Source of the DNA: Flavobacterium sp. 9R
GTDB lineage: Bacteria; Bacteroidota; Bacteroidia; Flavobacteriales; Flavobacteriaceae
Assembly (NCBI RefSeq): GCF_902506345.1
Contig: NZ_LR733413.1
Span: 1,652,569 to 1,716,568, forward strand
Length of the DNA stretch: 64,000 nucleotides
Direction of reading: 5' to 3'
The position numbers and the translations under genes were made by a program. Below, piece after piece: positions 1 to 64,000 of this stretch. Position 1 is the stretch's first letter; the number at the start of each line of letters is the position of its first letter. The notes under the pieces were generated by a model. That model searched no databases. It saw only the letters and a list, made by a program, of their open reading frames with translations, and was not told where the DNA came from.

Positions 1-431
1 TAGCATCGACAGAAAAAATTGATAATATCGCTCAAGGTACATATAACAATGGACAAGGTATTTTAGTTTCCACGAATAGACGATTAATTTTTGTTGACAA
101 AGGGATAATTTTTGGTTTAAAAGTTGAAGATTTCCCATTAGATAAAATATCATCTATTCAATATGAAACAGGTTTGCTTTTGGGAAGTATTAAAATATTC
201 ACTACCGGAAATGTTGCAAAAATTGATAACGTAGAAAAATCATCCGCCAAAAGTTTTTCAGAATTTGTAAGAGACAAACTCTCTCAACCAAAAGAGGTAA
301 TAACCAGTACAATTATTTCAGAACCTAGCATATTAGACCAACTTGAAAAACTTGCAAAACTTAAAGAAAGTGGAATCTTAACAGAAGATGAGTTTTTTGA
401 ACAAAAGAAAAAACTACTTGAAAAACTCTAA
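1..431 (+). CDS. PH-like/SHOCT domain protein, 5' truncated by window edge
   Basis: The open frame runs in from the window edge (first full codon at base 3), so the N-terminus is missing. The visible part begins with a short beta-rich stretch typical of a bacterial PH-like domain (GILVSTNRRLIFVDKG, then a KISSIQYETG strand). It ends in a SHOCT motif (LEKLAKLKESGILTEDEFFE followed by KKKLL). SHOCT domains are short helical C-terminal modules, often coupled to membrane or PH domains; the precise role is unknown. A TTG at 174 could be read as a start, but it would cut the PH domain, so I treat the gene as partial. Its neighbours are accessory genes. Confidence 0.75.
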   Translation, partial: ASTEKIDNIAQGTYNNGQGILVSTNRRLIFVDKGIIFGLKVEDFPLDKISSIQYETGLLLGSIKIFTTGNVAKIDNVEKSSAKSFSEFVRDKLSQPKEVITSTIISEPSILDQLEKLAKLKESGILTEDEFFEQKKKLLEKL

Positions 432-443
432 AAGTATTTAATA

Positions 444-658
444 ATGAAAGCAATTGTAAAAAAATAAATTATCAAAAAGGAGAAGTTACTGTTGCAACTG
501 AAGATAATAATATCGCAGTGTTTGAAATGCTATCTGATTACAATTTTGAAATTGAAGATGTTCTTTATTGGAAAGAATACAACCCTTCAGGTCATTGCTA
601 AATCAAAAACATTGCACGAAATGAAACAATTGAAGTATTTTTTCAAAAACACTATTAA
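444..658 (+). pseudogene. Decayed small conserved-looking gene (about 71 codons)
   Basis: ATG at 444 opens MKAIVKK and stops at 465 straight after a run of seven A (458-464). Adding one A restores a frame reading INYQKGEVTVATEDNN, then AVFEMLSDYNFEIEDVLYW, then KEYNPSGHC, to a TAA at 599-601. The same frame then continues IKNIARNETIEVFFQKHY to a stop at 656-658. The protein-like composition on both sides of each lesion suggests a small gene broken by one frameshift and one nonsense codon. The next gene starts two bases after its natural stop, as in an operon. The family was not identified, and a sequencing error in the A-run is possible. Confidence 0.55.
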
Positions 659-659
659 A

Positions 660-1022
660 ATGGCATTATCAGAAAAACTCACAAAAATATTACGCTCAAA
701 TACTAATTTATCAGAATTAGACTTAAACAATTTAACTGAAAGACAAGGCTGGGACATAGTTTACTCATTAAAGCCTAAAGCAGAGCCAAAAATAGAAATT
801 TGTTTTACTGGATTTTCACCAAAAGATAAAAGTGAACTTACAAAAATTGCAGAACATAATAATTTTCGTATTGCGAAAAGCATAACAATTAATTTAAATT
901 TTTTGTGTTTTGGTGAAAATGCTGGACCATCCAAAATGAAAAAAGCACAAGAACAAAATGTTATTTTATTAAATGCAGAAGAGTTTCGCAATTTAATAGA
1001 AACTGGAGAAATACCAAGATAA
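660..1022 (+). CDS. Small BRCT-domain protein
   Basis: About 120 residues. The C-terminal two thirds resemble a BRCT domain: a KIEICFTGFSPKDKSEL strand-helix opening, then a central ITINLNFLCFGENAGPSKM segment, and a VILLNAEEFRNLI end. This is the pattern seen at the C-terminus of NAD-dependent DNA ligase. BRCT domains bind DNA ends or partner proteins. I chose ATG 660 because the in-frame codons upstream (from 492) overlap the decayed gene that ends at 658 and read as nonsense. No catalytic domain is attached, so the role is unknown. Confidence 0.65.
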   Translation: MALSEKLTKILRSNTNLSELDLNNLTERQGWDIVYSLKPKAEPKIEICFTGFSPKDKSELTKIAEHNNFRIAKSITINLNFLCFGENAGPSKMKKAQEQNVILLNAEEFRNLIETGEIPR

Positions 1023-1029
1023 TGCTTAA

Positions 1030-1147
1030 CGCAACAACTACTCTAAGGGATTTGGGCATTTGAATTAAAGAAAAGTTGATTAAATAATTATAATAATTTG
1101 GCTAAGCAGAAGAATAGACTTAATTTAATATTAAGCTGATTGTTGCG
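1030..1147. repeat. Inverted repeat bounding a non-coding spacer
   Basis: CGCAACAA at 1030-1037 is matched by TTGTTGCG at 1140-1147. The 118-bp interval is AT-rich and shows no gene. It lies between the BRCT gene and the secreted NHL protein in an accessory region, and could be the footprint of a past insertion or a cassette boundary. Confidence 0.35.
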
Positions 1148-1230
1148 CGGTGACATTGGACATCATTATACCGCAGAACTTGAATAAACCAAAATCAAAA
1201 AAGTATCGAAATAAAAAAACACAAGTTACT

Positions 1231-2457
1231 ATGAATCAAATTATACACAACAACCTAAAAACAATCTTTCTTTTTTTCTCATACTTTTATCTCCTTACTA
1301 CCAGCGCTCAAACCGTAACCACTTTTGCTGGAAGTACCGAAGGTCTTACTGACGGTACCGGAACCTCAGCAAAATTTTATGTGCCTAATGGAGTGGCTGT
1401 AGATGCTGCTGGAAATGTCTTCGTAGCAGACACAAGGAATAGCCGTATCCGCAAAATAACGGCTAACGGAGTAGTAACCACGTGGACAGAAGCGGCACCA
1501 CGTTTTTTTTATCCTTATGCTGTGGCTGTAGATGCAGCTGGGAATGTTTATGCAACGGATTTATATTATAAACACATAAGTAAAATAACACCTAACGGAG
1601 TGATAACCGTCTTACTGTCCAACAGCACTTCAGGACAAACAATACATCTTGATATTCCCTATGGTGTGGCTGTAGATGCAGCTGGGAATGTTTATGTAGC
1701 GGACAGAAACAACAATCGTATCCTGAAAATAACGACTACTAGAGAGGTTACCATCCTGGCAGGAGGCTCTTTTGGCACTTCTGATGGTACCGGAACTGCA
1801 GCAAAGTTCAATAATCCTAATGGTTTGGCTGTGGATGCTTCTGGAAATATTTTTGTAGCGGATACAAGTAACGGTCGCATCAGGAAAATAACGGCTGACG
1901 GAGTGGTAACAACCTTGTCTGGAGGCGACACAGGAACTGCAGCACAATTTAGCTCTCCTAATGGGGTGGCTGTCGATACTGCTGGGAATGTTTATGTAGC
2001 AGATTCAGGGAATAATCGCATCCAAAAAATATCGGCTGACGGAGTAGTGACCACCTTGGCAGGAGGCACTCAAGGTTTTGCTGACGGTACTGGAACTGAA
2101 GCACGCTTTTCTAACCCAAGTGGTGTAACTATTGCTTCTGATGGAACTATTTTTGTAGCAGATACAGGTAATAATCGCATCCGAAAAATCACTAATGCTT
2201 TATCTATACCAAATTTTCAATTGGAAAATCAAGTTTTGTTATATCCAAACCCTGCTTCAAATTTAATCAATATTGAGTTAGACGATATTACAGCTTCCAA
2301 AGTTATTATTTTAGATATGAACGGCAGAAAACACAAATCTGTAAATATTCTTGATAAAAAAACGGTAATAAACATAAGTAATCTTGTCAATGGTATATAT
2401 CTTATGCAAATTACAACAGACAAAGGAATCGTTTCTAAAAAGATAGTGAAACAATGA
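1231..2457 (+). CDS. Secreted NHL-repeat protein with type IX secretion sorting domain
   Basis: 408 residues. A signal peptide (hydrophobic FLFFSYFYLLTTSA, probable cleavage before QT) is followed by about six NHL-type beta-propeller repeats. Each carries a core like PNGVAVDAAGNVYVADSGNN and a trailing RI-KI strand, covering roughly residues 30-330. The last 75 residues form a Por-type sorting domain (LYPNPASNLINIEL start, GIYLMQITTDKG end), which directs type IX secretion to the cell surface. I chose ATG 1231 over GTG 1150 because the signal peptide follows directly. NHL propellers mediate binding; the ligand is unknown. The DNA repeats between blades are similar enough to suggest recent duplication. 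Confidence 0.88.
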   Translation: MNQIIHNNLKTIFLFFSYFYLLTTSAQTVTTFAGSTEGLTDGTGTSAKFYVPNGVAVDAAGNVFVADTRNSRIRKITANGVVTTWTEAAPRFFYPYAVAVDAAGNVYATDLYYKHISKITPNGVITVLLSNSTSGQTIHLDIPYGVAVDAAGNVYVADRNNNRILKITTTREVTILAGGSFGTSDGTGTAAKFNNPNGLAVDASGNIFVADTSNGRIRKITADGVVTTLSGGDTGTAAQFSSPNGVAVDTAGNVYVADSGNNRIQKISADGVVTTLAGGTQGFADGTGTEARFSNPSGVTIASDGTIFVADTGNNRIRKITNALSIPNFQLENQVLLYPNPASNLINIELDDITASKVIILDMNGRKHKSVNILDKKTVINISNLVNGIYLMQITTDKGIVSKKIVKQ

Positions 2458-2487
2458 TTTACATAACAAAATTTAACAGAAAACTGT

Positions 2488-3465
2488 ATGAGTATTAATC
2501 TAGAAAATTTTAAACCAAAATCTGAAAATCACCTATTGAATAAAATGTGGGATAATGAATATGGCTCAGAATTTCAAAAGGTGATAAAAGACTTTTCAGT
2601 ATTTCTAAACACTAATAAAAAATTAAAAAACCTTCAAGATAAATTATTCTTAAATCAGAATAATATTTCAACTGACCAATTGAATCAGTATATTCAATCT
2701 GCAGTTGAGTTGACTGTGGTTAGATATTTTGCTAATAATTATCCTGAAAATTTCAAATATGAACCAAATTTAATTGCAGGAAATAATACTGATGTTGAGT
2801 GTCAGTTTAAAATAAATAACTTGACATTTAATATAGAGGTAAAAGCAAGTAAATATATTAATGATGATTTGAAAAGTAATGACGAATTCTACCTTCGAGC
2901 AATAGGTATGGGTAATTTAGATAATTATAATAAAGGATATAATTTACTTAAACCATTTTTACCAAATCTTAAGTGCGAAAAAAGATATGACAATAGTTTA
3001 AAATCTCATTTAACATCAACTCAATCGAAATTACCAAGAGAAAATAATAATGATTTTTGCAATGTGTTAATTATTGGCTGTAATAATTCAGATGACATTC
3101 AAAATCAATATCATTATTTATTTTCACGAGATAGAGGTTTTTTCTCTGAAAATCCATTAATTCAGCATAGTGAATTTGATTTAGTAGATATTATTTTTTT
3201 AAGTAATTTGTTTTATAAACATAATTCAGAAATAGACGAAACTAAATTAAACAAGGAGTCTTGGCTGTTTGAAAAATCATTTATAGTAGGCTTTAGAAAT
3301 CCATATAGAAAAAGCCAGAAATTAGAACATTTGGAATTAATCGAGTCAATTATTCCAAATTACACAAAAAGTTTTATGGAGTATAAAGGTGGACCAGATT
3401 TTTTCAGATTAAAACATTTTATACATACTGAATTAGGTATGAATAGAAAAATATATCATTTCTAA
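2488..3465 (+). CDS. Uncharacterised protein with PD-(D/E)XK nuclease-like motif
   Basis: 325 residues, very AT-rich, no signal peptide or membrane segment. Residues 100-120 read TDVECQFKIN then NLTFNIEVKAS. An acidic residue (D102), a strand, and E117-V-K119 match the D-x(n)-E-x-K core of PD-(D/E)XK nucleases, with an upstream helix containing E74. The rest is not recognised; no methylase or specificity gene lies beside it. It could be a stand-alone restriction-like or DNA-repair nuclease. The codon composition differs from the nitrogen genes downstream, consistent with acquired DNA. Confidence 0.45.
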   Translation: MSINLENFKPKSENHLLNKMWDNEYGSEFQKVIKDFSVFLNTNKKLKNLQDKLFLNQNNISTDQLNQYIQSAVELTVVRYFANNYPENFKYEPNLIAGNNTDVECQFKINNLTFNIEVKASKYINDDLKSNDEFYLRAIGMGNLDNYNKGYNLLKPFLPNLKCEKRYDNSLKSHLTSTQSKLPRENNNDFCNVLIIGCNNSDDIQNQYHYLFSRDRGFFSENPLIQHSEFDLVDIIFLSNLFYKHNSEIDETKLNKESWLFEKSFIVGFRNPYRKSQKLEHLELIESIIPNYTKSFMEYKGGPDFFRLKHFIHTELGMNRKIYHF

Positions 3466-3560
3466 AAAAGTAACGAACGCATTACACAAGTTAAAAAACG
3501 AATTGTGTATTAAGTTTATTTTGTTTTTAAAGTAGATCAAATTTTAAAATCCTTCCACTC

Positions 3561-3590
3561 AAACACCTTCTAAATGGTGTTTTTTTTTAT
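3561..3590 (+). terminator. Rho-independent terminator
   Basis: AAACACC and GGTGTTT form a stem with an eight-base loop, followed directly by a T run on the plus strand. It lies after the PD-(D/E)XK-like gene and before the lipoprotein gene, closing the accessory transcription unit. Confidence 0.75.
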
Positions 3591-3652
3591 TCTCTTTACG
3601 GTTTCCCGTAAGGAACTAAAAGACAAGGCTTCTACTTTTGAAATAAAAAGAT

Positions 3653-4060
3653 ATGAACCGACCATTCCTTCTTTTGTTGCTTTTCCTTGGGTGTATGCTG
3701 TCCTGCCAAAAAGAACCCAGCCAGCCTAAAGTCCAATCGTTGTATGAAGAGAAAATCACTCCAGAGGATGTCAAAACGCTTACGCCACAGGAAGCAAAAA
3801 CATACCATCGGGACACGGTATATGACTACGAATACCGCACAGGTACCTCTGGAAATTATGAGTACCAATACCAAGTATATGGGCTGAATGAGGCCAAAGA
3901 CTCCATCAACGGCTTGATCAACATCAAAGGAAAATATGGCGCTGGAATTCTCATCGACAACAACCAAGATACGCTTACCGTAGAAGTAGAATGGATCGAT
4001 TATGGCGTGCTCAAAGGGAAAGACCAACGAGGCCGCTATTATGAGTTGAGAGTCCATTAG
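3653..4060 (+). CDS. Putative lipoprotein
   Basis: 135 residues. A short hydrophobic leader (FLLLLLFLGCMLSC) ends in a lipobox with Cys18, so it is probably a lipid-anchored envelope protein. The mature part is charged and Tyr-rich (YDYEYRTGTSGNYEYQYQVY), with a beta-rich C-terminus. No known family was recognised. It is followed after about 90 bases by a secreted EEP nuclease on the same strand, possibly cotranscribed. A small hairpin TTACGG-TTTC-CCGTAA sits just upstream at 3596-3611. Confidence 0.7.
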   Translation: MNRPFLLLLLFLGCMLSCQKEPSQPKVQSLYEEKITPEDVKTLTPQEAKTYHRDTVYDYEYRTGTSGNYEYQYQVYGLNEAKDSINGLINIKGKYGAGILIDNNQDTLTVEVEWIDYGVLKGKDQRGRYYELRVH

Positions 4061-4152
4061 TGATTAGTAAAGAATTTAGGTCTTGCTCTCTGGCTGGGAA
4101 GTCTGATGTTTCTTTTACAATCTTTATCTTTGGGACCCAAATTTCCCCATTC

Positions 4153-4956
4153 ATGAACAAGACCTACAGCCTGTTTCTTATACTTTTATGTACTTCCTTT
4201 TATGCTCAAACGCGGCTTTTGTCTTGGAATATCGAAAACTTAGGCCGTTCTAAATCGAATCTTGAACTGGAGTTTATTGCCAATACAATAAAGGACTATG
4301 ATATCGTAGCCCTACAAGAAGTGGTGGCTGGTGATGGAGGTGCACAAACCATAGCCCAGCTCGCCGCCGAACTCAACCGCAAAGGGAGTAAATGGGACTA
4401 TGCCATTAGCGATCCCACTAGCAGCAGTGCTTACAAAACGGAGCGCTATGCCTATTTATGGAAAACGAGTCGGGCACGCCTGAAAGGAAGACCGTGGTTG
4501 GAGTCGAAATTCCAACTCGAAATAGACCGCGAACCGTATTTGGCCACTTTTGAAATTAACCAAAAAGAAGTTACGCTCGTGAACTTTCACGCCATTACCA
4601 AAAGCAAACAACCCGAAAGAGAAATCAAATATTTTAAGTATTTACCTGCTCAATACCCACAATTGAATCTCTTGTTTTTGGGTGATTTCAACTGTCCGCA
4701 ATCCCATTCTGTTTTTACTCCTTTGAAAAAAATGGGCTATGACTCCGCTTTGAAAGGACAGAAAACTTCCTTGAAAAAAGCTTGTCAGCACAATGCTTGT
4801 TTGGCCTCTGAATTCGATAACTTCTTTTATCTCTCTAACAAAACCAAGGTCTATGAATCAGGGATTCTTCCTTTCTACACTGCTTTTCCCAGCTTGAAAG
4901 ATGCCCGAAAAATTTCGGATCACGTTCCTATTTGGATGACATTTGAATTGAAATAA
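4153..4956 (+). CDS. Secreted endonuclease/exonuclease/phosphatase-family protein
   Basis: 267 residues. The signal peptide MNKTYSLFLILLCTSFYAQ is followed by motifs of the EEP (DNase I-like) fold: LLSWNIENLG with the metal-site Asn, IVALQEVV with the metal-binding Glu, NFHAITK, LFLGDFNCPQ and a terminal SDHVPIW with the catalytic Asp-His. The enzyme probably cleaves nucleic acid or another phosphodiester outside the cytoplasm. GTG 4060 would add 31 residues ahead of the signal peptide, so ATG 4153 is preferred. Confidence 0.85.
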   Translation: MNKTYSLFLILLCTSFYAQTRLLSWNIENLGRSKSNLELEFIANTIKDYDIVALQEVVAGDGGAQTIAQLAAELNRKGSKWDYAISDPTSSSAYKTERYAYLWKTSRARLKGRPWLESKFQLEIDREPYLATFEINQKEVTLVNFHAITKSKQPEREIKYFKYLPAQYPQLNLLFLGDFNCPQSHSVFTPLKKMGYDSALKGQKTSLKKACQHNACLASEFDNFFYLSNKTKVYESGILPFYTAFPSLKDARKISDHVPIWMTFELK

Positions 4957-5048
4957 AGGGGAAGGAAATTCCAAAAAATAAAATTTCAAATTCCAAACAT
5001 TCGGATGAAATTCCAAAACTAAAATTCTAAATCTGATGTGTTAGGATT

Positions 5049-5193
5049 AAAAAGTCAGGAGACTTTTGACACTTTTACGGAATATTAGACGATTTAAAAG
5101 GGCGCAAAGTGAGGACACTTTGCGCAGCATAAACAACACATTTATCTATCAATTAGGACACTTTGAGGAACTGGGTAAAAGTCAGGAGAACTT
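5049..5193. repeat. Three stem-loops with AGGA loops
   Basis: The spacer between the EEP nuclease and moaA contains AAAAGTC-AGGA-GACTTTT (5050-5067), a perfect ten-base stem GCGCAAAGTG-AGGA-CACTTTGCGC (5102-5125), and AAAAGTC-AGGA-GAACTT (5177-5193). All three keep the same four-base loop. The upstream part (4957-5040) is made of degenerate AAATTCCAAA units. The arrangement suggests a dispersed palindromic repeat family and may also end the convergent transcripts. Confidence 0.6.
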
Positions 5194-5222
5194 AATTTTT
5201 ATGGAATGCATCTCAAATCCTC

Positions 5223-6242
5223 TCACCCACCAATCTTAATCATGCTTCTATTCTGAGAGAATAAATCGGGATTGTGAAACTTAGCATCATTGTCCATACC
5301 GCCGCGCATCGCGTGTTTGGATTGGATGTTTTCATAAATAAGCGATTCGATGGAATTTCCCGCTCTCAAGGTGGGCAACAAGGCTGTTTCTGAATTGGAA
5401 AACAAACAATTTTTTAGTTTTCCGTCGGCGGTAAGACGAATGCGATTGCAGGTGCTGCAAAATGGATTCGTAACCGAACTGATGATCGAAAAACTACCTT
5501 TAAACCCATCTATTTTATAATTCTTAGAGGTATCGTTAGGCTGGTCTTGCATTCGGAGCAATTGGGTTTCCGAATAGACCGAATGGACTTGTTCAATAAT
5601 TTCGGCATAAGAAACGAGTTTTTCTTTATTCCACTGGTTGCCATCGAAAGGCATGAACTCAATAAAACGAATTTGAAGCTTTTGATTTTTGGTCAATGCA
5701 ATAAAATCCAAAATTTCATTGTCATTAAAGCCTTTAATCACCACCACATTCAATTTGACTTGAAAATCATTTTGCTGCAACAATTCAATGTTGTTCCATA
5801 ACTGATTGAAAGCATCCCTACGAGTAATGGTTTTGTATTTTTCCTTTTGCAAACTATCAATACTTACATTCAAGGCTTTTATTCCAGCTTTTTTAAACGT
5901 TGGAATAAAATCGTGTACCAAAAGTCCGTTAGTTGTCAAAGTAAGTTGCACACCCAATTTTCCCAATCGATCGATAATGGAATGGGCTTCTTTACGCACT
6001 AAAGGCTCACCGCCTGTGAGTCGGATTTTGGTCACGCCCAAATCCACAAAGGTTTGCGCAATGGTAACAATCTCCTCTTCGGTCATTAAGTGCGGTCTGG
6101 GCGTTAATGCAATTCCTTCGGCAGGCATGCAATACGTGCATCTCAAATTGCACTTTTCTGTAATCGAAATGCGCAAATAAGAATGCGTACGAAGATGCGT
6201 GTCCTGCAACAAAAGGGAATTATTGACCATGATTGAAGCCAT
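5223..6242 (-). CDS. moaA: GTP 3',8-cyclase (molybdenum cofactor biosynthesis)
   Basis: 339 residues. A radical SAM enzyme that converts GTP to the cyclised precursor used by MoaC in the first Moco step. The N-terminal CxxxCxxC motif (EKCNLRCTYCMP) binds the SAM cluster, with RLTGGEPLVR after it. The C-terminal FCSTCNRIRLTADGKLKNC binds the second 4Fe-4S cluster, and the protein ends in the double glycine expected of MoaA. It overlaps the end of moaC-moaB, so the two are translationally coupled; ATG 6230 is an alternative start. Last gene of the minus-strand Moco unit. Confidence 0.95.
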   Translation of the reverse strand: MASIMVNNSLLLQDTHLRTHSYLRISITEKCNLRCTYCMPAEGIALTPRPHLMTEEEIVTIAQTFVDLGVTKIRLTGGEPLVRKEAHSIIDRLGKLGVQLTLTTNGLLVHDFIPTFKKAGIKALNVSIDSLQKEKYKTITRRDAFNQLWNNIELLQQNDFQVKLNVVVIKGFNDNEILDFIALTKNQKLQIRFIEFMPFDGNQWNKEKLVSYAEIIEQVHSVYSETQLLRMQDQPNDTSKNYKIDGFKGSFSIISSVTNPFCSTCNRIRLTADGKLKNCLFSNSETALLPTLRAGNSIESLIYENIQSKHAMRGGMDNDAKFHNPDLFSQNRSMIKIGG

Positions 6243-7134
6243 TTAGAAGTTGGAACAAATGTAAGACCGATGGAAAAACAGCATCGATAGATTCGCTAGC
6301 TCCTGCCGTAGATCCTGGCAAAGCCATAATTAACGTATTGCCTTTGAAACCCACCACACTTCTAGATAACATAGCATAAGGCGTGCGCTGTTGTCCGTAC
6401 GAACGAATCGCTTCTTCGATGCCAGGAATACGACGATCTAGCAACGGAATCACTGCTTCTGGTGTAACGTCTCGATTGGACAAACCTGTGCCACCCGTTA
6501 AAATAATCAACTCTTTTTGGGCTTCACAGAGTTGGTTGATTGTAGTTTGAATGGCTTTGATTTCATCTGGAATGATGACATAATGAGACACTTTTAAGCC
6601 AAGATTCGTGACTTTCTCAGTAATGACCTGCCCAGCACGATCTTCTTTTTTGCCAGCCGAAACACTATCCGAACACACAATTACCGCTACAGACAAATCC
6701 CGCCTCTCTTTGGTTCCAAAATCGGATTTACCGCCTTTTTTGTGCAAGAGTTTGATGGTTGAAATTTCGACTTGTTTGTCGATAGGTTTGAGCATGTCAT
6801 ACATGGTCAACGCTACAATTGAGGCACCATGCATGGCTTCAACCTCAACACCTGTTCGGTAAATGGCTTTTACGGTTACGTTAATTACTACAGCGTCTTC
6901 GAGTAATTCGTATTCAATTCCAGTGTATTCAATCGGAATAGGATGACAATCTGGAATGGCATTCGACGTATTTTTTACCGCGAACAAACCAGCAGTTCGA
7001 GCCACTTCCAAAACGTCGCCTTTGGGTACAGTTTTGTTTACAATCGCTTGCATCGTGGCAGGAGTCCCTACTTTTACTATCGCTTGAGCGGTTGCCGTAC
7101 GTTGGGTGATTATTTTATGGGTGATGTCTACCAT
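6220..7134 (-). CDS. moaCB: Bifunctional MoaC-MoaB/Mog molybdopterin biosynthesis protein
   Basis: 304 residues made of two enzymes. Residues 1-150 are MoaC (cyclic pyranopterin monophosphate synthase), with DCHPIPI, GVEVEAMHGAS and LLHKKGGKSDF. Residues 155-304 are a MoaB/MogA domain, which adenylylates molybdopterin, with VCSDSVSAGKKEDRAG, LTGGTGLSNRDVTPEA and ALPGSTAGA. The fusion replaces separate moaC and mog genes, and none of the latter is seen here. It lies between moaE and moaA in a Moco operon. The fused arrangement is known in Bacteroidota. Confidence 0.92.
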   Translation of the reverse strand: MVDITHKIITQRTATAQAIVKVGTPATMQAIVNKTVPKGDVLEVARTAGLFAVKNTSNAIPDCHPIPIEYTGIEYELLEDAVVINVTVKAIYRTGVEVEAMHGASIVALTMYDMLKPIDKQVEISTIKLLHKKGGKSDFGTKERRDLSVAVIVCSDSVSAGKKEDRAGQVITEKVTNLGLKVSHYVIIPDEIKAIQTTINQLCEAQKELIILTGGTGLSNRDVTPEAVIPLLDRRIPGIEEAIRSYGQQRTPYAMLSRSVVGFKGNTLIMALPGSTAGASESIDAVFPSVLHLFQLLNGFNHGQ

Positions 7135-7139
7135 TGGAT

Positions 7140-7202
7140 TTAGGATTTAGGAATTGGAATTTAGGAATTGGGAATTGGGATTTGGGAATTGGGATTTAGA
7201 GT
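7140..7202. repeat. Degenerate short direct repeats
   Basis: The spacer between moaE and moaC-moaB is built from GGAATTGGGATTT-like units repeated about five times. The same kind of unit, in the opposite sense (AAATTCC), occurs at 4961-5030. They look like slippage-prone filler DNA. Confidence 0.6.
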
Positions 7203-7232
7203 TTTAGCATTTCAACCAAAAATTAAAACAAG

Positions 7233-7754
7233 CTATGTTGTTCCCCCTTTGGGGGCTAGAGGGCTATTCTCTTTCCACACATAAGTTTCGTCTCCAAAAA
7301 TTTCTTTTCCGAAAACGGGGGCTTTTTCTTTGATTTTCTCCACCAAATACTCCAAAGCTTCAAAAACTACTTTGCGTCTCGGGGCCGAAACAAAGACAAA
7401 AAGGCAAATTTCGCCCGCATTCACTTTACCCAAACTATGGTAGATATGCATACAGGTCAACTCATATCTTTCAAAAGCTGATTCGCGTATGGTATGAAAG
7501 GAAGCTTCAGCCATTTCTTCATAAGCCGAATAGTCAATGGCGGTTACTTTCTTCCCGTTAATTTCGTCGGCACGTACTTGCCCAAGAAAAATATTATGGG
7601 CTCCAATACTGGTTTTGCTTTGGTGCTTGGCGATTGAATTCCCAATGAACTCGGCGGTGATTTGTCCTTGGATAAAGGAACTTTTGTGCCCCACCCCAGC
7701 CCTCTCCGAAAGGGAGGGAGCAGCTTTAGGAACTATATTTTCTTTTTTGCTCAT
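7233..7754 (-). CDS. moaE: Molybdopterin synthase catalytic subunit, with repeat-derived ends
   Basis: 173 residues. MoaE transfers sulfur from the MoaD thiocarboxylate to precursor Z to make molybdopterin. Core motifs GAHNIFLGQVRADEINGK, YEEMAEASF, HSLGKVNAGE, SAPRRKVVFEALEYLVEKIK and the active-site Lys region KEKAPVFGKE are all present. The first 25 residues (PKAAPSLSERAGVGHK) and the last ten (SPLAPKGGTT) are unlike MoaE. They are encoded by inverted copies of a dispersed palindromic repeat (7689-7722 and 7241-7266). The only in-frame ATG lies upstream of the N-terminal repeat, so the repeat is translated. Confidence 0.92.
   Translation of the reverse strand: MSKKENIVPKAAPSLSERAGVGHKSSFIQGQITAEFIGNSIAKHQSKTSIGAHNIFLGQVRADEINGKKVTAIDYSAYEEMAEASFHTIRESAFERYELTCMHIYHSLGKVNAGEICLFVFVSAPRRKVVFEALEYLVEKIKEKAPVFGKEIFGDETYVWKENSPLAPKGGTT
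7241..7266. repeat. Dispersed palindromic repeat, copy at the 3' end of moaE
   Basis: The sequence begins TTCCCCCTTTGGGGGCTAGA. It matches the C/G-rich repeat arms at 30448-30474 and 30547-30572, and lies inverted relative to the copy at 7689-7722. It encodes the last residues of MoaE. Confidence 0.65.
7689..7722. repeat. Dispersed palindromic repeat, copy at the 5' end of moaE
   Basis: The core CAGCCCTCTCCGAAAGGGAG is a C-rich arm, a GAA turn and a G-rich arm. It is in frame with moaE and supplies residues 10-24 without stopping translation. G/C content is far above the surrounding DNA. Confidence 0.65.
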
Positions 7755-7833
7755 ATTTTTATTTTTTTGGTAACAATTGACACATAGTTTTGCCCATTAT
7801 TATTTTAATTATGTTGGATTGGTAAAGGTCTTT

Positions 7834-7978
7834 ACCACATAGAATCATAGAATTTGTAGTTGTTTTAATTAAGAAAAAATAGACGTTTCACTATTCACAT
7901 AGCTTATCTATGTGAGAAATAGTGCTATTCCTAATTAGGTCTTTAACTCTTTATACATACACTATGATTCTATGTGGT
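7834..7978. repeat. Nested inverted repeat, MITE-like
   Basis: A perfect 17-base inverted repeat (ACCACATAGAATCATAG at 7834-7850, complement at 7962-7978) encloses a second hairpin, CACATAG-CTTAT-CTATGTG, extended by CACTATT and AATAGTG. The outer right arm supplies the last codons and the TAG stop of the moeB-like gene. No protein is encoded inside. The structure resembles a small non-autonomous element or an intercistronic cruciform. Confidence 0.65.
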
Positions 7979-9046
7979 TATACTTTTATTTTGGTTTTTC
8001 AAGGATTCGATGCCTGTTTCCAAATGGGAAACGCTAGTAAATCCTGATTTTTTCAGGAACTGCATCGCTGCAAGACTGCGTTGTCCCGTTTGGCAAAACA
8101 ATACTATTTCCTGATTTTTATTCAAATTCTTACTGTACTCTGCTAGTTGACCCAAAGGAACCTGAATGATATTCGTTCCTTTATACTCCGGAAGTTCCTC
8201 CACTTCCCGAACATCAATAACTACTATTTCAGATGAATTGCATTTTTCTAAAAAAGCTATTGCATTTAGACCGTTGTGCTTTTCCTTAGTATTCAATATC
8301 TTATTTCCGTTGATGACACCCTTCTCTATCGCTTTTTGATTTTTGGCGAAAGTCATAATTTGGGTTTGCCCAAGAAGTGCATCAAATAGTAAAAGTTTTC
8401 CCGATAACACTTTTCCAACTCCTAAAATAATTTTCAGTACTTCGGTGGCTTGAAAACTCCCTAGCGTCTGTGGAACTACTCCCAGCACTCCCGACATTTC
8501 ACAACTCGGTATGGTGATTCCCCCTTCTTTTTCAGGAAACAAACAACGATAGGAAGGTCCGTTTTGATAGTTAAACACCGAAACCTGCCCTTGAAATTTA
8601 TGAATGGAAGCGTATACTACTGGAATTCTTTTAGCCACCGCCACATCGTTTATCAAATACCTAACGGCAATGGCATCGGTACAATCTACAATGATTTGGT
8701 ACTTCTCGACCATAGCCGCATTATTAGACTCTAAAAATTCAGGAAAAACAACTAGCTCTACCTCAGGATTGAGTGCCTGTAGCACTTGTTTGGCCACGAC
8801 AACTTTTTGTTTTCCCACATCCGAATGGGTATACAAGGACTGACGATGCAAATTGGATTCGTCCACCACATCGCCATCTGCAATTCCGATATGTCCGACA
8901 CCAGCTATTACTAAGCTCTGCAAAACCGGACAGCCCAATCCTCCAGCACCAATCACCAAAACACGAGCGTTTTGTAGTTTTTGCTGACCGAGGTCTCCCA
9001 CTTCTGGGAGAATGATTTGTCGGGAATAGCGGGTGTTGTTAGGCAT
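7970..9046 (-). CDS. moeB: MoeB/ThiF-type adenylyltransferase with C-terminal rhodanese domain
   Basis: 358 residues. The N-terminal 240 residues are an E1-like adenylyltransferase: nucleotide loop VLVIGAGGLGCPVLQSL, DGDVVDESNLHRQ, DCTDAIAVRYLIND. It would adenylylate the C-terminal glycine of MoaD. The C-terminal 95 residues are a rhodanese domain with active loop CQTGQRS (persulfide Cys), supplying sulfur. The paired zinc CxxC motifs of classical MoeB are not evident: only RCLFPE and SCEMSG cysteines are seen. moaD lies upstream beyond a long repeat spacer. A ThiF role in thiamine synthesis is possible but less likely here. Confidence 0.88.
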   Translation of the reverse strand: MPNNTRYSRQIILPEVGDLGQQKLQNARVLVIGAGGLGCPVLQSLVIAGVGHIGIADGDVVDESNLHRQSLYTHSDVGKQKVVVAKQVLQALNPEVELVVFPEFLESNNAAMVEKYQIIVDCTDAIAVRYLINDVAVAKRIPVVYASIHKFQGQVSVFNYQNGPSYRCLFPEKEGGITIPSCEMSGVLGVVPQTLGSFQATEVLKIILGVGKVLSGKLLLFDALLGQTQIMTFAKNQKAIEKGVINGNKILNTKEKHNGLNAIAFLEKCNSSEIVVIDVREVEELPEYKGTNIIQVPLGQLAEYSKNLNKNQEIVLFCQTGQRSLAAMQFLKKSGFTSVSHLETGIESLKNQNKSITT

Positions 9047-9060
9047 TTTAAAATATTTTA

Positions 9061-9411
9061 ATTAATTCTTTTTAAACATATAAGTCACATAAGTATTCCT
9101 TTTTATTGAATAGGTTTTAAAGAAAAATGAAGCCCATAAAAGTAAATCTTTGAATTCGAACCAATCACAAAAACAATCAGACACATTTTGCTTTAAAAAT
9201 TATTTTCAATGCGCTCCAATGAACTTTTACTACTTGTTGTACATTAATTCTAAACATATATGTCATATTAGTATCCTTTTTATTGACTAGGTTTTAAAGA
9301 AAAATGAAGCCCATAAAAGTAAATCTTTGAATTCGAGCCTTTCATAAAAACAATCATACACAATTTACTTTAAATACTATTTTCAACGCACTCCTATGAA
9401 CTTTTACTACT
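9061..9411. repeat. Tandem duplication of a 170-180 bp non-coding unit
   Basis: Copy 1 (9061-9234) and copy 2 (9243-9411) share long identical blocks, such as AATGAAGCCCATAAAAGTAA and the closing GAACTTTTACTACT, with scattered substitutions and a five-base deletion. Each starts with AAACATATAAGTCA-like sequence that recurs between nrtA and nrtB. It fills the 459-base gap between moaD and the moeB-like gene; I see no gene in it. Confidence 0.8.
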
Positions 9412-9505
9412 CATTTTACAAATAAAATTGCTACTATTTAAAAACTTAATTGACTTAAATGTTTTATTTTTTTAATAATTAGTGAATAGCAAAAAAAGTG
9501 CTTTA

Positions 9506-9748
9506 TCATCCACCAGCAAAGGGAGGCAAAAAAGCAATGACATCGGCCTCTTGTAAAACAACTTCGTCATTACAAAATGTTTGATTCAAAGCGATGCTGT
9601 AAGCCGTTTTTTGAAAATCGGGAAAACGACGTTCTACTGCCCTTTTCAATCCCAAAAGTGTATTGAGATCAGCTGTCAACTCCATTTGTTCTTCGTTGCA
9701 ATGGGTAATTTCTGCCAGCAAGCCAAAATATTTTAGGGTAACTCTCAT
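9506..9748 (-). CDS. moaD: Molybdopterin synthase sulfur-carrier subunit
   Basis: 80 residues, a ubiquitin-like protein. The start MRVTLKYFGLLAEITH and the end AFLPPFAGG are characteristic. The terminal Gly-Gly is adenylylated and thiocarboxylated, and then donates sulfur through MoaE. Its start codon overlaps the mobA stop as ATGA, indicating translational coupling. The Moco unit runs modE, TauE/SafE, mobA, moaD, then on to moeB, moaE, moaC-moaB and moaA. Confidence 0.93.
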   Translation of the reverse strand: MRVTLKYFGLLAEITHCNEEQMELTADLNTLLGLKRAVERRFPDFQKTAYSIALNQTFCNDEVVLQEADVIAFLPPFAGG

Positions 9749-10320
9749 CCTTTTAAATTTTTATATTCTTCTGGCGTGTTGATGTTTTGCAATTGGGCGC
9801 TCCATTGTTCAGGGACATTAATCGTTTGGTGTGTGAGTTCTTCCACAAATCTTCTTACTTTGAGTTGGTTGCCTGCTAAAAATTCAGGTAACAAAATACG
9901 TACTGATCGATCATACACCGCCACCAATGGACTTGGTTTATCATTAACTTGCACTTGCGTCATTTGACAGGCATCGGAATGCGCATTAACCAACCACTGC
10001 AGCAATTCGGAGGAAATCATTGGAACGTCTACACTCAAAATTAGATTGCGTTTGGTAGCAGTATGTTTCAAAGCCGTATAGATTCCGCCAAGAGGTCCTT
10101 TGTTGGTAACAATATCCGAAATTCGGGTTACCCCCAAAGCATCGTATCTTTCATCCGAAGAGACAATTACGACATTGTTCCCCACTACTTCTTTTACAGC
10201 AGCGAGAATATTGGCCACAAAAGACTGCCCTTTCCACTCCAAAAACCCTTTGTCTGTAGCCATTCGTTGACTTTTTCCTCCTGCTAAAATATAGGCTGTG
10301 ATGGCATTTTCCATATTCAT
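9745..10320 (-). CDS. mobA: Molybdenum cofactor guanylyltransferase
   Basis: 191 residues. MobA adds GMP to Mo-molybdopterin, giving the bis-MGD form used by the DMSO-reductase family, which includes both nitrate reductases in this window. The nucleotide-binding start AYILAGGKSQRMATDKGFL, then GPLGGIYTAL and ILSVDVPMIS (metal Asp), are conserved. It sits seven bases after the transporter gene and overlaps moaD by four bases. Confidence 0.94.
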   Translation of the reverse strand: MNMENAITAYILAGGKSQRMATDKGFLEWKGQSFVANILAAVKEVVGNNVVIVSSDERYDALGVTRISDIVTNKGPLGGIYTALKHTATKRNLILSVDVPMISSELLQWLVNAHSDACQMTQVQVNDKPSPLVAVYDRSVRILLPEFLAGNQLKVRRFVEELTHQTINVPEQWSAQLQNINTPEEYKNLKG

Positions 10321-10327
10321 TTTCTAA

Positions 10328-11077
10328 TTAAGCGGTTGTGTATAATTTAAAAATAGCAATTCCCAAAACCAAAGCCAACACATATCTCAATTGACTGGTG
10401 TTCATTTTTTTACTTCCAAAAAAAGCCCCCACTACTCCTCCTACAAAGACAATCGCAATTAAAAGTAAGGAAGCTTCTGGCATCGTACCGCCTTTAGTCG
10501 CAAATCCTATCAAACCTGAAATAGAATTTACCAAAATAAACAAGGCCGAAACCGCTGCGGTTTGTTTGATGGTAGCCCATCGCAGGAGTAACAAAACAGG
10601 GCTTAAAATAATTCCTCCTCCTATTCCCAACAAACCCGACAAAAAGCCGATGATGGCTCCAATGGTCAACGCCAACGGAATGGATATGGGTCTTACTTCT
10701 GTATTTTCTTTACCAAAGACACCCAGCAATCGAAGTACTGCAAAAACCAAAACAGTGGCCAAAATTATTTTGTAATAAAAAGCATCGATGGTCAAAAAAC
10801 CACCTAAAAATGAAAACGGAATCGAAGTAAGGGCAAAGGGATAAAACAACGACCAATTCATTTTTCGTTCTTTATAATAAAAATAAAACGACACTGCCGA
10901 AACCAAGATATTCAGTACCAAAGCTGTAGGTTTCATAAAAGTCATTGGGAATGAAAAAAGACTCATCAAGGCTAAATAACCACTTGCGCCTCCGTGTCCC
11001 ACACTTGCATACAAAAAAGCAACAATAGGCAATAAAAGCAACAAAAGAGGCGTGTCAAAAAGTGTGGCAACCGTCAT
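10328..11077 (-). CDS. TauE/SafE-family membrane transporter, possible molybdate or oxyanion carrier
   Basis: 249 residues with about eight hydrophobic segments. The two family repeats are FLYASVGHGGASGYLALMSL near the N-terminus and GFLSGLLGIGGGIILSPVLL in the middle. TauE/SafE proteins move sulfite, sulfonates or related anions. The ATG at 11077 overlaps the TGA of the ModE-like gene (ATGA), which fixes this start and couples the two. No modABC transporter occurs in the window. The position between a ModE regulator and mobA suggests an oxyanion such as molybdate, but that is inference. Confidence 0.85.
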   Translation of the reverse strand: MTVATLFDTPLLLLLLPIVAFLYASVGHGGASGYLALMSLFSFPMTFMKPTALVLNILVSAVSFYFYYKERKMNWSLFYPFALTSIPFSFLGGFLTIDAFYYKIILATVLVFAVLRLLGVFGKENTEVRPISIPLALTIGAIIGFLSGLLGIGGGIILSPVLLLLRWATIKQTAAVSALFILVNSISGLIGFATKGGTMPEASLLLIAIVFVGGVVGAFFGSKKMNTSQLRYVLALVLGIAIFKLYTTA

Positions 11078-11403
11078 AGATTTTGTTTTTTTAATTGTTC
11101 GTCTAAATACTCCCAACAAGCTCGATTGATGCTTTCAAAAGAAGCGATTAACGATTTACCGTAAGGCGTCAACACAGTTCCTCCGCCTTTGCTTCCGCCA
11201 ATTTGAGTAGTAATCAAAGGGCTTGATGCTGCCTTGTTGGATTCATCGACTAACTTCCACGCTTTTTGATAAGACAAATTCATCGCTTTTGCCGCTTTAT
11301 TTAGCGAACCTGTTTCATCAATTAGCTTTAGCAAATGTACTCGGCCTTCGCTAATCAAAACTCCCTCTTCGGATTCAATCCAAATTTTACTTTTAATTTT
11401 CAT
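11074..11403 (-). CDS. modE: ModE-like molybdate regulator, DNA-binding domain only
   Basis: 109 residues. Matches the ModE winged helix-turn-helix (GRVHLLKLIDETGSLNKAAK, then AMNLSYQKAWKLVDESNK, and the GGSKGGGTVLTPYG wing). The TOBE/Mop molybdate-binding domains of full ModE are absent, so it may sense through a partner or act constitutively. A ModE-type palindrome lies 62 bases upstream, over the predicted promoter. It heads the Moco operon, so it probably represses itself and the cofactor genes. Confidence 0.85.
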   Translation of the reverse strand: MKIKSKIWIESEEGVLISEGRVHLLKLIDETGSLNKAAKAMNLSYQKAWKLVDESNKAASSPLITTQIGGSKGGGTVLTPYGKSLIASFESINRACWEYLDEQLKKQNL

Positions 11404-11464
11404 TCGGTAAAATTTATTTTGATAACGGTTACTATTTATTTGTACTTACTTTAGATTTAAAACT

Positions 11465-11494
11465 ATTCGTTATACTTTCACAAATATAACGAAT
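11465..11494 (-). promoter_or_regulatory. ModE-type operator over the modE promoter
   Basis: ATTCGTTATA at 11465-11474 and TATAACGAAT at 11485-11494 are perfect inverted arms ten bases apart. The enterobacterial ModE operator has the same CGTTATA...TATAACG layout. On the minus strand the site overlaps TATATTTG, a perfect TAnnTTTG Bacteroidota -7 element, so binding would block transcription of modE and the genes after it. Confidence 0.75.
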
Positions 11495-11580
11495 TTGATT
11501 TTATAAAAAATTGATTATCGCATTGAATCTGTTACATATCTAATTCGTGCAACTGAAATTTTTTCTCCAATATCCGCATA

Positions 11581-11610
11581 AAAAAAGCTGCCCTTTTTGG
11601 ACAGCTTTTC
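11581..11610 (-). terminator. Rho-independent terminator on the minus strand
   Basis: AAAAGCTG (11583-11590) pairs with CAGCTTTT (11602-11609). Read on the minus strand, the stem is followed by a run of eight T. It ends the transcript carrying the 11626-11931 gene and perhaps moeA. Confidence 0.8.
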
Positions 11611-11625
11611 ATTTAAAACTAGATA

Positions 11626-11931
11626 CTAAGCTCTAAATATCATTCCCTTATGATAATTGTACAGTACTTTATCGTAAGGCACATATAATGAAAGAATCTT
11701 TTCAGAATGGCTATCAAAAGTCATTTGATTGTGCTTTCTAAATAAATAGATTTCTTTTAAACAATTGGACAAACTTTGATGGATAAAGGTTGTAAACATA
11801 GGCAATTGTTTATCCCCTACATACAAGTCCAATTGATAATTGGAGCTACTTTTTGATAAATTGTTTCCAACAATTCGTATCGTAAATTTTGTTGGAACAC
11901 CCTTGTGCGTACCTTGGTATTCTAAAATCAT
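11626..11931 (-). CDS. Hypothetical protein
   Basis: 101 residues with no signal peptide or membrane segment. It alternates beta-like strands (KFTIRIVGNNLSK, YQLDLYVGDKQLPMF) with a basic Tyr-rich end (YVPYDKVLYNYHKG). Not recognised. It follows moeA by about 100 bases on the same strand and is closed by a strong terminator, so it may be the last gene of the nitrate reductase-moeA transcript. Confidence 0.6.
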   Translation of the reverse strand: MILEYQGTHKGVPTKFTIRIVGNNLSKSSSNYQLDLYVGDKQLPMFTTFIHQSLSNCLKEIYLFRKHNQMTFDSHSEKILSLYVPYDKVLYNYHKGMIFRA

Positions 11932-12032
11932 ATCGGCTATTTTTTCGGTTATTATTAAACTAACTAATCAATAGTTGTATTATATTTTACATAAAAGTAT
12001 AAAAATAGTATTATCTTTTTGCAAATAAAATA

Positions 12033-13208
12033 CTAATTCTTTACCCCATATACCGTAACTAATTCATTTTCTTTCAAATCATAATTCCCATCAACTACAT
12101 ATACTAAAGCATTTGCTGTTGAAAAAGTATTTAACATAGAAGAAGCCTGATGCGATAGAATCGCCACTTTACCATTCGTGATTTTTGCTTTCAAAAATTG
12201 AGCTCGGCTGTTGTTTACAGAAAGATGATGTTCTAATGGCAAGCTATTCCTTGCTTCATATTGCGTAATCTGTCCAGAAATTCTTTTTAAGGTAGGTAAC
12301 ACATACACATAAAAACAGGTCAAACAAGCGGCTGGATTTCCAGGCAATGCGAAAATCATCTTTTCATTTACTTTTCCGGCAAAAAGAGGCTTCCCTGGCT
12401 TTTGATTGACTTTGTGAAATAACGTCTTTACTTCTAACTCTTGCAATGCTTGTGCAACAAAATCATAATCCCCTACTGATATTCCGCCAGAAACCAAAAT
12501 CACATCGTGCTTTTCTATGGAGGTTTGAAGGGCGTTTTTGGTACTTTCAAAATCATCTTTTACAGTGTAACGCGCAACCTCCTGAAAAAAAGCATCCATT
12601 AAAGCAGCTTCGAGCATTATGCCGTTACTTTCATAGACTTTCCCATACGTTAAAGGTGTACCTGGGGTGAGCAATTCGTTGCCCGTTACCACTATTCCAA
12701 CACTTGGCTTTTTAAATACCGGAACAGTCGTTATTCCTAAAGCCGCCAAAAAACCTATGGCTGCGGCATCCAACTCAGTGCCTTTTTCTAGGGCTAGCTC
12801 TCCTTTTTTGATTTGTTCTCCTATAGGCCGAATGTTATCCTCTAGTTTTGGCACACTTTGTACTGTCAAAACCGATTGTGTTACAGTAACTTTCTCAATC
12901 GGAATCATAGCTTGAGCTGTATCTGGGACAGGAGCACCTGTGAAAATCTTAACAGCTTGACCGGGTTTCAAAATAAAAGATTCGGCATCACCCGCTTTGA
13001 TTTCACCAATAATTTGATAGGTCAGCTTATCGTGTATACCAACCGCATAACCATCCATAGCCGATTGTCGAAATGGCGGCATGTGGATTGGAGAAAGGAT
13101 GGACTGTGAAAGTGTTTTTTTTCTAGCTTCGAGCAAAGCACTATTTTCTTCCTGAGGGGTGGGTATATTATTTTTTAAAATTGAAAACGCTTCTGAAACG
13201 GTAATCAT
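12033..13208 (-). CDS. moeA: Molybdopterin molybdotransferase
   Basis: 391 residues. MoeA inserts molybdate into adenylylated molybdopterin. Motifs: PPFRQSAMDGYAV, FTGAPVPDTAQAMIPIE, VVTGNELLTPG, VLVSGGISVGDYDFV and FALPGNPAACLTCF. The start at 13208 (MITVSEAF) aligns with the usual MoeA N-terminus better than the ATG eight codons upstream. It lies directly downstream of the nitrate reductase operon rather than with the other Moco genes, suggesting coexpression with the enzyme it serves. Confidence 0.94.
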   Translation of the reverse strand: MITVSEAFSILKNNIPTPQEENSALLEARKKTLSQSILSPIHMPPFRQSAMDGYAVGIHDKLTYQIIGEIKAGDAESFILKPGQAVKIFTGAPVPDTAQAMIPIEKVTVTQSVLTVQSVPKLEDNIRPIGEQIKKGELALEKGTELDAAAIGFLAALGITTVPVFKKPSVGIVVTGNELLTPGTPLTYGKVYESNGIMLEAALMDAFFQEVARYTVKDDFESTKNALQTSIEKHDVILVSGGISVGDYDFVAQALQELEVKTLFHKVNQKPGKPLFAGKVNEKMIFALPGNPAACLTCFYVYVLPTLKRISGQITQYEARNSLPLEHHLSVNNSRAQFLKAKITNGKVAILSHQASSMLNTFSTANALVYVVDGNYDLKENELVTVYGVKN

Positions 13209-13284
13209 AAAATTAGTTTTTGATGCTTTCAAAAGTACAATTCTGAATTGATTTTACTGTGTCAGAATGTAACATAAATTGCAT

Positions 13285-13533
13285 TTATTGTTGTTGTTTA
13301 TTTCCTGAAGGCAAATAATACAACCATCCAAAACCAATTAAAAAGAGAATCAATGAGGCAATAAATGCCGGAATCAAAATCTCCCGATTATTTTCTAAAG
13401 CATTGTTCAAAGAAGCGTACAACAACCAAATTTGTATCGTAACATTCAATATCAATATAAATATCAAGGTAGAGAGAATATTATTCAGTTTGTTGGGATT
13501 CGCTTGATTTTGACGGGTTCTAAAAGTGCTCAT
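13285..13533 (-). CDS. Small two-helix membrane protein of the nitrate reductase operon
   Basis: 82 residues. A polar N-terminus (RTRQNQANPNKLN) is followed by two hydrophobic helices (ILSTLIFILILNVTIQIWLLY and IPAFIASLILFLIGFGWLYY) and a short Gln-rich tail. No family assigned. It lies 64 bases after the Rieske gene and 76 before moeA, on the same strand. It is probably a small structural or assembly subunit of the membrane-associated nitrate reductase complex; that role is inferred from position only. Confidence 0.7.
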   Translation of the reverse strand: MSTFRTRQNQANPNKLNNILSTLIFILILNVTIQIWLLYASLNNALENNREILIPAFIASLILFLIGFGWLYYLPSGNKQQQ

Positions 13534-13597
13534 TTATCCGTTTGTTTTAAGTTTATTGTTTATGCTCTATTTGCATTACTGATACTTATTTCTCAGT

Positions 13598-14113
13598 TTA
13601 AACCGACTGTGCTTCACTGCTGGAAGCTTTTACAAAAATGTCATTCCCTTTTAAAAATACTTCTAGATTTGGCAATGCTCTTGGTGGAGGACCGGCTAAT
13701 ACTTCTCCTGTTTTGGCATCAAAAGAACCATTATGGCAAGGACAATAAATAATATCCGTACCGGGCTTATAAAAAACAGAGCAAGACAAATGAGTACACT
13801 TTTGTTCATAGGCTTTGAATTCCCCCGATTCTAAATGAATTAAAATATAAGGAATGGTGCTGCCTTCAATCACAAAAGCACGAGTACCTCCTACAGGAAT
13901 TTCGTCTTTTTTACACACGAAATGTTCGCCTGCTACTTCTTCTTTTGGGAGTATATAGGCTTTGGCCGCAACTAATCCGCTTCCCACCATCAATCCGCCA
14001 GAAACCAGCGTAAGGAATTTGGCAAAATCACGGCGACTCACATTACTAGCTTGTTGCTTGAGAATTGGAAAATCTTTCTTCCAATTTTTATTTAGGTTAT
14101 CTTCTTTTGACAT
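13598..14113 (-). CDS. Rieske 2Fe-2S protein with Tat-like membrane anchor
   Basis: 171 residues. The N-terminus has SRRDFAKFL followed by a hydrophobic stretch (VSGGLMVGSGLVAAKAYIL), like an uncleaved Tat signal anchor of bc-type Rieske proteins. The cluster motifs CTHLSC and CPCHNGSFD are intact, with GPPPRALPNLEV after them. Such proteins carry electrons from quinol on the outer face of the membrane. It is encoded between the ferredoxin subunit and a small membrane protein in the nitrate reductase operon, so it is probably an electron-transfer subunit. Classical Nar and Nap lack a Rieske subunit. Confidence 0.88.
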   Translation of the reverse strand: MSKEDNLNKNWKKDFPILKQQASNVSRRDFAKFLTLVSGGLMVGSGLVAAKAYILPKEEVAGEHFVCKKDEIPVGGTRAFVIEGSTIPYILIHLESGEFKAYEQKCTHLSCSVFYKPGTDIIYCPCHNGSFDAKTGEVLAGPPPRALPNLEVFLKGNDIFVKASSSEAQSV

Positions 14114-14225
14114 AAGACAGTTATCTGTTTTCGGTTTTCTGTTATCAGTTAAGGGTTTTCTGTTATGAGTTGTAAGTTATGGGTATTCAATGTGCTGTGA
14201 AGTTACCCTTTGGAGTTGGGAATTT

Positions 14226-14795
14226 CTAATAAATGATTAATTCCGTACTTCCTTTAGGCATCATTATATTAACTTTGGTATTGACCACTTCTTTTCCAAA
14301 TACAAACGTATTAATGGGTGTACTATTTGGTCGCATTTCTTCAATTTCTGCTTTAGTACCATAAAATAATGCTCCACTAGGACAAACGGTTGCACACATG
14401 GGTTTTTTACCAATACTTGTTCGGTCATAACACATAGTACACTTCATCATCAAATCGTAGGATTCTTCCTTTTTAGGCACGCCAAACGGACAAGCCATCA
14501 CACAATTAGAACAACCAATACAACGCTCGGTATTGGCAGTATGCACTATACCAAATTCATCTTTTGAAATAGCATCAGCTGGACACACATTAGCACACAC
14601 TGGATCATCGCAATGCATACAAACCTGTACCGTAGTTTGAATGGTCGACGCTCTATCTACATAATTGACATGAATCATAGAATCTTGCCCATTGGTTTCG
14701 CATTCGGCACAAGCCATCTCACAAGCTTTGCAGCCTATGCATCGTTGCATGTCTACAAAAAATTCCTCGTTTGTATTGAAACTGGTGTAATTCAT
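14226..14795 (-). CDS. Four-cluster ferredoxin-type iron-sulfur subunit
   Basis: 189 residues with sixteen cysteines in four CxxCxxC...C groups: RCIGCKACEMAC, VCMHCDDPVCANVC, RCIGCSNCVMAC and KCTMCYDRTSIG followed by MCATVCPSG. This is the DmsB/NrfC/HybA layout of subunits that wire a molybdoenzyme to the membrane. No signal peptide is seen. It lies sixteen bases after the catalytic gene, so it is almost certainly its electron-transfer partner. Confidence 0.9.
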   Translation of the reverse strand: MNYTSFNTNEEFFVDMQRCIGCKACEMACAECETNGQDSMIHVNYVDRASTIQTTVQVCMHCDDPVCANVCPADAISKDEFGIVHTANTERCIGCSNCVMACPFGVPKKEESYDLMMKCTMCYDRTSIGKKPMCATVCPSGALFYGTKAEIEEMRPNSTPINTFVFGKEVVNTKVNIMMPKGSTELIIY

Positions 14796-14811
14796 ATTTC
14801 TTTTTTATAGA

Positions 14812-17028
14812 TTAAACACTAGCATAAGCTGTTGATTCTGTAGATGGCCCCGCTATTTTCCTGAGAGGTTCCAAATGGCAAGCACTCACTTTAAATTCGG
14901 GTATTTTAGAAACCGGATCTAAAGTTCCTGGTGTTAACTGATTGGCCGATTTTTTTCCGGACCAATGGTACGGGATAAAAACCGTATCCTCTCTAATGGT
15001 TTCAACGATATTCGCTGGAAAAATTCCTTCTCCCCTTCGGGTGGACACTTTCACCAATTCTCTTTGTTGGATACCATACTGCTGAGCTAATTTGGGATGA
15101 ATTTCTAGCAAGGGTTCTGGAAATTGATCGACTAATTTTCCTATTCTTCGGGTTTGCGTACCACTCAAATACTGAGAGACCACTCGACCTGTTGTCAAAA
15201 CCACGGGATATGCTGCATCGACTACTTCTCCTGGCAATTTATAAGGTGCTGGGTTAAAATGAGCTTTCCCATCGGGAGTTTTAAATTTTTTATCTTCCCA
15301 AAGTCGAGGTGTTCCGGGATGATCTTCGGTAGGACAAGGCCAAAAAATGCCCATATTATCTTCTATTCTTTTATAGGTAATTCCATTATAATCGGCTGTT
15401 CCTCCTTTGGACGCTACTCGCAATTCATTAAAAATGGCTTCACTATTGTCGTAGGTAAATTTATCCTTAGCCCCCAAACGATCTGCCAATTCTAATAAAA
15501 TGGAAGTATCTGTTCTTGCATCTCCAGGAGGGGTTACCGCTTGACGAATACGAATAACGCGCCCTTCTGCCGAGGTGGTGGTACCTTCCTCCTCTTCTTG
15601 TAAAGAACCCGCCAAAATCATATCGGCATGACGAGCAGTTTCATTCAAGAAAAAGTCGATACAAACATAATATTCTAATTTTTCTAAGGCTTCGCGAACG
15701 TAATTGCTATTAGGCAAAGACACCAGAGGGTTGAAACAAATCGAAAGTAATCCTTTTATTTCACCACGATGAATGGCTTCTATAATTTCATAAGCGGACA
15801 ATCCTTTTCCGGGTAAATCCTTTTCATTGATTCCCCAAACTTCTGAAATATATTTACGGTGTTCTGGATTTTCGATATCTCGATTTCCAGGCAATTGGTC
15901 GCATTTATGCCCGTGCTCTCTACCTCCTTGACCATTTCCTTGCCCTGTTATCGTTCCGTAACCACAATAAGGTTTCCCGATTCTACCTGTTGCTAATACT
16001 AAATTAATACAGCCTACAACATTGTCCACTCCTTTGGAATGGTGTTCTATTCCTCGAGCATGCAATAAAAAACTGGTTTTGGCTTTGCCCCATAATTCGG
16101 CGGCAGCTTTTATTTTATTCTTATCGATTCCAGTTACTTCCTCAGCCCATTCTAACGTGTAGTCTTTTACTGCATCAATGGTTTCTTGAAATCCAGAAGT
16201 GTAATTATCAATAAAATCGTGATCCAAAAGATCATGCGTTACTAAATAGTTCAACATGGCTCCATACAAGGCTGAATCCGTTCCCGGACGAACATCCAAA
16301 TGAATATCGGCAGTTCTAGCTAGAGGAATCATGCGCGGATCTACCACAATAATCTTAGCACCACGATCACGGGCTTTCCAAATCCAATGGGTTAAGGTCG
16401 GAAACGTTTCGCTAATATTGGCTCCCGCCACAATAATTACTTCAGCATATTCTAAATCGGAATAATTATTAGAGGCTCTATCCAAACCAAAAGCTTTTTT
16501 ATTACCCGCTCCTGCGCTCACCATACACAAACGACCATTGTAGTCTAAGTTTTTGGTTTTCAAAGCGACTCTAGCAAATTTACCCACCAAATAACTTTTT
16601 TCATTGGTCAAGGAAACACCAGAGAGCATCGAAAAAGCATCTTTCCCGTATTTTTCTTGGATACGCTGTATCTCTGAAACCGTTTTTCCCATGGCGTCAT
16701 CCCAACTAGTAGGCATAAATCCCTGTCCTTCTACCCTCTTTAAAGGTGAGAGTAATCGGTCGGGGTGGTTGTTTTGCAAATAGCGTTGTACGCCTTTGGG
16801 ACACAATCTCCCTTCATTAAATGGAAATTCCATCCAAGGTTCAAAACCAACCACTTTGTTGTCTTTGACCAACAATTCGATACCGCATTGCATGCCACAA
16901 AAACAACAATGGGTTTTTACATTTTTATCGGGTTCATCTCTACCTTCATAGCCATCTTTGGGAGCATAATTCAAATGTGGACCAAACTTGGCAATAATAT
17001 TTTCTTCTGCGACTGGTAATTTTGCCAT
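14812..17028 (-). CDS. Molybdopterin (bis-MGD) nitrate reductase-like catalytic subunit
   Basis: 738 residues. The N-terminal cluster motif is C41-x2-C44-x3-C48 with a fourth ligand at C76 (GRLCPKG). The probable Mo ligand is C168 ([10 protein letters not shown]), as in the Nap/Nas/Fdh branch; NarG uses Asp. [12 protein letters not shown] and the C-terminal [16 protein letters not shown] dinucleotide-binding region are present. There is no Tat signal, so the enzyme should be cytoplasmic, in keeping with two NarK transporters upstream. Nitrate is the likely substrate from context (porin, NarK, FNR-like box); formate or another oxyanion cannot be excluded from sequence alone. Confidence 0.85.
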
Positions 17029-17095
17029 TTTATATTTTTTACAATTGTCAGTATTCCGTTCCTTACTTCTAAAATCTACCTTCTATCCTTTACCT

Positions 17096-17120
17096 CATCA
17101 TCCTGAGCGGAGTCAAAGGG
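17096..17120. repeat. Possible copy of a flavobacterial short interspersed repeat
   Basis: TCCTGAGCGGAGTCAAAGGG lies in the spacer between the cytochrome-b-like gene and the catalytic gene. It resembles a G/C-richer dispersed element that I recall from many flavobacterial genomes. Only one copy occurs here. Confidence 0.35.
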
Positions 17121-17140
17121 CTAACTTCTAACTTCTGAAA

Positions 17141-18190
17141 TTATCCAAACAAATTCCCTCCCGCTTGTCTTGCCTTCAAATGGGCTTGTGCCAATCGTGA
17201 TCTTTTGCCTTCTGGGCTCAAATCCAAATGAGAAGTACCATCTTCATGCGAAAAATCGAATCCTAATTCTTCTGTAACCGTTTTCAAGTCTTGGATGTGT
17301 AATTTGGTAGCAAATTCTTCTCCAGTATGAGGACATACGGCCATACCCATTTTCATTCCTTGTTTTTTATAGATATGTGCGCCAATTTGGGCTGGTCTTT
17401 GAATGATGTGAAAAAACTTTCCAAAGGGAATCCAAATCAAAAACAAAATCACGGTAACGGCATGTAAAACCGCCAAGAAATCAAAAGCGAAACCTTTCAT
17501 GAATTGATACGAATAGGTCAATCCTAAACCTGTCACTGAAATAGCTATCAACAAAATCAGCGGCAATAAATCCCCTTCAAAAGTTTGAGTAGCAATCAAA
17601 CCAGGATTGGTCAAACGTCTTCTTAAATAATATAAAGACCCAAAAATTACTAAATAAGAAGACCAATTCAAGGCATGAAAAGTTAGAAACGCCATAATGG
17701 AATCGAGTTCAAAATCCATTACTTTAAATCCAAAGAAATAGGCTTCATAGGTAGAAATGGTATTGGGTGCCATAGCAAAGTGAATCCAACCGAAGGTGAG
17801 TGGAATGGTAATCAAAAAAGCAGAGGTACAGCCCACGGCTATCATAAAATGCGCCACCCAACGGTATTTTCCTCTAGGATAAATAAACTTTTGAAAAGCG
17901 ATATTTTCAATAGACTCTTTGGTAGCAAACCAAAAATGAGAAAACACCTTTCCGGTAACCAAATACGTAATGCCTCTTTTGAAATAAATCCAAGTGGGCG
18001 GTCGTTGCAACCACACCGAATAGCGATAGACAATTCCGAAAAAAGCGAAAACAGTTCCAAACAAATACGTAATTAAAGCCGCATCGAAATTTTGCAATTT
18101 TCTAGAACCAAAAAACACCAAGGCAATCATCACGATGGAAAGTCCTGTTGCTATTAATAATGCTTTAGTATTAAGATTTTTATTTTTCAT
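17141..18190 (-). CDS. Membrane cytochrome b-like subunit of the nitrate reductase operon
   Basis: 349 residues with about six membrane helices. Candidate haem-ligand histidines lie in or near helices (WVAHFMIAVG, LTFHALNWSS, AVLHAVTVIL, KFFHIIQRPAQIG). The last is reminiscent of NarI/DsrM/HdrE-type cytochromes. A 90-residue soluble tail follows with a CPHTGEE segment. It probably oxidises quinol and passes electrons to the iron-sulfur subunits. The start at 18190 was chosen because the 24 codons upstream come from a direct repeat. It is not an MFS protein despite sitting beside two. Confidence 0.7.
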   Translation of the reverse strand: MKNKNLNTKALLIATGLSIVMIALVFFGSRKLQNFDAALITYLFGTVFAFFGIVYRYSVWLQRPPTWIYFKRGITYLVTGKVFSHFWFATKESIENIAFQKFIYPRGKYRWVAHFMIAVGCTSAFLITIPLTFGWIHFAMAPNTISTYEAYFFGFKVMDFELDSIMAFLTFHALNWSSYLVIFGSLYYLRRRLTNPGLIATQTFEGDLLPLILLIAISVTGLGLTYSYQFMKGFAFDFLAVLHAVTVILFLIWIPFGKFFHIIQRPAQIGAHIYKKQGMKMGMAVCPHTGEEFATKLHIQDLKTVTEELGFDFSHEDGTSHLDLSPEGKRSRLAQAHLKARQAGGNLFG

Positions 18191-18220
18191 TGTATAGCAT
18201 AACAAATTAATACTTTTAGA

Positions 18221-18258
18221 TTTCACTTCTAACTTGGTTTCACTTCTAACTTGGTTTC
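18221..18258. repeat. 17-base tandem repeat, two copies
   Basis: TTTCACTTCTAACTTGG occurs twice back to back (18221-18237, 18238-18254). The second copy contains the stop codon of the upstream NarK gene, so duplication has occurred right at a gene end. Confidence 0.8.
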
Positions 18259-19838
18259 TCACAGCCTTTTCTATTGTAAAACCACCAATTGATGATAGTA
18301 GCTAAGATACAAAAAAGAATGAGGCCTATAAAAAATTGATTAACAGTACCATTAAGCGTTAAATTACCCCCAATAAGTTTAGAAAAAATGAATGGTCCAA
18401 ATGCAGCAATCGCGGCCGTCCAACCAATAACTCCTGCAGCCTGACGTTGGTTATCTGCAAATATGATAGGGTATTGTCTAAAAGTTCCTGCATTACCCAC
18501 ACCAGTAAAAAAGAACATTAAAAATATAACCCCAACAAACATTGGGAATTGTTCTAAACTAGTTGGCGCTACCAAACCTTGGGTTATTAAAACAATAGCC
18601 CCTCCAATAATCCCTACTCCTGTCAGCGTTGTCAATATAGCCCCCCCCACTTTATCAGCTACAAAACCAAAGGCAACACGGCTCGCGGAACCAATTAATG
18701 GTCCATAAAAAGCATACACTAAAGGATCAGGAGCATTGGGAAAATCACCATATAAAAACTTAATCATTAAGGGAAATGCTGCTGATAGTCCAGCAAAAGT
18801 TCCAAAAGTCATGACATAAGTTATGGTACAATACCAAGTATGTTTGTTACCAAAAATATCCATTTGTTCTTTTATAGAAGAATGCATCGGAATACTTCTG
18901 AGATAAAACCAGCTGATAATCGATAAAATAATAAGAAATGGAACATACCAAAAGGCTGCCGATTGAATATAAATGGGTTTATTTACGACAGCTTTAGTAT
19001 CAGGGCTCAACTGATTCATTATTTTTTCAGCTAATTTTGGATTAGCATTTGCCATAACTTTGGCTTTTGCTTTGGCGGGTAATGCAACAAATAGAGTCGC
19101 ATTATCAGTAGTACCAATAGTAGCTTTTACCGAATCTAAAACAGCAGGTTTTACAGATGACAATAATGCGGTTTGTACTTGTGGTTCTAATGCACTAAAT
19201 ACATCTTTTTGTTTGGTTGACTCGACAGTTTGAAAAACGGACAGCGCCTCTTTAGCATCAATACTGGTAGAAACAGCACTAGCTCCATAAAGGCTAACAC
19301 CCAAAATAAGCGGGGTAACAAATTGAGCCAAAGACACCCCAAAATTACCAATACCCGCTTGAATACCCAATGCGGTTCCTTTTAATCGTTTAGGAAAAAA
19401 CAAACTTGTACTGGGCATATAAGATGAGAAATCTCCACCACCAAAACCACAGGTAAAAGCTAAAATAGCAAATACCCAAAAAGGTGTACTCGTATCCATA
19501 ACCGCAAATCCAATACCTACTACAGGAATCAATTTGATTAAAGTTGCCCATGCTACTACGTGTCGTGTGCCGAAAATTGGCAAAATAAAGGTGTGAATGA
19601 TTCTAAGAAAACCAGCAGCTAAACCAGGAATAGCCACCAACCAAAACAATTCGTCTTTTGAAAATGCAAATCCAAGTCCGGGTAATTTGACAGCAATGAC
19701 ACTCATCATAAACCACGAAGCAAAGGATAAGATTAATGAAAGTGTAGTAATGGTGAGTGTTTTCCAAGCGATTGCACTACCGGTGTTTTGCCAAAATTCA
19801 TTATCTTCTGGTTCCCACTTGTCTAGCCATGTTTTCAT
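18246..19838 (-). CDS. narK: NarK-type nitrate/nitrite transporter with large central insert
   Basis: 530 residues, about twelve helices, major facilitator superfamily. Nitrate signature segments are GIQAGIGNFGVSLAQFVTP in the first half and TGVGNAGTFRQYPIIF in the second. Between the halves (about residues 190-290) lies an Ala/Lys-rich soluble insert with repeated A-L/V-K patterns (SALEPQVQTALLSSVKPAVL). Standard NarK proteins have about 460 residues, so the insert accounts for the extra length. The next gene encodes the cytochrome-b-like subunit. Confidence 0.88.
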   Translation of the reverse strand: MKTWLDKWEPEDNEFWQNTGSAIAWKTLTITTLSLILSFASWFMMSVIAVKLPGLGFAFSKDELFWLVAIPGLAAGFLRIIHTFILPIFGTRHVVAWATLIKLIPVVGIGFAVMDTSTPFWVFAILAFTCGFGGGDFSSYMPSTSLFFPKRLKGTALGIQAGIGNFGVSLAQFVTPLILGVSLYGASAVSTSIDAKEALSVFQTVESTKQKDVFSALEPQVQTALLSSVKPAVLDSVKATIGTTDNATLFVALPAKAKAKVMANANPKLAEKIMNQLSPDTKAVVNKPIYIQSAAFWYVPFLIILSIISWFYLRSIPMHSSIKEQMDIFGNKHTWYCTITYVMTFGTFAGLSAAFPLMIKFLYGDFPNAPDPLVYAFYGPLIGSASRVAFGFVADKVGGAILTTLTGVGIIGGAIVLITQGLVAPTSLEQFPMFVGVIFLMFFFTGVGNAGTFRQYPIIFADNQRQAAGVIGWTAAIAAFGPFIFSKLIGGNLTLNGTVNQFFIGLILFCILATIINWWFYNRKGCEKPS

Positions 19839-19915
19839 ATGATGTTTATTTACTGTTAGTACTATTTGAAAATTATTAATCTGAATAGCCTAAGCTTTTT
19901 ATGCAAAGGCTTTAT

Positions 19916-21388
19916 TTACTCATGTTCGATATGTTTTGAAAATTGAGGGATTTGAACGCGAATGGCTTTGATAATGGTTTTGTGCATCCAAATCAAACAA
20001 ATCGTTGAAATAGCAAAAATAAAAATCCAAGAACTCGTCCACAGACCAGTGGTACTGAGCAAATACCCAAAAATAATGGGCCCAAAAAAACCACCCAAAC
20101 CACCTATTAATCCAACCATTCCTCCAACTACACCCACTTCATTTGGAAAATACTCTGGAATATGTTTGTAAACTGCTGCTTTACCAATTCCCCAAGAGAT
20201 TCCGATTAAAATCACTAAAACTAAGTATACCCACATGTTCGCTTCAAACTTAATTTGTGTGATTCCTTTAGCGATTAGTTCTTTCTTTTTAACGGATTGA
20301 TTCTGCTTCACCACAATTTCTTGCCAAGATGCTTTTTCAGGTAAAATGGCTGTTTTTTCATGTTCAACAGTTTTCCGAGGAATTACAGTATGTACGTTAT
20401 TGTCAATTAGTATGGCACTAGAACTCACTTGGGTAACTACCCCACTTTCGGTAGCCAAAACACCTGGACCTGCGGTAAATATTTCCATTTTTGGAAACAT
20501 CAATAAAAAGCTGATTACAATAGAGGAACCCAATACCCAATACATTACTTTTCGTGCCCCAAACTTATCCGATAAATACCCACCAAAAGCTCTGATTACA
20601 CCCGAAGGCAAACTAAATAAGGTGGCAAACATACCGCTCATTACCAATGAAGTTTGGTAAACGTTCATAAAATTGGGTAACAACCATTGGGAATATGCTA
20701 CAAAACATCCAAAAACCAAAAAGTAATACGCCCCAAAACGCCAAACACGCATCGATTGTAAAGGTTTTAGAAGATTTTTAAGCTCTTTAGCTTCAACAGC
20801 TGGTTTTTTATTTTTAGCCAAAAAGATGAAAAGCAATCCTATCACGACTAAGACTATACCATAAGTGACGGGCAACATTTTCCAACCCTCTGCAGGATTA
20901 TCTTGAGAAAAATTTGTAAGTAAAGTGGGAGCTACAAAAGTTGTGATAGCGGCACCGGCATTTCCCATTCCAAAAATCCCCAAGGCTCTACCCTGCCAAT
21001 GCTGCGGATACCAAACCGAAGTAAACCCAATGCCTACTGCAAAACTGGTACCTACCAATCCAAAAAGAAAACTCAAAACGGCAAAACTCCAAAAACTAGT
21101 AGCAAAAGGCAATAAAAACAACGGAATTGCACAGAGTAATAATAAAGTAGAAAAAACTATTTTTCCACCAAATTTATCCGTCAAAATACCAATTGGTAAT
21201 CTAAATATTGACCCTGAAAGAATTGGAATTCCGAGAAGCCACCCCACTTCAACCACACTCCAGTTAAATATACCTCTATCTACCAAAAAAGTAACTAATA
21301 CACCATTGAGTGTCCAACAGGCAAAGCAAATGGTAAATGCTAAGGTATTTAGAAAAAGAATTTTGTGTGACTGCGCTAAATTATTCAT
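19916..21388 (-). CDS. narK: NarK-type nitrate/nitrite transporter with inserted beta-rich domain
   Basis: 490 residues, MFS. The first half has IFRLPIGILTDKFGGK and the signature GIFGMGNAGAAITTFVAPTL. The second half has GMVGLIGGLGGFFGPIIFG. About 80 residues are inserted between helices in the C-terminal half (GVLATESGVVTQVSSSAIL through SVKKKELIAKG). Their pattern (VVKQNQSVKKKELIAKG) recalls a barrel-sandwich hybrid fold. The start at 21388 is MNNLAQ. It lies 102 bases after the porin gene; two different NarKs in one operon suggest paired symport and antiport. Confidence 0.87.
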   Translation of the reverse strand: MNNLAQSHKILFLNTLAFTICFACWTLNGVLVTFLVDRGIFNWSVVEVGWLLGIPILSGSIFRLPIGILTDKFGGKIVFSTLLLLCAIPLFLLPFATSFWSFAVLSFLFGLVGTSFAVGIGFTSVWYPQHWQGRALGIFGMGNAGAAITTFVAPTLLTNFSQDNPAEGWKMLPVTYGIVLVVIGLLFIFLAKNKKPAVEAKELKNLLKPLQSMRVWRFGAYYFLVFGCFVAYSQWLLPNFMNVYQTSLVMSGMFATLFSLPSGVIRAFGGYLSDKFGARKVMYWVLGSSIVISFLLMFPKMEIFTAGPGVLATESGVVTQVSSSAILIDNNVHTVIPRKTVEHEKTAILPEKASWQEIVVKQNQSVKKKELIAKGITQIKFEANMWVYLVLVILIGISWGIGKAAVYKHIPEYFPNEVGVVGGMVGLIGGLGGFFGPIIFGYLLSTTGLWTSSWIFIFAISTICLIWMHKTIIKAIRVQIPQFSKHIEHE

Positions 21389-21490
21389 AGAGAGTGCCGT
21401 ATAAAATTTATGGTAAAACTTCAAAATCAAATAAAAGAACCTTAGAAGTATCTAATTTAATCAAAAAATCTGAAAATCAATTCTTTAGAT

Positions 21491-22765
21491 TTAATTCTTG
21501 TTGGTACTAAATAATCTTGGACTAAAAGAGACCATTAGCCAAGCCCAGTTATTGGCATCAGCAGCATTGGTAACATTCTTTACTCGCTCTAAAGTAGTAG
21601 ACGTAAATATTTGAGAGAAACCACCCGAAATCACAATATCTTTTTGCACTACATAAGACGCTGTCAAATCAATTTCAGTTCCTAAATAGCTATCCATTTG
21701 TTTGCCTTGCGCATCCAATACTTTATTAGGAGCATTGAAAATATGAGGAACTAAAGCAAATTGCCATTGCTTATTTTTGTAATTTAATTTCAAATAAGCA
21801 TCCTGTAAACCCACATTATTTTGATGGTTTCCAACATAAAAATAGTCCATCAATCCGTTGAAAGCATGATTGGTTCCGAACAATGGAGTAAAGGATTTTA
21901 GCTTCGTATCGGTATCGTTTTGGTCTTTACCAGAAAGAAATTCATAGCCTAATCCTGCAGAAAAACTATCGACAATAGCATAATTTACATAACCTGAAGC
22001 ATACCACGCACCAAGTTGCTTACCTACGCTTTGCCCTGTTTGTCCATAAAATCCAAAATTAGCATCCCATTTTTTGTCTTTGAACGTTATGTACGTTCCA
22101 AAAGTTTGTTTGTAATCTACTTCTAAATCGTTTGGACTTTTCTGAAATTCGTAACCTGTGTTTAAAAATAACAAACTCAAACCAATCTTTGTCCAATTGT
22201 GGTGCAACCAAGCATATTGCATTGCTTTGTAATTAGTAGTATAGGGTGTTGTGGGTGTTACCAAGTTCTCAGCATTAGCATTTAATGCAAAACCTAAATC
22301 CAAAAGGCTATTCTCTTTTTTGTAGCTGATTAATGCTGCGTCGTGACTTTGCCCTTGTTGCAACCAATCAATTCCCCCCATAATCCTCTCGTTATCATAA
22401 GAAAGTACCTGTCTGCCTAATGTTGTGCTCCAATTTTCATTAAAATGGTATTTGGCCCAAGCTTCAAAAACAGCTAAACCATTTTTACCTGCTGTGGCCG
22501 TCGTAGCTGCATCGCCCCAAGTTCGAATGTCTTGAACACTTAATTTGGCGGTCAATCTTTCTTGGTGAAAAGCAAGATTCAATCGAGAACGTTGTGCAAT
22601 AAACGAGGTGGCTTCCTCTGTATCTAAAAGAGGACTTTTAAAACCATTTCTAAATTCAAAACGAGGGCGTAATTGAAGATTTATATCAAATTCTTGTGCA
22701 ATTGCATTGGCATTTACAACTATAAAAACAGTCAGTACTATTCTTTTCAAAGTAGTCATACACAT
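21491..22765 (-). CDS. Alginate-export-family outer membrane porin, nitrate operon
   Basis: 424 residues. A signal peptide (IVLTVFIVVNANAIA, cleavage before QEF) precedes a beta-barrel of alternating polar and aromatic strands (LQLRPRFEFRNGF, TTLGRQVLSYDNERIMGG, IDWLQQGQSHDAALIS). The family makes monomeric outer-membrane channels. It is a paralogue of the porin at 48805-50232, sharing the WLQQG-x-x-HDA block and a C-terminal LMVSFSPRLF-like strand. As first gene of the NarK/nitrate reductase operon, it probably lets nitrate or nitrite cross the outer membrane. Upstream are an FNR-like box and a weak 26-bp palindrome. Confidence 0.85.
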   Translation of the reverse strand: MCMTTLKRIVLTVFIVVNANAIAQEFDINLQLRPRFEFRNGFKSPLLDTEEATSFIAQRSRLNLAFHQERLTAKLSVQDIRTWGDAATTATAGKNGLAVFEAWAKYHFNENWSTTLGRQVLSYDNERIMGGIDWLQQGQSHDAALISYKKENSLLDLGFALNANAENLVTPTTPYTTNYKAMQYAWLHHNWTKIGLSLLFLNTGYEFQKSPNDLEVDYKQTFGTYITFKDKKWDANFGFYGQTGQSVGKQLGAWYASGYVNYAIVDSFSAGLGYEFLSGKDQNDTDTKLKSFTPLFGTNHAFNGLMDYFYVGNHQNNVGLQDAYLKLNYKNKQWQFALVPHIFNAPNKVLDAQGKQMDSYLGTEIDLTASYVVQKDIVISGGFSQIFTSTTLERVKNVTNAADANNWAWLMVSFSPRLFSTNKN

Positions 22766-22792
22766 ATTTTTTTGATTTTATAACGATTCAAA

Positions 22793-22818
22793 GATAAAAG
22801 ATGTTTTTATCCTTAATT
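22793..22818 (-). promoter_or_regulatory. Degenerate copy of the 26-bp denitrification palindrome
   Basis: GATAAAAGA-N8-TCCTTAATT matches AATAAAAGA-N8-TCTTTTATT (seen at nirK, norC and ric) in 15 of 18 defined positions, with the same spacing. It directly abuts the FNR-like box and lies about 30 bases upstream of the porin start. Confidence 0.45.
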
Positions 22819-22832
22819 ATGATAAAAATCAT
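22819..22832 (-). promoter_or_regulatory. FNR/DNR-like box of the porin-nitrate reductase operon
   Basis: ATGATAAAAATCAT is a perfect palindrome with the TGAT-N4-ATCA core of FNR, ANR and DNR sites. The identical 14 bases occur at 33584-33597 between norC and ric. It lies 54 bases upstream of the porin start, suggesting anaerobic or NO-responsive activation. Confidence 0.7.
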
Positions 22833-23313
22833 TTTATTATAAATTTATTAAAAAAAATATGAATATGCATATTTAAAATGGCGCAAGTATAACAATATTT
22901 TGAGCCAAGGATATATAATCCATTATTAAACAACACATTAATAGAAGTAAAAAATTAAAGAAAGTATGTCTTTATAACTATTCTTTAGAGAATTTGTTAC
23001 TATTTATTAAACCAGCAAAATTTCAATAAGTGTATCTGAGACCAAATCTCATTTCAGTTATAGTTATTCAATTAATTATTTCGATGTTATATCCACAAGC
23101 CTTGATGACCTATTCATAGCAAGGAATAAAACATCATCAATTAAAAAAAAAGAAAAAAACTAGAATCAATCAATGTATAATTGTTGGTTCTAGTTTTCTA
23201 AAATGAATTAATAAGTCTCATAATATTTTGAAAGTCAGTACTTAATTAAAAGTAAAAATCAACAAAACAAATGTTTTTTTTAATTACAAAACAGAAAATT
23301 AATAAGAATATAA
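22833..23313. other. AT-rich intergenic region
   Basis: 480 bases between the porin promoter and the end of the SCO gene. Apart from the terminator hairpin at 23156-23197, I see only AT-rich sequence with short A and T runs. There is no credible open frame on either strand. Confidence 0.6.
23145..23197 (-). terminator. Terminator of the nirK operon
   Basis: AAAACTAGAA (23156-23165) pairs with TTCTAGTTTT (23188-23197); the loop bases pair further (TCAA, CAAT with ATTG, TTGG). On the minus strand the stem runs into a long T-rich tract, so it ends the transcript from nirK through the SCO gene. Confidence 0.7.
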
Positions 23314-23946
23314 CTATTTTGCTTCCTCAATTATTTTAGTCACTGTAGCATCTGAATTAACCCCAAGCCCTTCTTGCTGAAAAACAAGTTCACCTTGAGT
23401 ATTAAACACACTAATAATATTAGAATGAGAGAAATCTATAGGAGAAACTTTTTTGTAATTAACGGCTAATACTGCGGCAAACTCACGGGTATTCTCTTCA
23501 GAAGACCTAAGAAAAAGCCATGGTTTGGCATCCATTTTATTTTCTATTGCAAAAGCCTTTAATCGTTTTGGAGTATCCACTTTTGGATCAATACTCACCA
23601 AAATGAGTTGCACCTTGTCTTTAATTTTGTTTGGTAAGCGACTTTCTATGTTTCTCATATCGGCAACGAGTCTAGGGCAAGCTGCTTTACAGGAGGTGTA
23701 AATCATGACCATAACCAAAACTTTGCCTTTTAAATCTTTCATCTCCATATTTTGACCCTCTTGTGAGGTCCATTGTGAAGGCAAATTATAGATAGACAAA
23801 TCTGAAATTGGTTTTTCTTTGACAACAGACTCCTTTTTTTGACAACTTTGCAAAGAAAGAAAAAACAATAGAAGAGGTAATGCTAAAATAGAGGATCGGT
23901 TCAATAACACCCTCGTTTTTTTGTGATTGAATAACAATAATTTCAT
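23314..23946 (-). CDS. SCO1/SenC-type copper-binding lipoprotein
   Basis: 210 residues. The leader ends in LSLQSC, a lipobox. A thioredoxin-like fold carries the SCO copper motif TSCKAACPR (CxxxC) and a distal ligand His in DFSHSNII. SCO proteins deliver copper or act as thiol reductants for cuproenzymes. It follows nirV, cytochrome c and nirK, so the copper nitrite reductase is the likely client. It is the last gene before a strong terminator. Confidence 0.88.
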   Translation of the reverse strand: MKLLLFNHKKTRVLLNRSSILALPLLLFFLSLQSCQKKESVVKEKPISDLSIYNLPSQWTSQEGQNMEMKDLKGKVLVMVMIYTSCKAACPRLVADMRNIESRLPNKIKDKVQLILVSIDPKVDTPKRLKAFAIENKMDAKPWLFLRSSEENTREFAAVLAVNYKKVSPIDFSHSNIISVFNTQGELVFQQEGLGVNSDATVTKIIEEAK

Positions 23947-23973
23947 TTTGAAACGTTTTTATAGATTTGGATA

Positions 23974-24744
23974 CTACTTATCTTTAGCACATCTAAAACC
24001 TAAATTCTTAGTTGTATAATTTGCCTTGAGGCTCCCCCTAAAAGCGTAACGCATAAAAGCGGCATAATTCATCAAATCGGTAGCATTTACCGAACCGCTT
24101 CCGCAAAAGAGATTTTTATCGGTAGCTTTATCTTTTCGAGACTCACCAGAAAGAAAAATACTGTTGAAGTCGGCTGTCCATTCCCAAACCAAACCATGCA
24201 TATCATACACTCCCCAATAATTTTTATAGGTTTTCCCTATCGGATTTAAATAGGTTTTGGGTTTTTCGTACCAAGACATAATGTATTTATTAAACTCCTC
24301 TTTGGCACGGGCATCGATACGTTTTTCATCAGCCATAGCAACATATTCCCATTCGTCCATAGTAGGCAATCGTTTCCCTTGACACTCGCAATATTTTTTG
24401 GCAGCAAACCAAGAAACATTAGTCACAGGAGCGTTTTCCAAGTTATTTTTACCATAATTATAATCACCTTGCCATTGATAGAGATAACTTTTGTCGGCAA
24501 AAAGGGCTTTCATTTGAGAACGACTATAGGCTGGATTTTTTTTTACAAATGCAAGATATTGCGCATTGGTAACTGGATATATATCGATACTAAAAGAAGC
24601 TACTTGTACTGGTTTTTTTGAAGTTGTACCATAGAGGGGGACAAAAGCCCCCCTATTTATGGTAGCCATTTTTACATTTTGAGCATAAAAAGTATAATCA
24701 ATGAAGAATAAAATGAAGATAAATATTTTTTTAAAGGATATCAT
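23974..24744 (-). CDS. nirV: NirV-like formylglycine-generating-enzyme family protein
   Basis: 256 residues. A signal peptide (IFIFILFFIDYTFYA) is followed by a SUMF1/FGE-fold domain: FSIDIYPVTNAQYLAFV, APVTNVSWFAAKKYCEC, GKRLPTMDEWEYVAM, DMHGLVWEWTADF and the closing NLGFRCAKDK. NirV proteins of this family are commonly encoded beside nirK in denitrifiers; their exact function is unsettled. It lies between a cytochrome c and the SCO protein in the nirK operon. The paired cysteines of catalytic FGE are not clearly kept, so a copper-related or structural role is as likely as cysteine oxidation. Confidence 0.8.
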   Translation of the reverse strand: MISFKKIFIFILFFIDYTFYAQNVKMATINRGAFVPLYGTTSKKPVQVASFSIDIYPVTNAQYLAFVKKNPAYSRSQMKALFADKSYLYQWQGDYNYGKNNLENAPVTNVSWFAAKKYCECQGKRLPTMDEWEYVAMADEKRIDARAKEEFNKYIMSWYEKPKTYLNPIGKTYKNYWGVYDMHGLVWEWTADFNSIFLSGESRKDKATDKNLFCGSGSVNATDLMNYAAFMRYAFRGSLKANYTTKNLGFRCAKDK

Positions 24745-24770
24745 TGAAAAACTTTTTTGCTGGATCTGTA

Positions 24771-25148
24771 TTATTTTCTTTGGGCTTTTACCATAGCTGG
24801 TGTAACCACTGTTTTATTATTACCCCAACTTGCATATACATAAGTCAATGCATCTGCAATTTGTTGATCGCTTAACGCTTGTGCAGGCATTGCTCCACTG
24901 AATTTTTTTCCGTTTACTGTAATAGGTCCTGATAGTCCTTTTACTACACCTTTTATGGCGCGATTAACATCTTTGTTTAGATAATCGGATTTTGCTAATG
25001 GAGGAAAAGCACCAGGAATACCTTGCCCAGTTGGCTGATGACAAGCTACACAAACTTTATCATAAACTCCTTTTCCTTTAACAGCATTTTGGCTAAAACC
25101 ACACCAACTCATTACTAGCATTGCGCTAGTCAAAACATACTTTTTCAT
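24771..25148 (-). CDS. Periplasmic monohaem cytochrome c, paralogue of the NirK C-terminal domain
   Basis: 125 residues with a signal peptide ending GFSQ. The haem motif is CVACH near residue 33, and the axial Met is probably in GAMPAQALS. The segments [13 protein letters not shown] and [15 protein letters not shown] closely match the C-terminal cytochrome of NirK encoded immediately upstream. It may be the electron donor to nitrite reductase, or a duplicate of its fused donor domain. Confidence 0.9.
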   Translation of the reverse strand: MKKYVLTSAMLVMSWCGFSQNAVKGKGVYDKVCVACHQPTGQGIPGAFPPLAKSDYLNKDVNRAIKGVVKGLSGPITVNGKKFSGAMPAQALSDQQIADALTYVYASWGNNKTVVTPAMVKAQRK

Positions 25149-25185
25149 TGATTTTTTTTTTTAGATTATAATTGATTGTAAAATA

Positions 25186-26670
25186 TTAATGCGATGCAAC
25201 TGGTTTTGGTGTTGGTTTAGCTCTTACCGTTTTTACTTTTGCAGCCGTTACCACTGTTTTATTATTTCCCCAACTGTTATATACGTATGTCAAAACATCA
25301 GCTACTTCTTCATCTGTTAAGTTTTGACTAGTCATAACATTATTAAATTTTTTACCATTCACAGTAATTTCTCCACTTAAACCGTTTAATACAGCACCGA
25401 TTGCTCTTTCTGTATTTGCGTTTAAGAAATCAGATTTTGCCAATGGAGGAAATGCATTAGGAACTCCTTGTCCTTCGGACTGATGACAAGCAAAACAGGT
25501 TCTACCGTACAATTCTTTACCTGATTTAATTTGCTCAGGAACATTCTTAGCTACCACTTTCTTGGAGGCTCCATTTTCTTTTGGCATATTTTGAATAGTT
25601 CCTCCTTCTGGTAGATATATTCCCTCTTGTGTAGTTCCCGAATAAATTGTTTTCTTCTCCTCTCCTTCAACTTTCAACATCCCCAAAGCGCCTTTGTTGA
25701 AGGCTCTGAAAATAGAATGATCTACCAAAATAAAAGTTCCAGGAACATCTACTTTAAATTCTACTATAGCCGAGCCACCAGCTGGAATTAGTGTTGTTTG
25801 GACATTTTCGTTAATCAAATCTCCCCCTTCAATATGCACTTTGTCAAATATTTCACCTATAATATGAAAAGAAGACACCAAATTAGGACCTCCATTTCCC
25901 ATAAAAATCCTAACGGTTTCTCCTACTTTAGCCGTAATTGCCTTATCTCCAGCCACTGCTCCCACTTTTCCGTTAAAAACAACATAATCTGGCTGTTCCT
26001 TTATTGCTTTATTCATATCAAAAGGCTGAGATCCCTGTTCTCCATAAGCACCTTTGGTATAAAAGTCTCCTTGCATGATGTAATATTCTTTGTCTACTGG
26101 AGGTAATCCCCCTTCGGGTTCCACCAATATCAAACCATACATACCGTTGGCAATATGCATACCAACTGGAGCTGTAGCACAATGATAGACATATAACCCA
26201 GGATTTATTGTTTTAAAATTGAAAACTTTTTCATGACCTGGAGCCACTAGTGAAGAGGTCGCTCCTCCACCAGGACCTGTCACCGCATGCAAATCAATAT
26301 TATGCGGCATTTTATTATCGGGGTGGTTTTTCAAATGAAATTCTACCTCATCACCAACTCTAGTTCGTATAAAACTTCCGGGAACAGATCCTCCAAATGT
26401 CCAATAAGTATATTTTACACCATCGACCATTTCGCCTTCTTCTTCTTTAATTTCCATATTCACAACTAGTTTTGTTGCGGATCTATCACCTATGGGCTTA
26501 GGTACAAATGGTGGTGCGGTTAACTCTGCCTCTTTTTGTCCTTCAACTATTATATCTTGGTAATCGTTAACTCCATTTTCTTTTTTGGAACAGGAAGAAA
26601 AAATTAACAATCCCAATATAAAAAAAGGGAACCAGATGAAATGTTTTTGAATATTTAATTTGGTTTTCAT
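25186..26670 (-). CDS. nirK: Copper nitrite reductase fused to a C-terminal cytochrome c
   Basis: 494 residues, lipoprotein (IFSSC, Cys27). NirK reduces nitrite to nitric oxide in the periplasm. Two cupredoxin domains carry the copper ligands: [10 protein letters not shown], then [16 protein letters not shown] (type 1 Cys and His), with a second-domain His in SSFHIIGE. Residues 385-480 form a cytochrome c domain ([18 protein letters not shown]), probably delivering electrons to the type 1 copper. A 26-bp palindrome and a weak FNR-like box lie upstream. First gene of a nirK, cytochrome c, nirV, SCO operon. Confidence 0.95.
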
Positions 26671-26698
26671 AATGTTTTATGTTAAAAGTTAGTTATCA

Positions 26699-26724
26699 AA
26701 TAAAAGACTTTTTTGTCTTTTATT
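26699..26724 (-). promoter_or_regulatory. 26-bp palindrome at the nirK promoter
   Basis: AATAAAAGA-N8-TCTTTTATT with an inner C-TTTTTT-G; the pairing extends to 26697-26726. The same 26-base frame occurs twice between norC and ric. It lies 29 bases upstream of the nirK start, over the expected -7 region, so it is probably an operator. Confidence 0.7.
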
Positions 26725-26760
26725 TGAACATAAAATTATAATACTTTAGCGGATTAAAAA

Positions 26761-26774
26761 CTGACAATTATCAT
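26761..26774 (-). promoter_or_regulatory. Possible degenerate FNR-like box upstream of nirK
   Basis: CTGAC-AATT-ATCAT keeps one full half site and the TGA of the other. Its centre is 56 bases from the nirK palindrome centre; the perfect box at norC is 59 bases from its palindrome. That matching layout is the main support. Confidence 0.35.
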
Positions 26775-26789
26775 GTTATTAACTTTTAT

Positions 26790-27038
26790 TTAAGATATTT
26801 TTACAAAGAGAATTATTCCCATTAACAAAAAAAGCACAAGAAGTAAAGAGCCTTTCCAAAACGAGTTTGCTTTTTTTAACTCCATAAACTGAAAACTTAC
26901 AACTAAAAATTTACAAACACTTAAGAAAAGAATTAATCCAACTTTTGGTAAAATACTATAATTAAAAGAAGCTATCAATCCTGAAAAAATAGTGAATGAA
27001 ATCAATATAAAATAGCTTAAAATTAAACTCCTTTTCAT
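26790..27038 (-). CDS. norF: NorF/cytochrome oxidase subunit IV-like small membrane protein
   Basis: 82 residues, three hydrophobic helices (SLILSYFILISFTIFSGLIA, VGLILFLSVCKFLVVSFQFM, GSLLLVLFLLMGIILFV). It resembles the prokaryotic subunit IV/NorF family that accompanies NorE. The ATG at 27038 lies two bases after the norE stop region, which supports this start over the ATG 21 codons upstream. It probably helps maturation or activity of nitric oxide reductase. Last gene of the nor operon. Confidence 0.7.
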   Translation of the reverse strand: MKRSLILSYFILISFTIFSGLIASFNYSILPKVGLILFLSVCKFLVVSFQFMELKKANSFWKGSLLLVLFLLMGIILFVKIS

Positions 27039-27040
27039 GT

Positions 27041-27622
27041 TCAAAAAAGTGTGTAAATAATTGGAAATAATAACAACCAAATCAGATCGCAAAGATGCCA
27101 AAAAGCGGCACTTGCTTCAACATCCTCAAGTGTAGTAGCTGAATTTTTCTTGGTCATCAAGTAATTTATCCAAACCAAAATTATTAATCCAACGATAACA
27201 TGAATTACATGGAATCCAGTCAATAACCAATAAAAAGTATAAAACAGATTGGTATCTAATGAAATACCACTTTCTATTTTTTGATAATACTCTGTCCCCT
27301 TAAGTATCAAGAACAAAACGCCTCCCAACATAGCCAATTGAAAAAACATTGACGATTTTTGAATTTCATTGTTCTTATATAGATGCACAGCATTTGCCAT
27401 AAAAAATCCACTTGTTAATAAAAATACCGTATTTATTATTCCAAAAGTAGTGTTTAACTGCATTCTTGATTGATGAAAAATAGCCGTGTTTTCATTTCCG
27501 TAATACGCAAATGCTACCAATGCAATCCCAAAAGTGATGAGTTCCAAAAAAATGATTATCCACATTAGAATTCCTCCCGGTGGATAGTAGAAATTCTGAT
27601 AATTTATTTTTAATCTATCCAT
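27041..27622 (-). CDS. norE: NorE, haem-copper oxidase subunit III-like protein
   Basis: 193 residues, five hydrophobic helices. Subunit III signature features include GFHVIHVIVGLIILVWINY and a terminal ASAAFWHLCDLIWLLLFPI. Stand-alone subunit III-like proteins next to nor genes are NorE. It comes after norCB, norQ, norD and the DUF438 gene and precedes norF. It is thought to support NO reductase rather than carry catalysis. Confidence 0.85.
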   Translation of the reverse strand: MDRLKINYQNFYYPPGGILMWIIIFLELITFGIALVAFAYYGNENTAIFHQSRMQLNTTFGIINTVFLLTSGFFMANAVHLYKNNEIQKSSMFFQLAMLGGVLFLILKGTEYYQKIESGISLDTNLFYTFYWLLTGFHVIHVIVGLIILVWINYLMTKKNSATTLEDVEASAAFWHLCDLIWLLLFPIIYTLF

Positions 27623-27696
27623 AAGTTATTATTGAAGTTCCACTAAACATAGCTTTCCAAAATAAGACTCGATCATTCAATGAGTTTACTTCCGGT

Positions 27697-28662
27697 TTAT
27701 TTCCAATCCAACAACCGTTTTTCTCCCTCAATTTTTTTAATATCAGTGATATCCTGAGACATTTCGATCACACCTTTATAATTTTTATTAGCATCCCTCA
27801 CCGCGAAATAACGTATGTAAATTAATCGCTCTTTGTGGTTTATCCAAAATGAAGATTCATTTTGAGTGCCTTTTCTAAATTCTTCCAAAATTTTAAGCAC
27901 CGTTCCAACGCTTTTTGGCGGATGACAAAATTTTACTTCACGACCAATAATCCCAGCGCTTCTCGGAAAAACACGCTCTTCGCCTCTATTGTAAAAAATT
28001 ACTTTGTCGTTTTCATCCACATAAGTCAAATCCAATGGCATCGTTCTAAATAATAAATTGACTTGCTCGACAGTCATATACCCTTCATCATAATGAGAAG
28101 TGTTTTCTAATGCAAAAGGAATTTCGCGAACCTTAAAATCTTCGCTTGGATGCACATATTCCATTTTTGGAAAAGACGGGGGTGTTTCAGCTAACATCCA
28201 ACCAATTTCTTCCTCACCTCTACGCATTTCTATCCAATCACTTTCGGTTAAGATATCTAATGCATTTGGAAATAGAACATCCTCTTCGACACTCATCAAT
28301 CGATTGATTCCATTGATTAAAAATGGAGTATTGACTTCTATTTTTTCTAGATTATCCATTTTGAGATAGTGCTGAATCAATCGAAACTGCTCTCTCAAGG
28401 TATCATGAAATGACCACATTCCTTGTGAAGGTCCCAACCAACCTTTTTTCTCCAAAAAGGGAAAAAGTTGATTTTCTTTTCTTGCGAAACGTTTTTCAAT
28501 TGTAAACAATTGATTAAATATATTGATAAATTGTAGCAAATCATTTTTCGGTTTAACATATTTGATCTCTTGCAACAGTGATTCAATTAGTTTTTTTTCT
28601 TGTAAATAAATCCAAACAGGATGACCTTCTGGTAGTCTTGGTGTTTGATGTGTATCTTGCAT
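27697..28662 (-). CDS. DUF438/hemerythrin-like/PAS protein in the nor operon
   Basis: 321 residues, soluble. The N-terminal part (LPEGHPVWIYLQEKKLIESLL) and following His/Glu-rich helices (FARKENQLFPFLEKKGW, SVEEDVLFPNALDIL) match the DUF438 plus hemerythrin-like arrangement, which could hold a di-iron site. The C-terminal third is a PAS domain (LDLTYVDENDKVIFYNRGEE, EVKFCHPPKSVGTVLKIL, IEMSQDITDI) with a CHP motif. The likely role is sensing or scavenging NO, but it has no output domain. It starts eight bases after norD. Confidence 0.75.
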   Translation of the reverse strand: MQDTHQTPRLPEGHPVWIYLQEKKLIESLLQEIKYVKPKNDLLQFINIFNQLFTIEKRFARKENQLFPFLEKKGWLGPSQGMWSFHDTLREQFRLIQHYLKMDNLEKIEVNTPFLINGINRLMSVEEDVLFPNALDILTESDWIEMRRGEEEIGWMLAETPPSFPKMEYVHPSEDFKVREIPFALENTSHYDEGYMTVEQVNLLFRTMPLDLTYVDENDKVIFYNRGEERVFPRSAGIIGREVKFCHPPKSVGTVLKILEEFRKGTQNESSFWINHKERLIYIRYFAVRDANKNYKGVIEMSQDITDIKKIEGEKRLLDWK

Positions 28663-28669
28663 AATAATT

Positions 28670-30445
28670 TTATTTTTGATGTTTTATTTTCTCAAATAAT
28701 TTCACCAAAGATTGCAACAACTCAACTGGAGTTGTCAAAATTTGATAGTGATTTTGTCCGAACATTTGTGGCAAATAATACTTAGCTTCTGATTCTATGG
28801 CCAATGCATAGGAATTAATATTTTTAGAGTTGAGTTCTCGAAGGGCCTGTTTTACATCATTCACTCCATATTTTCCTTCATATTTATCATAATCATTGGG
28901 CTTACCATCAGAAATCAGGATAATCCATTTGTTTTTGGTCCTTCGTTTATCAAGACGAACTCCAGCATGCCGTAAAGCGGCTCCAATCCTAGTATAGCCA
29001 CTTGGCTCAACTGCTCCAATTTTGTTTTTGGCGATATTCCAGCTTTCATCAAAATCCTTAATTGTTAAATAAGTGGAATAATTGCGAGTTTTGGAATAAA
29101 AACTATCAATAGAAAAATCAATATCGAACTCATTTAAAATTTCGCCAAACAAAATAGAAACCTCTTTTTCTACATCAATCACTCGATTTCCAGCAGCGTA
29201 GCCGTCACTAGATAAACTAATGTCCAATAGTAATATTATAGACAAATCTTTGTCCTTTTTTCGACTAGATATATATATATTTTCAGAAGGTGTTCTCCGA
29301 GAGTGTACATCGACAAACAAATCAGTAATCGCGTCTATATCCAATTCATCTCCTTGATTTTGACGCTTTTGTTGTTGCATTTTATTATTAATATTCGTTA
29401 GCATCTTGCGCAAACTCATTAAAGTTGAAGCATTCTTTACAATTGTTTTTTTGTAATAATCACTGTTTTTTTTGAGTTGCAATTTTGGATACACTTTACA
29501 AAAATTGTCTTTGTAAGCATTCTTTCTGAAATCCCATTCATCATAACTATGATGATACCCTTTCTCATCGATATTAGCACTTTCAGAAATGCTGGTGTTT
29601 TCTACAAAATCAGCTTGATATACCGAATGTGTAGCATCATCTACCCTTACAGTATATTTCATATTCAATTCTTCCAAAGCATCTTGATGGTCTTCGAGCT
29701 CATCTGAACCGTCGAAATCGCGCCAGTTACCATTGAATTCTTCTGCGGTTTCTACCTTTTCGAAACTATGGAGTAAGACATAGTCCTCTTGTTGTTTTTT
29801 ATCGATTTCAAGCGTATTAACTTCCTCGACTGCTTTCGCATTGAGAGTGGTCAAAGGTTTACTTGTACTGTTTTTTTTTGTCGCATCCGTAAAATTATGA
29901 AGCTCATTTTCATTGTCGATAATCGCTTCATTTTTCATCCATTTCCCATAAAGCCAAGAAAAGTCAGGTGGCTTAGTAGCAGTTGCTTTTTGAATAAAAT
30001 GATTCCTTGCATTTAGAAGAAACTGTTTCTCTATTGAAAATTCTTCAAACAAAACGGATAAAATACTTTCCGAAGTTTCTAATGCTTTTTGTTGAGAAAG
30101 TAATAAGGAGGGTTCAGTTATATCTGATGTCCAATTTAGATTCAACCTCTGCTGAACGCTTAGGTACAAAATTCTAAAGTGATAAAACATAAGATTCTCT
30201 TTTACTGTTAAAAATTCCGAAAATGAAATTGGAAGAAAAAAATTATTGTTTTTGTAACCACCTTCTCTTTCTGCAGGAAATATTTCAATTGATTTTCCTG
30301 TAATGGCTCTGGCAATGATAGTCAGTCGTGGTTTAATATCATTCAAAAAAACCGTTCTTGCTTCTACGCCGGGATTTATTTTTTTTCTGTTTTTTAAGTG
30401 TTTAAAAAACTTCCCTACTAAGTATTCATCTATTTCGAAACCCAT
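28670..30445 (-). CDS. norD: NorD, von Willebrand factor A protein for NO reductase activation
   Basis: 591 residues. The C-terminal 200 residues form a VWA domain with MIDAS motif LLLDISLSSDG (DxSxS), a Thr in SGYTRIGAALRHAG and ISDGKPNDYD. The N-terminal half is helical, with an acidic central region. NorD works with the AAA+ ATPase NorQ to insert the non-haem iron into NorB. The start is ATG 30445, two bases inside the edge of a 125-bp inverted-repeat element that separates it from norQ. Confidence 0.9.
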   Translation of the reverse strand: MGFEIDEYLVGKFFKHLKNRKKINPGVEARTVFLNDIKPRLTIIARAITGKSIEIFPAEREGGYKNNNFFLPISFSEFLTVKENLMFYHFRILYLSVQQRLNLNWTSDITEPSLLLSQQKALETSESILSVLFEEFSIEKQFLLNARNHFIQKATATKPPDFSWLYGKWMKNEAIIDNENELHNFTDATKKNSTSKPLTTLNAKAVEEVNTLEIDKKQQEDYVLLHSFEKVETAEEFNGNWRDFDGSDELEDHQDALEELNMKYTVRVDDATHSVYQADFVENTSISESANIDEKGYHHSYDEWDFRKNAYKDNFCKVYPKLQLKKNSDYYKKTIVKNASTLMSLRKMLTNINNKMQQQKRQNQGDELDIDAITDLFVDVHSRRTPSENIYISSRKKDKDLSIILLLDISLSSDGYAAGNRVIDVEKEVSILFGEILNEFDIDFSIDSFYSKTRNYSTYLTIKDFDESWNIAKNKIGAVEPSGYTRIGAALRHAGVRLDKRRTKNKWIILISDGKPNDYDKYEGKYGVNDVKQALRELNSKNINSYALAIESEAKYYLPQMFGQNHYQILTTPVELLQSLVKLFEKIKHQK

Positions 30446-30447
30446 AA

Positions 30448-30572
30448 TAATCCCCCTAGCCCCCGAAGGGGGAACTCCTATCAGGAGGCAATAGGATTTA
30501 AGTTGTTAAAAATTTAATCAATATAATTTATTTATGTAAAGTTGTATTCCCCTTCGAGGGTTAGGGGGATTA
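30448..30572. mobile_element. MITE-like inverted-repeat element between norQ and norD
   Basis: The left arm 30448-30474 (TAATCCCCCTAG start, CGAAGGGGGAA end) and right arm 30547-30572 are inverted copies differing by one deletion and two substitutions. About 70 AT-rich bases lie between, including a CTCCT-ATC-AGGAG hairpin. The right arm supplies the norQ stop codon and the left arm ends two bases from the norD start. Similar arms flank moaE. No transposase is present. Confidence 0.65.
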
Positions 30573-31361
30573 TATCATCAAATTGCACAAATCCTTCAGT
30601 GATTCTATGGTTTGCAAATCATCTGTAAGAGGCTCTACAATAGCAACTTGAACAGACAATCGTTTAGGCAATCCGCTTTGAATGATTTTGGCCGCATCAA
30701 CTAAAAGCCTAGTAGAAACAGTTTCGGTTAATCCTAATTCGGTTAAATTTCTAATTTTGTTACCAATAGCTACTAATTTTTTGGCAGTATCGCTGTCAAT
30801 ATTAGTTTCATTTACTAAGATTTCTGTTTCAATTTTTGGTTCTGGATAATCAAAAGTAACTGCAATAAATCGTTGACGAGTTGATGGTTTAAGCTCTTTG
30901 AAACCTCTTTGATAACCTGGATTAAAAGAAGCTACGAGCATAAAATCATTATGCGCCTGTATAGTCTCTCCTAATTTATCTATAAATAGCACGCGTCGAT
31001 GATCAGTAAGAGAGTGGATAGCGACAATAACATCTGGTCGAGCCTCTGCTATCTCATCCAAATAGATAATAGAACCTTCTTTTACAGCTGTTGTCAATGG
31101 GCCATCCAACCAAACCGTTTCGGCTCCTTTAATGATGAATCGACCAATCAAATCTGTGGAAGACGTTTCTTCGTGACAACTAATGGTAATCAATTTTTTA
31201 TTCAACTGATGTGCCATAAACTCAATAAAACGTGACTTCCCTGTTCCTGTAGGACCTTTTAACAAAAAAGGAATTTTGTTACTATAGGAATGAACAAAGA
31301 TTTCTGTCTCTTTACCTGTAGCTTGGTAATATGGGATTTTTATTAAATTATCTGTTAGCAT
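30570..31361 (-). CDS. norQ: NorQ, MoxR-family AAA+ ATPase
   Basis: 263 residues. Walker A GPTGTGKSRF, Walker B SIIYLDEIAEARPD, sensor region LVASFNPGYQRG and the arginine-finger segment LKPSTRQRF. NorQ powers metal insertion into NO reductase together with NorD. It begins 245 bases after norB, with a hairpin between, and its last codon lies in the inverted-repeat element. Confidence 0.92.
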   Translation of the reverse strand: MLTDNLIKIPYYQATGKETEIFVHSYSNKIPFLLKGPTGTGKSRFIEFMAHQLNKKLITISCHEETSSTDLIGRFIIKGAETVWLDGPLTTAVKEGSIIYLDEIAEARPDVIVAIHSLTDHRRVLFIDKLGETIQAHNDFMLVASFNPGYQRGFKELKPSTRQRFIAVTFDYPEPKIETEILVNETNIDSDTAKKLVAIGNKIRNLTELGLTETVSTRLLVDAAKIIQSGLPKRLSVQVAIVEPLTDDLQTIESLKDLCNLMI

Positions 31362-31380
31362 TTTCTTTATTATTATAAAA

Positions 31381-31448
31381 AACCGAAACGTAGAACAATC
31401 ACTCTATGGAAATGCAAATTCTTAAACGATTATCCAAACGTTCCGGTT
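31381..31448. repeat. Imperfect inverted repeat between norB and norQ
   Basis: AACCGAAACGT (31381-31391) and ACGTTCCGGTT (31438-31448) match in 10 of 11 bases. It lies 20 bases upstream of norQ and could be an RNA hairpin that tunes expression between the structural and activation genes. Confidence 0.45.
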
Positions 31449-31605
31449 AAAAATGGAATCGTTATATTATATGTATCTATTTTATTGAGTAAAAAACTTT
31501 TATATCCTTAAATAATTCATTTGCACCTCTTATTAAATTTAAATCCTATGGCTTAAAACTGGATTTATCATTAAAATAACGTTATAAAATTTCAATTAAA
31601 AAAAA

Positions 31606-32940
31606 CTATCGTTCAATCAATGCTTCATTAGTTGGGCGGCCATATTTTATAAAATCATATATAAACAATGAAATTCCTGTTGTAAACATTGTCGCACAGA
31701 TGAGTAATACAACGAAGTGAATACTTATTTCATTTTGCACTATCATAAATTCCATTTTTAATTTTCTCTCCAAGTAGACTTGCACCACTCCAGCGACTCC
31801 AAATGCAACAGTCATCCCCAACATTCCAATATTTGACAACCAAAAAGCAGCCATTCCCGTATTACTTTGGTATCGTTTTCGACCTGTTACATTGGGCAAT
31901 GCATAACTAATAATTGCTAAAACTATCATAGCATAGGCACCCCAAAAAGCATAATGCCCGTGCATAGCAGTAACCAATGTCCCGTGAGTATATAGATTAG
32001 TTTGCGGAAGAGTATGTGCAAAACCTAATAAACCAGCCCCCACAAAGGAAACAATAGACGAGCCAATAGTCCAGAATAATGCAATTTTATTAGGATGACT
32101 CTTTTCGCCTTTGCGATACATATTGACTGCGAACAAAGCCATAGCCAAGAAAGCTAAAGGTTCTAATGCAGAGAAAATCCCACCAATGATTAACCAAATC
32201 TTATTAACTCCTATGTAATAATAATGGTGTCCTGTCCCTAAAACTCCTGAAAGAAACGTTAACCCTACAATCACATATAGCCACTTTTCAATAACTTCCC
32301 TATCAACACCTGTCAATTTGATTAATAAATAGGAAAGAATACCTCCCATAATTAATTCCCATACACCTTCAACCCACAAATGCACAACCCACCAACGGAA
32401 AAAAGAATCCACTACTTGGCTGTCAAACCAAATCATTCCAGGCAAATACAACAAGGCAGCAAACAGCAATCCCATTGATAAAACCAATGCTGTAGTAGTT
32501 CTTCGTTTCGCTTTAAATAAAGTTCCCAAAATTAAACCTAAAAATAAGAGAACATTTACAACTACCAGAAAATCTAATTCTCTTGGTATCTCCAAAAATT
32601 TACGTCCTTCCCAATGGTTTAAATGAAATCCTACTATTGCTACAACTCCAACAACAGCCAATGAAATCAGTTGAATGTAAGCCCACTTCACGCTAATTAA
32701 CTCACGTTGAGCTTCTTCAGGAATAATATAATAAGCCGCTCCCATAAAACCAGTTAGTAACCACACTACTAGTAAATTAGTATGCACTGCTCTAGCGGTA
32801 TTAAAAGGAATAATGTCATGCAATCCTTGGATTCCAATTCTGTCAAAACCCATTATAAAACCATAGATAATCTGTAAGGAAAATAATAGCATACATAGTG
32901 CAAAAAACCAGTAGGCTACTTTTTGTGATTGATATTTCAT
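31606..32940 (-). CDS. norB: Nitric oxide reductase subunit B
   Basis: 444 residues with about twelve helices. NorB reduces 2 NO to N2O at a haem b3/non-haem iron site. Conserved histidines are seen in ARAVHTNLLVVW, WWVVHLWVEGVWEL (iron His with the active-site Glu), GTGHHYYYIG and TAMHGHYAFWGAY (haem ligands). The length matches cytochrome c-dependent NorB rather than the longer quinol-type qNor. The start at 32940 (MKYQSQKVAYW) was chosen because the upstream ATG adds 16 polar residues. It follows norC after 106 bases. Confidence 0.94.
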   Translation of the reverse strand: MKYQSQKVAYWFFALCMLLFSLQIIYGFIMGFDRIGIQGLHDIIPFNTARAVHTNLLVVWLLTGFMGAAYYIIPEEAQRELISVKWAYIQLISLAVVGVVAIVGFHLNHWEGRKFLEIPRELDFLVVVNVLLFLGLILGTLFKAKRRTTTALVLSMGLLFAALLYLPGMIWFDSQVVDSFFRWWVVHLWVEGVWELIMGGILSYLLIKLTGVDREVIEKWLYVIVGLTFLSGVLGTGHHYYYIGVNKIWLIIGGIFSALEPLAFLAMALFAVNMYRKGEKSHPNKIALFWTIGSSIVSFVGAGLLGFAHTLPQTNLYTHGTLVTAMHGHYAFWGAYAMIVLAIISYALPNVTGRKRYQSNTGMAAFWLSNIGMLGMTVAFGVAGVVQVYLERKLKMEFMIVQNEISIHFVVLLICATMFTTGISLFIYDFIKYGRPTNEALIER

Positions 32941-33046
32941 ATTTGTATTTTTCTTGTTAGAATTCAATTTTTGCCCGGATTTTATCAAATAATGATGATA
33001 AACGTAAACTTGCTTACAATAGTGAATTCAATTGTTATGTTATTTA

Positions 33047-33481
33047 TTAATTATTCTCTTTCGCTAAAGGTGAAACCACACGGTCAAACCCATTCAAATC
33101 TATTTTACCAATCCACTTTAGGTAAGCAACAACAGCCTCTGCGTCTTGTTCGCCCATATTATAAACAACCATTTTACGACCATTTGGAGCCCAAGGTACA
33201 GGCGACATCAAAACAGCTTTAACATACCCTTCTCCTCTTCTATCTACTACTTTAGTAAGTTCAGGCGCATAATAGGCTCCTTCTCCCAATATAGTGTGAC
33301 ACCCCATACAGTTATTGGATTCCCAAAGTTCTTTTCCTCTGGCGACTTGTTTAGTAATAGCCTTGTAATTAGTTTGGTCATTTCTAGGCATAAACGAATA
33401 AATGGTCAATCCTATGAAGATTAAAAAGGTGACCAAAGTTCCTCCCAGAAAAAATGCTCGAGCTTGTGATTTTGAAAGCAT
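33047..33481 (-). CDS. norC: Nitric oxide reductase cytochrome c subunit
   Basis: 144 residues. One N-terminal membrane anchor (FFLGGTLVTFLIFIGLTIY), then a cytochrome c domain with CMGCHTILGEGAYYAPEL and probable axial Met in GRKMVVYNMG. It passes electrons to NorB. First gene of the nor operon; a perfect 26-bp palindrome lies 38 bases upstream and a FNR-like box 103 bases upstream. Confidence 0.95.
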   Translation of the reverse strand: MLSKSQARAFFLGGTLVTFLIFIGLTIYSFMPRNDQTNYKAITKQVARGKELWESNNCMGCHTILGEGAYYAPELTKVVDRRGEGYVKAVLMSPVPWAPNGRKMVVYNMGEQDAEAVVAYLKWIGKIDLNGFDRVVSPLAKENN

Positions 33482-33518
33482 AATAAATGGTTTTTATTAG
33501 TATTGAATTTTGATTAAC

Positions 33519-33544
33519 AATAAAAGATAAATTTATCTTTTATT
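33519..33544 (-). promoter_or_regulatory. Perfect 26-bp palindrome at the norC promoter
   Basis: AATAAAAGA-TAAATTTA-TCTTTTATT is fully self-complementary. It differs at one base from the copy at 33674-33699 and has the same outer nine-base arms as the nirK copy. An Rrf2 regulator with an iron-sulfur cysteine triad is encoded 2.7 kb downstream, in the ric cluster. Confidence 0.75.
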
Positions 33545-33583
33545 TAATTACAGCAAATTAAGAGTATATTAAAAAGTAAAAAC

Positions 33584-33597
33584 ATGATAAAAATCAT
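33584..33597. promoter_or_regulatory. FNR/DNR-like box between norC and ric
   Basis: ATGATAAAAATCAT, identical to the box at 22819-22832. It lies between divergent promoters and is better placed for norC (about 80 bases from its likely start of transcription) than for ric. Confidence 0.7.
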
Positions 33598-33673
33598 AAA
33601 TTAAATATATTCTTTTTAGTAATAATAAAAAAAACAAAACCAATCTGATAATCTATAACTTACGATAAAAAAC

Positions 33674-33699
33674 AATAAAAGATAATTTTATCTTTTATT
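33674..33699 (+). promoter_or_regulatory. 26-bp palindrome at the ric promoter
   Basis: AATAAAAGATAA-TT-TTATCTTTTATT; 25 of 26 bases match the norC copy. It covers the -33 region of a promoter whose -7 element TATATTTG lies at 33711-33718, a classical repressor position. Confidence 0.75.
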
Positions 33700-33710
33700 T
33701 AAAAATTATA

Positions 33711-33718
33711 TATATTTG
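33711..33718 (+). promoter_or_regulatory. -7 element of the ric promoter
   Basis: TATATTTG fits the Bacteroidota TAnnTTTG consensus exactly. It is 22 bases upstream of the ric ATG, giving a short leader. Confidence 0.6.
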
Positions 33719-33740
33719 TACCCAATTAAAACATATCATT

Positions 33741-34472
33741 ATGAACACCATTGAAAACACAACCATAGGAGAATTTGTAGCGAAAGATTTTAGAACGGCA
33801 GCAGTATTCTCAAAATTTGGTATAGATTTTTGCTGCAAAGGAAATCGAACTATCGAAGAAGCAAGCGAGAAAAAAGGCGCAGATAGCCAAACCATACTTG
33901 CTGAAATTAAAGCTGTTTTAGAAAGTAAAACTGACAACAGCATTGATTTCAAATCTTGGCCATTGGATTTATTAGCTGACTATATAGAAAAGACACATCA
34001 TCGTTATGTAGTAGAGAAAACACAAGTCCTATTACCATTTTTGAGTAAACTTTGCAAAGTACACGGCGCACATCATCCGGAACTTTTCGAGATTAATGAA
34101 TTATTCATTGGGTGTTCTGGTGAATTGGCGCAACACATGAAAAAAGAAGAATTAATACTATTTCCATTTATAAAAAAAATGGTACAAGCTACACTTACAG
34201 ATGAACTCATCTCCCAACCTCATTTCGGAACAGTCGAAAATCCAATTGCAATGATGAAGCATGAACATGATACTGAAGGAGAACGTTTTAGAAAAATTGC
34301 TATGTTAACTTCTAATTACGCTCCTCCAGCTGATGCTTGCAACACTTATAAAGTAACTTTTGCTATGCTTCAAGAATTTGAACAAGACCTTCACAAACAC
34401 ATTCATTTAGAAAACAACATTTTATTTCCGGCAGCTGTTGCTCTGGAAAAAGACTTCATAGCTCAATCTTAA
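33741..34472 (+). CDS. ric: Iron-sulfur cluster repair di-iron protein (Ric/YtfE/ScdA)
   Basis: 243 residues. The N-terminal ScdA_N/DUF542 domain has KFGIDFCCKGNRTIEEA (Cys pair). It is followed by a hemerythrin-like di-iron domain with spaced His/Glu ligands: EKTHHRYVVEK, KVHGAHHPEL, AQHMKKEELILFPF, MMKHEHDTEG and DLHKHIHLENNILFP. These proteins repair Fe-S clusters damaged by nitrosative stress. Divergent from the nor operon under the same type of palindrome, so it is probably derepressed by NO. Confidence 0.94.
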   Translation: MNTIENTTIGEFVAKDFRTAAVFSKFGIDFCCKGNRTIEEASEKKGADSQTILAEIKAVLESKTDNSIDFKSWPLDLLADYIEKTHHRYVVEKTQVLLPFLSKLCKVHGAHHPELFEINELFIGCSGELAQHMKKEELILFPFIKKMVQATLTDELISQPHFGTVENPIAMMKHEHDTEGERFRKIAMLTSNYAPPADACNTYKVTFAMLQEFEQDLHKHIHLENNILFPAAVALEKDFIAQS

Positions 34473-34483
34473 TTCTTTGATTT

Positions 34484-34522
34484 GCCCCAATTACTCCTGC
34501 ATGAACTGATGGTATTTGGGGC
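34484..34522 (+). promoter_or_regulatory. Hairpin between ric and the next gene
   Basis: GCCCCAA (34484-34490) pairs with TTGGGGC (34516-34522) across 25 bases. No T run follows, so it is more likely a processing or attenuating hairpin than a full terminator. Confidence 0.5.
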
Positions 34523-34540
34523 TTTCTGTATTTAGTCATT

Positions 34541-35752
34541 ATGAAAAAATCATGGTTGATTGTTTGTTTGATTAATTTCTTTGTGGCAGCCACAATGGGA
34601 CTAATCTTACGGTGGATGTATCTTAGTCCCATCCCTTCTATAAATTTTCAATTTTTAGTTCATGGGCATTCTCATATTGCCTTGCTTGGCTGGACTTATT
34701 TATCGATTTCTTGTCTTATAATACATTATTTCATTCCAAAAAAGAGTCAAGAAAAACCTGTTTTTAATCGCTTATTTTGGACAACCGAAATTGCAGTAGT
34801 TGGTATGATGATTGATTTCCCAATAGAAGGCTATGCAATGTTATCGATTTTTTTCTCTACACTCCATATTTTTTGTAGCTATTTCTTTGCCTACAAGGTT
34901 TGGAAAGAAACAAAAAACACCAAATACCAAGAAAAAATACTACTTGACACAGCATTACTTTTTATGATATTTTCAACAATAGGAGTTTGGTGTTTAGGCC
35001 CTGCTGTGGGATTAGTGGGAAAAGCGAGTGCCTTTTATCAAATTGCCATTCAGTTTTTTTTGCACTTTCAGTTTAATGGTTGGTTTTTGTTTATAGTAAT
35101 AGCTTTGCTGCTTAGAATTAGCAACATTAAGCTAGAGAAAAAATTTTTCAATTTGTTTTACTTATGCTTTGTTCTTGGAACACTACTTACATTTTCGCTA
35201 CCTATAAGTTGGTCCCTAACCCACCCTATATTGTATTATTTAAATAATTTAGGTGTAGTTTTTCTATGTATTGCAATTTGTTATTTTATTAAAATGCCCA
35301 CCAAGGGAATCCAAACGTATTTCATTAGCAATACAAAACTTGAAAAAAAAATGTATCAGTTGGCATTTTTTTCTTTATTGTTCAAATTAGGATTACAAGT
35401 TATACTACTTTACCCTGAAATGAGTAAAACAATTCACAATATAAGGCCTTTTATAATTGGATATATTCATTTGTCAATGTTGGGAATAATTACTTTTTTC
35501 ATTCTTGCATTTTTATCCAAAAGCACCTTCTTTCATCAGGAGGCTAAAATATACAAGTTAGGTATAATCTTTATCATCATTGGATTTTGTTCAACAGAGC
35601 TTGTACTTTTTTTTCAAGGAATCTGGCAATTTTTAGAAAATGGAATTTTGCCATTTTATCCTCATCTACTTTTTGCACTAAGTATTTTTTTGCCTTTAGG
35701 AATCCTTTCTGTTACTATCAATTGTTTTCTTTGTAAAATAAAAATATTATGA
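34541..35752 (+). CDS. Twelve-helix membrane protein, haem-copper oxidase subunit I-like, in NO-stress cluster
   Basis: 403 residues, about twelve helices. Conserved-looking histidines occur in FLVHGHSHIALLGW, QFFLHFQFNGWFLF, GYIHLSMLGII and FYPHLLFALSI. The VHGHSHIALLGW segment resembles the haem-binding H-G-H motif of NorB/oxidase subunit I (compare AMHGHYAFWG), but the full catalytic set is not apparent. It overlaps the next gene by four bases and follows ric. It may bind haem and handle NO, as NnrS-type proteins are thought to do. The family was not identified with certainty. Confidence 0.7.
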   Translation: MKKSWLIVCLINFFVAATMGLILRWMYLSPIPSINFQFLVHGHSHIALLGWTYLSISCLIIHYFIPKKSQEKPVFNRLFWTTEIAVVGMMIDFPIEGYAMLSIFFSTLHIFCSYFFAYKVWKETKNTKYQEKILLDTALLFMIFSTIGVWCLGPAVGLVGKASAFYQIAIQFFLHFQFNGWFLFIVIALLLRISNIKLEKKFFNLFYLCFVLGTLLTFSLPISWSLTHPILYYLNNLGVVFLCIAICYFIKMPTKGIQTYFISNTKLEKKMYQLAFFSLLFKLGLQVILLYPEMSKTIHNIRPFIIGYIHLSMLGIITFFILAFLSKSTFFHQEAKIYKLGIIFIIIGFCSTELVLFFQGIWQFLENGILPFYPHLLFALSIFLPLGILSVTINCFLCKIKIL

Positions 35753-36198
35753 ACCATCATTTATTACTTATTATTCACTTAATGAGCGCTACTGTTTGGG
35801 TTGGCGGTCATTTGATATTGGTTGCATCTTATTTACCACGAGCCATTAAAGAAAAAAATCAAAACTATATTTTGAATTATGAAAAAAAGTATGAACCAAT
35901 AGGCATGCTGTCTTTGATATTACTTGTATTGTCAGGGATTTTAATGGCATATAAATATGGAGTGACCATTGAGCATTGGTTTGAATTTGCAACACCAATA
36001 GAAAAAATCGTATCGACTAAATTGCTTTTGTTATTTGCAACCCTACTCTTTGCTTTGAGTGCTCAATTTAAAGTACTCCCTAAACTCAATAATAACATAA
36101 AATACTTACCAGAAATGGCTTTGCATATTTTATGTGTTACAATAATTGGGATTGCAATGCTAATTTTGGGTTCCTTTGTTCGTTTTGGAGGCTATTAA
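35749..36198 (+). CDS. CopD/DUF2269-like four-helix membrane protein
   Basis: 149 residues, four helices. Helix 1 carries IIHLMSATVWVGGHLILVA, the His-rich pattern of CopD-like and related haem-binding membrane proteins. Another His lies in MALHILCVTIIG. Its ATG overlaps the preceding stop (ATGA), so the two proteins are made together and may form a complex. It precedes the Rrf2 regulator gene. Confidence 0.7.
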   Translation: MNHHLLLIIHLMSATVWVGGHLILVASYLPRAIKEKNQNYILNYEKKYEPIGMLSLILLVLSGILMAYKYGVTIEHWFEFATPIEKIVSTKLLLLFATLLFALSAQFKVLPKLNNNIKYLPEMALHILCVTIIGIAMLILGSFVRFGGY

Positions 36199-36202
36199 AT
36201 CA

Positions 36203-36210
36203 TAAATTTG
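36203..36210 (+). promoter_or_regulatory. Possible -7 element of the Rrf2 gene
   Basis: TAAATTTG matches TAnnTTTG and lies 14 bases upstream of the Rrf2 ATG. The regulator may be made both from the ric transcript and on its own. Confidence 0.4.
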
Positions 36211-36224
36211 TAAAAAAACGTGCT

Positions 36225-36659
36225 ATGTTTTCAAAAACTACTGAATACGGCATTCGAGCTGCAATTTTTGTGGCATCAGAATCGCATCAAAACAAAAGAT
36301 CCGGGCTAAAGGATATTGCTAAAAAGATAGATTCTCCAGAAGCTTTTACGGCCAAAATCATGCAAATTTTAACCAAAAACAAACTGATAGATTCTGTAAA
36401 AGGAGTCGGAGGCGGTTTTGAAATCCCAACAGAACGTTTGTCCCAAGTTAAACTTTCGCAAATAGTAAATGCGTTAGAAGGCGATCGCGTTTTTAGAGGA
36501 TGTGGTTTAGGATTAAGTAATTGTTCCGAAGAACATCCTTGCCCGATGCATGAAAAATTCAAATCAATCAGAAACGATCTTTCTAATATGTTAGAAAATA
36601 CCACCCTCGAAGAATTGACTTTGGGTTTAAAAACGGGAGATACATTTTTACGATATTGA
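36225..36659 (+). CDS. Rrf2-family iron-sulfur regulator (NsrR/IscR-like)
   Basis: 144 residues. The N-terminal winged helix (MFSKTTEYGIRAAIFVA, then VGGGFEIP wing) is typical of Rrf2. Cysteines 93, 100 and 106 (C-x6-C-x5-C) plus His109 form the cluster-binding loop: GCGLGLSN, then CSEEHPCPMH. Spacing is close to IscR (C-x5-C-x5-C, H) and NsrR. The position at the end of the ric cluster argues for an NO sensor of the NsrR type. It is the best local candidate to bind the 26-bp palindromes. ATG 36225 fixes the usual Rrf2 start. Confidence 0.88.
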   Translation: MFSKTTEYGIRAAIFVASESHQNKRSGLKDIAKKIDSPEAFTAKIMQILTKNKLIDSVKGVGGGFEIPTERLSQVKLSQIVNALEGDRVFRGCGLGLSNCSEEHPCPMHEKFKSIRNDLSNMLENTTLEELTLGLKTGDTFLRY

Positions 36660-36915
36660 TTCACTACCATGTCTCTAATTCTAAACCAATACAAATTGGG
36701 TATCTACAAAAGAAAGTATTCCTAGAAACTTGATTTCTCTTATTAGCCACTATTACTTTTGACTCTATAACAATTGCAGGGAATCTTTTTAAGTATTCCT
36801 TGCTGACGCCACTACCACACATCTTGAACTTTTGCACTCAACCTTAAGATGTTTAAAAGTTAAGTACCTTTTTTTTAATTCTACGTAAAAAAAATACGTA
36901 AAATAAATTTATAAT
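36660..36915. other. Non-coding spacer upstream of nirB
   Basis: About 256 bases with no gene. Near its right end a pair of TACGTA hexamers (36882-36887 and 36895-36900), seven bases apart, precedes the main palindrome of the nirB promoter and may be an accessory site. Confidence 0.45.
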
Positions 36916-36937
36916 TAAGTATTTATACTTATATTTG
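36916..36937 (+). promoter_or_regulatory. nirB promoter with TAAGTA-N4-TACTTA palindrome
   Basis: TAAGTA-TTTA-TACTTA (36916-36931) runs straight into TATATTTG (36930-36937), a perfect -7 element. The cobA promoter has the same two parts in the same order and spacing. The ATG of nirB is 25 bases downstream. Confidence 0.75.
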
Positions 36938-36962
36938 CTTTGTAATACTTAATTATTGAGTT

Positions 36963-39470
36963 ATGATCAAGGTAATTGTAGTCGGTAACGGCATGGTAGG
37001 ATATAAATTTTGTGAAAAATTTGTTTCAAAATCGGGGCAAGAAAATTATGCCATCACAGTATTTGGCGAAGAGCCCAGAAGAGCTTATGATCGCGTGCAT
37101 TTAAGCGAATATTTCAGTGGCAAGAGTGCCGATGATTTAGCCTTATCCACACCGGAATGGTACAAAGAGCAGAACATTGTATTGAATACTTCCGAATTGG
37201 TCACTGCACTCGACACTACCCATCGGACCATAACCACACATACTGGCAAAAATTATACGTACGATTACTTAGTACTAGCAACAGGTTCCGCGGCATTTGT
37301 CCCACCCATAAAAGGGGTAGAAAAAGAAGGCGTTTTCGTGTACAGAACTATCGAAGATTTAGATGCCATTATGACCTATGCCAAAAAGATAAAAACCAAA
37401 GGTGCTACTGAAGCTGCTGTACTTGGCGGAGGTTTGCTAGGACTGGAGGCTGCGAAAGCAGTCAGAGATCTTGGACTGAATCCTCATGTGGTAGAATTTG
37501 CCCCTCGATTAATGCCAAGACAATTGGATCAGGGAGCTAGTAATATGCTGCAAGCTAAAATCGAAGCGCTCAACATAGGTATCCATCTCAATAAAGCGAC
37601 ACAATATATTGATGGAGAAGATTGTATCAAGGGGATGATGTTTGCCAACGATGAACTACTTAAAGTAGACATGCTAGTCATATCTGCTGGAATCAAACCG
37701 CGTGACGAACTCGCAAGAGGCGCTGGATTAGTTGTTGGTAATCGTGGAGGAATTGTAGTCAATAATCAAATGCAAACATCGGATCCTTTTGTTTATGCTA
37801 TTGGAGAAGTAGCGTTATACCACAACATGATTTATGGCTTGGTCGCACCAGGTTACGAAATGGCAGACGTAGCGGCAGAACAAATACTCAAAGGTTCAAA
37901 AACGATGCGAGACACCATCGACATGTCGACACAATTAAAGTTAATTGGTGTTGAAGTGGCGAGTTTTGGTGATCCTTTCATAGAAAATGAAGAGGTGACT
38001 GCTATCGTTTACGAAAATAAATTCAACGGCATTTACAAAAGAATCAATGTCACCAAAGACGGCAAAACCTTACTTGGCGGTATTCTTGTTGGCGATTCCT
38101 CCGACTATAATGCGCTGTTTCAGATTTACAACAATGCTTTGGCTTTGCCTGCCAATCCAGAAGATTTAATACTAGGATCTCGAGGAGGCGAAAGCAACAC
38201 TATGGGTAGCGCAATGGATTTGCCTGATACAGCTGTAATCTGTTCGTGTGAGAACGTAACCAAAGGCGCCATTTGCTGTTCCATCACCGAAGGAAGTTGC
38301 GAAACTCTTTCGGATGTAGTCAAACTCACCAAAGCGACTTCGGGTTGTGGTGGCTGCAAACCAATGGTTGTGGACTTGGTAAAAGCAGCTCAAAAATCAA
38401 TTGGAAAAGAAGTAAAAGAAAACCTATGTGAGCATTTTCATTATACTCGTCAAGAACTATTTGACTTGGTGAAAATCAACAAATATGTCAACTTCTACGA
38501 AGTAATCGACCATCATGGCAACGGAGATGGCTGTGAAGTTTGTAAACCGGTAGTTGCCTCCATTTTTTCTAGTATCTATAATGATACAGCCAATAAACAC
38601 GTTACAACCCAAGACACCAATGATCGCTTTTTGGCTAATATTCAACGTAACGGTACTTACTCTGTTGTACCCCGTGTCGCAGGAGGTGAAATCACACCAG
38701 AAAAACTAATCGTCATTGGTGAAGTAGCCAAACAATTTAATTTGTACACCAAAATTACTGGTGCTCAACGTGTTGATTTGTTTGGAGCTCACGTGGGTGA
38801 TCTCCCTGAAATATGGAGAATTTTAATAGAAAATGGTTTTGAAAGTGGTCATGCCTACGGCAAATCCTTAAGAGCAGTTAAAAGCTGTGTAGGCAATGCT
38901 TGGTGTCGCTACGGTATGGACGATAGCGCTGGCTTTGCTATTGAACTCGAAAACCGATACAAAGGTATTCGTGCACCACACAAACTCAAAGGAGGCGTTT
39001 CGGCGTGTATTAGAGAATGCGCCGAGGCAAGAGGCAAAGACTTTGGCGTAATCGCAGTAGAAGGAGGTTGGAATCTTTACATCTGCGGCAATGGAGGGGC
39101 AAATCCAAAACACGCCGTACTTTTGGCCGAACAAATAGATAAAGCAACCGTTATAAAATATCTCGATCGTTTCTTGATGTACTATATCCGCACCGCTGGC
39201 CCGCTAGTACGAACTGCTACTTGGCTAGATAAGTTGGATGGAGGTTTGGATTACTTAAAAGAAATCATCATTCACGATCGCATTGGCATCTGTGAAACTT
39301 TAGAAAATGAAATGGAAAAACTAGTGGGCACTTTTGAATGCGAGTGGAAGCAAGTGCTCGAAAAACCAAGACTTTTAAAGCGTTTTAGTCATTTTGTGAA
39401 TACTGACGAGAAAGATGATGCCATAGAATTTGTTCCTTTAAGAGATCAAAAAATGCCAAGACCTTGGTAA
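36963..39470 (+). CDS. nirB: Assimilatory-type nitrite reductase large subunit
   Basis: 835 residues. NAD(P)H-dependent reduction of nitrite to ammonium in the cytoplasm. Domains in order: FAD/NAD reductase (VVGNGMVGYKF; AVLGGGLLGLEAAKAV), two BFD-like 2Fe-2S regions (ICSCENVTKGAICC with TSGCGGCKP; GDGCEVCKP), then the sirohaem/4Fe-4S core with CVGNAWCRYG (C-x5-C) and SACIRECAEARGKD (C-x3-C), GGWNLYICGNGG. Length fits the family. Sirohaem is supplied by cobA in this window. nirD follows after a hairpin spacer. Confidence 0.96.
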   Translation: MIKVIVVGNGMVGYKFCEKFVSKSGQENYAITVFGEEPRRAYDRVHLSEYFSGKSADDLALSTPEWYKEQNIVLNTSELVTALDTTHRTITTHTGKNYTYDYLVLATGSAAFVPPIKGVEKEGVFVYRTIEDLDAIMTYAKKIKTKGATEAAVLGGGLLGLEAAKAVRDLGLNPHVVEFAPRLMPRQLDQGASNMLQAKIEALNIGIHLNKATQYIDGEDCIKGMMFANDELLKVDMLVISAGIKPRDELARGAGLVVGNRGGIVVNNQMQTSDPFVYAIGEVALYHNMIYGLVAPGYEMADVAAEQILKGSKTMRDTIDMSTQLKLIGVEVASFGDPFIENEEVTAIVYENKFNGIYKRINVTKDGKTLLGGILVGDSSDYNALFQIYNNALALPANPEDLILGSRGGESNTMGSAMDLPDTAVICSCENVTKGAICCSITEGSCETLSDVVKLTKATSGCGGCKPMVVDLVKAAQKSIGKEVKENLCEHFHYTRQELFDLVKINKYVNFYEVIDHHGNGDGCEVCKPVVASIFSSIYNDTANKHVTTQDTNDRFLANIQRNGTYSVVPRVAGGEITPEKLIVIGEVAKQFNLYTKITGAQRVDLFGAHVGDLPEIWRILIENGFESGHAYGKSLRAVKSCVGNAWCRYGMDDSAGFAIELENRYKGIRAPHKLKGGVSACIRECAEARGKDFGVIAVEGGWNLYICGNGGANPKHAVLLAEQIDKATVIKYLDRFLMYYIRTAGPLVRTATWLDKLDGGLDYLKEIIIHDRIGICETLENEMEKLVGTFECEWKQVLEKPRLLKRFSHFVNTDEKDDAIEFVPLRDQKMPRPW

Positions 39471-39496
39471 AAATATAAAAAATAACGTTTCCCTTT

Positions 39497-39546
39497 AACG
39501 CTACCTCTTTCCTACCTCCTATTCATCTAGGAAAGAGTAAAGCGTT
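39497..39546 (+). promoter_or_regulatory. Long hairpin between nirB and nirD
   Basis: AACGCT and CTCTTTCCT on the left pair with AGGAAAGAG (39529-39537) and AGCGTT (39541-39546), with a small internal loop. Without a T run it is probably an mRNA stabiliser or processing site that sets the NirB:NirD ratio. Confidence 0.6.
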
Positions 39547-39563
39547 ATTTAAATCAAAAAAAT

Positions 39564-39941
39564 ATGGAAGAATTATTAAATCAATACGAAACAGTAGCTA
39601 CCGAAAATGTAAAAATTTGGTTCAAAGCAGGAAACATTAAAGATTTTCCAAGTAATAGAGGTGGCTGTATTAAATACAAAAACAAACAAATTGCTGTTTT
39701 CAATTTTGAAAGAAGAAATGCTTGGTATGCTTGCCAAAATGCTTGTCCACACAAAATGGAAATGGTATTATCGAGAGGTATGACAGGATCTGCTGACGGA
39801 GTTCCAAAAATAGCCTGTCCAATGCACAAAAAAACCTTTTCTCTTATTGACGGGAGCAACCTAAACGGAGACGATTACAAAATTGCCACATACCCAGTAA
39901 AGATTGAAGGTGACGAAGTTTTCGTTGGCTTTTTGGATTAA
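39564..39941 (+). CDS. nirD: Nitrite reductase small subunit, Rieske-type
   Basis: 125 residues. Rieske-like fold with both ligand pairs kept (NACPHKMEM and IACPMHKKTF), so it could bind a 2Fe-2S cluster; many NirD proteins have lost these residues. It partners NirB. A promoter-like TATATTTG follows at 39947-39954. Confidence 0.92.
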   Translation: MEELLNQYETVATENVKIWFKAGNIKDFPSNRGGCIKYKNKQIAVFNFERRNAWYACQNACPHKMEMVLSRGMTGSADGVPKIACPMHKKTFSLIDGSNLNGDDYKIATYPVKIEGDEVFVGFLD

Positions 39942-39946
39942 ATACG

Positions 39947-39954
39947 TATATTTG
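39947..39954 (+). promoter_or_regulatory. -7 element with an adjoining TACGTA half site
   Basis: TATATTTG overlaps the end of TACGTA (39943-39948). It resembles the nirB and cobA promoters with only one half site, and may start a transcript for the DUF4202, narX and narL genes. Confidence 0.4.
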
Positions 39955-40021
39955 GTTGATAAAAAATATTGCTTTTTCTTATTTTAAGCCGATTAAAAAA
40001 ACGTCTATAACTTCCTTTTCA

Positions 40022-40609
40022 ATGAATGTGAATCGTTTTCAAAATGCGCTACAGCGCATTGATGCTGCCAATGCAAAAGACCCCAATAAAGTTGTAATTG
40101 ATGACGCCATAGTTGCAAAAGAATTATTGTATTCTGATAGAATGCTAAACCGCTTGATGGATTTTGCTCCCGATGCATCTGAAGCCATTCAAATTGCCGC
40201 CAAAGGGCAACATATTTGCCGTTGGGAAATCGCTAGAAATTCCTATCCTATGGACCGGGTGGGCTACTTAAAATGGAGAGAAGCACTCAAAAAATTTCAT
40301 GCTTCGAAAACTACTTCAATCCTTGAAGAAGTGGGTTATGAATCTTCGTTCATTGAACGCGTTTGCTTTTTGATTGAAAAAAAATTACTCAAAAAAGATG
40401 CTGAAACCCAATTGCTCGAAGACGTAATTTGTTTGGTCTTTCTTGAATATTATTTAGAAGAGTTTATCCTAAAACACGACACAGAGAAGCTCAAAAATAT
40501 TATTATAAAAACCTGGAACAAAATGTCTGAAAAAGGACAGCAAACAGCCTTAACCTTATCTTTTTCAACGTCAAGTTTACAACTCATAAAAGAGGCATTA
40601 GACTTATAA
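40022..40609 (+). CDS. DUF4202-family protein
   Basis: 195 residues, soluble and mostly helical. Conserved-looking blocks: RFQNALQRIDAANAKDPN, ELLYSDRMLNRLMDF, AAKGQHICRWEIARNSYP and DVICLVFLEYYLEEF. This matches DUF4202, a family often found beside nitrite reductase genes; its function is unknown. The ATG at 40022 was chosen over TTG 39956 because the family begins near MNVNRFQNAL. It lies six bases ahead of the sensor kinase gene. Confidence 0.8.
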   Translation: MNVNRFQNALQRIDAANAKDPNKVVIDDAIVAKELLYSDRMLNRLMDFAPDASEAIQIAAKGQHICRWEIARNSYPMDRVGYLKWREALKKFHASKTTSILEEVGYESSFIERVCFLIEKKLLKKDAETQLLEDVICLVFLEYYLEEFILKHDTEKLKNIIIKTWNKMSEKGQQTALTLSFSTSSLQLIKEALDL

Positions 40610-40615
40610 TTGACT

Positions 40616-42427
40616 ATGAGTAGTTCAAAAAACGACACCACAATAGACTCCATTTCCTTCAAAAATTTAAGGAGATTGTATCTCTTTGCACTATTAACAA
40701 TTGCATTGACTGTTTTGGTAAGTCAGTTTATTCTACAATACAATCTCAACCGTCAATTAAGTGATTCCAAAATCATCAACACTTCTGGAAAACAAAGAAT
40801 GTTAAGCCAAAAGTTGACTAAAGAACTTTTAATCCTTCATGCTGCAACAGATCCCTCCAAAGTTGAATTGGAAAAAAAAAGGATTGATTCTATTCTAAAT
40901 AAATGGAAATTTAATCATAATACTTTAGTGTATGGCAATGAAAAACTAGGTTTTCCTGAAGAAAAAAGCGCGCTATTGAACAAATTGTATCAATCGATTC
41001 AACCCAATTTCGAAGCCATAATAGCAGCGAGCCATCAGTATTTACAAATTAAAAAAAACGAGCAAAATCCTGAGAAGCTACAGCAATTGATAACTATTAT
41101 TTTGGACAATGAACGTATTTTTTTGACCAAAATGAATCAAATCGTTGAACAATATGATCAAGAAGCTTTGGAAAAGGTAACGTTACAAAGCAAAACAGAA
41201 TATGGCATACTGCTTTTTACCCTGCTGGTATTGGTTTTAGAATTCCTTTTTATCTTTAAACCTACTAATAAAAAGATTGAGATACTAATTTCAAAACTGT
41301 TAACCTCAGAAAGAAAAGCACTTAAATTAGCTTACAATACCGAAGTTTTGAGTGAAATAAAAGAAAACTCTGTAAAAGAACTCAAATCTTTAAATTATGC
41401 TATGGAAAACACACTACTTTACTGTAGAGTAGCACCTAACGGAACTTTAATTCACATAGGAGAAAAATTTTCCAAATTATTACACTATAATAAATCCACT
41501 ACTGAACAACGTTTTTCACAAGTACTTACCGCTTCAGAAAAAGAACAGCATAGCATTGATCGTATTATTGCAGAAAAACATAGAAGCGGTTGGCAAGGAG
41601 AAATTTCCTTTACAAGTAAAGAAGACACTACCATTTGGCTGGACTTGTCTATGGTTCCTGTAACTATAAAAAAAGGAGCATCTGAGCTGTTGATTATCTG
41701 TTTTGATATAACGGAAAGAAAAAAAGCACAACAAGAAGTGGAGCGCCTTAACATTGAAAGCAGTGAGGCAAAAATCAATCAGCAAAAAATAATTTCGAGT
41801 AAAATTATCGAAAATCAAGAAAACGAACAAAATCGCATTGCCAAGGAAATTCATGACGGAATAGGCCAAATGCTAACAGGCCTTAAGTTTAGTCTTGAGA
41901 GTATCAATCTAGATGATAAAGAAAAGACCTCCCAAAAAATGGAATACCTCAAACAACTTTCTTTAGACATTATAAAAGGTGTTCGAACAGCTACTTTCAA
42001 CTTAATGCCTCCCGAATTGAGCGATCATGGCATCGTCTCATCTTTGTCCAAGTTATGCCAAGAACTATCCAAATTAACTGGGAAAAGTATTGTTTTTTAT
42101 AACAAAAGCCAGTTTGAACAGCGTTTGGACTCACTAACGGAAATTAATATATATAGACTTTCGCAAGAAGCCATAAATAATGCTATCAAATATGCTGATT
42201 CAACACACATTATTGTTCAATTATCGCATAGCACTAGCATTTTAAGCATCACGATTGATGATAATGGCAAAGGATTTGACCTACAATCTGTAGAAAAAAA
42301 GCGCAATAGCTCATCTGGAATGGGGCTTGTTTTTATGCAAGAACGAATACAATACATTAACGGGCGTATTTTTATTAACTCAATTCCTGGTGAAGGTACT
42401 CGAATTACCTTCAATATTCCTATATAG
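40616..42427 (+). CDS. NarX-like sensor histidine kinase
   Basis: 603 residues. Two membrane helices (about 20-42 and 198-214) frame a periplasmic helical domain. That domain begins IINTSGKQRMLSQKLTKELL, like the PilJ/NarX P-box where nitrate binds. A PAS domain follows (LLYCRVAPNGTLIHIG), then HisKA_3 with phospho-acceptor His413 (RIAKEIHDGIGQM), then an ATPase domain (EAINNAIKYA; DDNGKGFD; GMGLVFMQERI). It probably senses nitrate or nitrite and phosphorylates the response regulator 101 bases downstream. Confidence 0.85.
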   Translation: MSSSKNDTTIDSISFKNLRRLYLFALLTIALTVLVSQFILQYNLNRQLSDSKIINTSGKQRMLSQKLTKELLILHAATDPSKVELEKKRIDSILNKWKFNHNTLVYGNEKLGFPEEKSALLNKLYQSIQPNFEAIIAASHQYLQIKKNEQNPEKLQQLITIILDNERIFLTKMNQIVEQYDQEALEKVTLQSKTEYGILLFTLLVLVLEFLFIFKPTNKKIEILISKLLTSERKALKLAYNTEVLSEIKENSVKELKSLNYAMENTLLYCRVAPNGTLIHIGEKFSKLLHYNKSTTEQRFSQVLTASEKEQHSIDRIIAEKHRSGWQGEISFTSKEDTTIWLDLSMVPVTIKKGASELLIICFDITERKKAQQEVERLNIESSEAKINQQKIISSKIIENQENEQNRIAKEIHDGIGQMLTGLKFSLESINLDDKEKTSQKMEYLKQLSLDIIKGVRTATFNLMPPELSDHGIVSSLSKLCQELSKLTGKSIVFYNKSQFEQRLDSLTEINIYRLSQEAINNAIKYADSTHIIVQLSHSTSILSITIDDNGKGFDLQSVEKKRNSSSGMGLVFMQERIQYINGRIFINSIPGEGTRITFNIPI

Positions 42428-42528
42428 GAATTCGCTCTTTATAGTTTTGATATGTATTCTACATAATTACAAAATACGTATCTTAGCCCCAAGATTAGTT
42501 AATTTTACTTAAAAAAAAATCAATACTT

Positions 42529-43194
42529 ATGAATCATCCCATTCGAGTAGTATTAGCAGATGACCACGTATTCGTTCGTGATGGTATCAAATCACTGTTA
42601 GAGAATGAAAATAACATCATAGTTGTTGGGGAAGCTACAGATGGACAAGAAGCCTTGACTATAGTAGCCTCTGAAAAACCTGATTTACTTATCGTAGACA
42701 TTAGAATGCCTCACTTTACTGGCATTGAAGTGGTTGAAAAAATACGTCAAGAGAATACCCCACTCAAGATTGTAGTACTATCCATGCACGAATCTGAAGA
42801 ATATGTATTAAAATCTATAAAAGCAGGCGCGGATGGTTACTTGCTTAAAGGATCTAGTAAAGAAGAATTCTTAAAAGCATTGCACACTGTTGCTAATGGT
42901 GGTAAATATTTTAGCGGCGATATTTCCTCTATTTTAATTAACCAACTTACTAATGGCAACGTACCACTAACCACTGAAAAAAAACAACAACTAGACGAAG
43001 AGCTAGTTATAACCAAAAGAGAAAAAGAAATTTTACAGCTTTTATTATCAGGAAAAGGCAATAAAGAAATTGCAGAAGCCCTTGAAATTAGTAAACGAAC
43101 AGCAGAAGTGCATCGCTTTAACTTGATGAAAAAACTTAAGGTTAAAAATTTAATTGAATTAGCAAACAAAGCAAAAGAGTATTCGCTGCTCTAG
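42529..43194 (+). CDS. NarL/FixJ-type response regulator
   Basis: 221 residues. Receiver domain with acidic pair D11-D12 and phospho-acceptor D57 (LLIVDIRMPHF), then a LuxR-type helix-turn-helix (ITKREKEILQLLLSGKGNKE, then SKRTAEVHRFNLMKKL). It is the partner of the NarX-like kinase and probably controls nitrate and nitrite genes. A strong terminator closes the unit. Confidence 0.9.
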   Translation: MNHPIRVVLADDHVFVRDGIKSLLENENNIIVVGEATDGQEALTIVASEKPDLLIVDIRMPHFTGIEVVEKIRQENTPLKIVVLSMHESEEYVLKSIKAGADGYLLKGSSKEEFLKALHTVANGGKYFSGDISSILINQLTNGNVPLTTEKKQQLDEELVITKREKEILQLLLSGKGNKEIAEALEISKRTAEVHRFNLMKKLKVKNLIELANKAKEYSLL

Positions 43195-43228
43195 TGTTTA
43201 TTCAAAAACTTATTGATTCAATGCGTAC

Positions 43229-43255
43229 AAGTGGTAATTTTACCACTTTTTTTTT
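43229..43255 (+). terminator. Terminator after the response regulator
   Basis: AAGTGGTA-ATTT-TACCACTT followed by a T run on the plus strand. The preceding gene ends 35 bases upstream. Confidence 0.88.
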
Positions 43256-43411
43256 GCTTTACAAATTCCTAAATGAGCTATCCCTCATAGATTCCCTACA
43301 GTTTACACCAAATGCAACGCTGCCATAAAAAAGATTAAAAAAGTCTTTTTTAAACTATTAGTTAGTTCTTCAGCTATCGAAACAAGGCTTTAAGCAAAAT
43401 ACTTATAAAAA

Positions 43412-43429
43412 TTAAGTATAAATACTTAA
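43412..43429 (+). promoter_or_regulatory. TTAAGTA-N4-TACTTAA palindrome upstream of the nitrate transporter
   Basis: TTAAGTA-TAAA-TACTTAA is an 18-base palindrome. A -7 element TATTTTTG lies at 43480-43487, placing the site about 73 bases upstream of transcription. A second pair, AAGTA and TACTT seven bases apart, lies at 43494-43510. The rest of the 373-base gap shows no gene. Confidence 0.65.
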
Positions 43430-43567
43430 ATTTTTTTCAAAAACTGCGTTTTGGCAGGTTTTACAATATCATTCGTCATTATTTTTGCCATTAAAGTACA
43501 CGAAATACTTAAACAAAGGTTTTCATCTACGTATTAAAATAATGTAAAAATAACTAACCTATCGAAC

Positions 43568-44905
43568 ATGAGCTCAATTTCAACCCATCAACCGCTTACT
43601 CGTTTAAACATTTTCAGCTTTAAAGGCGTTCAAATGCGAACTTTCCATATTACATGGCTTACCTTTTTCTTTAGTTTTTTTGCCTGGTTTGGTATGGCTT
43701 CACTAATGCCCTTGGCAAAAGAACAGTTACACCTTACCAAAGATCAATTGGGTAATATTCAAATTGCCTCTGTTTCTGCAACAATAATAGCTCGATTACT
43801 AATCGGTCGACTAGTAGATACCTACGGCCCACGATTGGTGTACACTTGGCTGCTAGTGATATGTGCTGTACCGGTTTTGTTAATAGGAACTTCACAATCG
43901 TATGAAAGCTTTTTACTGTTTCGATTAGCCATAGGTGTTATTGGAGCTTCTTTTGTTATTACACAATTTCATACTTCTGTAATGTTTGCACCCTCAATAA
44001 AAGGAACAGCAAATGCTACAGCGGGAGGGTTTGGAAATGCTGGTGCTGGCTTAGCAAATAGCACAATGCCATTAATTGCTGCTGGCTTTGTAGGATTAGG
44101 ATTTTGTACACACGAAGATAGTTGGAGATACGCAATGATAGTTCCTGGGGTTATACTATTAATTTGCGCCTTTTTCTATGTTAGATATACAAAAGATTTA
44201 CCCAACGGGAATTATAAAGAATTAGGAATTACCAACGAAAATAAAGAAAATACCTTTATGTTAGCTGTAAAAGACTACCGCACTTGGGTCTTAACGGTTG
44301 CCTATGCAGCTTGTTTTGGTGTTGAAATTACTATTGATAATTTCGCCCCAATTTATTTTACAGATACTTTTGGAGCAAGTCTAAAAACAGCTGGATTATG
44401 TGCAGGAATCTTTGGCATGATTAATATTTTTGCTCGTCCCTTAGGAGGAATTGTAGCCGATAAAGTAGGCAAAATATATGGTTTTTCTGGAAAAAACGTA
44501 TTGCTTGCTTTGCTATTAATTGTAGAAGGAATTGGAATCATTTTCTTTGGGCTGACAGAGCAGCTGGGGCTTGCTATCTTTTTAATGTTTCTTTTCGGAA
44601 TGAGCCTAAAAATGGCGAATGGTGCTACCTATAGCCTAGTTCCTTTTATTAACCCAAAGGCTGTTGGAAGCGTGGCAGGGATTGTTGGAGCCGGAGGAAA
44701 CATAGGTGCTATGCTAATTGCGTTTTTATTTAAAGCAAAAGCAGTTAAAGTAACAAAAGACGTGATCGATACTAATGGTCTTTCTAAAACCAAAGAATTA
44801 ATTGATTATACTGATGCTTTTTACACACTGGGAATCATCATCTTTATTACAGGAATCATTGTTTTAGCAGTAAAATATGCCATCAAAACAAAGGATAGTG
44901 AATAA
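43568..44905 (+). CDS. NasA/NarK-type nitrate transporter
   Basis: 445 residues, twelve helices, MFS. Signature regions are TAGGFGNAGAGLANSTMPL and SVAGIVGAGGNIGAMLIA, as in nitrate-nitrite porters. Unlike the two NarKs at 18-21 kb it has no large insert. A TAAGTA-type palindrome upstream and the flanking nirBD and nrt genes suggest service to assimilation. A terminator follows at 44942. Confidence 0.88.
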   Translation: MSSISTHQPLTRLNIFSFKGVQMRTFHITWLTFFFSFFAWFGMASLMPLAKEQLHLTKDQLGNIQIASVSATIIARLLIGRLVDTYGPRLVYTWLLVICAVPVLLIGTSQSYESFLLFRLAIGVIGASFVITQFHTSVMFAPSIKGTANATAGGFGNAGAGLANSTMPLIAAGFVGLGFCTHEDSWRYAMIVPGVILLICAFFYVRYTKDLPNGNYKELGITNENKENTFMLAVKDYRTWVLTVAYAACFGVEITIDNFAPIYFTDTFGASLKTAGLCAGIFGMINIFARPLGGIVADKVGKIYGFSGKNVLLALLLIVEGIGIIFFGLTEQLGLAIFLMFLFGMSLKMANGATYSLVPFINPKAVGSVAGIVGAGGNIGAMLIAFLFKAKAVKVTKDVIDTNGLSKTKELIDYTDAFYTLGIIIFITGIIVLAVKYAIKTKDSE

Positions 44906-44941
44906 CTACTTCCGCTTTGGGTAACTAGCACTTAAATAAAG

Positions 44942-44992
44942 AAGGAATGAAATTATACCAGCAATTTTGGATATACTTTCATTCCTTTTTTT
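44942..44992 (+). terminator. Terminator after the nitrate transporter
   Basis: AAGGAATGAAA (44942-44952) pairs with TTTCATTCCTT (44977-44987), with an extra inner stem TATACC/GGATATA, and is followed by T's. Confidence 0.82.
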
Positions 44993-45089
44993 GCTTGTTT
45001 ACGTTCCTGTATAGCACGGGAATTATTCAAAGTAGTCTCGTAAATCAAGGATTGATGTAAACAAATACATCTCACAGCAGTGAGAATAA

Positions 45090-45320
45090 TTATTAAATAG
45101 GCTTTAATCGAAACTAGGTTAAATTTTGGCTAAAGCCTTTTTTGAATCTCATTTTAAAAAATGGGCTAAAGCCCATTCCTATTAAAACTTTACAAAAAAA
45201 GAACGGGTAAACATTGCTATTCAAATGCACATTAAAAAGAATATTAGAATGAACTAAAGCTTAGTTCTATTGAAACTTTACAAAAAAAGAACGAGCTAAA
45301 CTCATTCCTTTTCAAAAGCT
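45090..45320. repeat. Cluster of degenerate palindromic repeats
   Basis: Several hairpin units resemble ATGGGCT-AA-AGCCCAT (45164-45179 region), each followed by a spacer such as ACTTTACAAAAAAAGAACG, which appears twice (about 45187 and 45277). The units vary in the stem but keep pairing. No gene lies in the 488-base gap between the transporter and the nrt operon. Confidence 0.6.
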
Positions 45321-45332
45321 ACTTTAATCCAT

Positions 45333-45370
45333 AAAAAATCCTTGCAAATTGCCTAAACAACGCAAGGATT
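45333..45370 (-). terminator. Terminator of the nrt operon
   Basis: AATCCTTGC and GCAAGGATT pair across 16 bases; on the minus strand the stem runs into TTTTTT. It lies 24 bases after the ABC ATPase gene. Confidence 0.8.
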
Positions 45371-45393
45371 CTTTCCACCAAATTGAATTGAAA

Positions 45394-46200
45394 CTAACTC
45401 TTATAGGTCATTCCCATGTCTTCAATAGAAAATGCATCGGTCAATAAGTGGAGCAAACGATCTCTCAACTCAATGTATTCTGGCATTTTTACAATCTCAA
45501 TTTTGTTTCTCGGTCTTGGCAAATGCACTTCTTCTATTTCTCTTATAGTGGCCGAAGGACCATCTTTTAACACCACAATTCTGTCCGATAAAAATAAGGC
45601 TTCCTCAATATCGTGTGTAATCATAATGATGGTTTTATCGCGATTATTGAGATTCCAAAGTTTCAACACTTCCAATTGCATAGAACTCTTGGTAAAGGCA
45701 TCCAAAGCTCCAAAAGGTTCGTCCAAAAGTAGTACTCCAGGATTGATGGCGAAAGCTCTTGCAATGGCAACTCTTTGTTTCATTCCTCCAGATAACTGGC
45801 CTGGCAATTTGTCTCGATGTTCTAACAAGTTGACCATTTTTAGGTTGGCATCTACAATGTCGTGTTTTTCTTTTTTGGAACAATTCATTACCGAATCTAC
45901 GGCTTGAAAAATATTTTCGTGAACCGTCAACCAAGGCAATAAGGAGTAATTTTGAAATACTATACCCCTATCAGGGCCTGGTCCTTTGATGGTGTTACCG
46001 TCTAACTCGACCGTACCTCCTGAGGGAGTTAGCATTCCAGCGATGGCATTCATAATGGTTGATTTTCCGCAACCTGAGTGACCAATGATGGAAATGATTT
46101 CGCCTTTTTTTATGGATAAGTTAATATCACGTACAGCGGTATATTTCCCTTTGGGAGTTGGGAAGGATATTTCTAAGTTTTTGATTTCTAAATAGCTCAT
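45394..46200 (-). CDS. nrtD: Nitrate ABC transporter ATPase
   Basis: 268 residues. Walker A IIGHSGCGKSTIM, Q-loop VFQNYSLLPWLTV, signature LSGGMKQRVAIARA, Walker B VLLLDEPFGALDA and switch His MITHDIEEAL. It matches the NrtC/D, SsuB and TauB ATPases. The start at 46200 (MSYLEIKN) fits the family; upstream codons are repeat-like. Substrate is inferred from NrtA and location. It lacks the extra NrtA-like domain of NrtC, hence the NrtD name. Confidence 0.9.
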   Translation of the reverse strand: MSYLEIKNLEISFPTPKGKYTAVRDINLSIKKGEIISIIGHSGCGKSTIMNAIAGMLTPSGGTVELDGNTIKGPGPDRGIVFQNYSLLPWLTVHENIFQAVDSVMNCSKKEKHDIVDANLKMVNLLEHRDKLPGQLSGGMKQRVAIARAFAINPGVLLLDEPFGALDAFTKSSMQLEVLKLWNLNNRDKTIIMITHDIEEALFLSDRIVVLKDGPSATIREIEEVHLPRPRNKIEIVKMPEYIELRDRLLHLLTDAFSIEDMGMTYKS

Positions 46201-46228
46201 TTTGATTTGTTTTTTTTGAGGTTTTGAC

Positions 46229-46305
46229 AAGGTTTAAGGTTGTTTAAAGTTTAATAGGGTTTAAGTTGTTCAAGAACTTATCCGGTTTAAACAACCTTAA
46301 ACCTT
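46229..46305. repeat. 20-base perfect inverted repeat between nrtB and nrtD
   Basis: AAGGTTTAAGGTTGTTTAAA (46229-46248) is matched by its complement at 46286-46305. Inside is a smaller hairpin (AAGTT...AACTT). It could form a strong intercistronic RNA stem reducing ATPase expression relative to the permease. Confidence 0.7.
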
Positions 46306-46322
46306 AAACTTTAAACATTTTT

Positions 46323-47210
46323 TTACCCTTTGTAAGCAACTTTGTGCTCGATGTAAGTAAAAATCCTATCGAAAAGTAATCCTACCAATCCAATGATAAT
46401 GATGGCCGAAATTACTTTTTCGAGACTTAAGGCGTTCCAACTGTCCCAAACAAAGAATCCGATTCCTGCTCCACCAGAAAGCATTTCGCCTGCTACAATT
46501 ACCAGCCAAGCCACGCTAATACTCAATCGCAATCCGGTGATGATGTGCGGTAAGCTATAAGGAATCAGTATTTTGGTAAGGTAACGCATTTTGGAAAAAC
46601 CAAAGGCCTTAGCCACGTTTTTATGATCTTGTGGTATGGACCCTACTCCAAAAGAGGTGTTGATGAGCGTTGACCATAATGAGGTAATAAAAACGATGAA
46701 AATAGTAGCCATTCCGGTGTCTTTAAAAACCACCAAACCTATTGGAAACCAAGCTAAAGGTGACACCGGTTTTAACAATTGCACAATGGGATAAAAGATT
46801 TGTTTGCAAATCGTGCTGGCTCCCATCAATATTCCGATGGGTATGGCAAATAATGACCCAATTAAAAATCCTGAAAGTACCGTTTTGATGGAGGTAAACA
46901 ACTGCAATCCGATGCCTTTGTCATTAGGACCATAATCATAAAAAGGATCGCTCAACATTTCCTTGAGCACCGTAAGTGTCGCTACTGGACCAGGTAAGGC
47001 TTGTTCTGTAAAATAACTTACTAGACTCCAAAATCCAGCGAAAAATACCAATCCAACTAAAGCGAATAGGGCTGATTTCGATTTTTGAAACACGTTATTA
47101 AATAGAAGCTTCAAACTTGTGTTTCCTTTTTCGCTGCTGTAAGCGACGGTTTGCTCTTGACTATTTTCTATACTCAAAGCATCGATGGTGAGGGTGTTTT
47201 TATCTGACAT
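46323..47210 (-). CDS. nrtB: Nitrate ABC transporter permease
   Basis: 295 residues, about six helices after a 45-residue cytoplasmic tail. Family segments: IGLQLFTSIKTVLSGFLIGS, LKPVSPLAWFPIGLVVFKDTG and the EAA-type loop DHKNVAKAFGFSKMRYL. It works with NrtA and the ATPase to import nitrate or nitrite. It follows nrtA across a repeat-rich spacer. Confidence 0.9.
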   Translation of the reverse strand: MSDKNTLTIDALSIENSQEQTVAYSSEKGNTSLKLLFNNVFQKSKSALFALVGLVFFAGFWSLVSYFTEQALPGPVATLTVLKEMLSDPFYDYGPNDKGIGLQLFTSIKTVLSGFLIGSLFAIPIGILMGASTICKQIFYPIVQLLKPVSPLAWFPIGLVVFKDTGMATIFIVFITSLWSTLINTSFGVGSIPQDHKNVAKAFGFSKMRYLTKILIPYSLPHIITGLRLSISVAWLVIVAGEMLSGGAGIGFFVWDSWNALSLEKVISAIIIIGLVGLLFDRIFTYIEHKVAYKG

Positions 47211-47247
47211 AGTATGCTAATTAAATTTCTATTTTTTTTATTTTTTG

Positions 47248-47470
47248 AAACATATAAGTCATAAAAGTTTTTTTCTCTATTTCAAATACTTAAATGCCTT
47301 AAATGTTAATATTATTCTATTTAAACATATAAGTCATAGAAGTTTTATCTGAATAGGGATAAGTAAAGCCGAAGTTCATCTGAGTAAAACATACTTTTTT
47401 TGTTTGACTTATTTTTGTTTTTAATATAGATAGCCCTGTACTTTTGTTTTCTAATATGACTTATATGTTT
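47248..47470. repeat. Dispersed AAACATATAAGTCATA repeats between nrtA and nrtB
   Basis: Direct copies at 47248-47268 and 47323-47343 and an inverted copy at 47456-47470 share AAACATATAAGTCAT. Two further copies start each unit of the tandem duplication at 9061-9411. They look like remnants of one dispersed repeat family. Confidence 0.6.
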
Positions 47471-47474
47471 ATCT

Positions 47475-48686
47475 TTATTTTCTAACCACTTTTAGGTAAG
47501 CCGCTGGATTGGAAGGATCAAATACGGTTTTATCCATCGTTAAGGCAAAAGGTTTCATATCGTCATTGGGTACTTTTACATTCATACTTTTGGCCACTTC
47601 TTTGTATAAATCATCCAGAATAAGTTTATCAGCAATGGCGGTATAATTGGGCGCTTCCTTTAAGTAGCCAAAACGAACAAACTGCGCCATAGCCCAAATA
47701 GCATGCGATTTTCTAGGATAATTTACCATTCCGCCTTTATGAAATAGCATATAATCATTATCATAGATTTCTACTCCTAGGTTACAACCTAAATTGTAAT
47801 CTCCCATAAGTCTTGCCTCGATAACATCAGCTGGTGCATTTACATAAGGTGCTTTACCAATAATCGCGGCGGCTTTTTTTCTGTTTGATGGTACGTCAAG
47901 CCACTTACAAGCTTCCATAACCGCTTTCATAACTTTTACTAAATCGGTTCTGCGTTTGGCACTAAATTCTTTGTTAACTACCAAGGCTTTCTCTGGATGG
48001 TCTTTCCAAATATCCTGAGAGGCAACTTGAGTAAATCCAACTCCTTGCTTTACCGCTACTCCTCCCCAAGGCTCGCCCACACAAAATCCATCCATATTCC
48101 CCACTTTCATATTGGCAACCATTTGTGGCGGTGGGATTGTGATGATTTTAACTGCTTTTTGATTCAATCCTGCTACAGACATCCAGTTACGCAACCATAA
48201 ATCGTGCGTTCCTCCTGGAAAAGTCATAGCAAAAGTGACTTCTTTCTCGGCTTTCAATTTGGCCGCAACTACTGGTGTAACTTTATTCATTTGTTTAAAA
48301 CCAACTTTACCACAAAAATCATTGGATAAAGTAACGGCTTGACCGTTTACGTTAAGCATCATAGCAATCATCATTTCTGAACCTGCTTTCCCTCCTACCC
48401 CTGTGTAAACAGAGAAAGGCATAGAATATAAGCAATGAGCACCATCGAGTTCGCCTGTTAAAATCTTATCACGAACATTGGCCCAAGAAGATTCTTTGGT
48501 CACTACTACCTCAACACCATACTTTTTAAAAAGTCCCAATTCTTTGGCCATTACGATTGGGGAACAATCGGTTAAAGGAATAAATCCTAATCGTACAGGG
48601 TCATTTTGTGCTGCAACGGATTGAAAAAATGCGACAGCTACAATCACAAAAACAGATTGAATGGCTTTGTTTATTAATGTTTTCAT
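47475..48686 (-). CDS. nrtA: Nitrate ABC transporter substrate-binding protein
   Basis: 403 residues. A signal peptide (SVFVIVAVAFFQSVAA) precedes the CmpA/NrtA fold: VRLGFIPLTDCSPIVMAKEL, GELDGAHCLYSMPFSVYTG, FPGGTHDLWLRNWM, PPPQMVANMKVGNMDGFCVG. The GT/H-DLWLR stretch and C-terminal DYNLGCNL are NrtA-like. It binds nitrate or nitrite in the periplasm. No lipobox is apparent. It follows the second porin gene, so the operon covers both membranes. Confidence 0.9.
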   Translation of the reverse strand: MKTLINKAIQSVFVIVAVAFFQSVAAQNDPVRLGFIPLTDCSPIVMAKELGLFKKYGVEVVVTKESSWANVRDKILTGELDGAHCLYSMPFSVYTGVGGKAGSEMMIAMMLNVNGQAVTLSNDFCGKVGFKQMNKVTPVVAAKLKAEKEVTFAMTFPGGTHDLWLRNWMSVAGLNQKAVKIITIPPPQMVANMKVGNMDGFCVGEPWGGVAVKQGVGFTQVASQDIWKDHPEKALVVNKEFSAKRRTDLVKVMKAVMEACKWLDVPSNRKKAAAIIGKAPYVNAPADVIEARLMGDYNLGCNLGVEIYDNDYMLFHKGGMVNYPRKSHAIWAMAQFVRFGYLKEAPNYTAIADKLILDDLYKEVAKSMNVKVPNDDMKPFALTMDKTVFDPSNPAAYLKVVRK

Positions 48687-48804
48687 ATTTTTTGTTTTAA
48701 GTTTTATAGTTTATTGTTCGTGGTTTGTGATTTGCTGTTTTATGGTTTGAAATAAACAGAATTATCAAATCACTAATGCACAACACCTAACACTCACCAT
48801 AGCA

Positions 48805-50232
48805 TTACTTTTTAGCTAAAAAATTAGGGGTAATATTGAGCATAATGTATCCAAAGTGAGGTGTTAAATCAGCATTCGCAACGTTTTTTACAGCTGCAGA
48901 AGCCATAGTATTGGTGGCTTGCATATAAGAATAACCAGCCTCTAAATTGATCATTTTAGTCAAACCATATTTTACAGTAACATCTAATTCGGTACCAAGA
49001 TATTTGTTAAGGTTCCCTGCCAAGGTATTGGCCGATTCAAATCCGTGCAAATCAAAAGTGAAACTCAAATTATCTTTAGCATTGTATTTCGCTTTTAAGA
49101 AATAATTCAATAACCCTTGGCTTCCAAAACCGCTAGCTACATAAAAATAGTCCATGTATCCCCAAAATTTGTGTGGTGTTCCATACAAAGGATCAAAGCG
49201 ATTGCTTTTACTTGTTGCAGTCACTGCTTTTGTTCCGTCATTTCCAGAAAGGTAATCGATTCCTGGGCCTACAAACCATTTGCGTCCCATTTGATAAGTA
49301 GCAGTAACAGAAGCTAAATTTGCATTAATAGAGCGACCGTCTTTGTCTTTACCTCCTTGGTGATAGATGCTTCCTGTAAGGTTCAATTTTCGAGTTAGAA
49401 AAGTATTGAAGAAAAATCCCGCAGTGTTTCGGCTCCAAACGCCTTCTGTATTCACTTTTGTAACCACTGCTGGTGTTCCACTAGTTACAGTGGTATACTT
49501 ATTAAAGTCGTCTTTAAAGAATAAAAAGGAAATGTCTCCAAAAGAAAACTTTTTGTCAACATATAAGTACTGAAAAGATTTGTACATCGTCCCAATTCCA
49601 TTAGTACCAGCGCCATAAGCAGGATTAGTACCATTATAAATTGTTCCTGAACTAAGTTCTTTGTTTTGATTAAAAGCTACCCCTACATCGGCAATCCATC
49701 CTTTGTTGGCATATTTAAATACAATGGCATCGTGGCGACGTCCTTGTTGCAACCAATCCAACCCCCCTAATACTTTTTGATCATCATAAGAAATTTGTTG
49801 ACGACCAATCTTTACTGACATATTTTGAATAGTGCTTAGTGTATCTATCAAACTTATTTCTCCCCAAGCTTCGTGTAACAAAACACCATTATTCACTTCT
49901 GTAGTGGTTCTATTGATTGAGGAAGCATCCTGCCCCCAAACTCTCACGTCTTGTAGTGCAGTAAAAACTTTGAAACGGTATCCTGAATAGCCCAAATTTA
50001 ATCTGGCTCTTTGTGAATTGAACAAGGCCGTCTTCTCTCCCTTCTTTTGTAAAGTTCCAAATCCTGCTCTAATTTCTGTCCTTTCTCTGATTTGTCCAGT
50101 TGCCGTTAATTGTGCTTTAGTGGTGTTTACAGAAAAAAGAGTAATCACTCCAGCTAGTAAAGCGATTTTGTATCCTTTTGTTGCTGTACTTGCTACTTCT
50201 TTTTTAAATGAATGTTTTTTGTTGGTTAACAT
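48805..50232 (-). CDS. Alginate-export-family outer membrane porin, nrt operon
   Basis: 475 residues. Signal peptide (KIALLAGVITLFSVNTTKA), then a beta-barrel with TATGQIRERTEIRAGFG, VKIGRQQISYDDQKVLGG and LDWLQQGRRHDAIVF, ending in FGYIMLNITPNF. It is a paralogue of the porin at 21491. Each heads a separate nitrate transport operon, so the family probably serves nitrate or nitrite entry. A TAAGTA-N4-TACTTA palindrome and TAAGTTTG element lie just upstream. Confidence 0.86.
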   Translation of the reverse strand: MLTNKKHSFKKEVASTATKGYKIALLAGVITLFSVNTTKAQLTATGQIRERTEIRAGFGTLQKKGEKTALFNSQRARLNLGYSGYRFKVFTALQDVRVWGQDASSINRTTTEVNNGVLLHEAWGEISLIDTLSTIQNMSVKIGRQQISYDDQKVLGGLDWLQQGRRHDAIVFKYANKGWIADVGVAFNQNKELSSGTIYNGTNPAYGAGTNGIGTMYKSFQYLYVDKKFSFGDISFLFFKDDFNKYTTVTSGTPAVVTKVNTEGVWSRNTAGFFFNTFLTRKLNLTGSIYHQGGKDKDGRSINANLASVTATYQMGRKWFVGPGIDYLSGNDGTKAVTATSKSNRFDPLYGTPHKFWGYMDYFYVASGFGSQGLLNYFLKAKYNAKDNLSFTFDLHGFESANTLAGNLNKYLGTELDVTVKYGLTKMINLEAGYSYMQATNTMASAAVKNVANADLTPHFGYIMLNITPNFLAKK

Positions 50233-50258
50233 AGTTTTCGGTTTTGATTAGTACATTA

Positions 50259-50284
50259 CAAACTTAATTAAGTATTTTTACTTA
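50259..50284 (-). promoter_or_regulatory. Porin-nrt promoter with TAAGTA-N4-TACTTA palindrome
   Basis: TAAGTA-TTTT-TACTTA (50269-50284) stands three bases upstream of TAAGTTTG on the minus strand (50259-50266 on plus), a perfect -7 element. The start codon is 27 bases further on. The rest of the 308-base gap up to the Crp/Fnr terminator shows no gene. Confidence 0.75.
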
Positions 50285-50474
50285 CGTATTGTAATTTTAC
50301 AAACAAAAAACTCTTTTTACCCCTTCTTTTATAGTACTAAAAAGCGGGCTATTTTATGCGTTTTCGCAATAAAAAAATTAGAATCCCAATAAAAACAGCC
50401 CTTTAGCACAATACCAATACGTAGATAATTACCACTAGTTCACAACAAAACAACGCTATAGTATTCAAATGCAT

Positions 50475-50502
50475 AAAAAAAGCCTCATTAAAGAGGCTTT
50501 GC
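50475..50502 (-). terminator. Terminator of the Crp/Fnr gene
   Basis: AAAGCCTC-ATTAAA-GAGGCTTT with a T run on the minus strand. It lies 39 bases after the regulator gene. Confidence 0.85.
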
Positions 50503-50540
50503 GTGCTGCATTTCAAATAAATACGGTAAACTATCTAAAT

Positions 50541-51245
50541 TTAAATGTATTTATGATCCATAATTTCGGTTCTTAGCTTAGTTATATTTAACAATCCTAT
50601 TCTTTTTCCAGTAGTTGCTATTAATTGTTCTTTTTTTAAACTAGAGATCATTCTGGTCACTTGTTCCTCTGTGGTACCGGCAAAATCTGCTATCTCTTTA
50701 CGGGATAACGCTATGTCTATAGTGCCATCTGTTTGACCAAATTTTCTATGGATGTACAATAAAGAGTCAATCACACGTTCGCGAACATTCATGTGTGCAA
50801 TTTTCCGAATATTATTTTCACTTTTATTGAGTTCCTCTGCATAGAACAACATTAAATCATACGTAAATTCTGGAACAGTATGCAAAATTTCGAGCATAAC
50901 TTCATTACTAAAATTACACAAAACAGTATCCTCTAAGGCGTAAGCCCCAATCAAATAGCGTTTACTGGTACCAAAACCTCGAAAACCTAATGTATCACCG
51001 TCTTTGGTAAAGCGAACAATTTGCTCTCTACCATTAATACCGGTTTTTATGGTTTTAACTTTCCCTTTTTTTATAAAATACAGCCCTTGCATAGGAGCAC
51101 CCTCAATTATAAATTGATGACTTTTTTTGCATAAAAAGCTATTTTTTTTATCCAAAAAAGGTTTCATTTTATCCAAATGCAAATGCTTTTTTATAATACA
51201 GTTTTCATTGTTACAACTATTGCAATGTGCTAAGGCTTCCTTCAT
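50541..51245 (-). CDS. Crp/Fnr-family regulator with FNR-like cysteines
   Basis: 234 residues. A cyclic-nucleotide-like sensor (GLYFIKKGKVKTIKTG; QIVRFTKDGDTLGFRG), a dimer helix and a C-terminal HTH (LSRKEIADFAGTTEEQVTRM). Cys8, Cys11, Cys16 and Cys110 sit almost as the four cluster ligands of FNR (C20, C23, C29, C122), so an oxygen- or NO-sensitive Fe-S cluster is possible. The recognition helix has ExxTR where FNR has ExxSR. It is divergent from the assimilatory nitrate reductase with a TACGTA-N4-TACGTA site between, and is the best candidate regulator of that motif. Confidence 0.88.
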   Translation of the reverse strand: MKEALAHCNSCNNENCIIKKHLHLDKMKPFLDKKNSFLCKKSHQFIIEGAPMQGLYFIKKGKVKTIKTGINGREQIVRFTKDGDTLGFRGFGTSKRYLIGAYALEDTVLCNFSNEVMLEILHTVPEFTYDLMLFYAEELNKSENNIRKIAHMNVRERVIDSLLYIHRKFGQTDGTIDIALSRKEIADFAGTTEEQVTRMISSLKKEQLIATTGKRIGLLNITKLRTEIMDHKYI

Positions 51246-51389
51246 AATTGTATCTTTTTAAAATTAAATTCAAACTTTATATAAACATTTAACCGTCGCG
51301 ATTTCCTGCATTATTTTGCTTTTACCACGCTATAAATTGTAGTATTCTAAAAAATGAGCTTGGGATTTATCGTATCTCGAATTTTTATT

Positions 51390-51397
51390 CAAACTTA
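51390..51397 (-). promoter_or_regulatory. -7 element of the Crp/Fnr gene
   Basis: TAAGTTTG on the minus strand. The palindrome at 51417-51432 is centred about 31 bases upstream of its middle, near the usual class II activator position. Confidence 0.5.
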
Positions 51398-51416
51398 AGA
51401 AAAAAAATAAATTACA

Positions 51417-51432
51417 TACGTATTTTTACGTA
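51417..51432. promoter_or_regulatory. TACGTA-N4-TACGTA palindrome between the Crp/Fnr and nitrate reductase genes
   Basis: TACGTA-TTTT-TACGTA is a perfect palindrome in the divergent intergenic region. It is a variant of the TAAGTA-N4-TACTTA motif with C for A at the third position. A further half site TACTTA follows at 51437-51442. Confidence 0.7.
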
Positions 51433-51517
51433 AAAATACTTATTTTTACAACTGATTTATCGAAATACAATTTTAGATAATCATTATAAAGAAAAGTGTA
51501 AATAAAGAAGTGTAATA

Positions 51518-54500
51518 ATGCAAAATTCTGAAATCAAAACTACATGTTCCTACTGCGGTGTGGGTTGTGGCATCATCGTTACCAATGATTCCAAAAAAGG
51601 AGTAAGCGTAAAAGGAGACCCTAATCACCCCGTAAACAAAGGAATGCTTTGTTCGAAGGGCATGAATCTTCATTATGTAGCCAATGACACATCAGATCGT
51701 ATTCTCTATCCAGAAATGCGTTGGAGCAAAGAGCAACCACTAGAGCGAGTTAGCTGGGAACAAGCCATTGAGCGTGCAGCAGCTGTTTTTTCAACTATCA
51801 TAAAAAAATACGGCCCTGATAGTGTCGGTTTTTATATCTCAGGACAATGCCTAACAGAGGAATATTACTTGATTAACAAATTGGTAAAAGGCTTTTTAAA
51901 AACAAATAATATAGACACCAATTCTAGATTGTGCATGAGCTCAGCAGTAGTGGGCTACAAAAAAACATTTGGAGAAGATAGTGTTCCTGTTGCCTATGAT
52001 GATATTGAACTCGCTGACACCTTTTTGATAACGGGTGCTAACCCTGCTTGGTGTCATCCAATTCTTTTCAGACGAATTGAATTGCACAAAGAGAAGAACC
52101 CAAAAGTTAAAATCATTGTTATTGACCCTCGCAAAACCGATTCAGCATTGAACGCAGATTTGCATTTACAAATTATACCTGGAACCGATATCATTTTGTA
52201 CCATGCCTTAGCCAAAAGAATCATAGAGAAAGGGTATGTGGATCACGATTTTATAAAAAATCACACCGAGAATTATCAAGCCTATAAAACATTAGTGGGA
52301 GCGAGTTCTTTGGAAAAAGCTTCAAAACTATGCGGTATATCGGTTAATGATATCAAACTTGCTGCAGACATGATTGGCAAGGCCAAAGGATTTCTTTCAC
52401 TTTGGGCTATGGGATTGAACCAAAGTGCAATTGGTGTAGATAAAAACACTGCCTTACTAAATCTTTCATTGCTTACTGGACAAATCGGAAAACCTGGTTC
52501 AGGACCTTTTTCGCTAACTGGCCAACCCAATGCAATGGGAGGAAGGGAAGTTGGCGGTATGGCCAATCTATTGGCTGCCCATAAAGAGTTAAGTAACCCC
52601 ATCCATCGCAAAGAAGTAGCTGACTATTGGGGGGTAACAGAAATCAAAGAACAACCTGGTTTAACTGCTACTGAGATGTTTGACGCATTGGCCTCAGGTT
52701 CCATGAAAGCCATTTGGATAGTTTGCACGAATCCCTTGGTTAGTTTACCCGAATCACGAAAAATAGAAAAGGCTTTACAAAATGCCAAGTTTGTGGTAGT
52801 TCAAGATATTTCACACCGCTCCGACACCACTAAATATGCCGACCTCCTTCTTCCAGCAGCTGGCTGGCTAGAAAAAGAGGGGACCATGACCAATTCAGAA
52901 CGAAGAATTACCTATTTATCAAAAGGAATTAACCCACCAGGCGAAGCGCTTTCTGATATCGAAATAATCACACGATTTGCAAAAAAAATGAACTTTAGTG
53001 GATTTGATTATGCTTCTACCGAAGAAATCTACAGAGAACATGCTTTGCTCACAAAAAACACGACTATAGATATTTCGTTTTTAAACTACAATCGATTACA
53101 AAACGAGGGTTCCTTCCAATGGCCTGTTCCTGATTACGGTCATCCGGGAACTCCAAGATTATTTACTGATAAAAAGTTTTACACTCCTTCACAAAAGGCG
53201 ATTTTCAATCTGCCTACTGCTATAGAAAACACATCTGAAGCTCCTGATTCCAATTACCCATTTATCCTTACCACTGGACGCATAAGAGATCAATGGCATA
53301 CTATGACCAAAACAGGTAAAGTGTCTCGATTGATGACTCATATCCCTAGTCCCGTTTTGGAAATGAACCCGATTGATGCTTACAAAGCAGAAATAGAAAC
53401 GGATGATATAGTTACTGTAAGTAGCAAAAACGGTACTGTTAGAGTAAAAGCGAAAGTTGCTAATACTACTCGTGAGTCGGTTGTTTTTTTACCCATGCAT
53501 TGGGGCAAACAATTGGATAATGATTTGAATCGTACCAATAACTTAACCAATACGCTCATAGATCCACTTTCTAAGGAACCTGATTTTAAATACACTTGTG
53601 TTGCTATTGAAAAATACAAAAAACCAACCGAAAAAATTGTCGTAGTAGGCGCAGGAGCAGCCGCATTTCGATTCATACAAAATTACAGAGAAATCAATAC
53701 GCAAGATGAAATAGTAGTCTTTTCGAATGAAAAAAATCCATTTTATAACAGAGTTTTACTTCCTGAATACGTTACCGCCGAACTCTCTTGGGAGCAACTT
53801 TTAAAAATAAAAGAAGAAGCCTTAGCCAAACTGAATATCACGTTACAATCTGAAGTTGCTATCAACCAAATTAGTACAGACGAAAAAAAGATAACAGATA
53901 GTAATGGTGCTATTCATCATTATGACACGCTAATTCTTGCTACTGGGAGCCGCCCTTTTGTATCTGAAAATGCACAACTTCATCTACCTGGCCGATTTAC
54001 TATCAGAAAAAAAGATGATGCCGACCGATTGCGTAACTATTTAGAGCAAACACAATTGCCTCCAGAAGAACAGCACGTTGTGATAGTAGGTGGCGGATTG
54101 TTAGGGCTTGAATTGGCTGCAGCACTTAAACATAAAAAAGTAAAAATCACCATTATCCAAAGAGCATCCCGTTTGATGGAACGTCAATTGGACCGTATTT
54201 CGAGCAAATTACTAGCTGAAGAAGTACAGCAAAGAGATATTCAAATTTATTTTGACAATGAAGTAAGTACAGTTTTTAGCACCAATCGAGCCCATGAATT
54301 AGAAATAGCTTTAAAAAGTGGTAGAACCCTAACTGCCAATGCCATAGTTTACACAATAGGAACAATACCGAATATTGAGGTCGCCAAAGAAGCTGGGCTT
54401 ACTTGTGCCCGTGGTGTAAAAGTGAATCAGTATTTGCAATCCTCTAATCCTTCAATATTTGCTATTGGCGAAATAGCCGAATTTAATAATCAACTTTTTG

Positions 54501-55030
54501 GTATTACTTCAGCAGCAGAGGAACAAGCCGATATTCTTGCTAATTATCTGGCAGGCGATATTAGTAGCCATTACAAAGGTTCTGTTTTAATGAATATCTT
54601 AAAGTTAGAAGATATCAATTTATGTAGTATTGGCGAGATTGAAGTACCAGAAAACGATGACTCGTATGAAGAAATTGTTTTTTCTGATTTAGGCAAACGC
54701 TATTACAAAAAGTGTATCGTTAAAAACGACTTGTTGATTGGAGCTATTTTAATGGGGGATAAAAATGAATTTGCCGAATTCAAAACTATGATTGAAAGTA
54801 AAATTGAACTTTCGGATAAACGAAATACATTATTAAGAGGAAGCACTACTGCAAAACCAATTCTTGGTAAACTTGTATGTTCTTGTAGCCAAGTTGGAAG
54901 CGGGAACATAGAAGCAACCATCAAAAGCGGTGTTACAGACTTTACCACTCTATGCAAAACCACTGGTGCAGGTTTAGGCTGTGGAAGTTGCAAAACAGAG
55001 GTAAAAGAACTATTAGCAAAAGTAAAATAA
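51518..55030 (+). CDS. nasA: Assimilatory nitrate reductase fused to an FAD reductase and BFD domain
   Basis: 1170 residues. The N-terminal 700 residues are a Mo-bisMGD nitrate reductase with a 4Fe-4S motif C10-x2-C13-x3-C17...C45 and probable Mo ligand Cys139 (NSRLCMSSAV). Residues about 705-1090 are a NirB-like FAD/NAD(P)H oxidoreductase (IVVVGAGAAAFRF; VVIVGGGLLGLELAAAL; PSIFAIGEIAEF). The last 55 residues are a BFD-type 2Fe-2S domain (LVCSCSQVGSG; GLGCGSCKTEV). One chain could carry electrons from NAD(P)H to nitrate in the cytoplasm. No signal peptide. The next gene encodes a rubredoxin-like electron carrier. Confidence 0.93.
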   Translation: MQNSEIKTTCSYCGVGCGIIVTNDSKKGVSVKGDPNHPVNKGMLCSKGMNLHYVANDTSDRILYPEMRWSKEQPLERVSWEQAIERAAAVFSTIIKKYGPDSVGFYISGQCLTEEYYLINKLVKGFLKTNNIDTNSRLCMSSAVVGYKKTFGEDSVPVAYDDIELADTFLITGANPAWCHPILFRRIELHKEKNPKVKIIVIDPRKTDSALNADLHLQIIPGTDIILYHALAKRIIEKGYVDHDFIKNHTENYQAYKTLVGASSLEKASKLCGISVNDIKLAADMIGKAKGFLSLWAMGLNQSAIGVDKNTALLNLSLLTGQIGKPGSGPFSLTGQPNAMGGREVGGMANLLAAHKELSNPIHRKEVADYWGVTEIKEQPGLTATEMFDALASGSMKAIWIVCTNPLVSLPESRKIEKALQNAKFVVVQDISHRSDTTKYADLLLPAAGWLEKEGTMTNSERRITYLSKGINPPGEALSDIEIITRFAKKMNFSGFDYASTEEIYREHALLTKNTTIDISFLNYNRLQNEGSFQWPVPDYGHPGTPRLFTDKKFYTPSQKAIFNLPTAIENTSEAPDSNYPFILTTGRIRDQWHTMTKTGKVSRLMTHIPSPVLEMNPIDAYKAEIETDDIVTVSSKNGTVRVKAKVANTTRESVVFLPMHWGKQLDNDLNRTNNLTNTLIDPLSKEPDFKYTCVAIEKYKKPTEKIVVVGAGAAAFRFIQNYREINTQDEIVVFSNEKNPFYNRVLLPEYVTAELSWEQLLKIKEEALAKLNITLQSEVAINQISTDEKKITDSNGAIHHYDTLILATGSRPFVSENAQLHLPGRFTIRKKDDADRLRNYLEQTQLPPEEQHVVIVGGGLLGLELAAALKHKKVKITIIQRASRLMERQLDRISSKLLAEEVQQRDIQIYFDNEVSTVFSTNRAHELEIALKSGRTLTANAIVYTIGTIPNIEVAKEAGLTCARGVKVNQYLQSSNPSIFAIGEIAEFNNQLFGITSAAEEQADILANYLAGDISSHYKGSVLMNILKLEDINLCSIGEIEVPENDDSYEEIVFSDLGKRYYKKCIVKNDLLIGAILMGDKNEFAEFKTMIESKIELSDKRNTLLRGSTTAKPILGKLVCSCSQVGSGNIEATIKSGVTDFTTLCKTTGAGLGCGSCKTEVKELLAKVK

Positions 55031-55080
55031 CGATTCACAACAGCCCATGGTGCTACCACAAGGCTACAAAACTCATATCG

Positions 55081-56520
55081 ATGGATTTAACACGTTTGAT
55101 TATTAAGGGCGGAGTGCTTTCTCCAGGAGAATTAAAAGAAATTGCAACAATGGCATTAGAACAAGGTCTCAAAGCCATTTCATTTGGTTCGAGACAAGAT
55201 ATCATTTTTCCAGTAGGATTTAATCCACTTCATTTAGAAAACAATAAATTGTTTCATTTTGTATATCCTGATGAAAAAAGTGGAAACAATATAGTGTCCT
55301 CTTATGTTTCAACAGATATTTTTAGAAATACGCCCTGGGTTACAGGTAATAAATTCTTGTACATACTCGAACAATTTAAAGAAAATCCAAGATTAAAAAT
55401 AAACATAACCGATCCCAAACAACAACTTGTTCCTTTATTTACTGGTCAAATCAACTTTGTTGCATCTGAACATGAGGACTATTGGTTTTTATACGTTCGA
55501 TTACCTCAATGGGATAAAATGGAAATGTATCCTGTACTCATTTATAGTTGGAATATTGCAGCAGTTTATTATGCAATTGAGTCTATACTAACTGAAGAAC
55601 CAATAAATGCAGAAATGATTTTTCAGTTAATCAATGACAAACTAGATACCAACAATCGTACAATAGACAAGCCATTGCATGTTCCGTTTTATCCTTTCCC
55701 ATATTATGAGGGAATGAATAGACTAGGAATTGATCAATATTGGCTAGGTTTATACTGGAGAAATAACTTGTATGATTTGGCATTTTTAAAGGAAATGTGT
55801 GACCTATGCTTTGATTGTAAAATTGGAAAAATTTGTATTACGCCATGGAAATCATTTATTGTAAAGGGAATACCTAAAGAGCGAAAACTCGATTGGGAAA
55901 AATTCTTAGGAAAGAATGGAATTAATGTTAGGCACTCGCTTTTAGAACTGAATTGGCATTTACCCGTAGCTGCAGAATGGGCGCTAAATCTGAAAACCTT
56001 TTTGGTAAGAACTTTGGACCAGTTTGACATTAGCACTTACGGCCTTACCTTCGGATTATCCCACTACAACAGGGAAGGTCATTACTTTACCTCTATAGTG
56101 ATTGAAAGAAATGATATTCCAAAAGACCTTGAGTCAATTAAAATACGGGCTACTTTTAATGTCTTGTATGCCAAAAATTTTGACCCGAATACTAAAGAAT
56201 ATATCGTACACACACAAGACGTAGACAAACTAGAACTCCCCACTATATTGATTGAATTAAGTAAGAAATACTTTGAAGAACTTGGCAATTCTATCCTAGA
56301 AATTAGTACCAATACCTCTGAAAAAGAACCTGTAAGAGAAGAATTGCACCAGTGTCAGGATTGTTTAACACTATACAATCCTTTGTATGGTGACCGTTCA
56401 CAGGGAATTCAAGAGGGTGTTCACTTTACTGCATTGCCTGAGTACTATTGTTGTTCTCTATGCGATGCTCCCAAAGAACGCTTTAAACAAATCACTTCCA
56501 AAAAAATAGGAGTAAAATAA
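55081..56520 (+). CDS. NiR/SiR-like protein with C-terminal rubredoxin domain
   Basis: 479 residues. The N-terminus (IIKGGVLSPGELKEIATMAL, then GSRQDIIFPVGF) resembles the ferredoxin-like half domain of nitrite/sulfite reductases, and a second such region may lie near residues 320-380. A central cysteine cluster C-x2-C-x2-C-x5-C (MCDLCFDCKIGKICITPW) could bind an Fe-S cluster. The last 55 residues are rubredoxin (HQCQDCLTLYNP; YYCCSLCDAPKERF). The canonical C-x5-C...C-x3-C sirohaem motif is not seen. ATG 55081 follows the nitrate reductase stop by 50 bases. Probably a redox partner of nitrate reductase; exact role unknown. Confidence 0.75.
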   Translation: MDLTRLIIKGGVLSPGELKEIATMALEQGLKAISFGSRQDIIFPVGFNPLHLENNKLFHFVYPDEKSGNNIVSSYVSTDIFRNTPWVTGNKFLYILEQFKENPRLKINITDPKQQLVPLFTGQINFVASEHEDYWFLYVRLPQWDKMEMYPVLIYSWNIAAVYYAIESILTEEPINAEMIFQLINDKLDTNNRTIDKPLHVPFYPFPYYEGMNRLGIDQYWLGLYWRNNLYDLAFLKEMCDLCFDCKIGKICITPWKSFIVKGIPKERKLDWEKFLGKNGINVRHSLLELNWHLPVAAEWALNLKTFLVRTLDQFDISTYGLTFGLSHYNREGHYFTSIVIERNDIPKDLESIKIRATFNVLYAKNFDPNTKEYIVHTQDVDKLELPTILIELSKKYFEELGNSILEISTNTSEKEPVREELHQCQDCLTLYNPLYGDRSQGIQEGVHFTALPEYYCCSLCDAPKERFKQITSKKIGVK

Positions 56521-56676
56521 CAAGCCCATTTATACAAATAAAACAGGCTGCAATTCGCTTTGCTTGAGAGATTGCATCGTTCTTTCAATGGGAAATGAGA
56601 ACATACAACAGGCAACAGATGATATGGAGGTATGACTAGACTTAGGCATATCCAAAAACAAAACAGCATTATCTTT

Positions 56677-57225
56677 ATGGAAACTACTTTTAAAACAGTG
56701 AGTTCATCACATGTTATCATTTCGGAACTAATGCTTCCGTCCCACACTAATTTTAGTGGTAAAATTCATGGCGGTTATATTTTGTCCTTATTGGACCAAA
56801 TTGCGTTTGCTTGTGCCTCTAAGTTTTCGGGGAATTATTGTGTCACGGCTTCTGTTGATACCGTCAATTTTTTGATGCCAATTGAAGTGGGTGAATTGGT
56901 AACAATGAAGGCCAGTGTCAATTATGTAGGCAACAGTTCTATGATTATAGGTATTAGAGTTGAGGCCGAAAATATACAAACTGGCGCTATTAAACATTGC
57001 AACTCTTCTTATTTTACAATGGTTTCCAAAGATAAAGAAGGAAAAAACGCCCCTGTTCCTGGTTTATTACTAACCACACTAAAAGAAGTTAGCAGGTTTG
57101 AAAACGGTGTGCGACAAATTGCCTTAAAAAAAGAAAGAGACTATCAAAAAAGCATTGCCACTTTCGGCACGATTGAATCAATTTTGAAATCCAATCAGTA
57201 CAAAGTTAAGGTGGCGTTGGAGTAA
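56677..57225 (+). CDS. Hotdog-fold acyl-CoA thioesterase
   Basis: 182 residues. The HTNFSGKIHGGYILSLLDQIAF block with Asn, His-Gly-Gly and Asp is typical of YciA/BACH-type acyl-CoA thioesterases. A VTASVDTVNFLMPIEVGE strand pattern follows. It cleaves fatty acyl-CoA; there is no evident link to nitrogen metabolism. ATG 56677 was chosen over 56632, which would add 15 polar residues. Confidence 0.85.
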   Translation: METTFKTVSSSHVIISELMLPSHTNFSGKIHGGYILSLLDQIAFACASKFSGNYCVTASVDTVNFLMPIEVGELVTMKASVNYVGNSSMIIGIRVEAENIQTGAIKHCNSSYFTMVSKDKEGKNAPVPGLLLTTLKEVSRFENGVRQIALKKERDYQKSIATFGTIESILKSNQYKVKVALE

Positions 57226-57237
57226 GGTGTAGTACAT

Positions 57238-57430
57238 AGTTCTTAGTTTTTAGTGAGTAGAGTTAGTTTATTTAAAATAAAAAGCGTTTGAAAATAGAAA
57301 CTTCAAATGCTATATAAGATTCACAGATTTAGTACTGACAACCAATTACTATCGAATATGGACTAAAAACTAAGGACTACTCACTGGGGACTAAAGACTA
57401 TAAACTAATCAATAGGACTATAATCACTAA
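57238..57430. repeat. Degenerate inverted and direct repeats
   Basis: The spacer contains TTAGTTTTTAG (about 57242) and its complement CTAAAAACTAA (about 57362). Then come several GACTATAAACTA/GACTAAAGACT units. A hairpin AGCGTTTGAA/TTCAAATGCT (57286-57312) probably ends the thioesterase transcript. Confidence 0.55.
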
Positions 57431-57433
57431 GCA

Positions 57434-58207
57434 CTATAAACTAATCTCTTTTACCCCTATACTCTCCAAATAATGTTGGTCAAGACTAGCGTGTCTCACG
57501 GTTGCACCAATAATGATAATCGCGGGAGAGGAAAGTTGGTGTTGTTCTACTAACTGACTTATGGAAGAAAGGGTGCCGATTACTCTTTTTTGATCGCTTT
57601 TGGTTCCATTTTGAATGATAGCAATAGGTAAATCGTCATCCCTATGACGTTGATAAATACTAAGAATTTGTTCCAATTTATGCATCCCCATCAAAATAAC
57701 AACTGTAGCAGCAGATTGTGCGGCCAAAGTAACATCTTTAGATAATTCATGATTGGATGTTGTACCAGTAATTACCCAAAAACTCTCGGCAATATGACGC
57801 TGTGTTAAACTAATTCCATTGGCAGCAGGAACTCCCAAAGCTGAAGAAATTCCGGGTACTATAGCTGTAGCAATACCGTGTTGTTCTGCATAGTCAATTT
57901 CCTCTATTCCTCGTCCAAAAACAAATGGATCGCCTCCTTTTAAGCGGACTACGTGTCCATATTTTTGAGCCATTACCACAATTAACTCATTGATTTGATC
58001 TTGCGTGTAGGCATGACATCCAAAACGCTTACCAACAAAAATCACTTCGGTCGCTGAAGTATAGTGCAATAAATTCTCATTGACTAAGGCATCATACAAT
58101 ACAACATTTGCATTTTGTAATGCTTTGATGGCTTTTAAAGTAATTAACTCTTCGTCTCCTGGACCAGCACCTACGATGGTTAACAAAGGTTGTACTGTTT
58201 GGTTCAT
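57434..58207 (-). CDS. cobA: Uroporphyrinogen-III C-methyltransferase
   Basis: 257 residues. Signature motifs are TIVGAGPGDEELITLKAIKAL, LYDALVNENLL, RLKGGDPFVFGRG and VPGISSALGVPAANGI. It dimethylates uroporphyrinogen III to precorrin-2, the route to sirohaem needed by NirB. A single-domain (SUMT) form without the CysG ferrochelatase part. It shares the nirB promoter layout, which links cofactor supply to the enzyme. Confidence 0.93.
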   Translation of the reverse strand: MNQTVQPLLTIVGAGPGDEELITLKAIKALQNANVVLYDALVNENLLHYTSATEVIFVGKRFGCHAYTQDQINELIVVMAQKYGHVVRLKGGDPFVFGRGIEEIDYAEQHGIATAIVPGISSALGVPAANGISLTQRHIAESFWVITGTTSNHELSKDVTLAAQSAATVVILMGMHKLEQILSIYQRHRDDDLPIAIIQNGTKSDQKRVIGTLSSISQLVEQHQLSSPAIIIIGATVRHASLDQHYLESIGVKEISL

Positions 58208-58244
58208 TTGCTATAATTTTTAAAATAAGAAAAAATACTTATTT

Positions 58245-58266
58245 CAAATATAAGTATTTATACTTA
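58245..58266 (-). promoter_or_regulatory. cobA promoter with TAAGTA-N4-TACTTA palindrome
   Basis: TAAGTA-TTTA-TACTTA (58251-58266, plus strand) overlaps a minus-strand TATATTTG -7 element (58245-58252). Read on the minus strand, the 22-base block differs from the nirB promoter only in the four-base centre of the palindrome. The start codon lies 38 bases downstream. Confidence 0.75.
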
Positions 58267-58441
58267 AATAAGAAGCAATGTTTGTTACTTTATTTTATCA
58301 GACAAGAAAATCATTTTAAGTTAAAAAATAATATCGACCCATTTCATTTACTACTTAGCAACCCATCCTTAATTGAAACCCCAAATAGTAACACGGAGGA
58401 AAAATAAATAAAAGCCCTACATACAAAAAATATTTTGTTCC

Positions 58442-59704
58442 TTATGTCTTCAACTTTTTCTTTTTAGCCGCAGGAAACAAGACATTATTTAAGATCAAAC
58501 GATAACCTGGCGAATTCGGATGTAAGTCTAATACAGTGGCGGGATCGCCTACTTGGTGTTGAAAATCCTCGGGGTCGTGTCCGCCATAGAAGGTAAACAT
58601 GCCTTTACCTTTTTGCCCATGAATATAACGCGCCTCTCCATTGAGCTCACAACTTCCCAAAAGCAGGATGTTGGATTTAATTAATTCCGAGTCAAAAGCA
58701 GTAGTTTGTCCCATAAAACCCTTGATAAGCTGAGTGTGATTCTGACACAGCATACTAGGGATTGGGTCCCACTTGGCTGAGAATTCCATCAAAGTAAAGT
58801 AATCTTTTTCCATTGGAATTTTTCTTCTACCCGTCATGTCAATATTAGAGAATTCATATTGTTCGGGGCGACGTTCTAAAGTAAAGTTCTTGAAAGCAAA
58901 AGATTTTGAATAATCCAATTGTGCTTGGTAATTGGGACTACTTGCATCACCATCAAACATGGTCTCACAGATATCGATTCCTTGAGCAGCCAATGCGATA
59001 TCAAAACTATCGGTAGCGGAACACATGGCAAACATGAACCCTCCTCCAATTACAAAATGACTAATTTTCTGTGCTACAGCACCTTTTTCATCGGATACTT
59101 TGGCAAAACCGAGCTTCTTTGCAAGAATTTCGGCCTCTTTTTTTTGCTCAATATACCAAGGGGTATTTTTGTAGGTGCCATAAAATTTGCCGTATTGTCC
59201 CGTAAAATCTTCGTGATGCAAATGCAACCAATCATATAGCAGCAATTGATCCGACAACACTTCTTCGTCATAGACAGCCGTAAAAGGAATCTCGGCGTAG
59301 GTTAAAACAAGGGTAACTGCATCATCCCAAGGTTGTTTCCCTTTGGGAGTATACACCGCAATCTTAGGCGCTTTTTCTAACAAAACCGATTCCATATTTT
59401 GCGAAGGACTTGCTATAAGATTTAGTAACTCCACTTCTTCACTATCCGATACAACTTCAAAACTTACGCCTCGAATCTGACACTCTTTTCTAATTTCTGG
59501 AGCATCTGGCAACAAAAAAGAGCCTCCTCTGTAGTTTAGCAACCAACTCGCTTTGTAATTTTTATCCAAACACCAATAGGTAATCCCATAGGCCTTTAAA
59601 TGGTTTTGCTGGGAGGTTTCGTCCATAGGCAGTAAAAGAAATCCAGCCTTTGCAATAGTCGACACAAAAAATAGGAAAAGGAAACAAAGATTTTTTGGCT
59701 TCAT
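58442..59704 (-). CDS. Secreted Bacteroidota protein, often labelled asparagine synthetase B; function uncertain
   Basis: 420 residues with a signal peptide (LCFLFLFFVSTIAKA). The body has WCLDKNYKASWLLNYRGGSF, VIGGGFMFAMCSATDSFDIA and LLGSCELNGEARYIHGQKGK. The GGGFMFAMCSATDS segment recalls a class I amidotransferase-like nucleophile turn. There is no N-terminal Cys nucleophile or SGGxDS PP-loop, so asparagine synthesis is unlikely. It ends in a Lys-rich tail. The role is not recognised, and there is no clear link to its neighbours. Confidence 0.6.
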   Translation of the reverse strand: MKPKNLCFLFLFFVSTIAKAGFLLLPMDETSQQNHLKAYGITYWCLDKNYKASWLLNYRGGSFLLPDAPEIRKECQIRGVSFEVVSDSEEVELLNLIASPSQNMESVLLEKAPKIAVYTPKGKQPWDDAVTLVLTYAEIPFTAVYDEEVLSDQLLLYDWLHLHHEDFTGQYGKFYGTYKNTPWYIEQKKEAEILAKKLGFAKVSDEKGAVAQKISHFVIGGGFMFAMCSATDSFDIALAAQGIDICETMFDGDASSPNYQAQLDYSKSFAFKNFTLERRPEQYEFSNIDMTGRRKIPMEKDYFTLMEFSAKWDPIPSMLCQNHTQLIKGFMGQTTAFDSELIKSNILLLGSCELNGEARYIHGQKGKGMFTFYGGHDPEDFQHQVGDPATVLDLHPNSPGYRLILNNVLFPAAKKKKLKT

Positions 59705-59918
59705 ATATGTAAATTATATTTTTTATAGGTCATATATAGTGTCGCCTTTTACTTATTGTTTTTTGTTTACAACAGACCTATTGTTAATGGCGATTTCATA
59801 GCATCATTTATTGTAGCTCAAAGATAATCGTTATGGACAACTTACCATAGTGTAAACAAAAAAACTGTTCTAATTAGATTCAAAAAAACAATGAAGATTT
59901 ACTAACATTAATGCAAAA

Positions 59919-59966
59919 AACACGTAAAACTACGTGTTCTCATTTGAATCATCCCAATTACATTTG
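59919..59966 (+). promoter_or_regulatory. Palindrome and promoter of a 46-residue membrane protein
   Basis: AACACGTA-AAAC-TACGTGTT (59919-59938) is a 20-base palindrome keeping the ACGTA-N4-TACGT core. A perfect -7 element TACATTTG lies at 59959-59966. The palindrome centre is about 45 bases upstream of the likely start of transcription, the class II activator distance. The remaining gap (59705-59918) shows no gene. Confidence 0.65.
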
Positions 59967-59984
59967 CATAAACACCAGACAGTT

Positions 59985-60125
59985 ATGAAATTCACCGTTA
60001 ATTACACCACAGAAAACACAAAAAACCTTACTCATTATCCAGTAGCAAAAAAAATTGTAATGGGAGTAGTGCTTATTTTAGTAATCCTATTTTATGCCTT
60101 ATCTTTTGATTTTTTATTAAGTTAA
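59985..60125 (+). CDS. 46-residue single-helix membrane protein
   Basis: A polar start (MKFTVNYTTENTKNLTHYP) is followed by one membrane helix (VMGVVLILVILFYALSFDFL). It has a clear promoter with a regulatory palindrome 45 bases upstream and a leader of only about 12 bases. Longer readings from 59934 would begin inside the palindrome. It faces a two-component pair head to head at its 3' end. The regulated promoter suggests a real small protein; function unknown. Confidence 0.55.
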   Translation: MKFTVNYTTENTKNLTHYPVAKKIVMGVVLILVILFYALSFDFLLS

Positions 60126-60132
60126 TAAAAGA

Positions 60133-60795
60133 TTACTCCAAACTCACCAAATCATTTTGCAAGGCAAAAACCACTAATCCAGCCACATTTCTTGAGTTGG
60201 TTTTTAGCAACAAATTAGTTCTGTGCCCTTCAACTGTTCTAGGACTTATAAATAAGTAGTCCCCTATTTCTACCGCATTTTTTTGCTTACAAATCAGTTT
60301 AAGGACTTCAATTTCACGTTCCGAGAGCATGCTTTTATCCAAACAGCTTTTTAGCTTACTTCCAGAAAGCGATGCTTCTTTAATTACACTAACTACTTCA
60401 TCCGAATAATAAAATCCCTTGCAAGCCACCTCATTGATGGTAGCAATCAATTCTTCTGGAGAAGCATTCTTCAATAGATAAGATGACGCACCAACATCAA
60501 TCATGTTAGCAATAAATGCCTTAGAATGATAACTTGTTAGCGCAATAATTTTTATTTCGGGAAACTCTTTATGAATGATTTTTGTGGCTTCTACACCATT
60601 AATAATGGGCATTTTTAAATCCATTATTACAATGTCGGGAAGCTCATACGTACTTCTAAGAAAAGCAATCAATTCTTGTCCGTTATTGGCTTCGTGTAGT
60701 ATTGAAAAATTGGGCTCTCTACTTAAAATAAATTCCAAACCTTTTCTAAAGAGCTCTTCATCGTCTACTAAAATAATTTTGATCGTTTTGGTCAT
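60133..60795 (-). CDS. NarL/FixJ-type response regulator
   Basis: 220 residues. Receiver with D11-D12 and phospho-acceptor D59 (DIVIMDLKMPIINGV), K in the ALTSYHSKAF turn, and a LuxR HTH (LSEREIEVLKLICKQKNAVE; SPRTVEGHRTNLLLK). It lies two bases after the histidine kinase gene, so the two form one operon. Target genes are unknown. Confidence 0.92.
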   Translation of the reverse strand: MTKTIKIILVDDEELFRKGLEFILSREPNFSILHEANNGQELIAFLRSTYELPDIVIMDLKMPIINGVEATKIIHKEFPEIKIIALTSYHSKAFIANMIDVGASSYLLKNASPEELIATINEVACKGFYYSDEVVSVIKEASLSGSKLKSCLDKSMLSEREIEVLKLICKQKNAVEIGDYLFISPRTVEGHRTNLLLKTNSRNVAGLVVFALQNDLVSLE

Positions 60796-60797
60796 AA

Positions 60798-61589
60798 CTA
60801 AAAAACAAATTCTACTTGTACTCCTTTCGAAACCTCAGAATAAAAAGACAGTTTGCCTTTTAAGAATGAGATCCTACTTTCGATATTTTTTAATCCTAAG
60901 CCCTTTTGATGTGAACAATCGCCTGCATCAAATCCGATTCCGTTATCAGTATACATACATTTTGTATACTCCCCTTCTTTGAGAAAGGTCACCGTTATAA
61001 TCGTTGCTTTTCCATGACGAATGGAATTATTCAATAACTCTTGCAAAATTCTAAAAACATGCAGTTGCTTTCTTATTTCGGATTCTTCAAAAGTTACTTC
61101 ATTTTCATAAATAACTTGTACACCTTTGGCGGAACTAAACTCCATACATAATTCTTCTACCCCTGCATCTAAACCAAATTTTTCTAAAACTGGCGGCAAT
61201 AAATCATGCGCAATCTTCCTCGAATTCTCCAATGCCTTTCCTGTTAGCGTAATTACATTGGATTTAATTTTCTCTACATCAGCAGTTGAAAGATTAGGAG
61301 TAGCCAACAAATGGGCGTTTAAAGCTACTACATTCAACTTTGAGCTGATATCATCATGTAAATCTTGAGCAATTCGCTTTCTCTCTGCTTCTTGCGTTTC
61401 AATTACTGCTTTTAAGAGCTCTTTTTGATGAAATATTTCAGCATCTTTCTTTTCAATTTCTTTTTGAATAATTTTTTTTCTAGAAAAATAGAAAAAAACA
61501 ATAAGCACCACTGCCAGAATTGTAAAAAAGAAGGAAGTGTACAAAATAACTAGAACAATTTCTTTCTCTGTAATGGAAGTTGCATCCAT
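60798..61589 (-). CDS. NarX/DesK-type histidine kinase with one membrane helix
   Basis: 263 residues. One N-terminal helix (VLVILYTSFFFTILAVVLI), a coiled coil, then HisKA_3 with His78 (RKRIAQDLHDDISSKLN) and an ATPase domain (LQELLNNSIRHGKA; TDNGIGFDAG; GLGLKNIESRI). It has no sensory domain, so input is probably intramembrane or through a partner, perhaps the neighbouring small membrane protein. Partner of the response regulator just downstream. Confidence 0.9.
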   Translation of the reverse strand: MDATSITEKEIVLVILYTSFFFTILAVVLIVFFYFSRKKIIQKEIEKKDAEIFHQKELLKAVIETQEAERKRIAQDLHDDISSKLNVVALNAHLLATPNLSTADVEKIKSNVITLTGKALENSRKIAHDLLPPVLEKFGLDAGVEELCMEFSSAKGVQVIYENEVTFEESEIRKQLHVFRILQELLNNSIRHGKATIITVTFLKEGEYTKCMYTDNGIGFDAGDCSHQKGLGLKNIESRISFLKGKLSFYSEVSKGVQVEFVF

Positions 61590-61681
61590 GTATTGTGTGG
61601 TATTATCTATTTGGGGACTATAATGGTATCAAAAATAGCTTAATTTATTATAAACCACAAAAATTAACTAAAAAAAAGGCT

Positions 61682-62311
61682 TTAACGCTTTTTTTTACCT
61701 AAAAAACTTACTTTACAATCATATAATATAAACAAATAATAAACAATTAATAAAAAAGAGTTAAAATATACAAGAAGAAATTTAAAATCATTATCTAATT
61801 TCACATTAATATTTCCTACAATATAAATTAATGTGCTAGCAAGTAAATATAGAATAAGCCCTATAGTGACATAATAATATTTTTTTTCTGAAGTCAGCAT
61901 ATTGTACAAATGAAGAACCGCAAATACAATGACACTCAAATTGGTAATCACTATTACCAATAGGTTATATTTAAAAAATTGTTCATAATCCAACAAACTT
62001 TGCACTCCAATTATTATTGCATTCAAAACCATTGTAGTATGAATGATTGTTTTTTGGCTTCTAGAATTCATCAACGAACCATAAAAAAATCCTAGCGCCA
62101 TCATTTGCCCAATAAAAAACAAATTCATTAAAAATAAATTATTCTTGTGCAAATGGTAAAATGCCTCCATACTTAACTGCATGATGGTAGCAAAAAGGAG
62201 GTAGATTAAAAAAAAGCCATTAACTTTTTCTTTTTTGAAAAAGCTAATGGCAAATAAGACTGAATCTAGTATTAAAACAGAATATCCAAAATAAATTAAA
62301 AAATCAATCAT
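61682..62311 (-). CDS. Multi-helix membrane protein of unknown function
   Basis: 209 residues with about seven hydrophobic helices (LIYFGYSVLILDSVLFAISF, FLMNLFFIGQMMALGFFYGS, YVTIGLILYLLASTLIYIVG, LLVYFNSFLLIVYYLFILYD). It resembles small flavobacterial membrane proteins often near histidine kinases. It starts after the 62314 gene with only two bases between, so they are probably cotranscribed. Confidence 0.7.
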   Translation of the reverse strand: MIDFLIYFGYSVLILDSVLFAISFFKKEKVNGFFLIYLLFATIMQLSMEAFYHLHKNNLFLMNLFFIGQMMALGFFYGSLMNSRSQKTIIHTTMVLNAIIIGVQSLLDYEQFFKYNLLVIVITNLSVIVFAVLHLYNMLTSEKKYYYVTIGLILYLLASTLIYIVGNINVKLDNDFKFLLVYFNSFLLIVYYLFILYDCKVSFLGKKKR

Positions 62312-62313
62312 TT

Positions 62314-62691
62314 TTATATATTCATTGGACTATTGGGATCTCCAAATGGCGGACAAAGACGAGTACCATCATATACAATCTCAGCTTCTTTAGCCGCTTC
62401 ATTATTCAAAGTTTTTGGAAATACATCTTCGTAGATCCCTGTCTTTACGTTCAAACGTGTCCCTACTAACATTAAGGCTTGCTCTCCCTGATCGTTTATT
62501 CCAACATAAGCCCTAACGGCATCAATTTTTTGTTTCATAACCCCTTGAAGGGATTCGATAGGAATAAGATACCCATCAATTTTTTTAGCTCTTGATTCAG
62601 CCTCAATCGCCGTTTCTTTGTATTTTCTTACCCATTCTTGAGCAGTTGGCAAGGTAATTTCAATTTCTTTAGGTAATTTTTCTTCACTCAT
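62314..62691 (-). CDS. Hypothetical soluble protein
   Basis: 125 residues without signal peptide or membrane segment. Segments: EITLPTAQEWVRKYKETA, DGYLIPIESLQGVMKQK, VRAYVGINDQGEQALMLVG and a Pro-rich tail (CPPFGDPNSPMNI). Not recognised. It shares a probable operon with the downstream membrane protein. Confidence 0.65.
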   Translation of the reverse strand: MSEEKLPKEIEITLPTAQEWVRKYKETAIEAESRAKKIDGYLIPIESLQGVMKQKIDAVRAYVGINDQGEQALMLVGTRLNVKTGIYEDVFPKTLNNEAAKEAEIVYDGTRLCPPFGDPNSPMNI

Positions 62692-62777
62692 AACTTTAAT
62701 AAATTATTGGTTGATAATAGTTTAAGCTAAGCTAGTCATTTTTTTATTACAAAATAAAAAATATAAGGAAGAATTCT

Positions 62778-62819
62778 CTTTCTAAGAATTGTAGCTGTTC
62801 ATAAAGGTGTCTTAGAAAG
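62778..62819. terminator. Hairpin at the 3' end of dnaB
   Basis: CTTTCTAAGA (62778-62787) pairs with TCTTAGAAAG (62810-62819), overlapping the dnaB stop. A second AT hairpin (ATTTTTTATT/AATAAAAAAT) follows on the minus strand at 62739-62762. Together they probably end the dnaB message. Confidence 0.5.
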
Positions 62820-64000
62820 GGACATCACTGTCATCCTCTGGATCATTATTAAAGGTACTACCAAAAGCTTCATTTGCTGTTGGTAAATTTCTAGTAAAAT
62901 CCTCCTGATTCATACTAGAAGGCAAATCGTCATAACCACTGCTGTAATCCTCTAAGTTGTCAAATTTACCAAGGCTACCTACGAATTTTAATCTAACGTT
63001 CTCTAAACCACCGTTCCTGTGCTTTGCGATAATGAATTCTGCTTGACCAGCGGTTGGAGACTGCTCTTCATCATCCCATTCTTCAATTTTGTAATACTCG
63101 GGACGATAAATAAAGGAAACGATATCCGCATCCTGCTCAATCGCACCCGATTCACGAAGATCCGAAAGCAAAGGACGTTTACTAGAACCACGTGTCTCAA
63201 CGGCACGAGATAACTGTGAAAGCGCTATTACAGGAACATTTAATTCTTTTGCCAAAGCCTTTAAGTTCCTAGAGATGGTTGAAATCTCTTGTTCACGATT
63301 TCCGCCCCCTTTTCCATTTCCTCCTGCAGTCATTAACTGCAAATAATCGACGATAATCAATTTTATACCATGCTGTGAAGCCAAACGACGGCATTTCGCA
63401 CGCAAGTCAAAAATAGAAAGCGAAGGAGAATCATCTATAAACAAAGGTGCTTTTTCCAAGTTTTTCACCTTGGTACTTAATTGTTCCCACTCAAATTTTT
63501 CTAATTTACCCGTACGTAATTTTTCAGAAGACAAACCAGTTTCAGAAGAAATCAAACGCGTAATCAACTGTACGGAAGACATCTCCAAAGAGAAAACAGC
63601 TACAGGTTTTTGAAAATCGATAGCAATGTTTCTGGCCATAGATAATACGAAAGCCGTTTTACCCATACCCGGACGAGCCGCGATAATAATTAAATCTGAA
63701 GGTTGCCAACCCGATGTTACTTTATCCAATTTTTCAAAACCAGTTGCTACACCACTAAGCCCTTCTTGACCTGCAATTTCTTCAATTCTTTTTTTAGCTT
63801 GCAACACCAAACTCTGAGCCGTTTCGGAACTACGTTTTACGTTACCTTGCGTCACTTCATACAGCTTTGACTCCGCTTTGTCCAATAAATCAAAAACATC
63901 GGTGGTCTCGTCATACGATTCTTCAATAATTTCAGAAGAAATACGAATCAAACTTCTTTGAATGTACTTTTGAAGAATGATTCTTGAGTGAAATTCAATA
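62812..64000 (-). CDS. dnaB: Replicative DNA helicase, 5' end beyond the window
   Basis: The frame is open to the window edge, so the N-terminal domain is missing. The visible 396 residues hold the RecA-like helicase domain: IIAARPGMGKTAFVLSMA (Walker A), VAVFSLEMSSVQL, KLIIVDYLQLM (Walker B), PVIALSQLSRAVETRG and SDLRESGAIEQDAD. An acidic tail ends in DPEDDSDVPF. No intein or insertion is seen. The hexameric enzyme unwinds DNA at the fork. A conserved core gene marking the end of the nitrogen region. Confidence 0.95.
   Translation of the reverse strand, partial: IEFHSRIILQKYIQRSLIRISSEIIEESYDETTDVFDLLDKAESKLYEVTQGNVKRSSETAQSLVLQAKKRIEEIAGQEGLSGVATGFEKLDKVTSGWQPSDLIIIAARPGMGKTAFVLSMARNIAIDFQKPVAVFSLEMSSVQLITRLISSETGLSSEKLRTGKLEKFEWEQLSTKVKNLEKAPLFIDDSPSLSIFDLRAKCRRLASQHGIKLIIVDYLQLMTAGGNGKGGGNREQEISTISRNLKALAKELNVPVIALSQLSRAVETRGSSKRPLLSDLRESGAIEQDADIVSFIYRPEYYKIEEWDDEEQSPTAGQAEFIIAKHRNGGLENVRLKFVGSLGKFDNLEDYSSGYDDLPSSMNQEDFTRNLPTANEAFGSTFNNDPEDDSDVPF

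Follow-up and report, generated by a model that had tools for sequence, protein, structure and literature searches.

We identified a 26-bp palindrome before nirK, norC and ric in Flavobacterium sp. 9R, and propose, at a probability of roughly 85%, that its extended form, AATWAARGAY-N6-RTCYTTTATT, serves as operator for the Rrf2 regulator encoded at 36225, which would act as an NO-released repressor, together with an FNR-type activator at the norC, nirK and porin promoters. The features, all predicted within the window (the whole stretch of 64,000 nucleotides that was analysed), are given in Table 1.

Table 1. Genes, predicted operators and promoter elements of the locus (positions in the window)
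Feature	Position	Strand	Remarks
porin-like outer-membrane protein (putative; name from first-pass annotation)	21491..22765	-	ORF
-7 element, porin gene, TATCTTTG	22789..22796	-	perfect; overlaps operator
weaker operator (predicted), porin gene	22793..22818	.	matrix rank 4 in window, 17.3; 3/11 family porins with site
FNR/CRP-type box, porin gene, TGATAAAAATCA	22820..22831	.	-40.5 from estimated start
nirK with C-terminal cytochrome c domain	25186..26670	-	TIGR02376, 349.3 vs cut-off 296.3
palindromic operator (predicted), nirK	26699..26724	.	both nine-base arms perfect; centre estimated +15.5 from -7 with one mismatch
-7 element, nirK, TAATTTTA	26731..26738	-	one mismatch to TAnnTTTG
FNR/CRP-type box, nirK, TGACAATTATCA	26762..26773	.	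-40.5 from estimated start
norB, catalytic subunit	31606..32988	-	PF00115
norC cytochrome c	33047..33481	-	PF00034; adjoins norB
palindromic operator (predicted), norC	33519..33544	.	perfect arms; centre estimated +18.5 from -7 with one mismatch
-7 element, norC, TTAATTTG	33554..33561	-	one mismatch
FNR/CRP-type box, norC, TGATAAAAATCA	33585..33596	.	-40.5 from estimated start
palindromic operator (predicted), ric and, via operon, Rrf2 gene	33674..33699	.	perfect arms; over -33 region of TATATTTG promoter
-7 element, ric, TATATTTG	33711..33718	+	perfect
ric, di-iron iron-sulfur-cluster repair protein	33741..34472	+	TIGR03652, 238.3 vs cut-off 204.7
Rrf2 regulator, 144 aa, Cys93-x6-Cys100-x5-Cys106-x2-His109, proposed binder	36225..36659	+	PF02082, 84.4 bits vs cut-off 30; invariant residues
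CRP/FNR regulator, a candidate binder of the FNR-type boxes	50541..51245	-	PF13545 match, ORF

The Palindrome and Its Copies

An arm search of the 3.58-Mb genome for AATAAAAGA-N8-TCTTTTATT returned three perfect copies, one each at nirK, norC and ric; no further copy appeared at up to one mismatch. The first-pass annotation had claimed that these three share their nine-base arms and that the norC and ric copies agree at 25 of 26 positions; both statements hold, and the norC copy is moreover self-complementary across all 26 bases. The eight-base spacer described there has to be shortened: on the inner side, conservation extends to Y at position 10 and R at position 17, which leaves a variable centre of six bases. 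Allowing up to three mismatches, the window contains five matches against 0.48 expected (at least five were seen in 0 of 100 shuffles). Genome-wide, the same tolerance gives 42 matches, and 43 in the control, so the arms by themselves do not set apart the porin copy (at 22793, three mismatches), which had been listed as a weaker copy, but it does rank fourth (17.3) in a scan of the window with a weight matrix built from 11 sites, all from other genera. In that scan the nirK, norC and ric copies come out on top (31.5-32.7), and the match next after the porin copy scores 14.3.

A loose version of the pattern was dropped as a genome-wide finder, since at up to one mismatch it is not commoner in 199 family genomes (43 sites) than its reversed control (52). 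It is the location of the matches, not their number, that marks the pattern, since 17 of the 43 fall immediately upstream of an NO gene, a porin or an Rrf2 gene (the flanks inspected for some of the remainder extended 1.5 kb either way).

Distribution Among Relatives

Absence of the palindrome from orthologous promoters of relatives had been named in advance as evidence against the Rrf2 reading; instead it recurs there before norC, nirK, ric, qnor, some porins and three-cysteine Rrf2 genes, and the reading is not refuted. Counting matrix scores of at least 10 upstream of homologues with more than 40% identity, we found sites at 19 of 29 norC, 12 of 16 nirK, 5 of 19 ric and 3 of 11 porin loci of the family, as against the comparison genes norB (0/28), norD (0/27), norQ (1/27), SCO (0/18) and FGE (0/18). 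Homologues at or below 40% identity were left out, which reduced, for example, norC from 35 to 29, ric from 22 to 19 and porin from 13 to 11. In four genomes counted as norC misses (G050, G005, G125, and G134), norC is located behind a site-bearing nirK. Among 80 named loci, the palindromic core precedes Rrf2 in 39 of 80, ric in 19 of 70, qnor in 8 of 17, norC in 6 of 9 and nirK in 5 of 21, and only 1 of the 707 remaining ORFs.

Association With the Three-Cysteine Rrf2 Clade

The own-promoter contrast and the presence or absence of the palindrome within the genus make the three-cysteine Rrf2 clade the most likely binder. A site stands in the own promoter of 29 of 46 three-cysteine Rrf2 genes vs. 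0 of 24 IscR-like Rrf2 genes from the same genomes (p = 5.7e-8, overstated because the species are related); two of 72 Rrf2-like ORFs, with scores below 100, were excluded from this contrast and from the tree. The other 17 three-cysteine genes had an own-promoter site by neither criterion used, some of them having doubtful starts or perhaps lying inside operons. A strict copy occurs in 43 of 150 same-genus genomes, and all 43 encode a three-cysteine Rrf2. When only the 70 ric-bearing genomes of the genus are considered, the strict copy is found in 43 of 59 with a three-cysteine Rrf2 vs. 0 of 11 without (p = 6e-6, overstated for the same reason). G548, with a ric fragment, was counted as ric-positive among these 11; the ric loci of the other 10 Rrf2-less genomes were inspected, and none of the 10 has a site near ric. 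Weak A1 matches in G507, G515, and G613 (E 4.5e-22 to 9.6e-21) were not taken as carriers; these genomes contain neither the strict motif nor ric. The genus also includes 18 genomes that encode this Rrf2 but lack a strict copy: in nine of them a relaxed site immediately precedes an NO or Rrf2 gene, in four such a site immediately follows the Rrf2 gene, and in five (G523, G526, G542, G606, and G625) the genes inspected show no site.

The order of genes matters as well: in named Flavobacterium loci with ric as the first gene, the site tends to precede ric and not Rrf2, and in those with Rrf2 as the first gene, it precedes Rrf2. In the window there is no operator directly before the Rrf2 gene. 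This first-gene pattern, with the own-promoter and genus counts, agrees with the first-pass annotation in pointing to the Rrf2 protein at 36225 as the predicted binder. Rrf2 subtypes have a similar palindrome in common; one subtype among the relatives is divergent from a clade II nosZ operon.

The AlphaFold2 model of this protein (pLDDT 88.2) matches CymR, RsrR, NsrR, and IscR chains (E 8.4e-8 to 1.8e-4). Cys93, Cys100, and Cys106 are invariant in 20 of 20 rows, which were selected as three-cysteine proteins. The recognition helix has a nearly invariant Ala at residue 43 and Lys at 44; according to the excerpt of PMC10783083, residue 43 is Ala in the NsrR of S. coelicolor and P. aeruginosa and Glu in IscR. 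In the tree, the 46 three-cysteine proteins form one group (96/97) and the IscR-like paralogues of the same genomes group apart; NsrR and IscR of E. coli sit on long branches that join each other, E. coli NsrR being the sole NsrR included.

Promoter Geometry

Transcription starts are estimates from -7 matches. In the promoters of norC, nirK and the porin gene, an FNR-type box (TGAY-N4-RTCA) lies at an estimated -40.5, within one base in 38 of 42 cases, and since it stands there besides the palindrome, these look like two-input promoters. Palindrome centres at most norC and nirK promoters fall at an estimated +8 to +22 or so; the position of the palindrome over the core promoter varies and that of the FNR-type box is fixed, and the geometry therefore favours repression. 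Among palindrome-bearing promoters, a class II FNR-type box combined with a perfect -7 element is found at 10 of 19 nirK and 11 of 27 norC promoters, and at 0 of 21 ric, 0 of 13 qnor and 4 of 43 Rrf2 promoters (counted at the latter three relative to the -7 element, not to the palindrome).

The first-pass annotation had placed the ric copy over the -33 region, which fits the perfect -7 element TATATTTG, and the nirK copy over the -7 region, which we do not retain: the -7 inside the palindrome is less supported than TAATTTTA, upstream of it, which has one mismatch and keeps the usual spacing to the FNR-type box. The commonest form of the motif at ric and Rrf2 itself holds a perfect TAnnTTTG (offset +9, 26 cases), so the starts of these genes are ambiguous. 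Such internal matches, a property of one motif form, were discounted as promoter evidence. A sigma-70 and terminator scan of 33440-33760 gave nothing exceeding shuffles, and in the phylum survey 5 of 30 loci gave no start by the pattern used.

Alternative Explanations

A CRP/FNR-family protein, such as that at 50541, might bind the palindrome as activator or repressor, given that the genome holds four CRP/FNR genes over the cut-off (one in the window) and that the norC, nirK and porin promoters have FNR-type boxes. These boxes, however, are elements separate from the palindrome, the class II arrangement is confined largely to nirK and norC, a homologue of the window's CRP protein occurs in only 4 of 190 loci, and the palindrome tracks Rrf2 presence, all of which makes such a binder improbable. 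Still less probable is a role as RNA, in a leader hairpin or terminator: the copies fold at -7.9 to -14.5 kcal/mol (z -5.65 to -8.44) and follow the estimated start at most norC and nirK promoters, but folding is expected of every DNA palindrome, and the z-scores are by themselves no evidence. At the window's ric and at many Rrf2 genes a perfect -7 element comes after the palindrome, which would thus lie outside the RNA; besides, no terminator appears in 33440-33760 and the window has no Rfam match.

That an IscR-like paralogue is the binder would accord with the shared fold family and with two more Rrf2 genes in the genome, but we consider it very improbable, as the site occurs at none of the 24 IscR-like genes and seven genomes in which norC or nirK has a site (G005, G038, G107, G116, G131, G146, and G181) have only three-cysteine Rrf2 proteins over the cut-off. 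An unlikely variant, though one to be taken more seriously, is that the Rrf2 protein binds the palindrome but activates, or that it senses iron-sulfur status or iron as IscR does rather than NO. Its Cys3His pattern is as in IscR, and its profile score is nearer IscR than NsrR. Against this variant, the estimated centres at about +8 to +22 at most norC and nirK promoters are unsuited to an ordinary activator, the targets identified are NO-related, and ric loci without a three-cysteine Rrf2 are without the site.

Proposed Mechanism and Comparison With Known Systems

Drawing on the computed sites, targets, Rrf2-clade co-occurrence and promoter geometry, we infer the binding, the dimer, the cluster, the NO signal and the FNR-type partner as follows. 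An Rrf2 homodimer would carry an iron-sulfur cluster liganded by the three cysteines and probably His109, and would occupy the nirK, norC, ric and porin promoters, blocking RNA polymerase. NO would damage the cluster so that Rrf2 leaves the DNA; NO reductase, the repair protein Ric and nitrite reductase would then be made, as would Rrf2 itself through the ric operon (operon control being assumed). At ric and qnor release of the repressor alone may suffice, whereas norC, nirK and the porin gene would need two signals, since they would also require an FNR-type activator at about -40.5.

The closest curated equivalog is IscR (TIGR02010), with 52 bits, below the cut-off of 207.55. The Cys-x5/6-Cys-x5-Cys-x2-His pattern is shared with IscR, and the IscR type 1 site is a long palindrome with inner GAY/RTC, which the one found here resembles; the differences are Ala for Glu43 and the separate grouping of the IscR-like paralogues. 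With NsrR the protein shares the Rrf2 fold, three cysteines, NO-related targets and autoregulation (here as predicted sites), and, within the recognition helix, a residue other than Glu at 43 with Lys at 44. It differs in scoring 30.3 bits against the NsrR equivalog PRK11014 (cut-off 182), in cysteine spacing (x6/x5, as against x4/x5 in E. coli NsrR), and in the operator, the NsrR site being gATGyAT-N5-ATrCATc in the excerpt of PMC1274295. The three-cysteine Rrf2 is thus proposed to work like NsrR, yet it misses the NCBI cut-offs for NsrR and IscR and would read a different operator. Rrf2 regulators are enriched in clade II nos scaffolds according to PMC6264515, much as one subtype here lies beside such an operon, but the excerpt of that article gives gene neighbourhoods and no operator or regulon. 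The CRP/FNR-type NO regulators HcpR, DNR, and NnrR find a parallel in the FNR-type boxes at norC, nirK and the porin gene, but these are separate from the 26-bp palindrome.

Bacteroidota are frequent among denitrifiers and possess clade II N2O reductases; in a search of open-licence full texts and in the excerpts consulted, operators for the nir, nor or ric genes of this group did not turn up. The pairing of palindrome and Rrf2 in relatives points to an NO switch with its own DNA code in Bacteroidota. We lean slightly towards a broader reading, in which an Rrf2 clade of the Bacteroidota's own would run both denitrification and NO defence, its ric/qnor, cNOR and nosZ paralogues reading variants of one palindrome, and the norC/nirK operator behind a fixed FNR-type box would form a two-input NO/anoxia gate, evolved apart from the proteobacterial NsrR and NnrR circuits. 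The proposed pairing of regulator and operator would bring the Rrf2 family a further recognition code, Ala43-Lys44 with AARGAY half-sites. A defined regulator-operator pair would make the timing with which NO reduction is switched on in Bacteroidota directly testable, and the FNR-type box suggests a way in which nitrite reductase could be withheld as long as oxygen is not low or NO is absent.

The palindrome in the window and in the genome

The palindromes that the first-pass annotation had described at nirK, norC and ric lie where it placed them, with both arms perfect (see table), and none of 100 window shuffles contained five matches at three or fewer mismatches. The whole genome (3,580,589 bases) holds no further copy within one mismatch and four copies at two mismatches. 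At three or fewer mismatches there are 42 matches against 43 for the control, so the weaker copy proposed at the porin is unremarkable by its arms alone; it was recovered by a weight matrix trained on 11 sites, all from other genera, which ranks nirK, ric, norC and porin, in that order, above every other position in the window. A weak palindrome-like match (score 12.2) lies at 31488-31513, between norB and norQ; one of 27 norQ promoters in the family loci reached a matrix score of 10.

Predicted regulatory features and selected genes of the window
Feature	Position	Strand	Remarks
Putative operator, porin	22793-22818		weaker copy
FNR/CRP-type box TGAY-N4-RTCA, porin	22820-22831		estimated -40.5; common to many relatives
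Putative operator, nirK	26699-26724
FNR/CRP-type box TGAY-N4-RTCA, nirK	26762-26773		estimated -40.5; common to many relatives
Putative operator, norC	33519-33544
FNR/CRP-type box TGAY-N4-RTCA, norC	33585-33596		estimated -40.5; common to many relatives
Putative operator, ric	33674-33699
403-aa membrane protein	34541-35752		ric operon; homologues adjoin ric in other genera
Three-Cys Rrf2 gene, 144 aa	36225-36659	+
CRP/FNR gene	50541-51245	-	between second porin-like ORF and nitrate-reductase-like gene

Family searches covered nirK (TIGR02376) and ric (TIGR03652), together with norC, norB, the NorQ-like ATPase, the hemerythrin-PAS protein, the Rrf2 gene and the VWA protein of the neighbourhood, the last being taken as NorD. 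The membrane protein between ric and Rrf2 matched no Pfam or NCBIfam family, and is possibly NnrS-like. Of 190 Rrf2 or nor loci, only four have a homologue of the CRP/FNR gene nearby; carbon sensing has been predicted for CRP/FNR homologues of Flavobacteriales (PMC8510549).

Recurrence before NO genes of relatives

NorB is present in 28 of the 199 family genomes, representing 28 genera. The motif, which the first-pass annotation had proposed to look for in the nor, nirK and ric promoters of other Bacteroidota, recurs in relatives: counting homologues of more than 40% identity and a score of at least 10 with a matrix built from 16 training sites, we found it upstream of norC in 19/29 family loci, nirK in 12/16, ric in 5/19 and the porin in 3/11, the top rows of this count not being independent, because matrix training partly used these loci. 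Promoters of norB, norD, norQ, SCO and FGE have 0-1 palindromes per 18-28. When the promoters of this count are dinucleotide-shuffled, the score is reached in 0 to 1.1%. Four norC genes that lack a site (in genomes G050, G005, G125 and G134) sit behind a nirK carrying one. The loose pattern alone is not enriched across the 199 genomes (43 sites vs 52 for the control).

Association with three-Cys Rrf2 proteins

In 31 genomes selected for cNOR or a motif copy, the 46 Rrf2 proteins with C-x6-C-x5-C form one tree group (support 96/97), and 24 others are IscR-like. Under identical criteria, a palindrome lies within 150 bp upstream of 29/46 three-Cys genes vs 0/24 IscR-like ones. In seven genomes (G005, G038, G107, G116, G131, G146 and G181), norC or nirK carries sites, and every Rrf2 over the Pfam cut-off is of the three-Cys kind. 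Of the three Rrf2 genes in the genome studied here, one is that of the window and the other two, termed IscR-like, have a CxDCxxExxC pattern.

The three-Cys proteins comprise a CGLGL subtype (the window type, often near ric or qnor), a CFLGL subtype (often near norC) and a third. At L149:2781-5871, the sole locus of the third subtype with proteins identified, the Rrf2 gene is transcribed divergently from a clade II nosZ operon that includes genes for a cytochrome c and a protein with a fasciclin domain; other loci of this subtype match L149 in ORF-length pattern. Rrf2 genes are reported in clade II nos scaffolds (PMC6264515), and nsrR is mentioned next to the NO dismutase genes of FEN-1191 and Cecembia (PMC13386854). 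A further NorC/NorB-like pair, only distantly related (about 21% to NorB, with a weak ccoN match), adjoins three-Cys Rrf2 genes at L095:2685-4428 and in loci L351, L352, L358 and L368, with a site upstream of it in L368; this pair may be an unusual reductase of NO or oxygen. Separately, a tryptophanase gene (NCBIfam) lies immediately upstream of an Rrf2 gene at L056:6174-7547, and L044 and L167 have an ORF of the same length at that position.

The best 80 of 571 named loci from the Rrf2 alignment include Flavobacterium, Myroides, Winogradskyella, Gelidibacter and Marivirga, among others; the named contigs closest to the window Rrf2 are from Flavobacterium (F. aquariorum, 80% identity), so the host probably belongs to this genus or is closely allied to it. 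A palindromic core (at least 10 of 13 pairs) lies upstream of Rrf2 in 39/80 of these best loci, ric in 19/70, norC in 6/9, qnor in 8/17 and nirK in 5/21, and upstream of 1 of 707 other ORFs. In the ric-first Flavobacterium loci nearest the window, ric tends to have the site and Rrf2 to be without (e.g., L182-L187, L189 and L194), with no site by the core criterion in L188 and L191-L193; in Rrf2-first Flavobacterium loci it precedes Rrf2. The marine palindrome variant is TAAATAGGATAAATTTATCCTATTTA. Two loci from genus genomes (L353 and L366) have a GTGGAYA half-site form of the operator, adjoining Rrf2 and ric, a possible case of protein-site co-evolution.

The strict pattern AATWAARGAY-N6-RTCYTTTATT is present in 43 of 150 genomes of the genus, compared with one for its reversed control; the window's Rrf2 (E 1e-48 or better) is found in 61 and ric in 70, and all 43 strict-motif genomes have the Rrf2 (p=1.7e-23). 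Genomes without Rrf2 may just lack the target genes, and ric carriers are therefore the fairer test set: among them the strict motif is found in 43/59 with Rrf2 vs 0/11 without (p=6e-6), the species being related and not independent. The ric loci read from Rrf2-lacking genomes (10 of 11) have no site near ric; one of these loci (L346) has a single site about 3 kb away. A strict copy is missing from 18 Rrf2 carriers: in nine a relaxed site immediately precedes an Rrf2 gene or identified NO gene, in four one directly follows the Rrf2 gene, and five show no site at the fetched genes. In the phylum survey, 25 of the 30 loci from the best 30 of 232 positive genomes were readable, and the core lies upstream of Rrf2 in 16 of these 25; outside the family it does so in 5/9 (G348, G352, G465, G271 and G383), being absent before Rrf2 in G461, G210, G381 and G469, although G210 has a matrix match of 20.7.

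Relation to NsrR and IscR

Judging by its predicted sites, the window Rrf2 would work like NsrR, with NO genes and its own gene under the control of an Rrf2 protein. It misses the NCBI NsrR model by a wide margin (and likewise the IscR model), and the palindrome does not follow the consensus published for NsrR (PMC1274295); because of these two differences we do not file it as NsrR. Its predicted structure (pLDDT 88.2) matches CymR, RsrR, NsrR and IscR chains, a modelled likeness that confirms the Rrf2 fold and leaves its kind (NsrR, IscR or other) undecided. His109, three residues past the last Cys, falls at the position of IscR's fourth ligand. S. coelicolor NsrR uses Asp8 from the other subunit (PMC5411485). 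The recognition helix of the window Rrf2 has Ala43-Lys44; position 43 is Ala in the NsrR proteins of S. coelicolor and P. aeruginosa, Val in those of enterobacteria and Glu in IscR (PMC10783083; for Rrf2-DNA contacts, see PMC9338935). In the open-licence literature searched we found no named operator for the nir, nor or ric genes of Bacteroidota, and the "Bacteroid" passages of Rodionov 2005 (PMC1274295) deal with HcpR2.

Promoter geometry

Across 126 site-bearing promoters, a median of 36 bases separates the site from the start codon. Perfect TAnnTTTG elements fall into three clusters: one immediately upstream of the site, chiefly at norC, nirK and qnor; one across its 3' end; and one of 36 cases, most of them at ric and Rrf2, 36-41 bases past the first base of the site. 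A further 26 perfect matches were discarded as promoter evidence, being the motif's own centre and uninformative. The TGAY-N4-RTCA box, found without being sought, occurs in 23/29 norC and 11/16 nirK promoters of the family loci, and in 5/9 norC, 12/21 nirK and 42/707 other promoters of the named loci. Of the 42 norC, nirK or porin promoters in which both box and -7 element were found, 38 have the box centre 39.5-41.5 bases ahead of the estimated start (32 of them at exactly 40.5), and in all 24 with a perfect -7 element it is within one base of -40.5; class II FNR/CRP activators occupy this position. Among palindrome-bearing promoters, the class II arrangement with a perfect -7 element is found at nirK (10/19), norC (11/27), porin (3/4) and Rrf2 (4/43), and is absent from ric (0/21) and qnor (0/13). 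It also occurs at 13 of 707 other ORFs of L182-L261, which are candidate members of an FNR-type regulon.

By the same estimated starts, the palindrome centre in norC, nirK and porin promoters falls between about +8 and +22 or at -20.5. In four qnor promoters it is at +26.5; for ric and Rrf2 the outer -7 element puts it near -35.5 and the inner one near -7.5. A predicted operator that wanders across the core promoter, together with a fixed activator box, is what a repressor needs.
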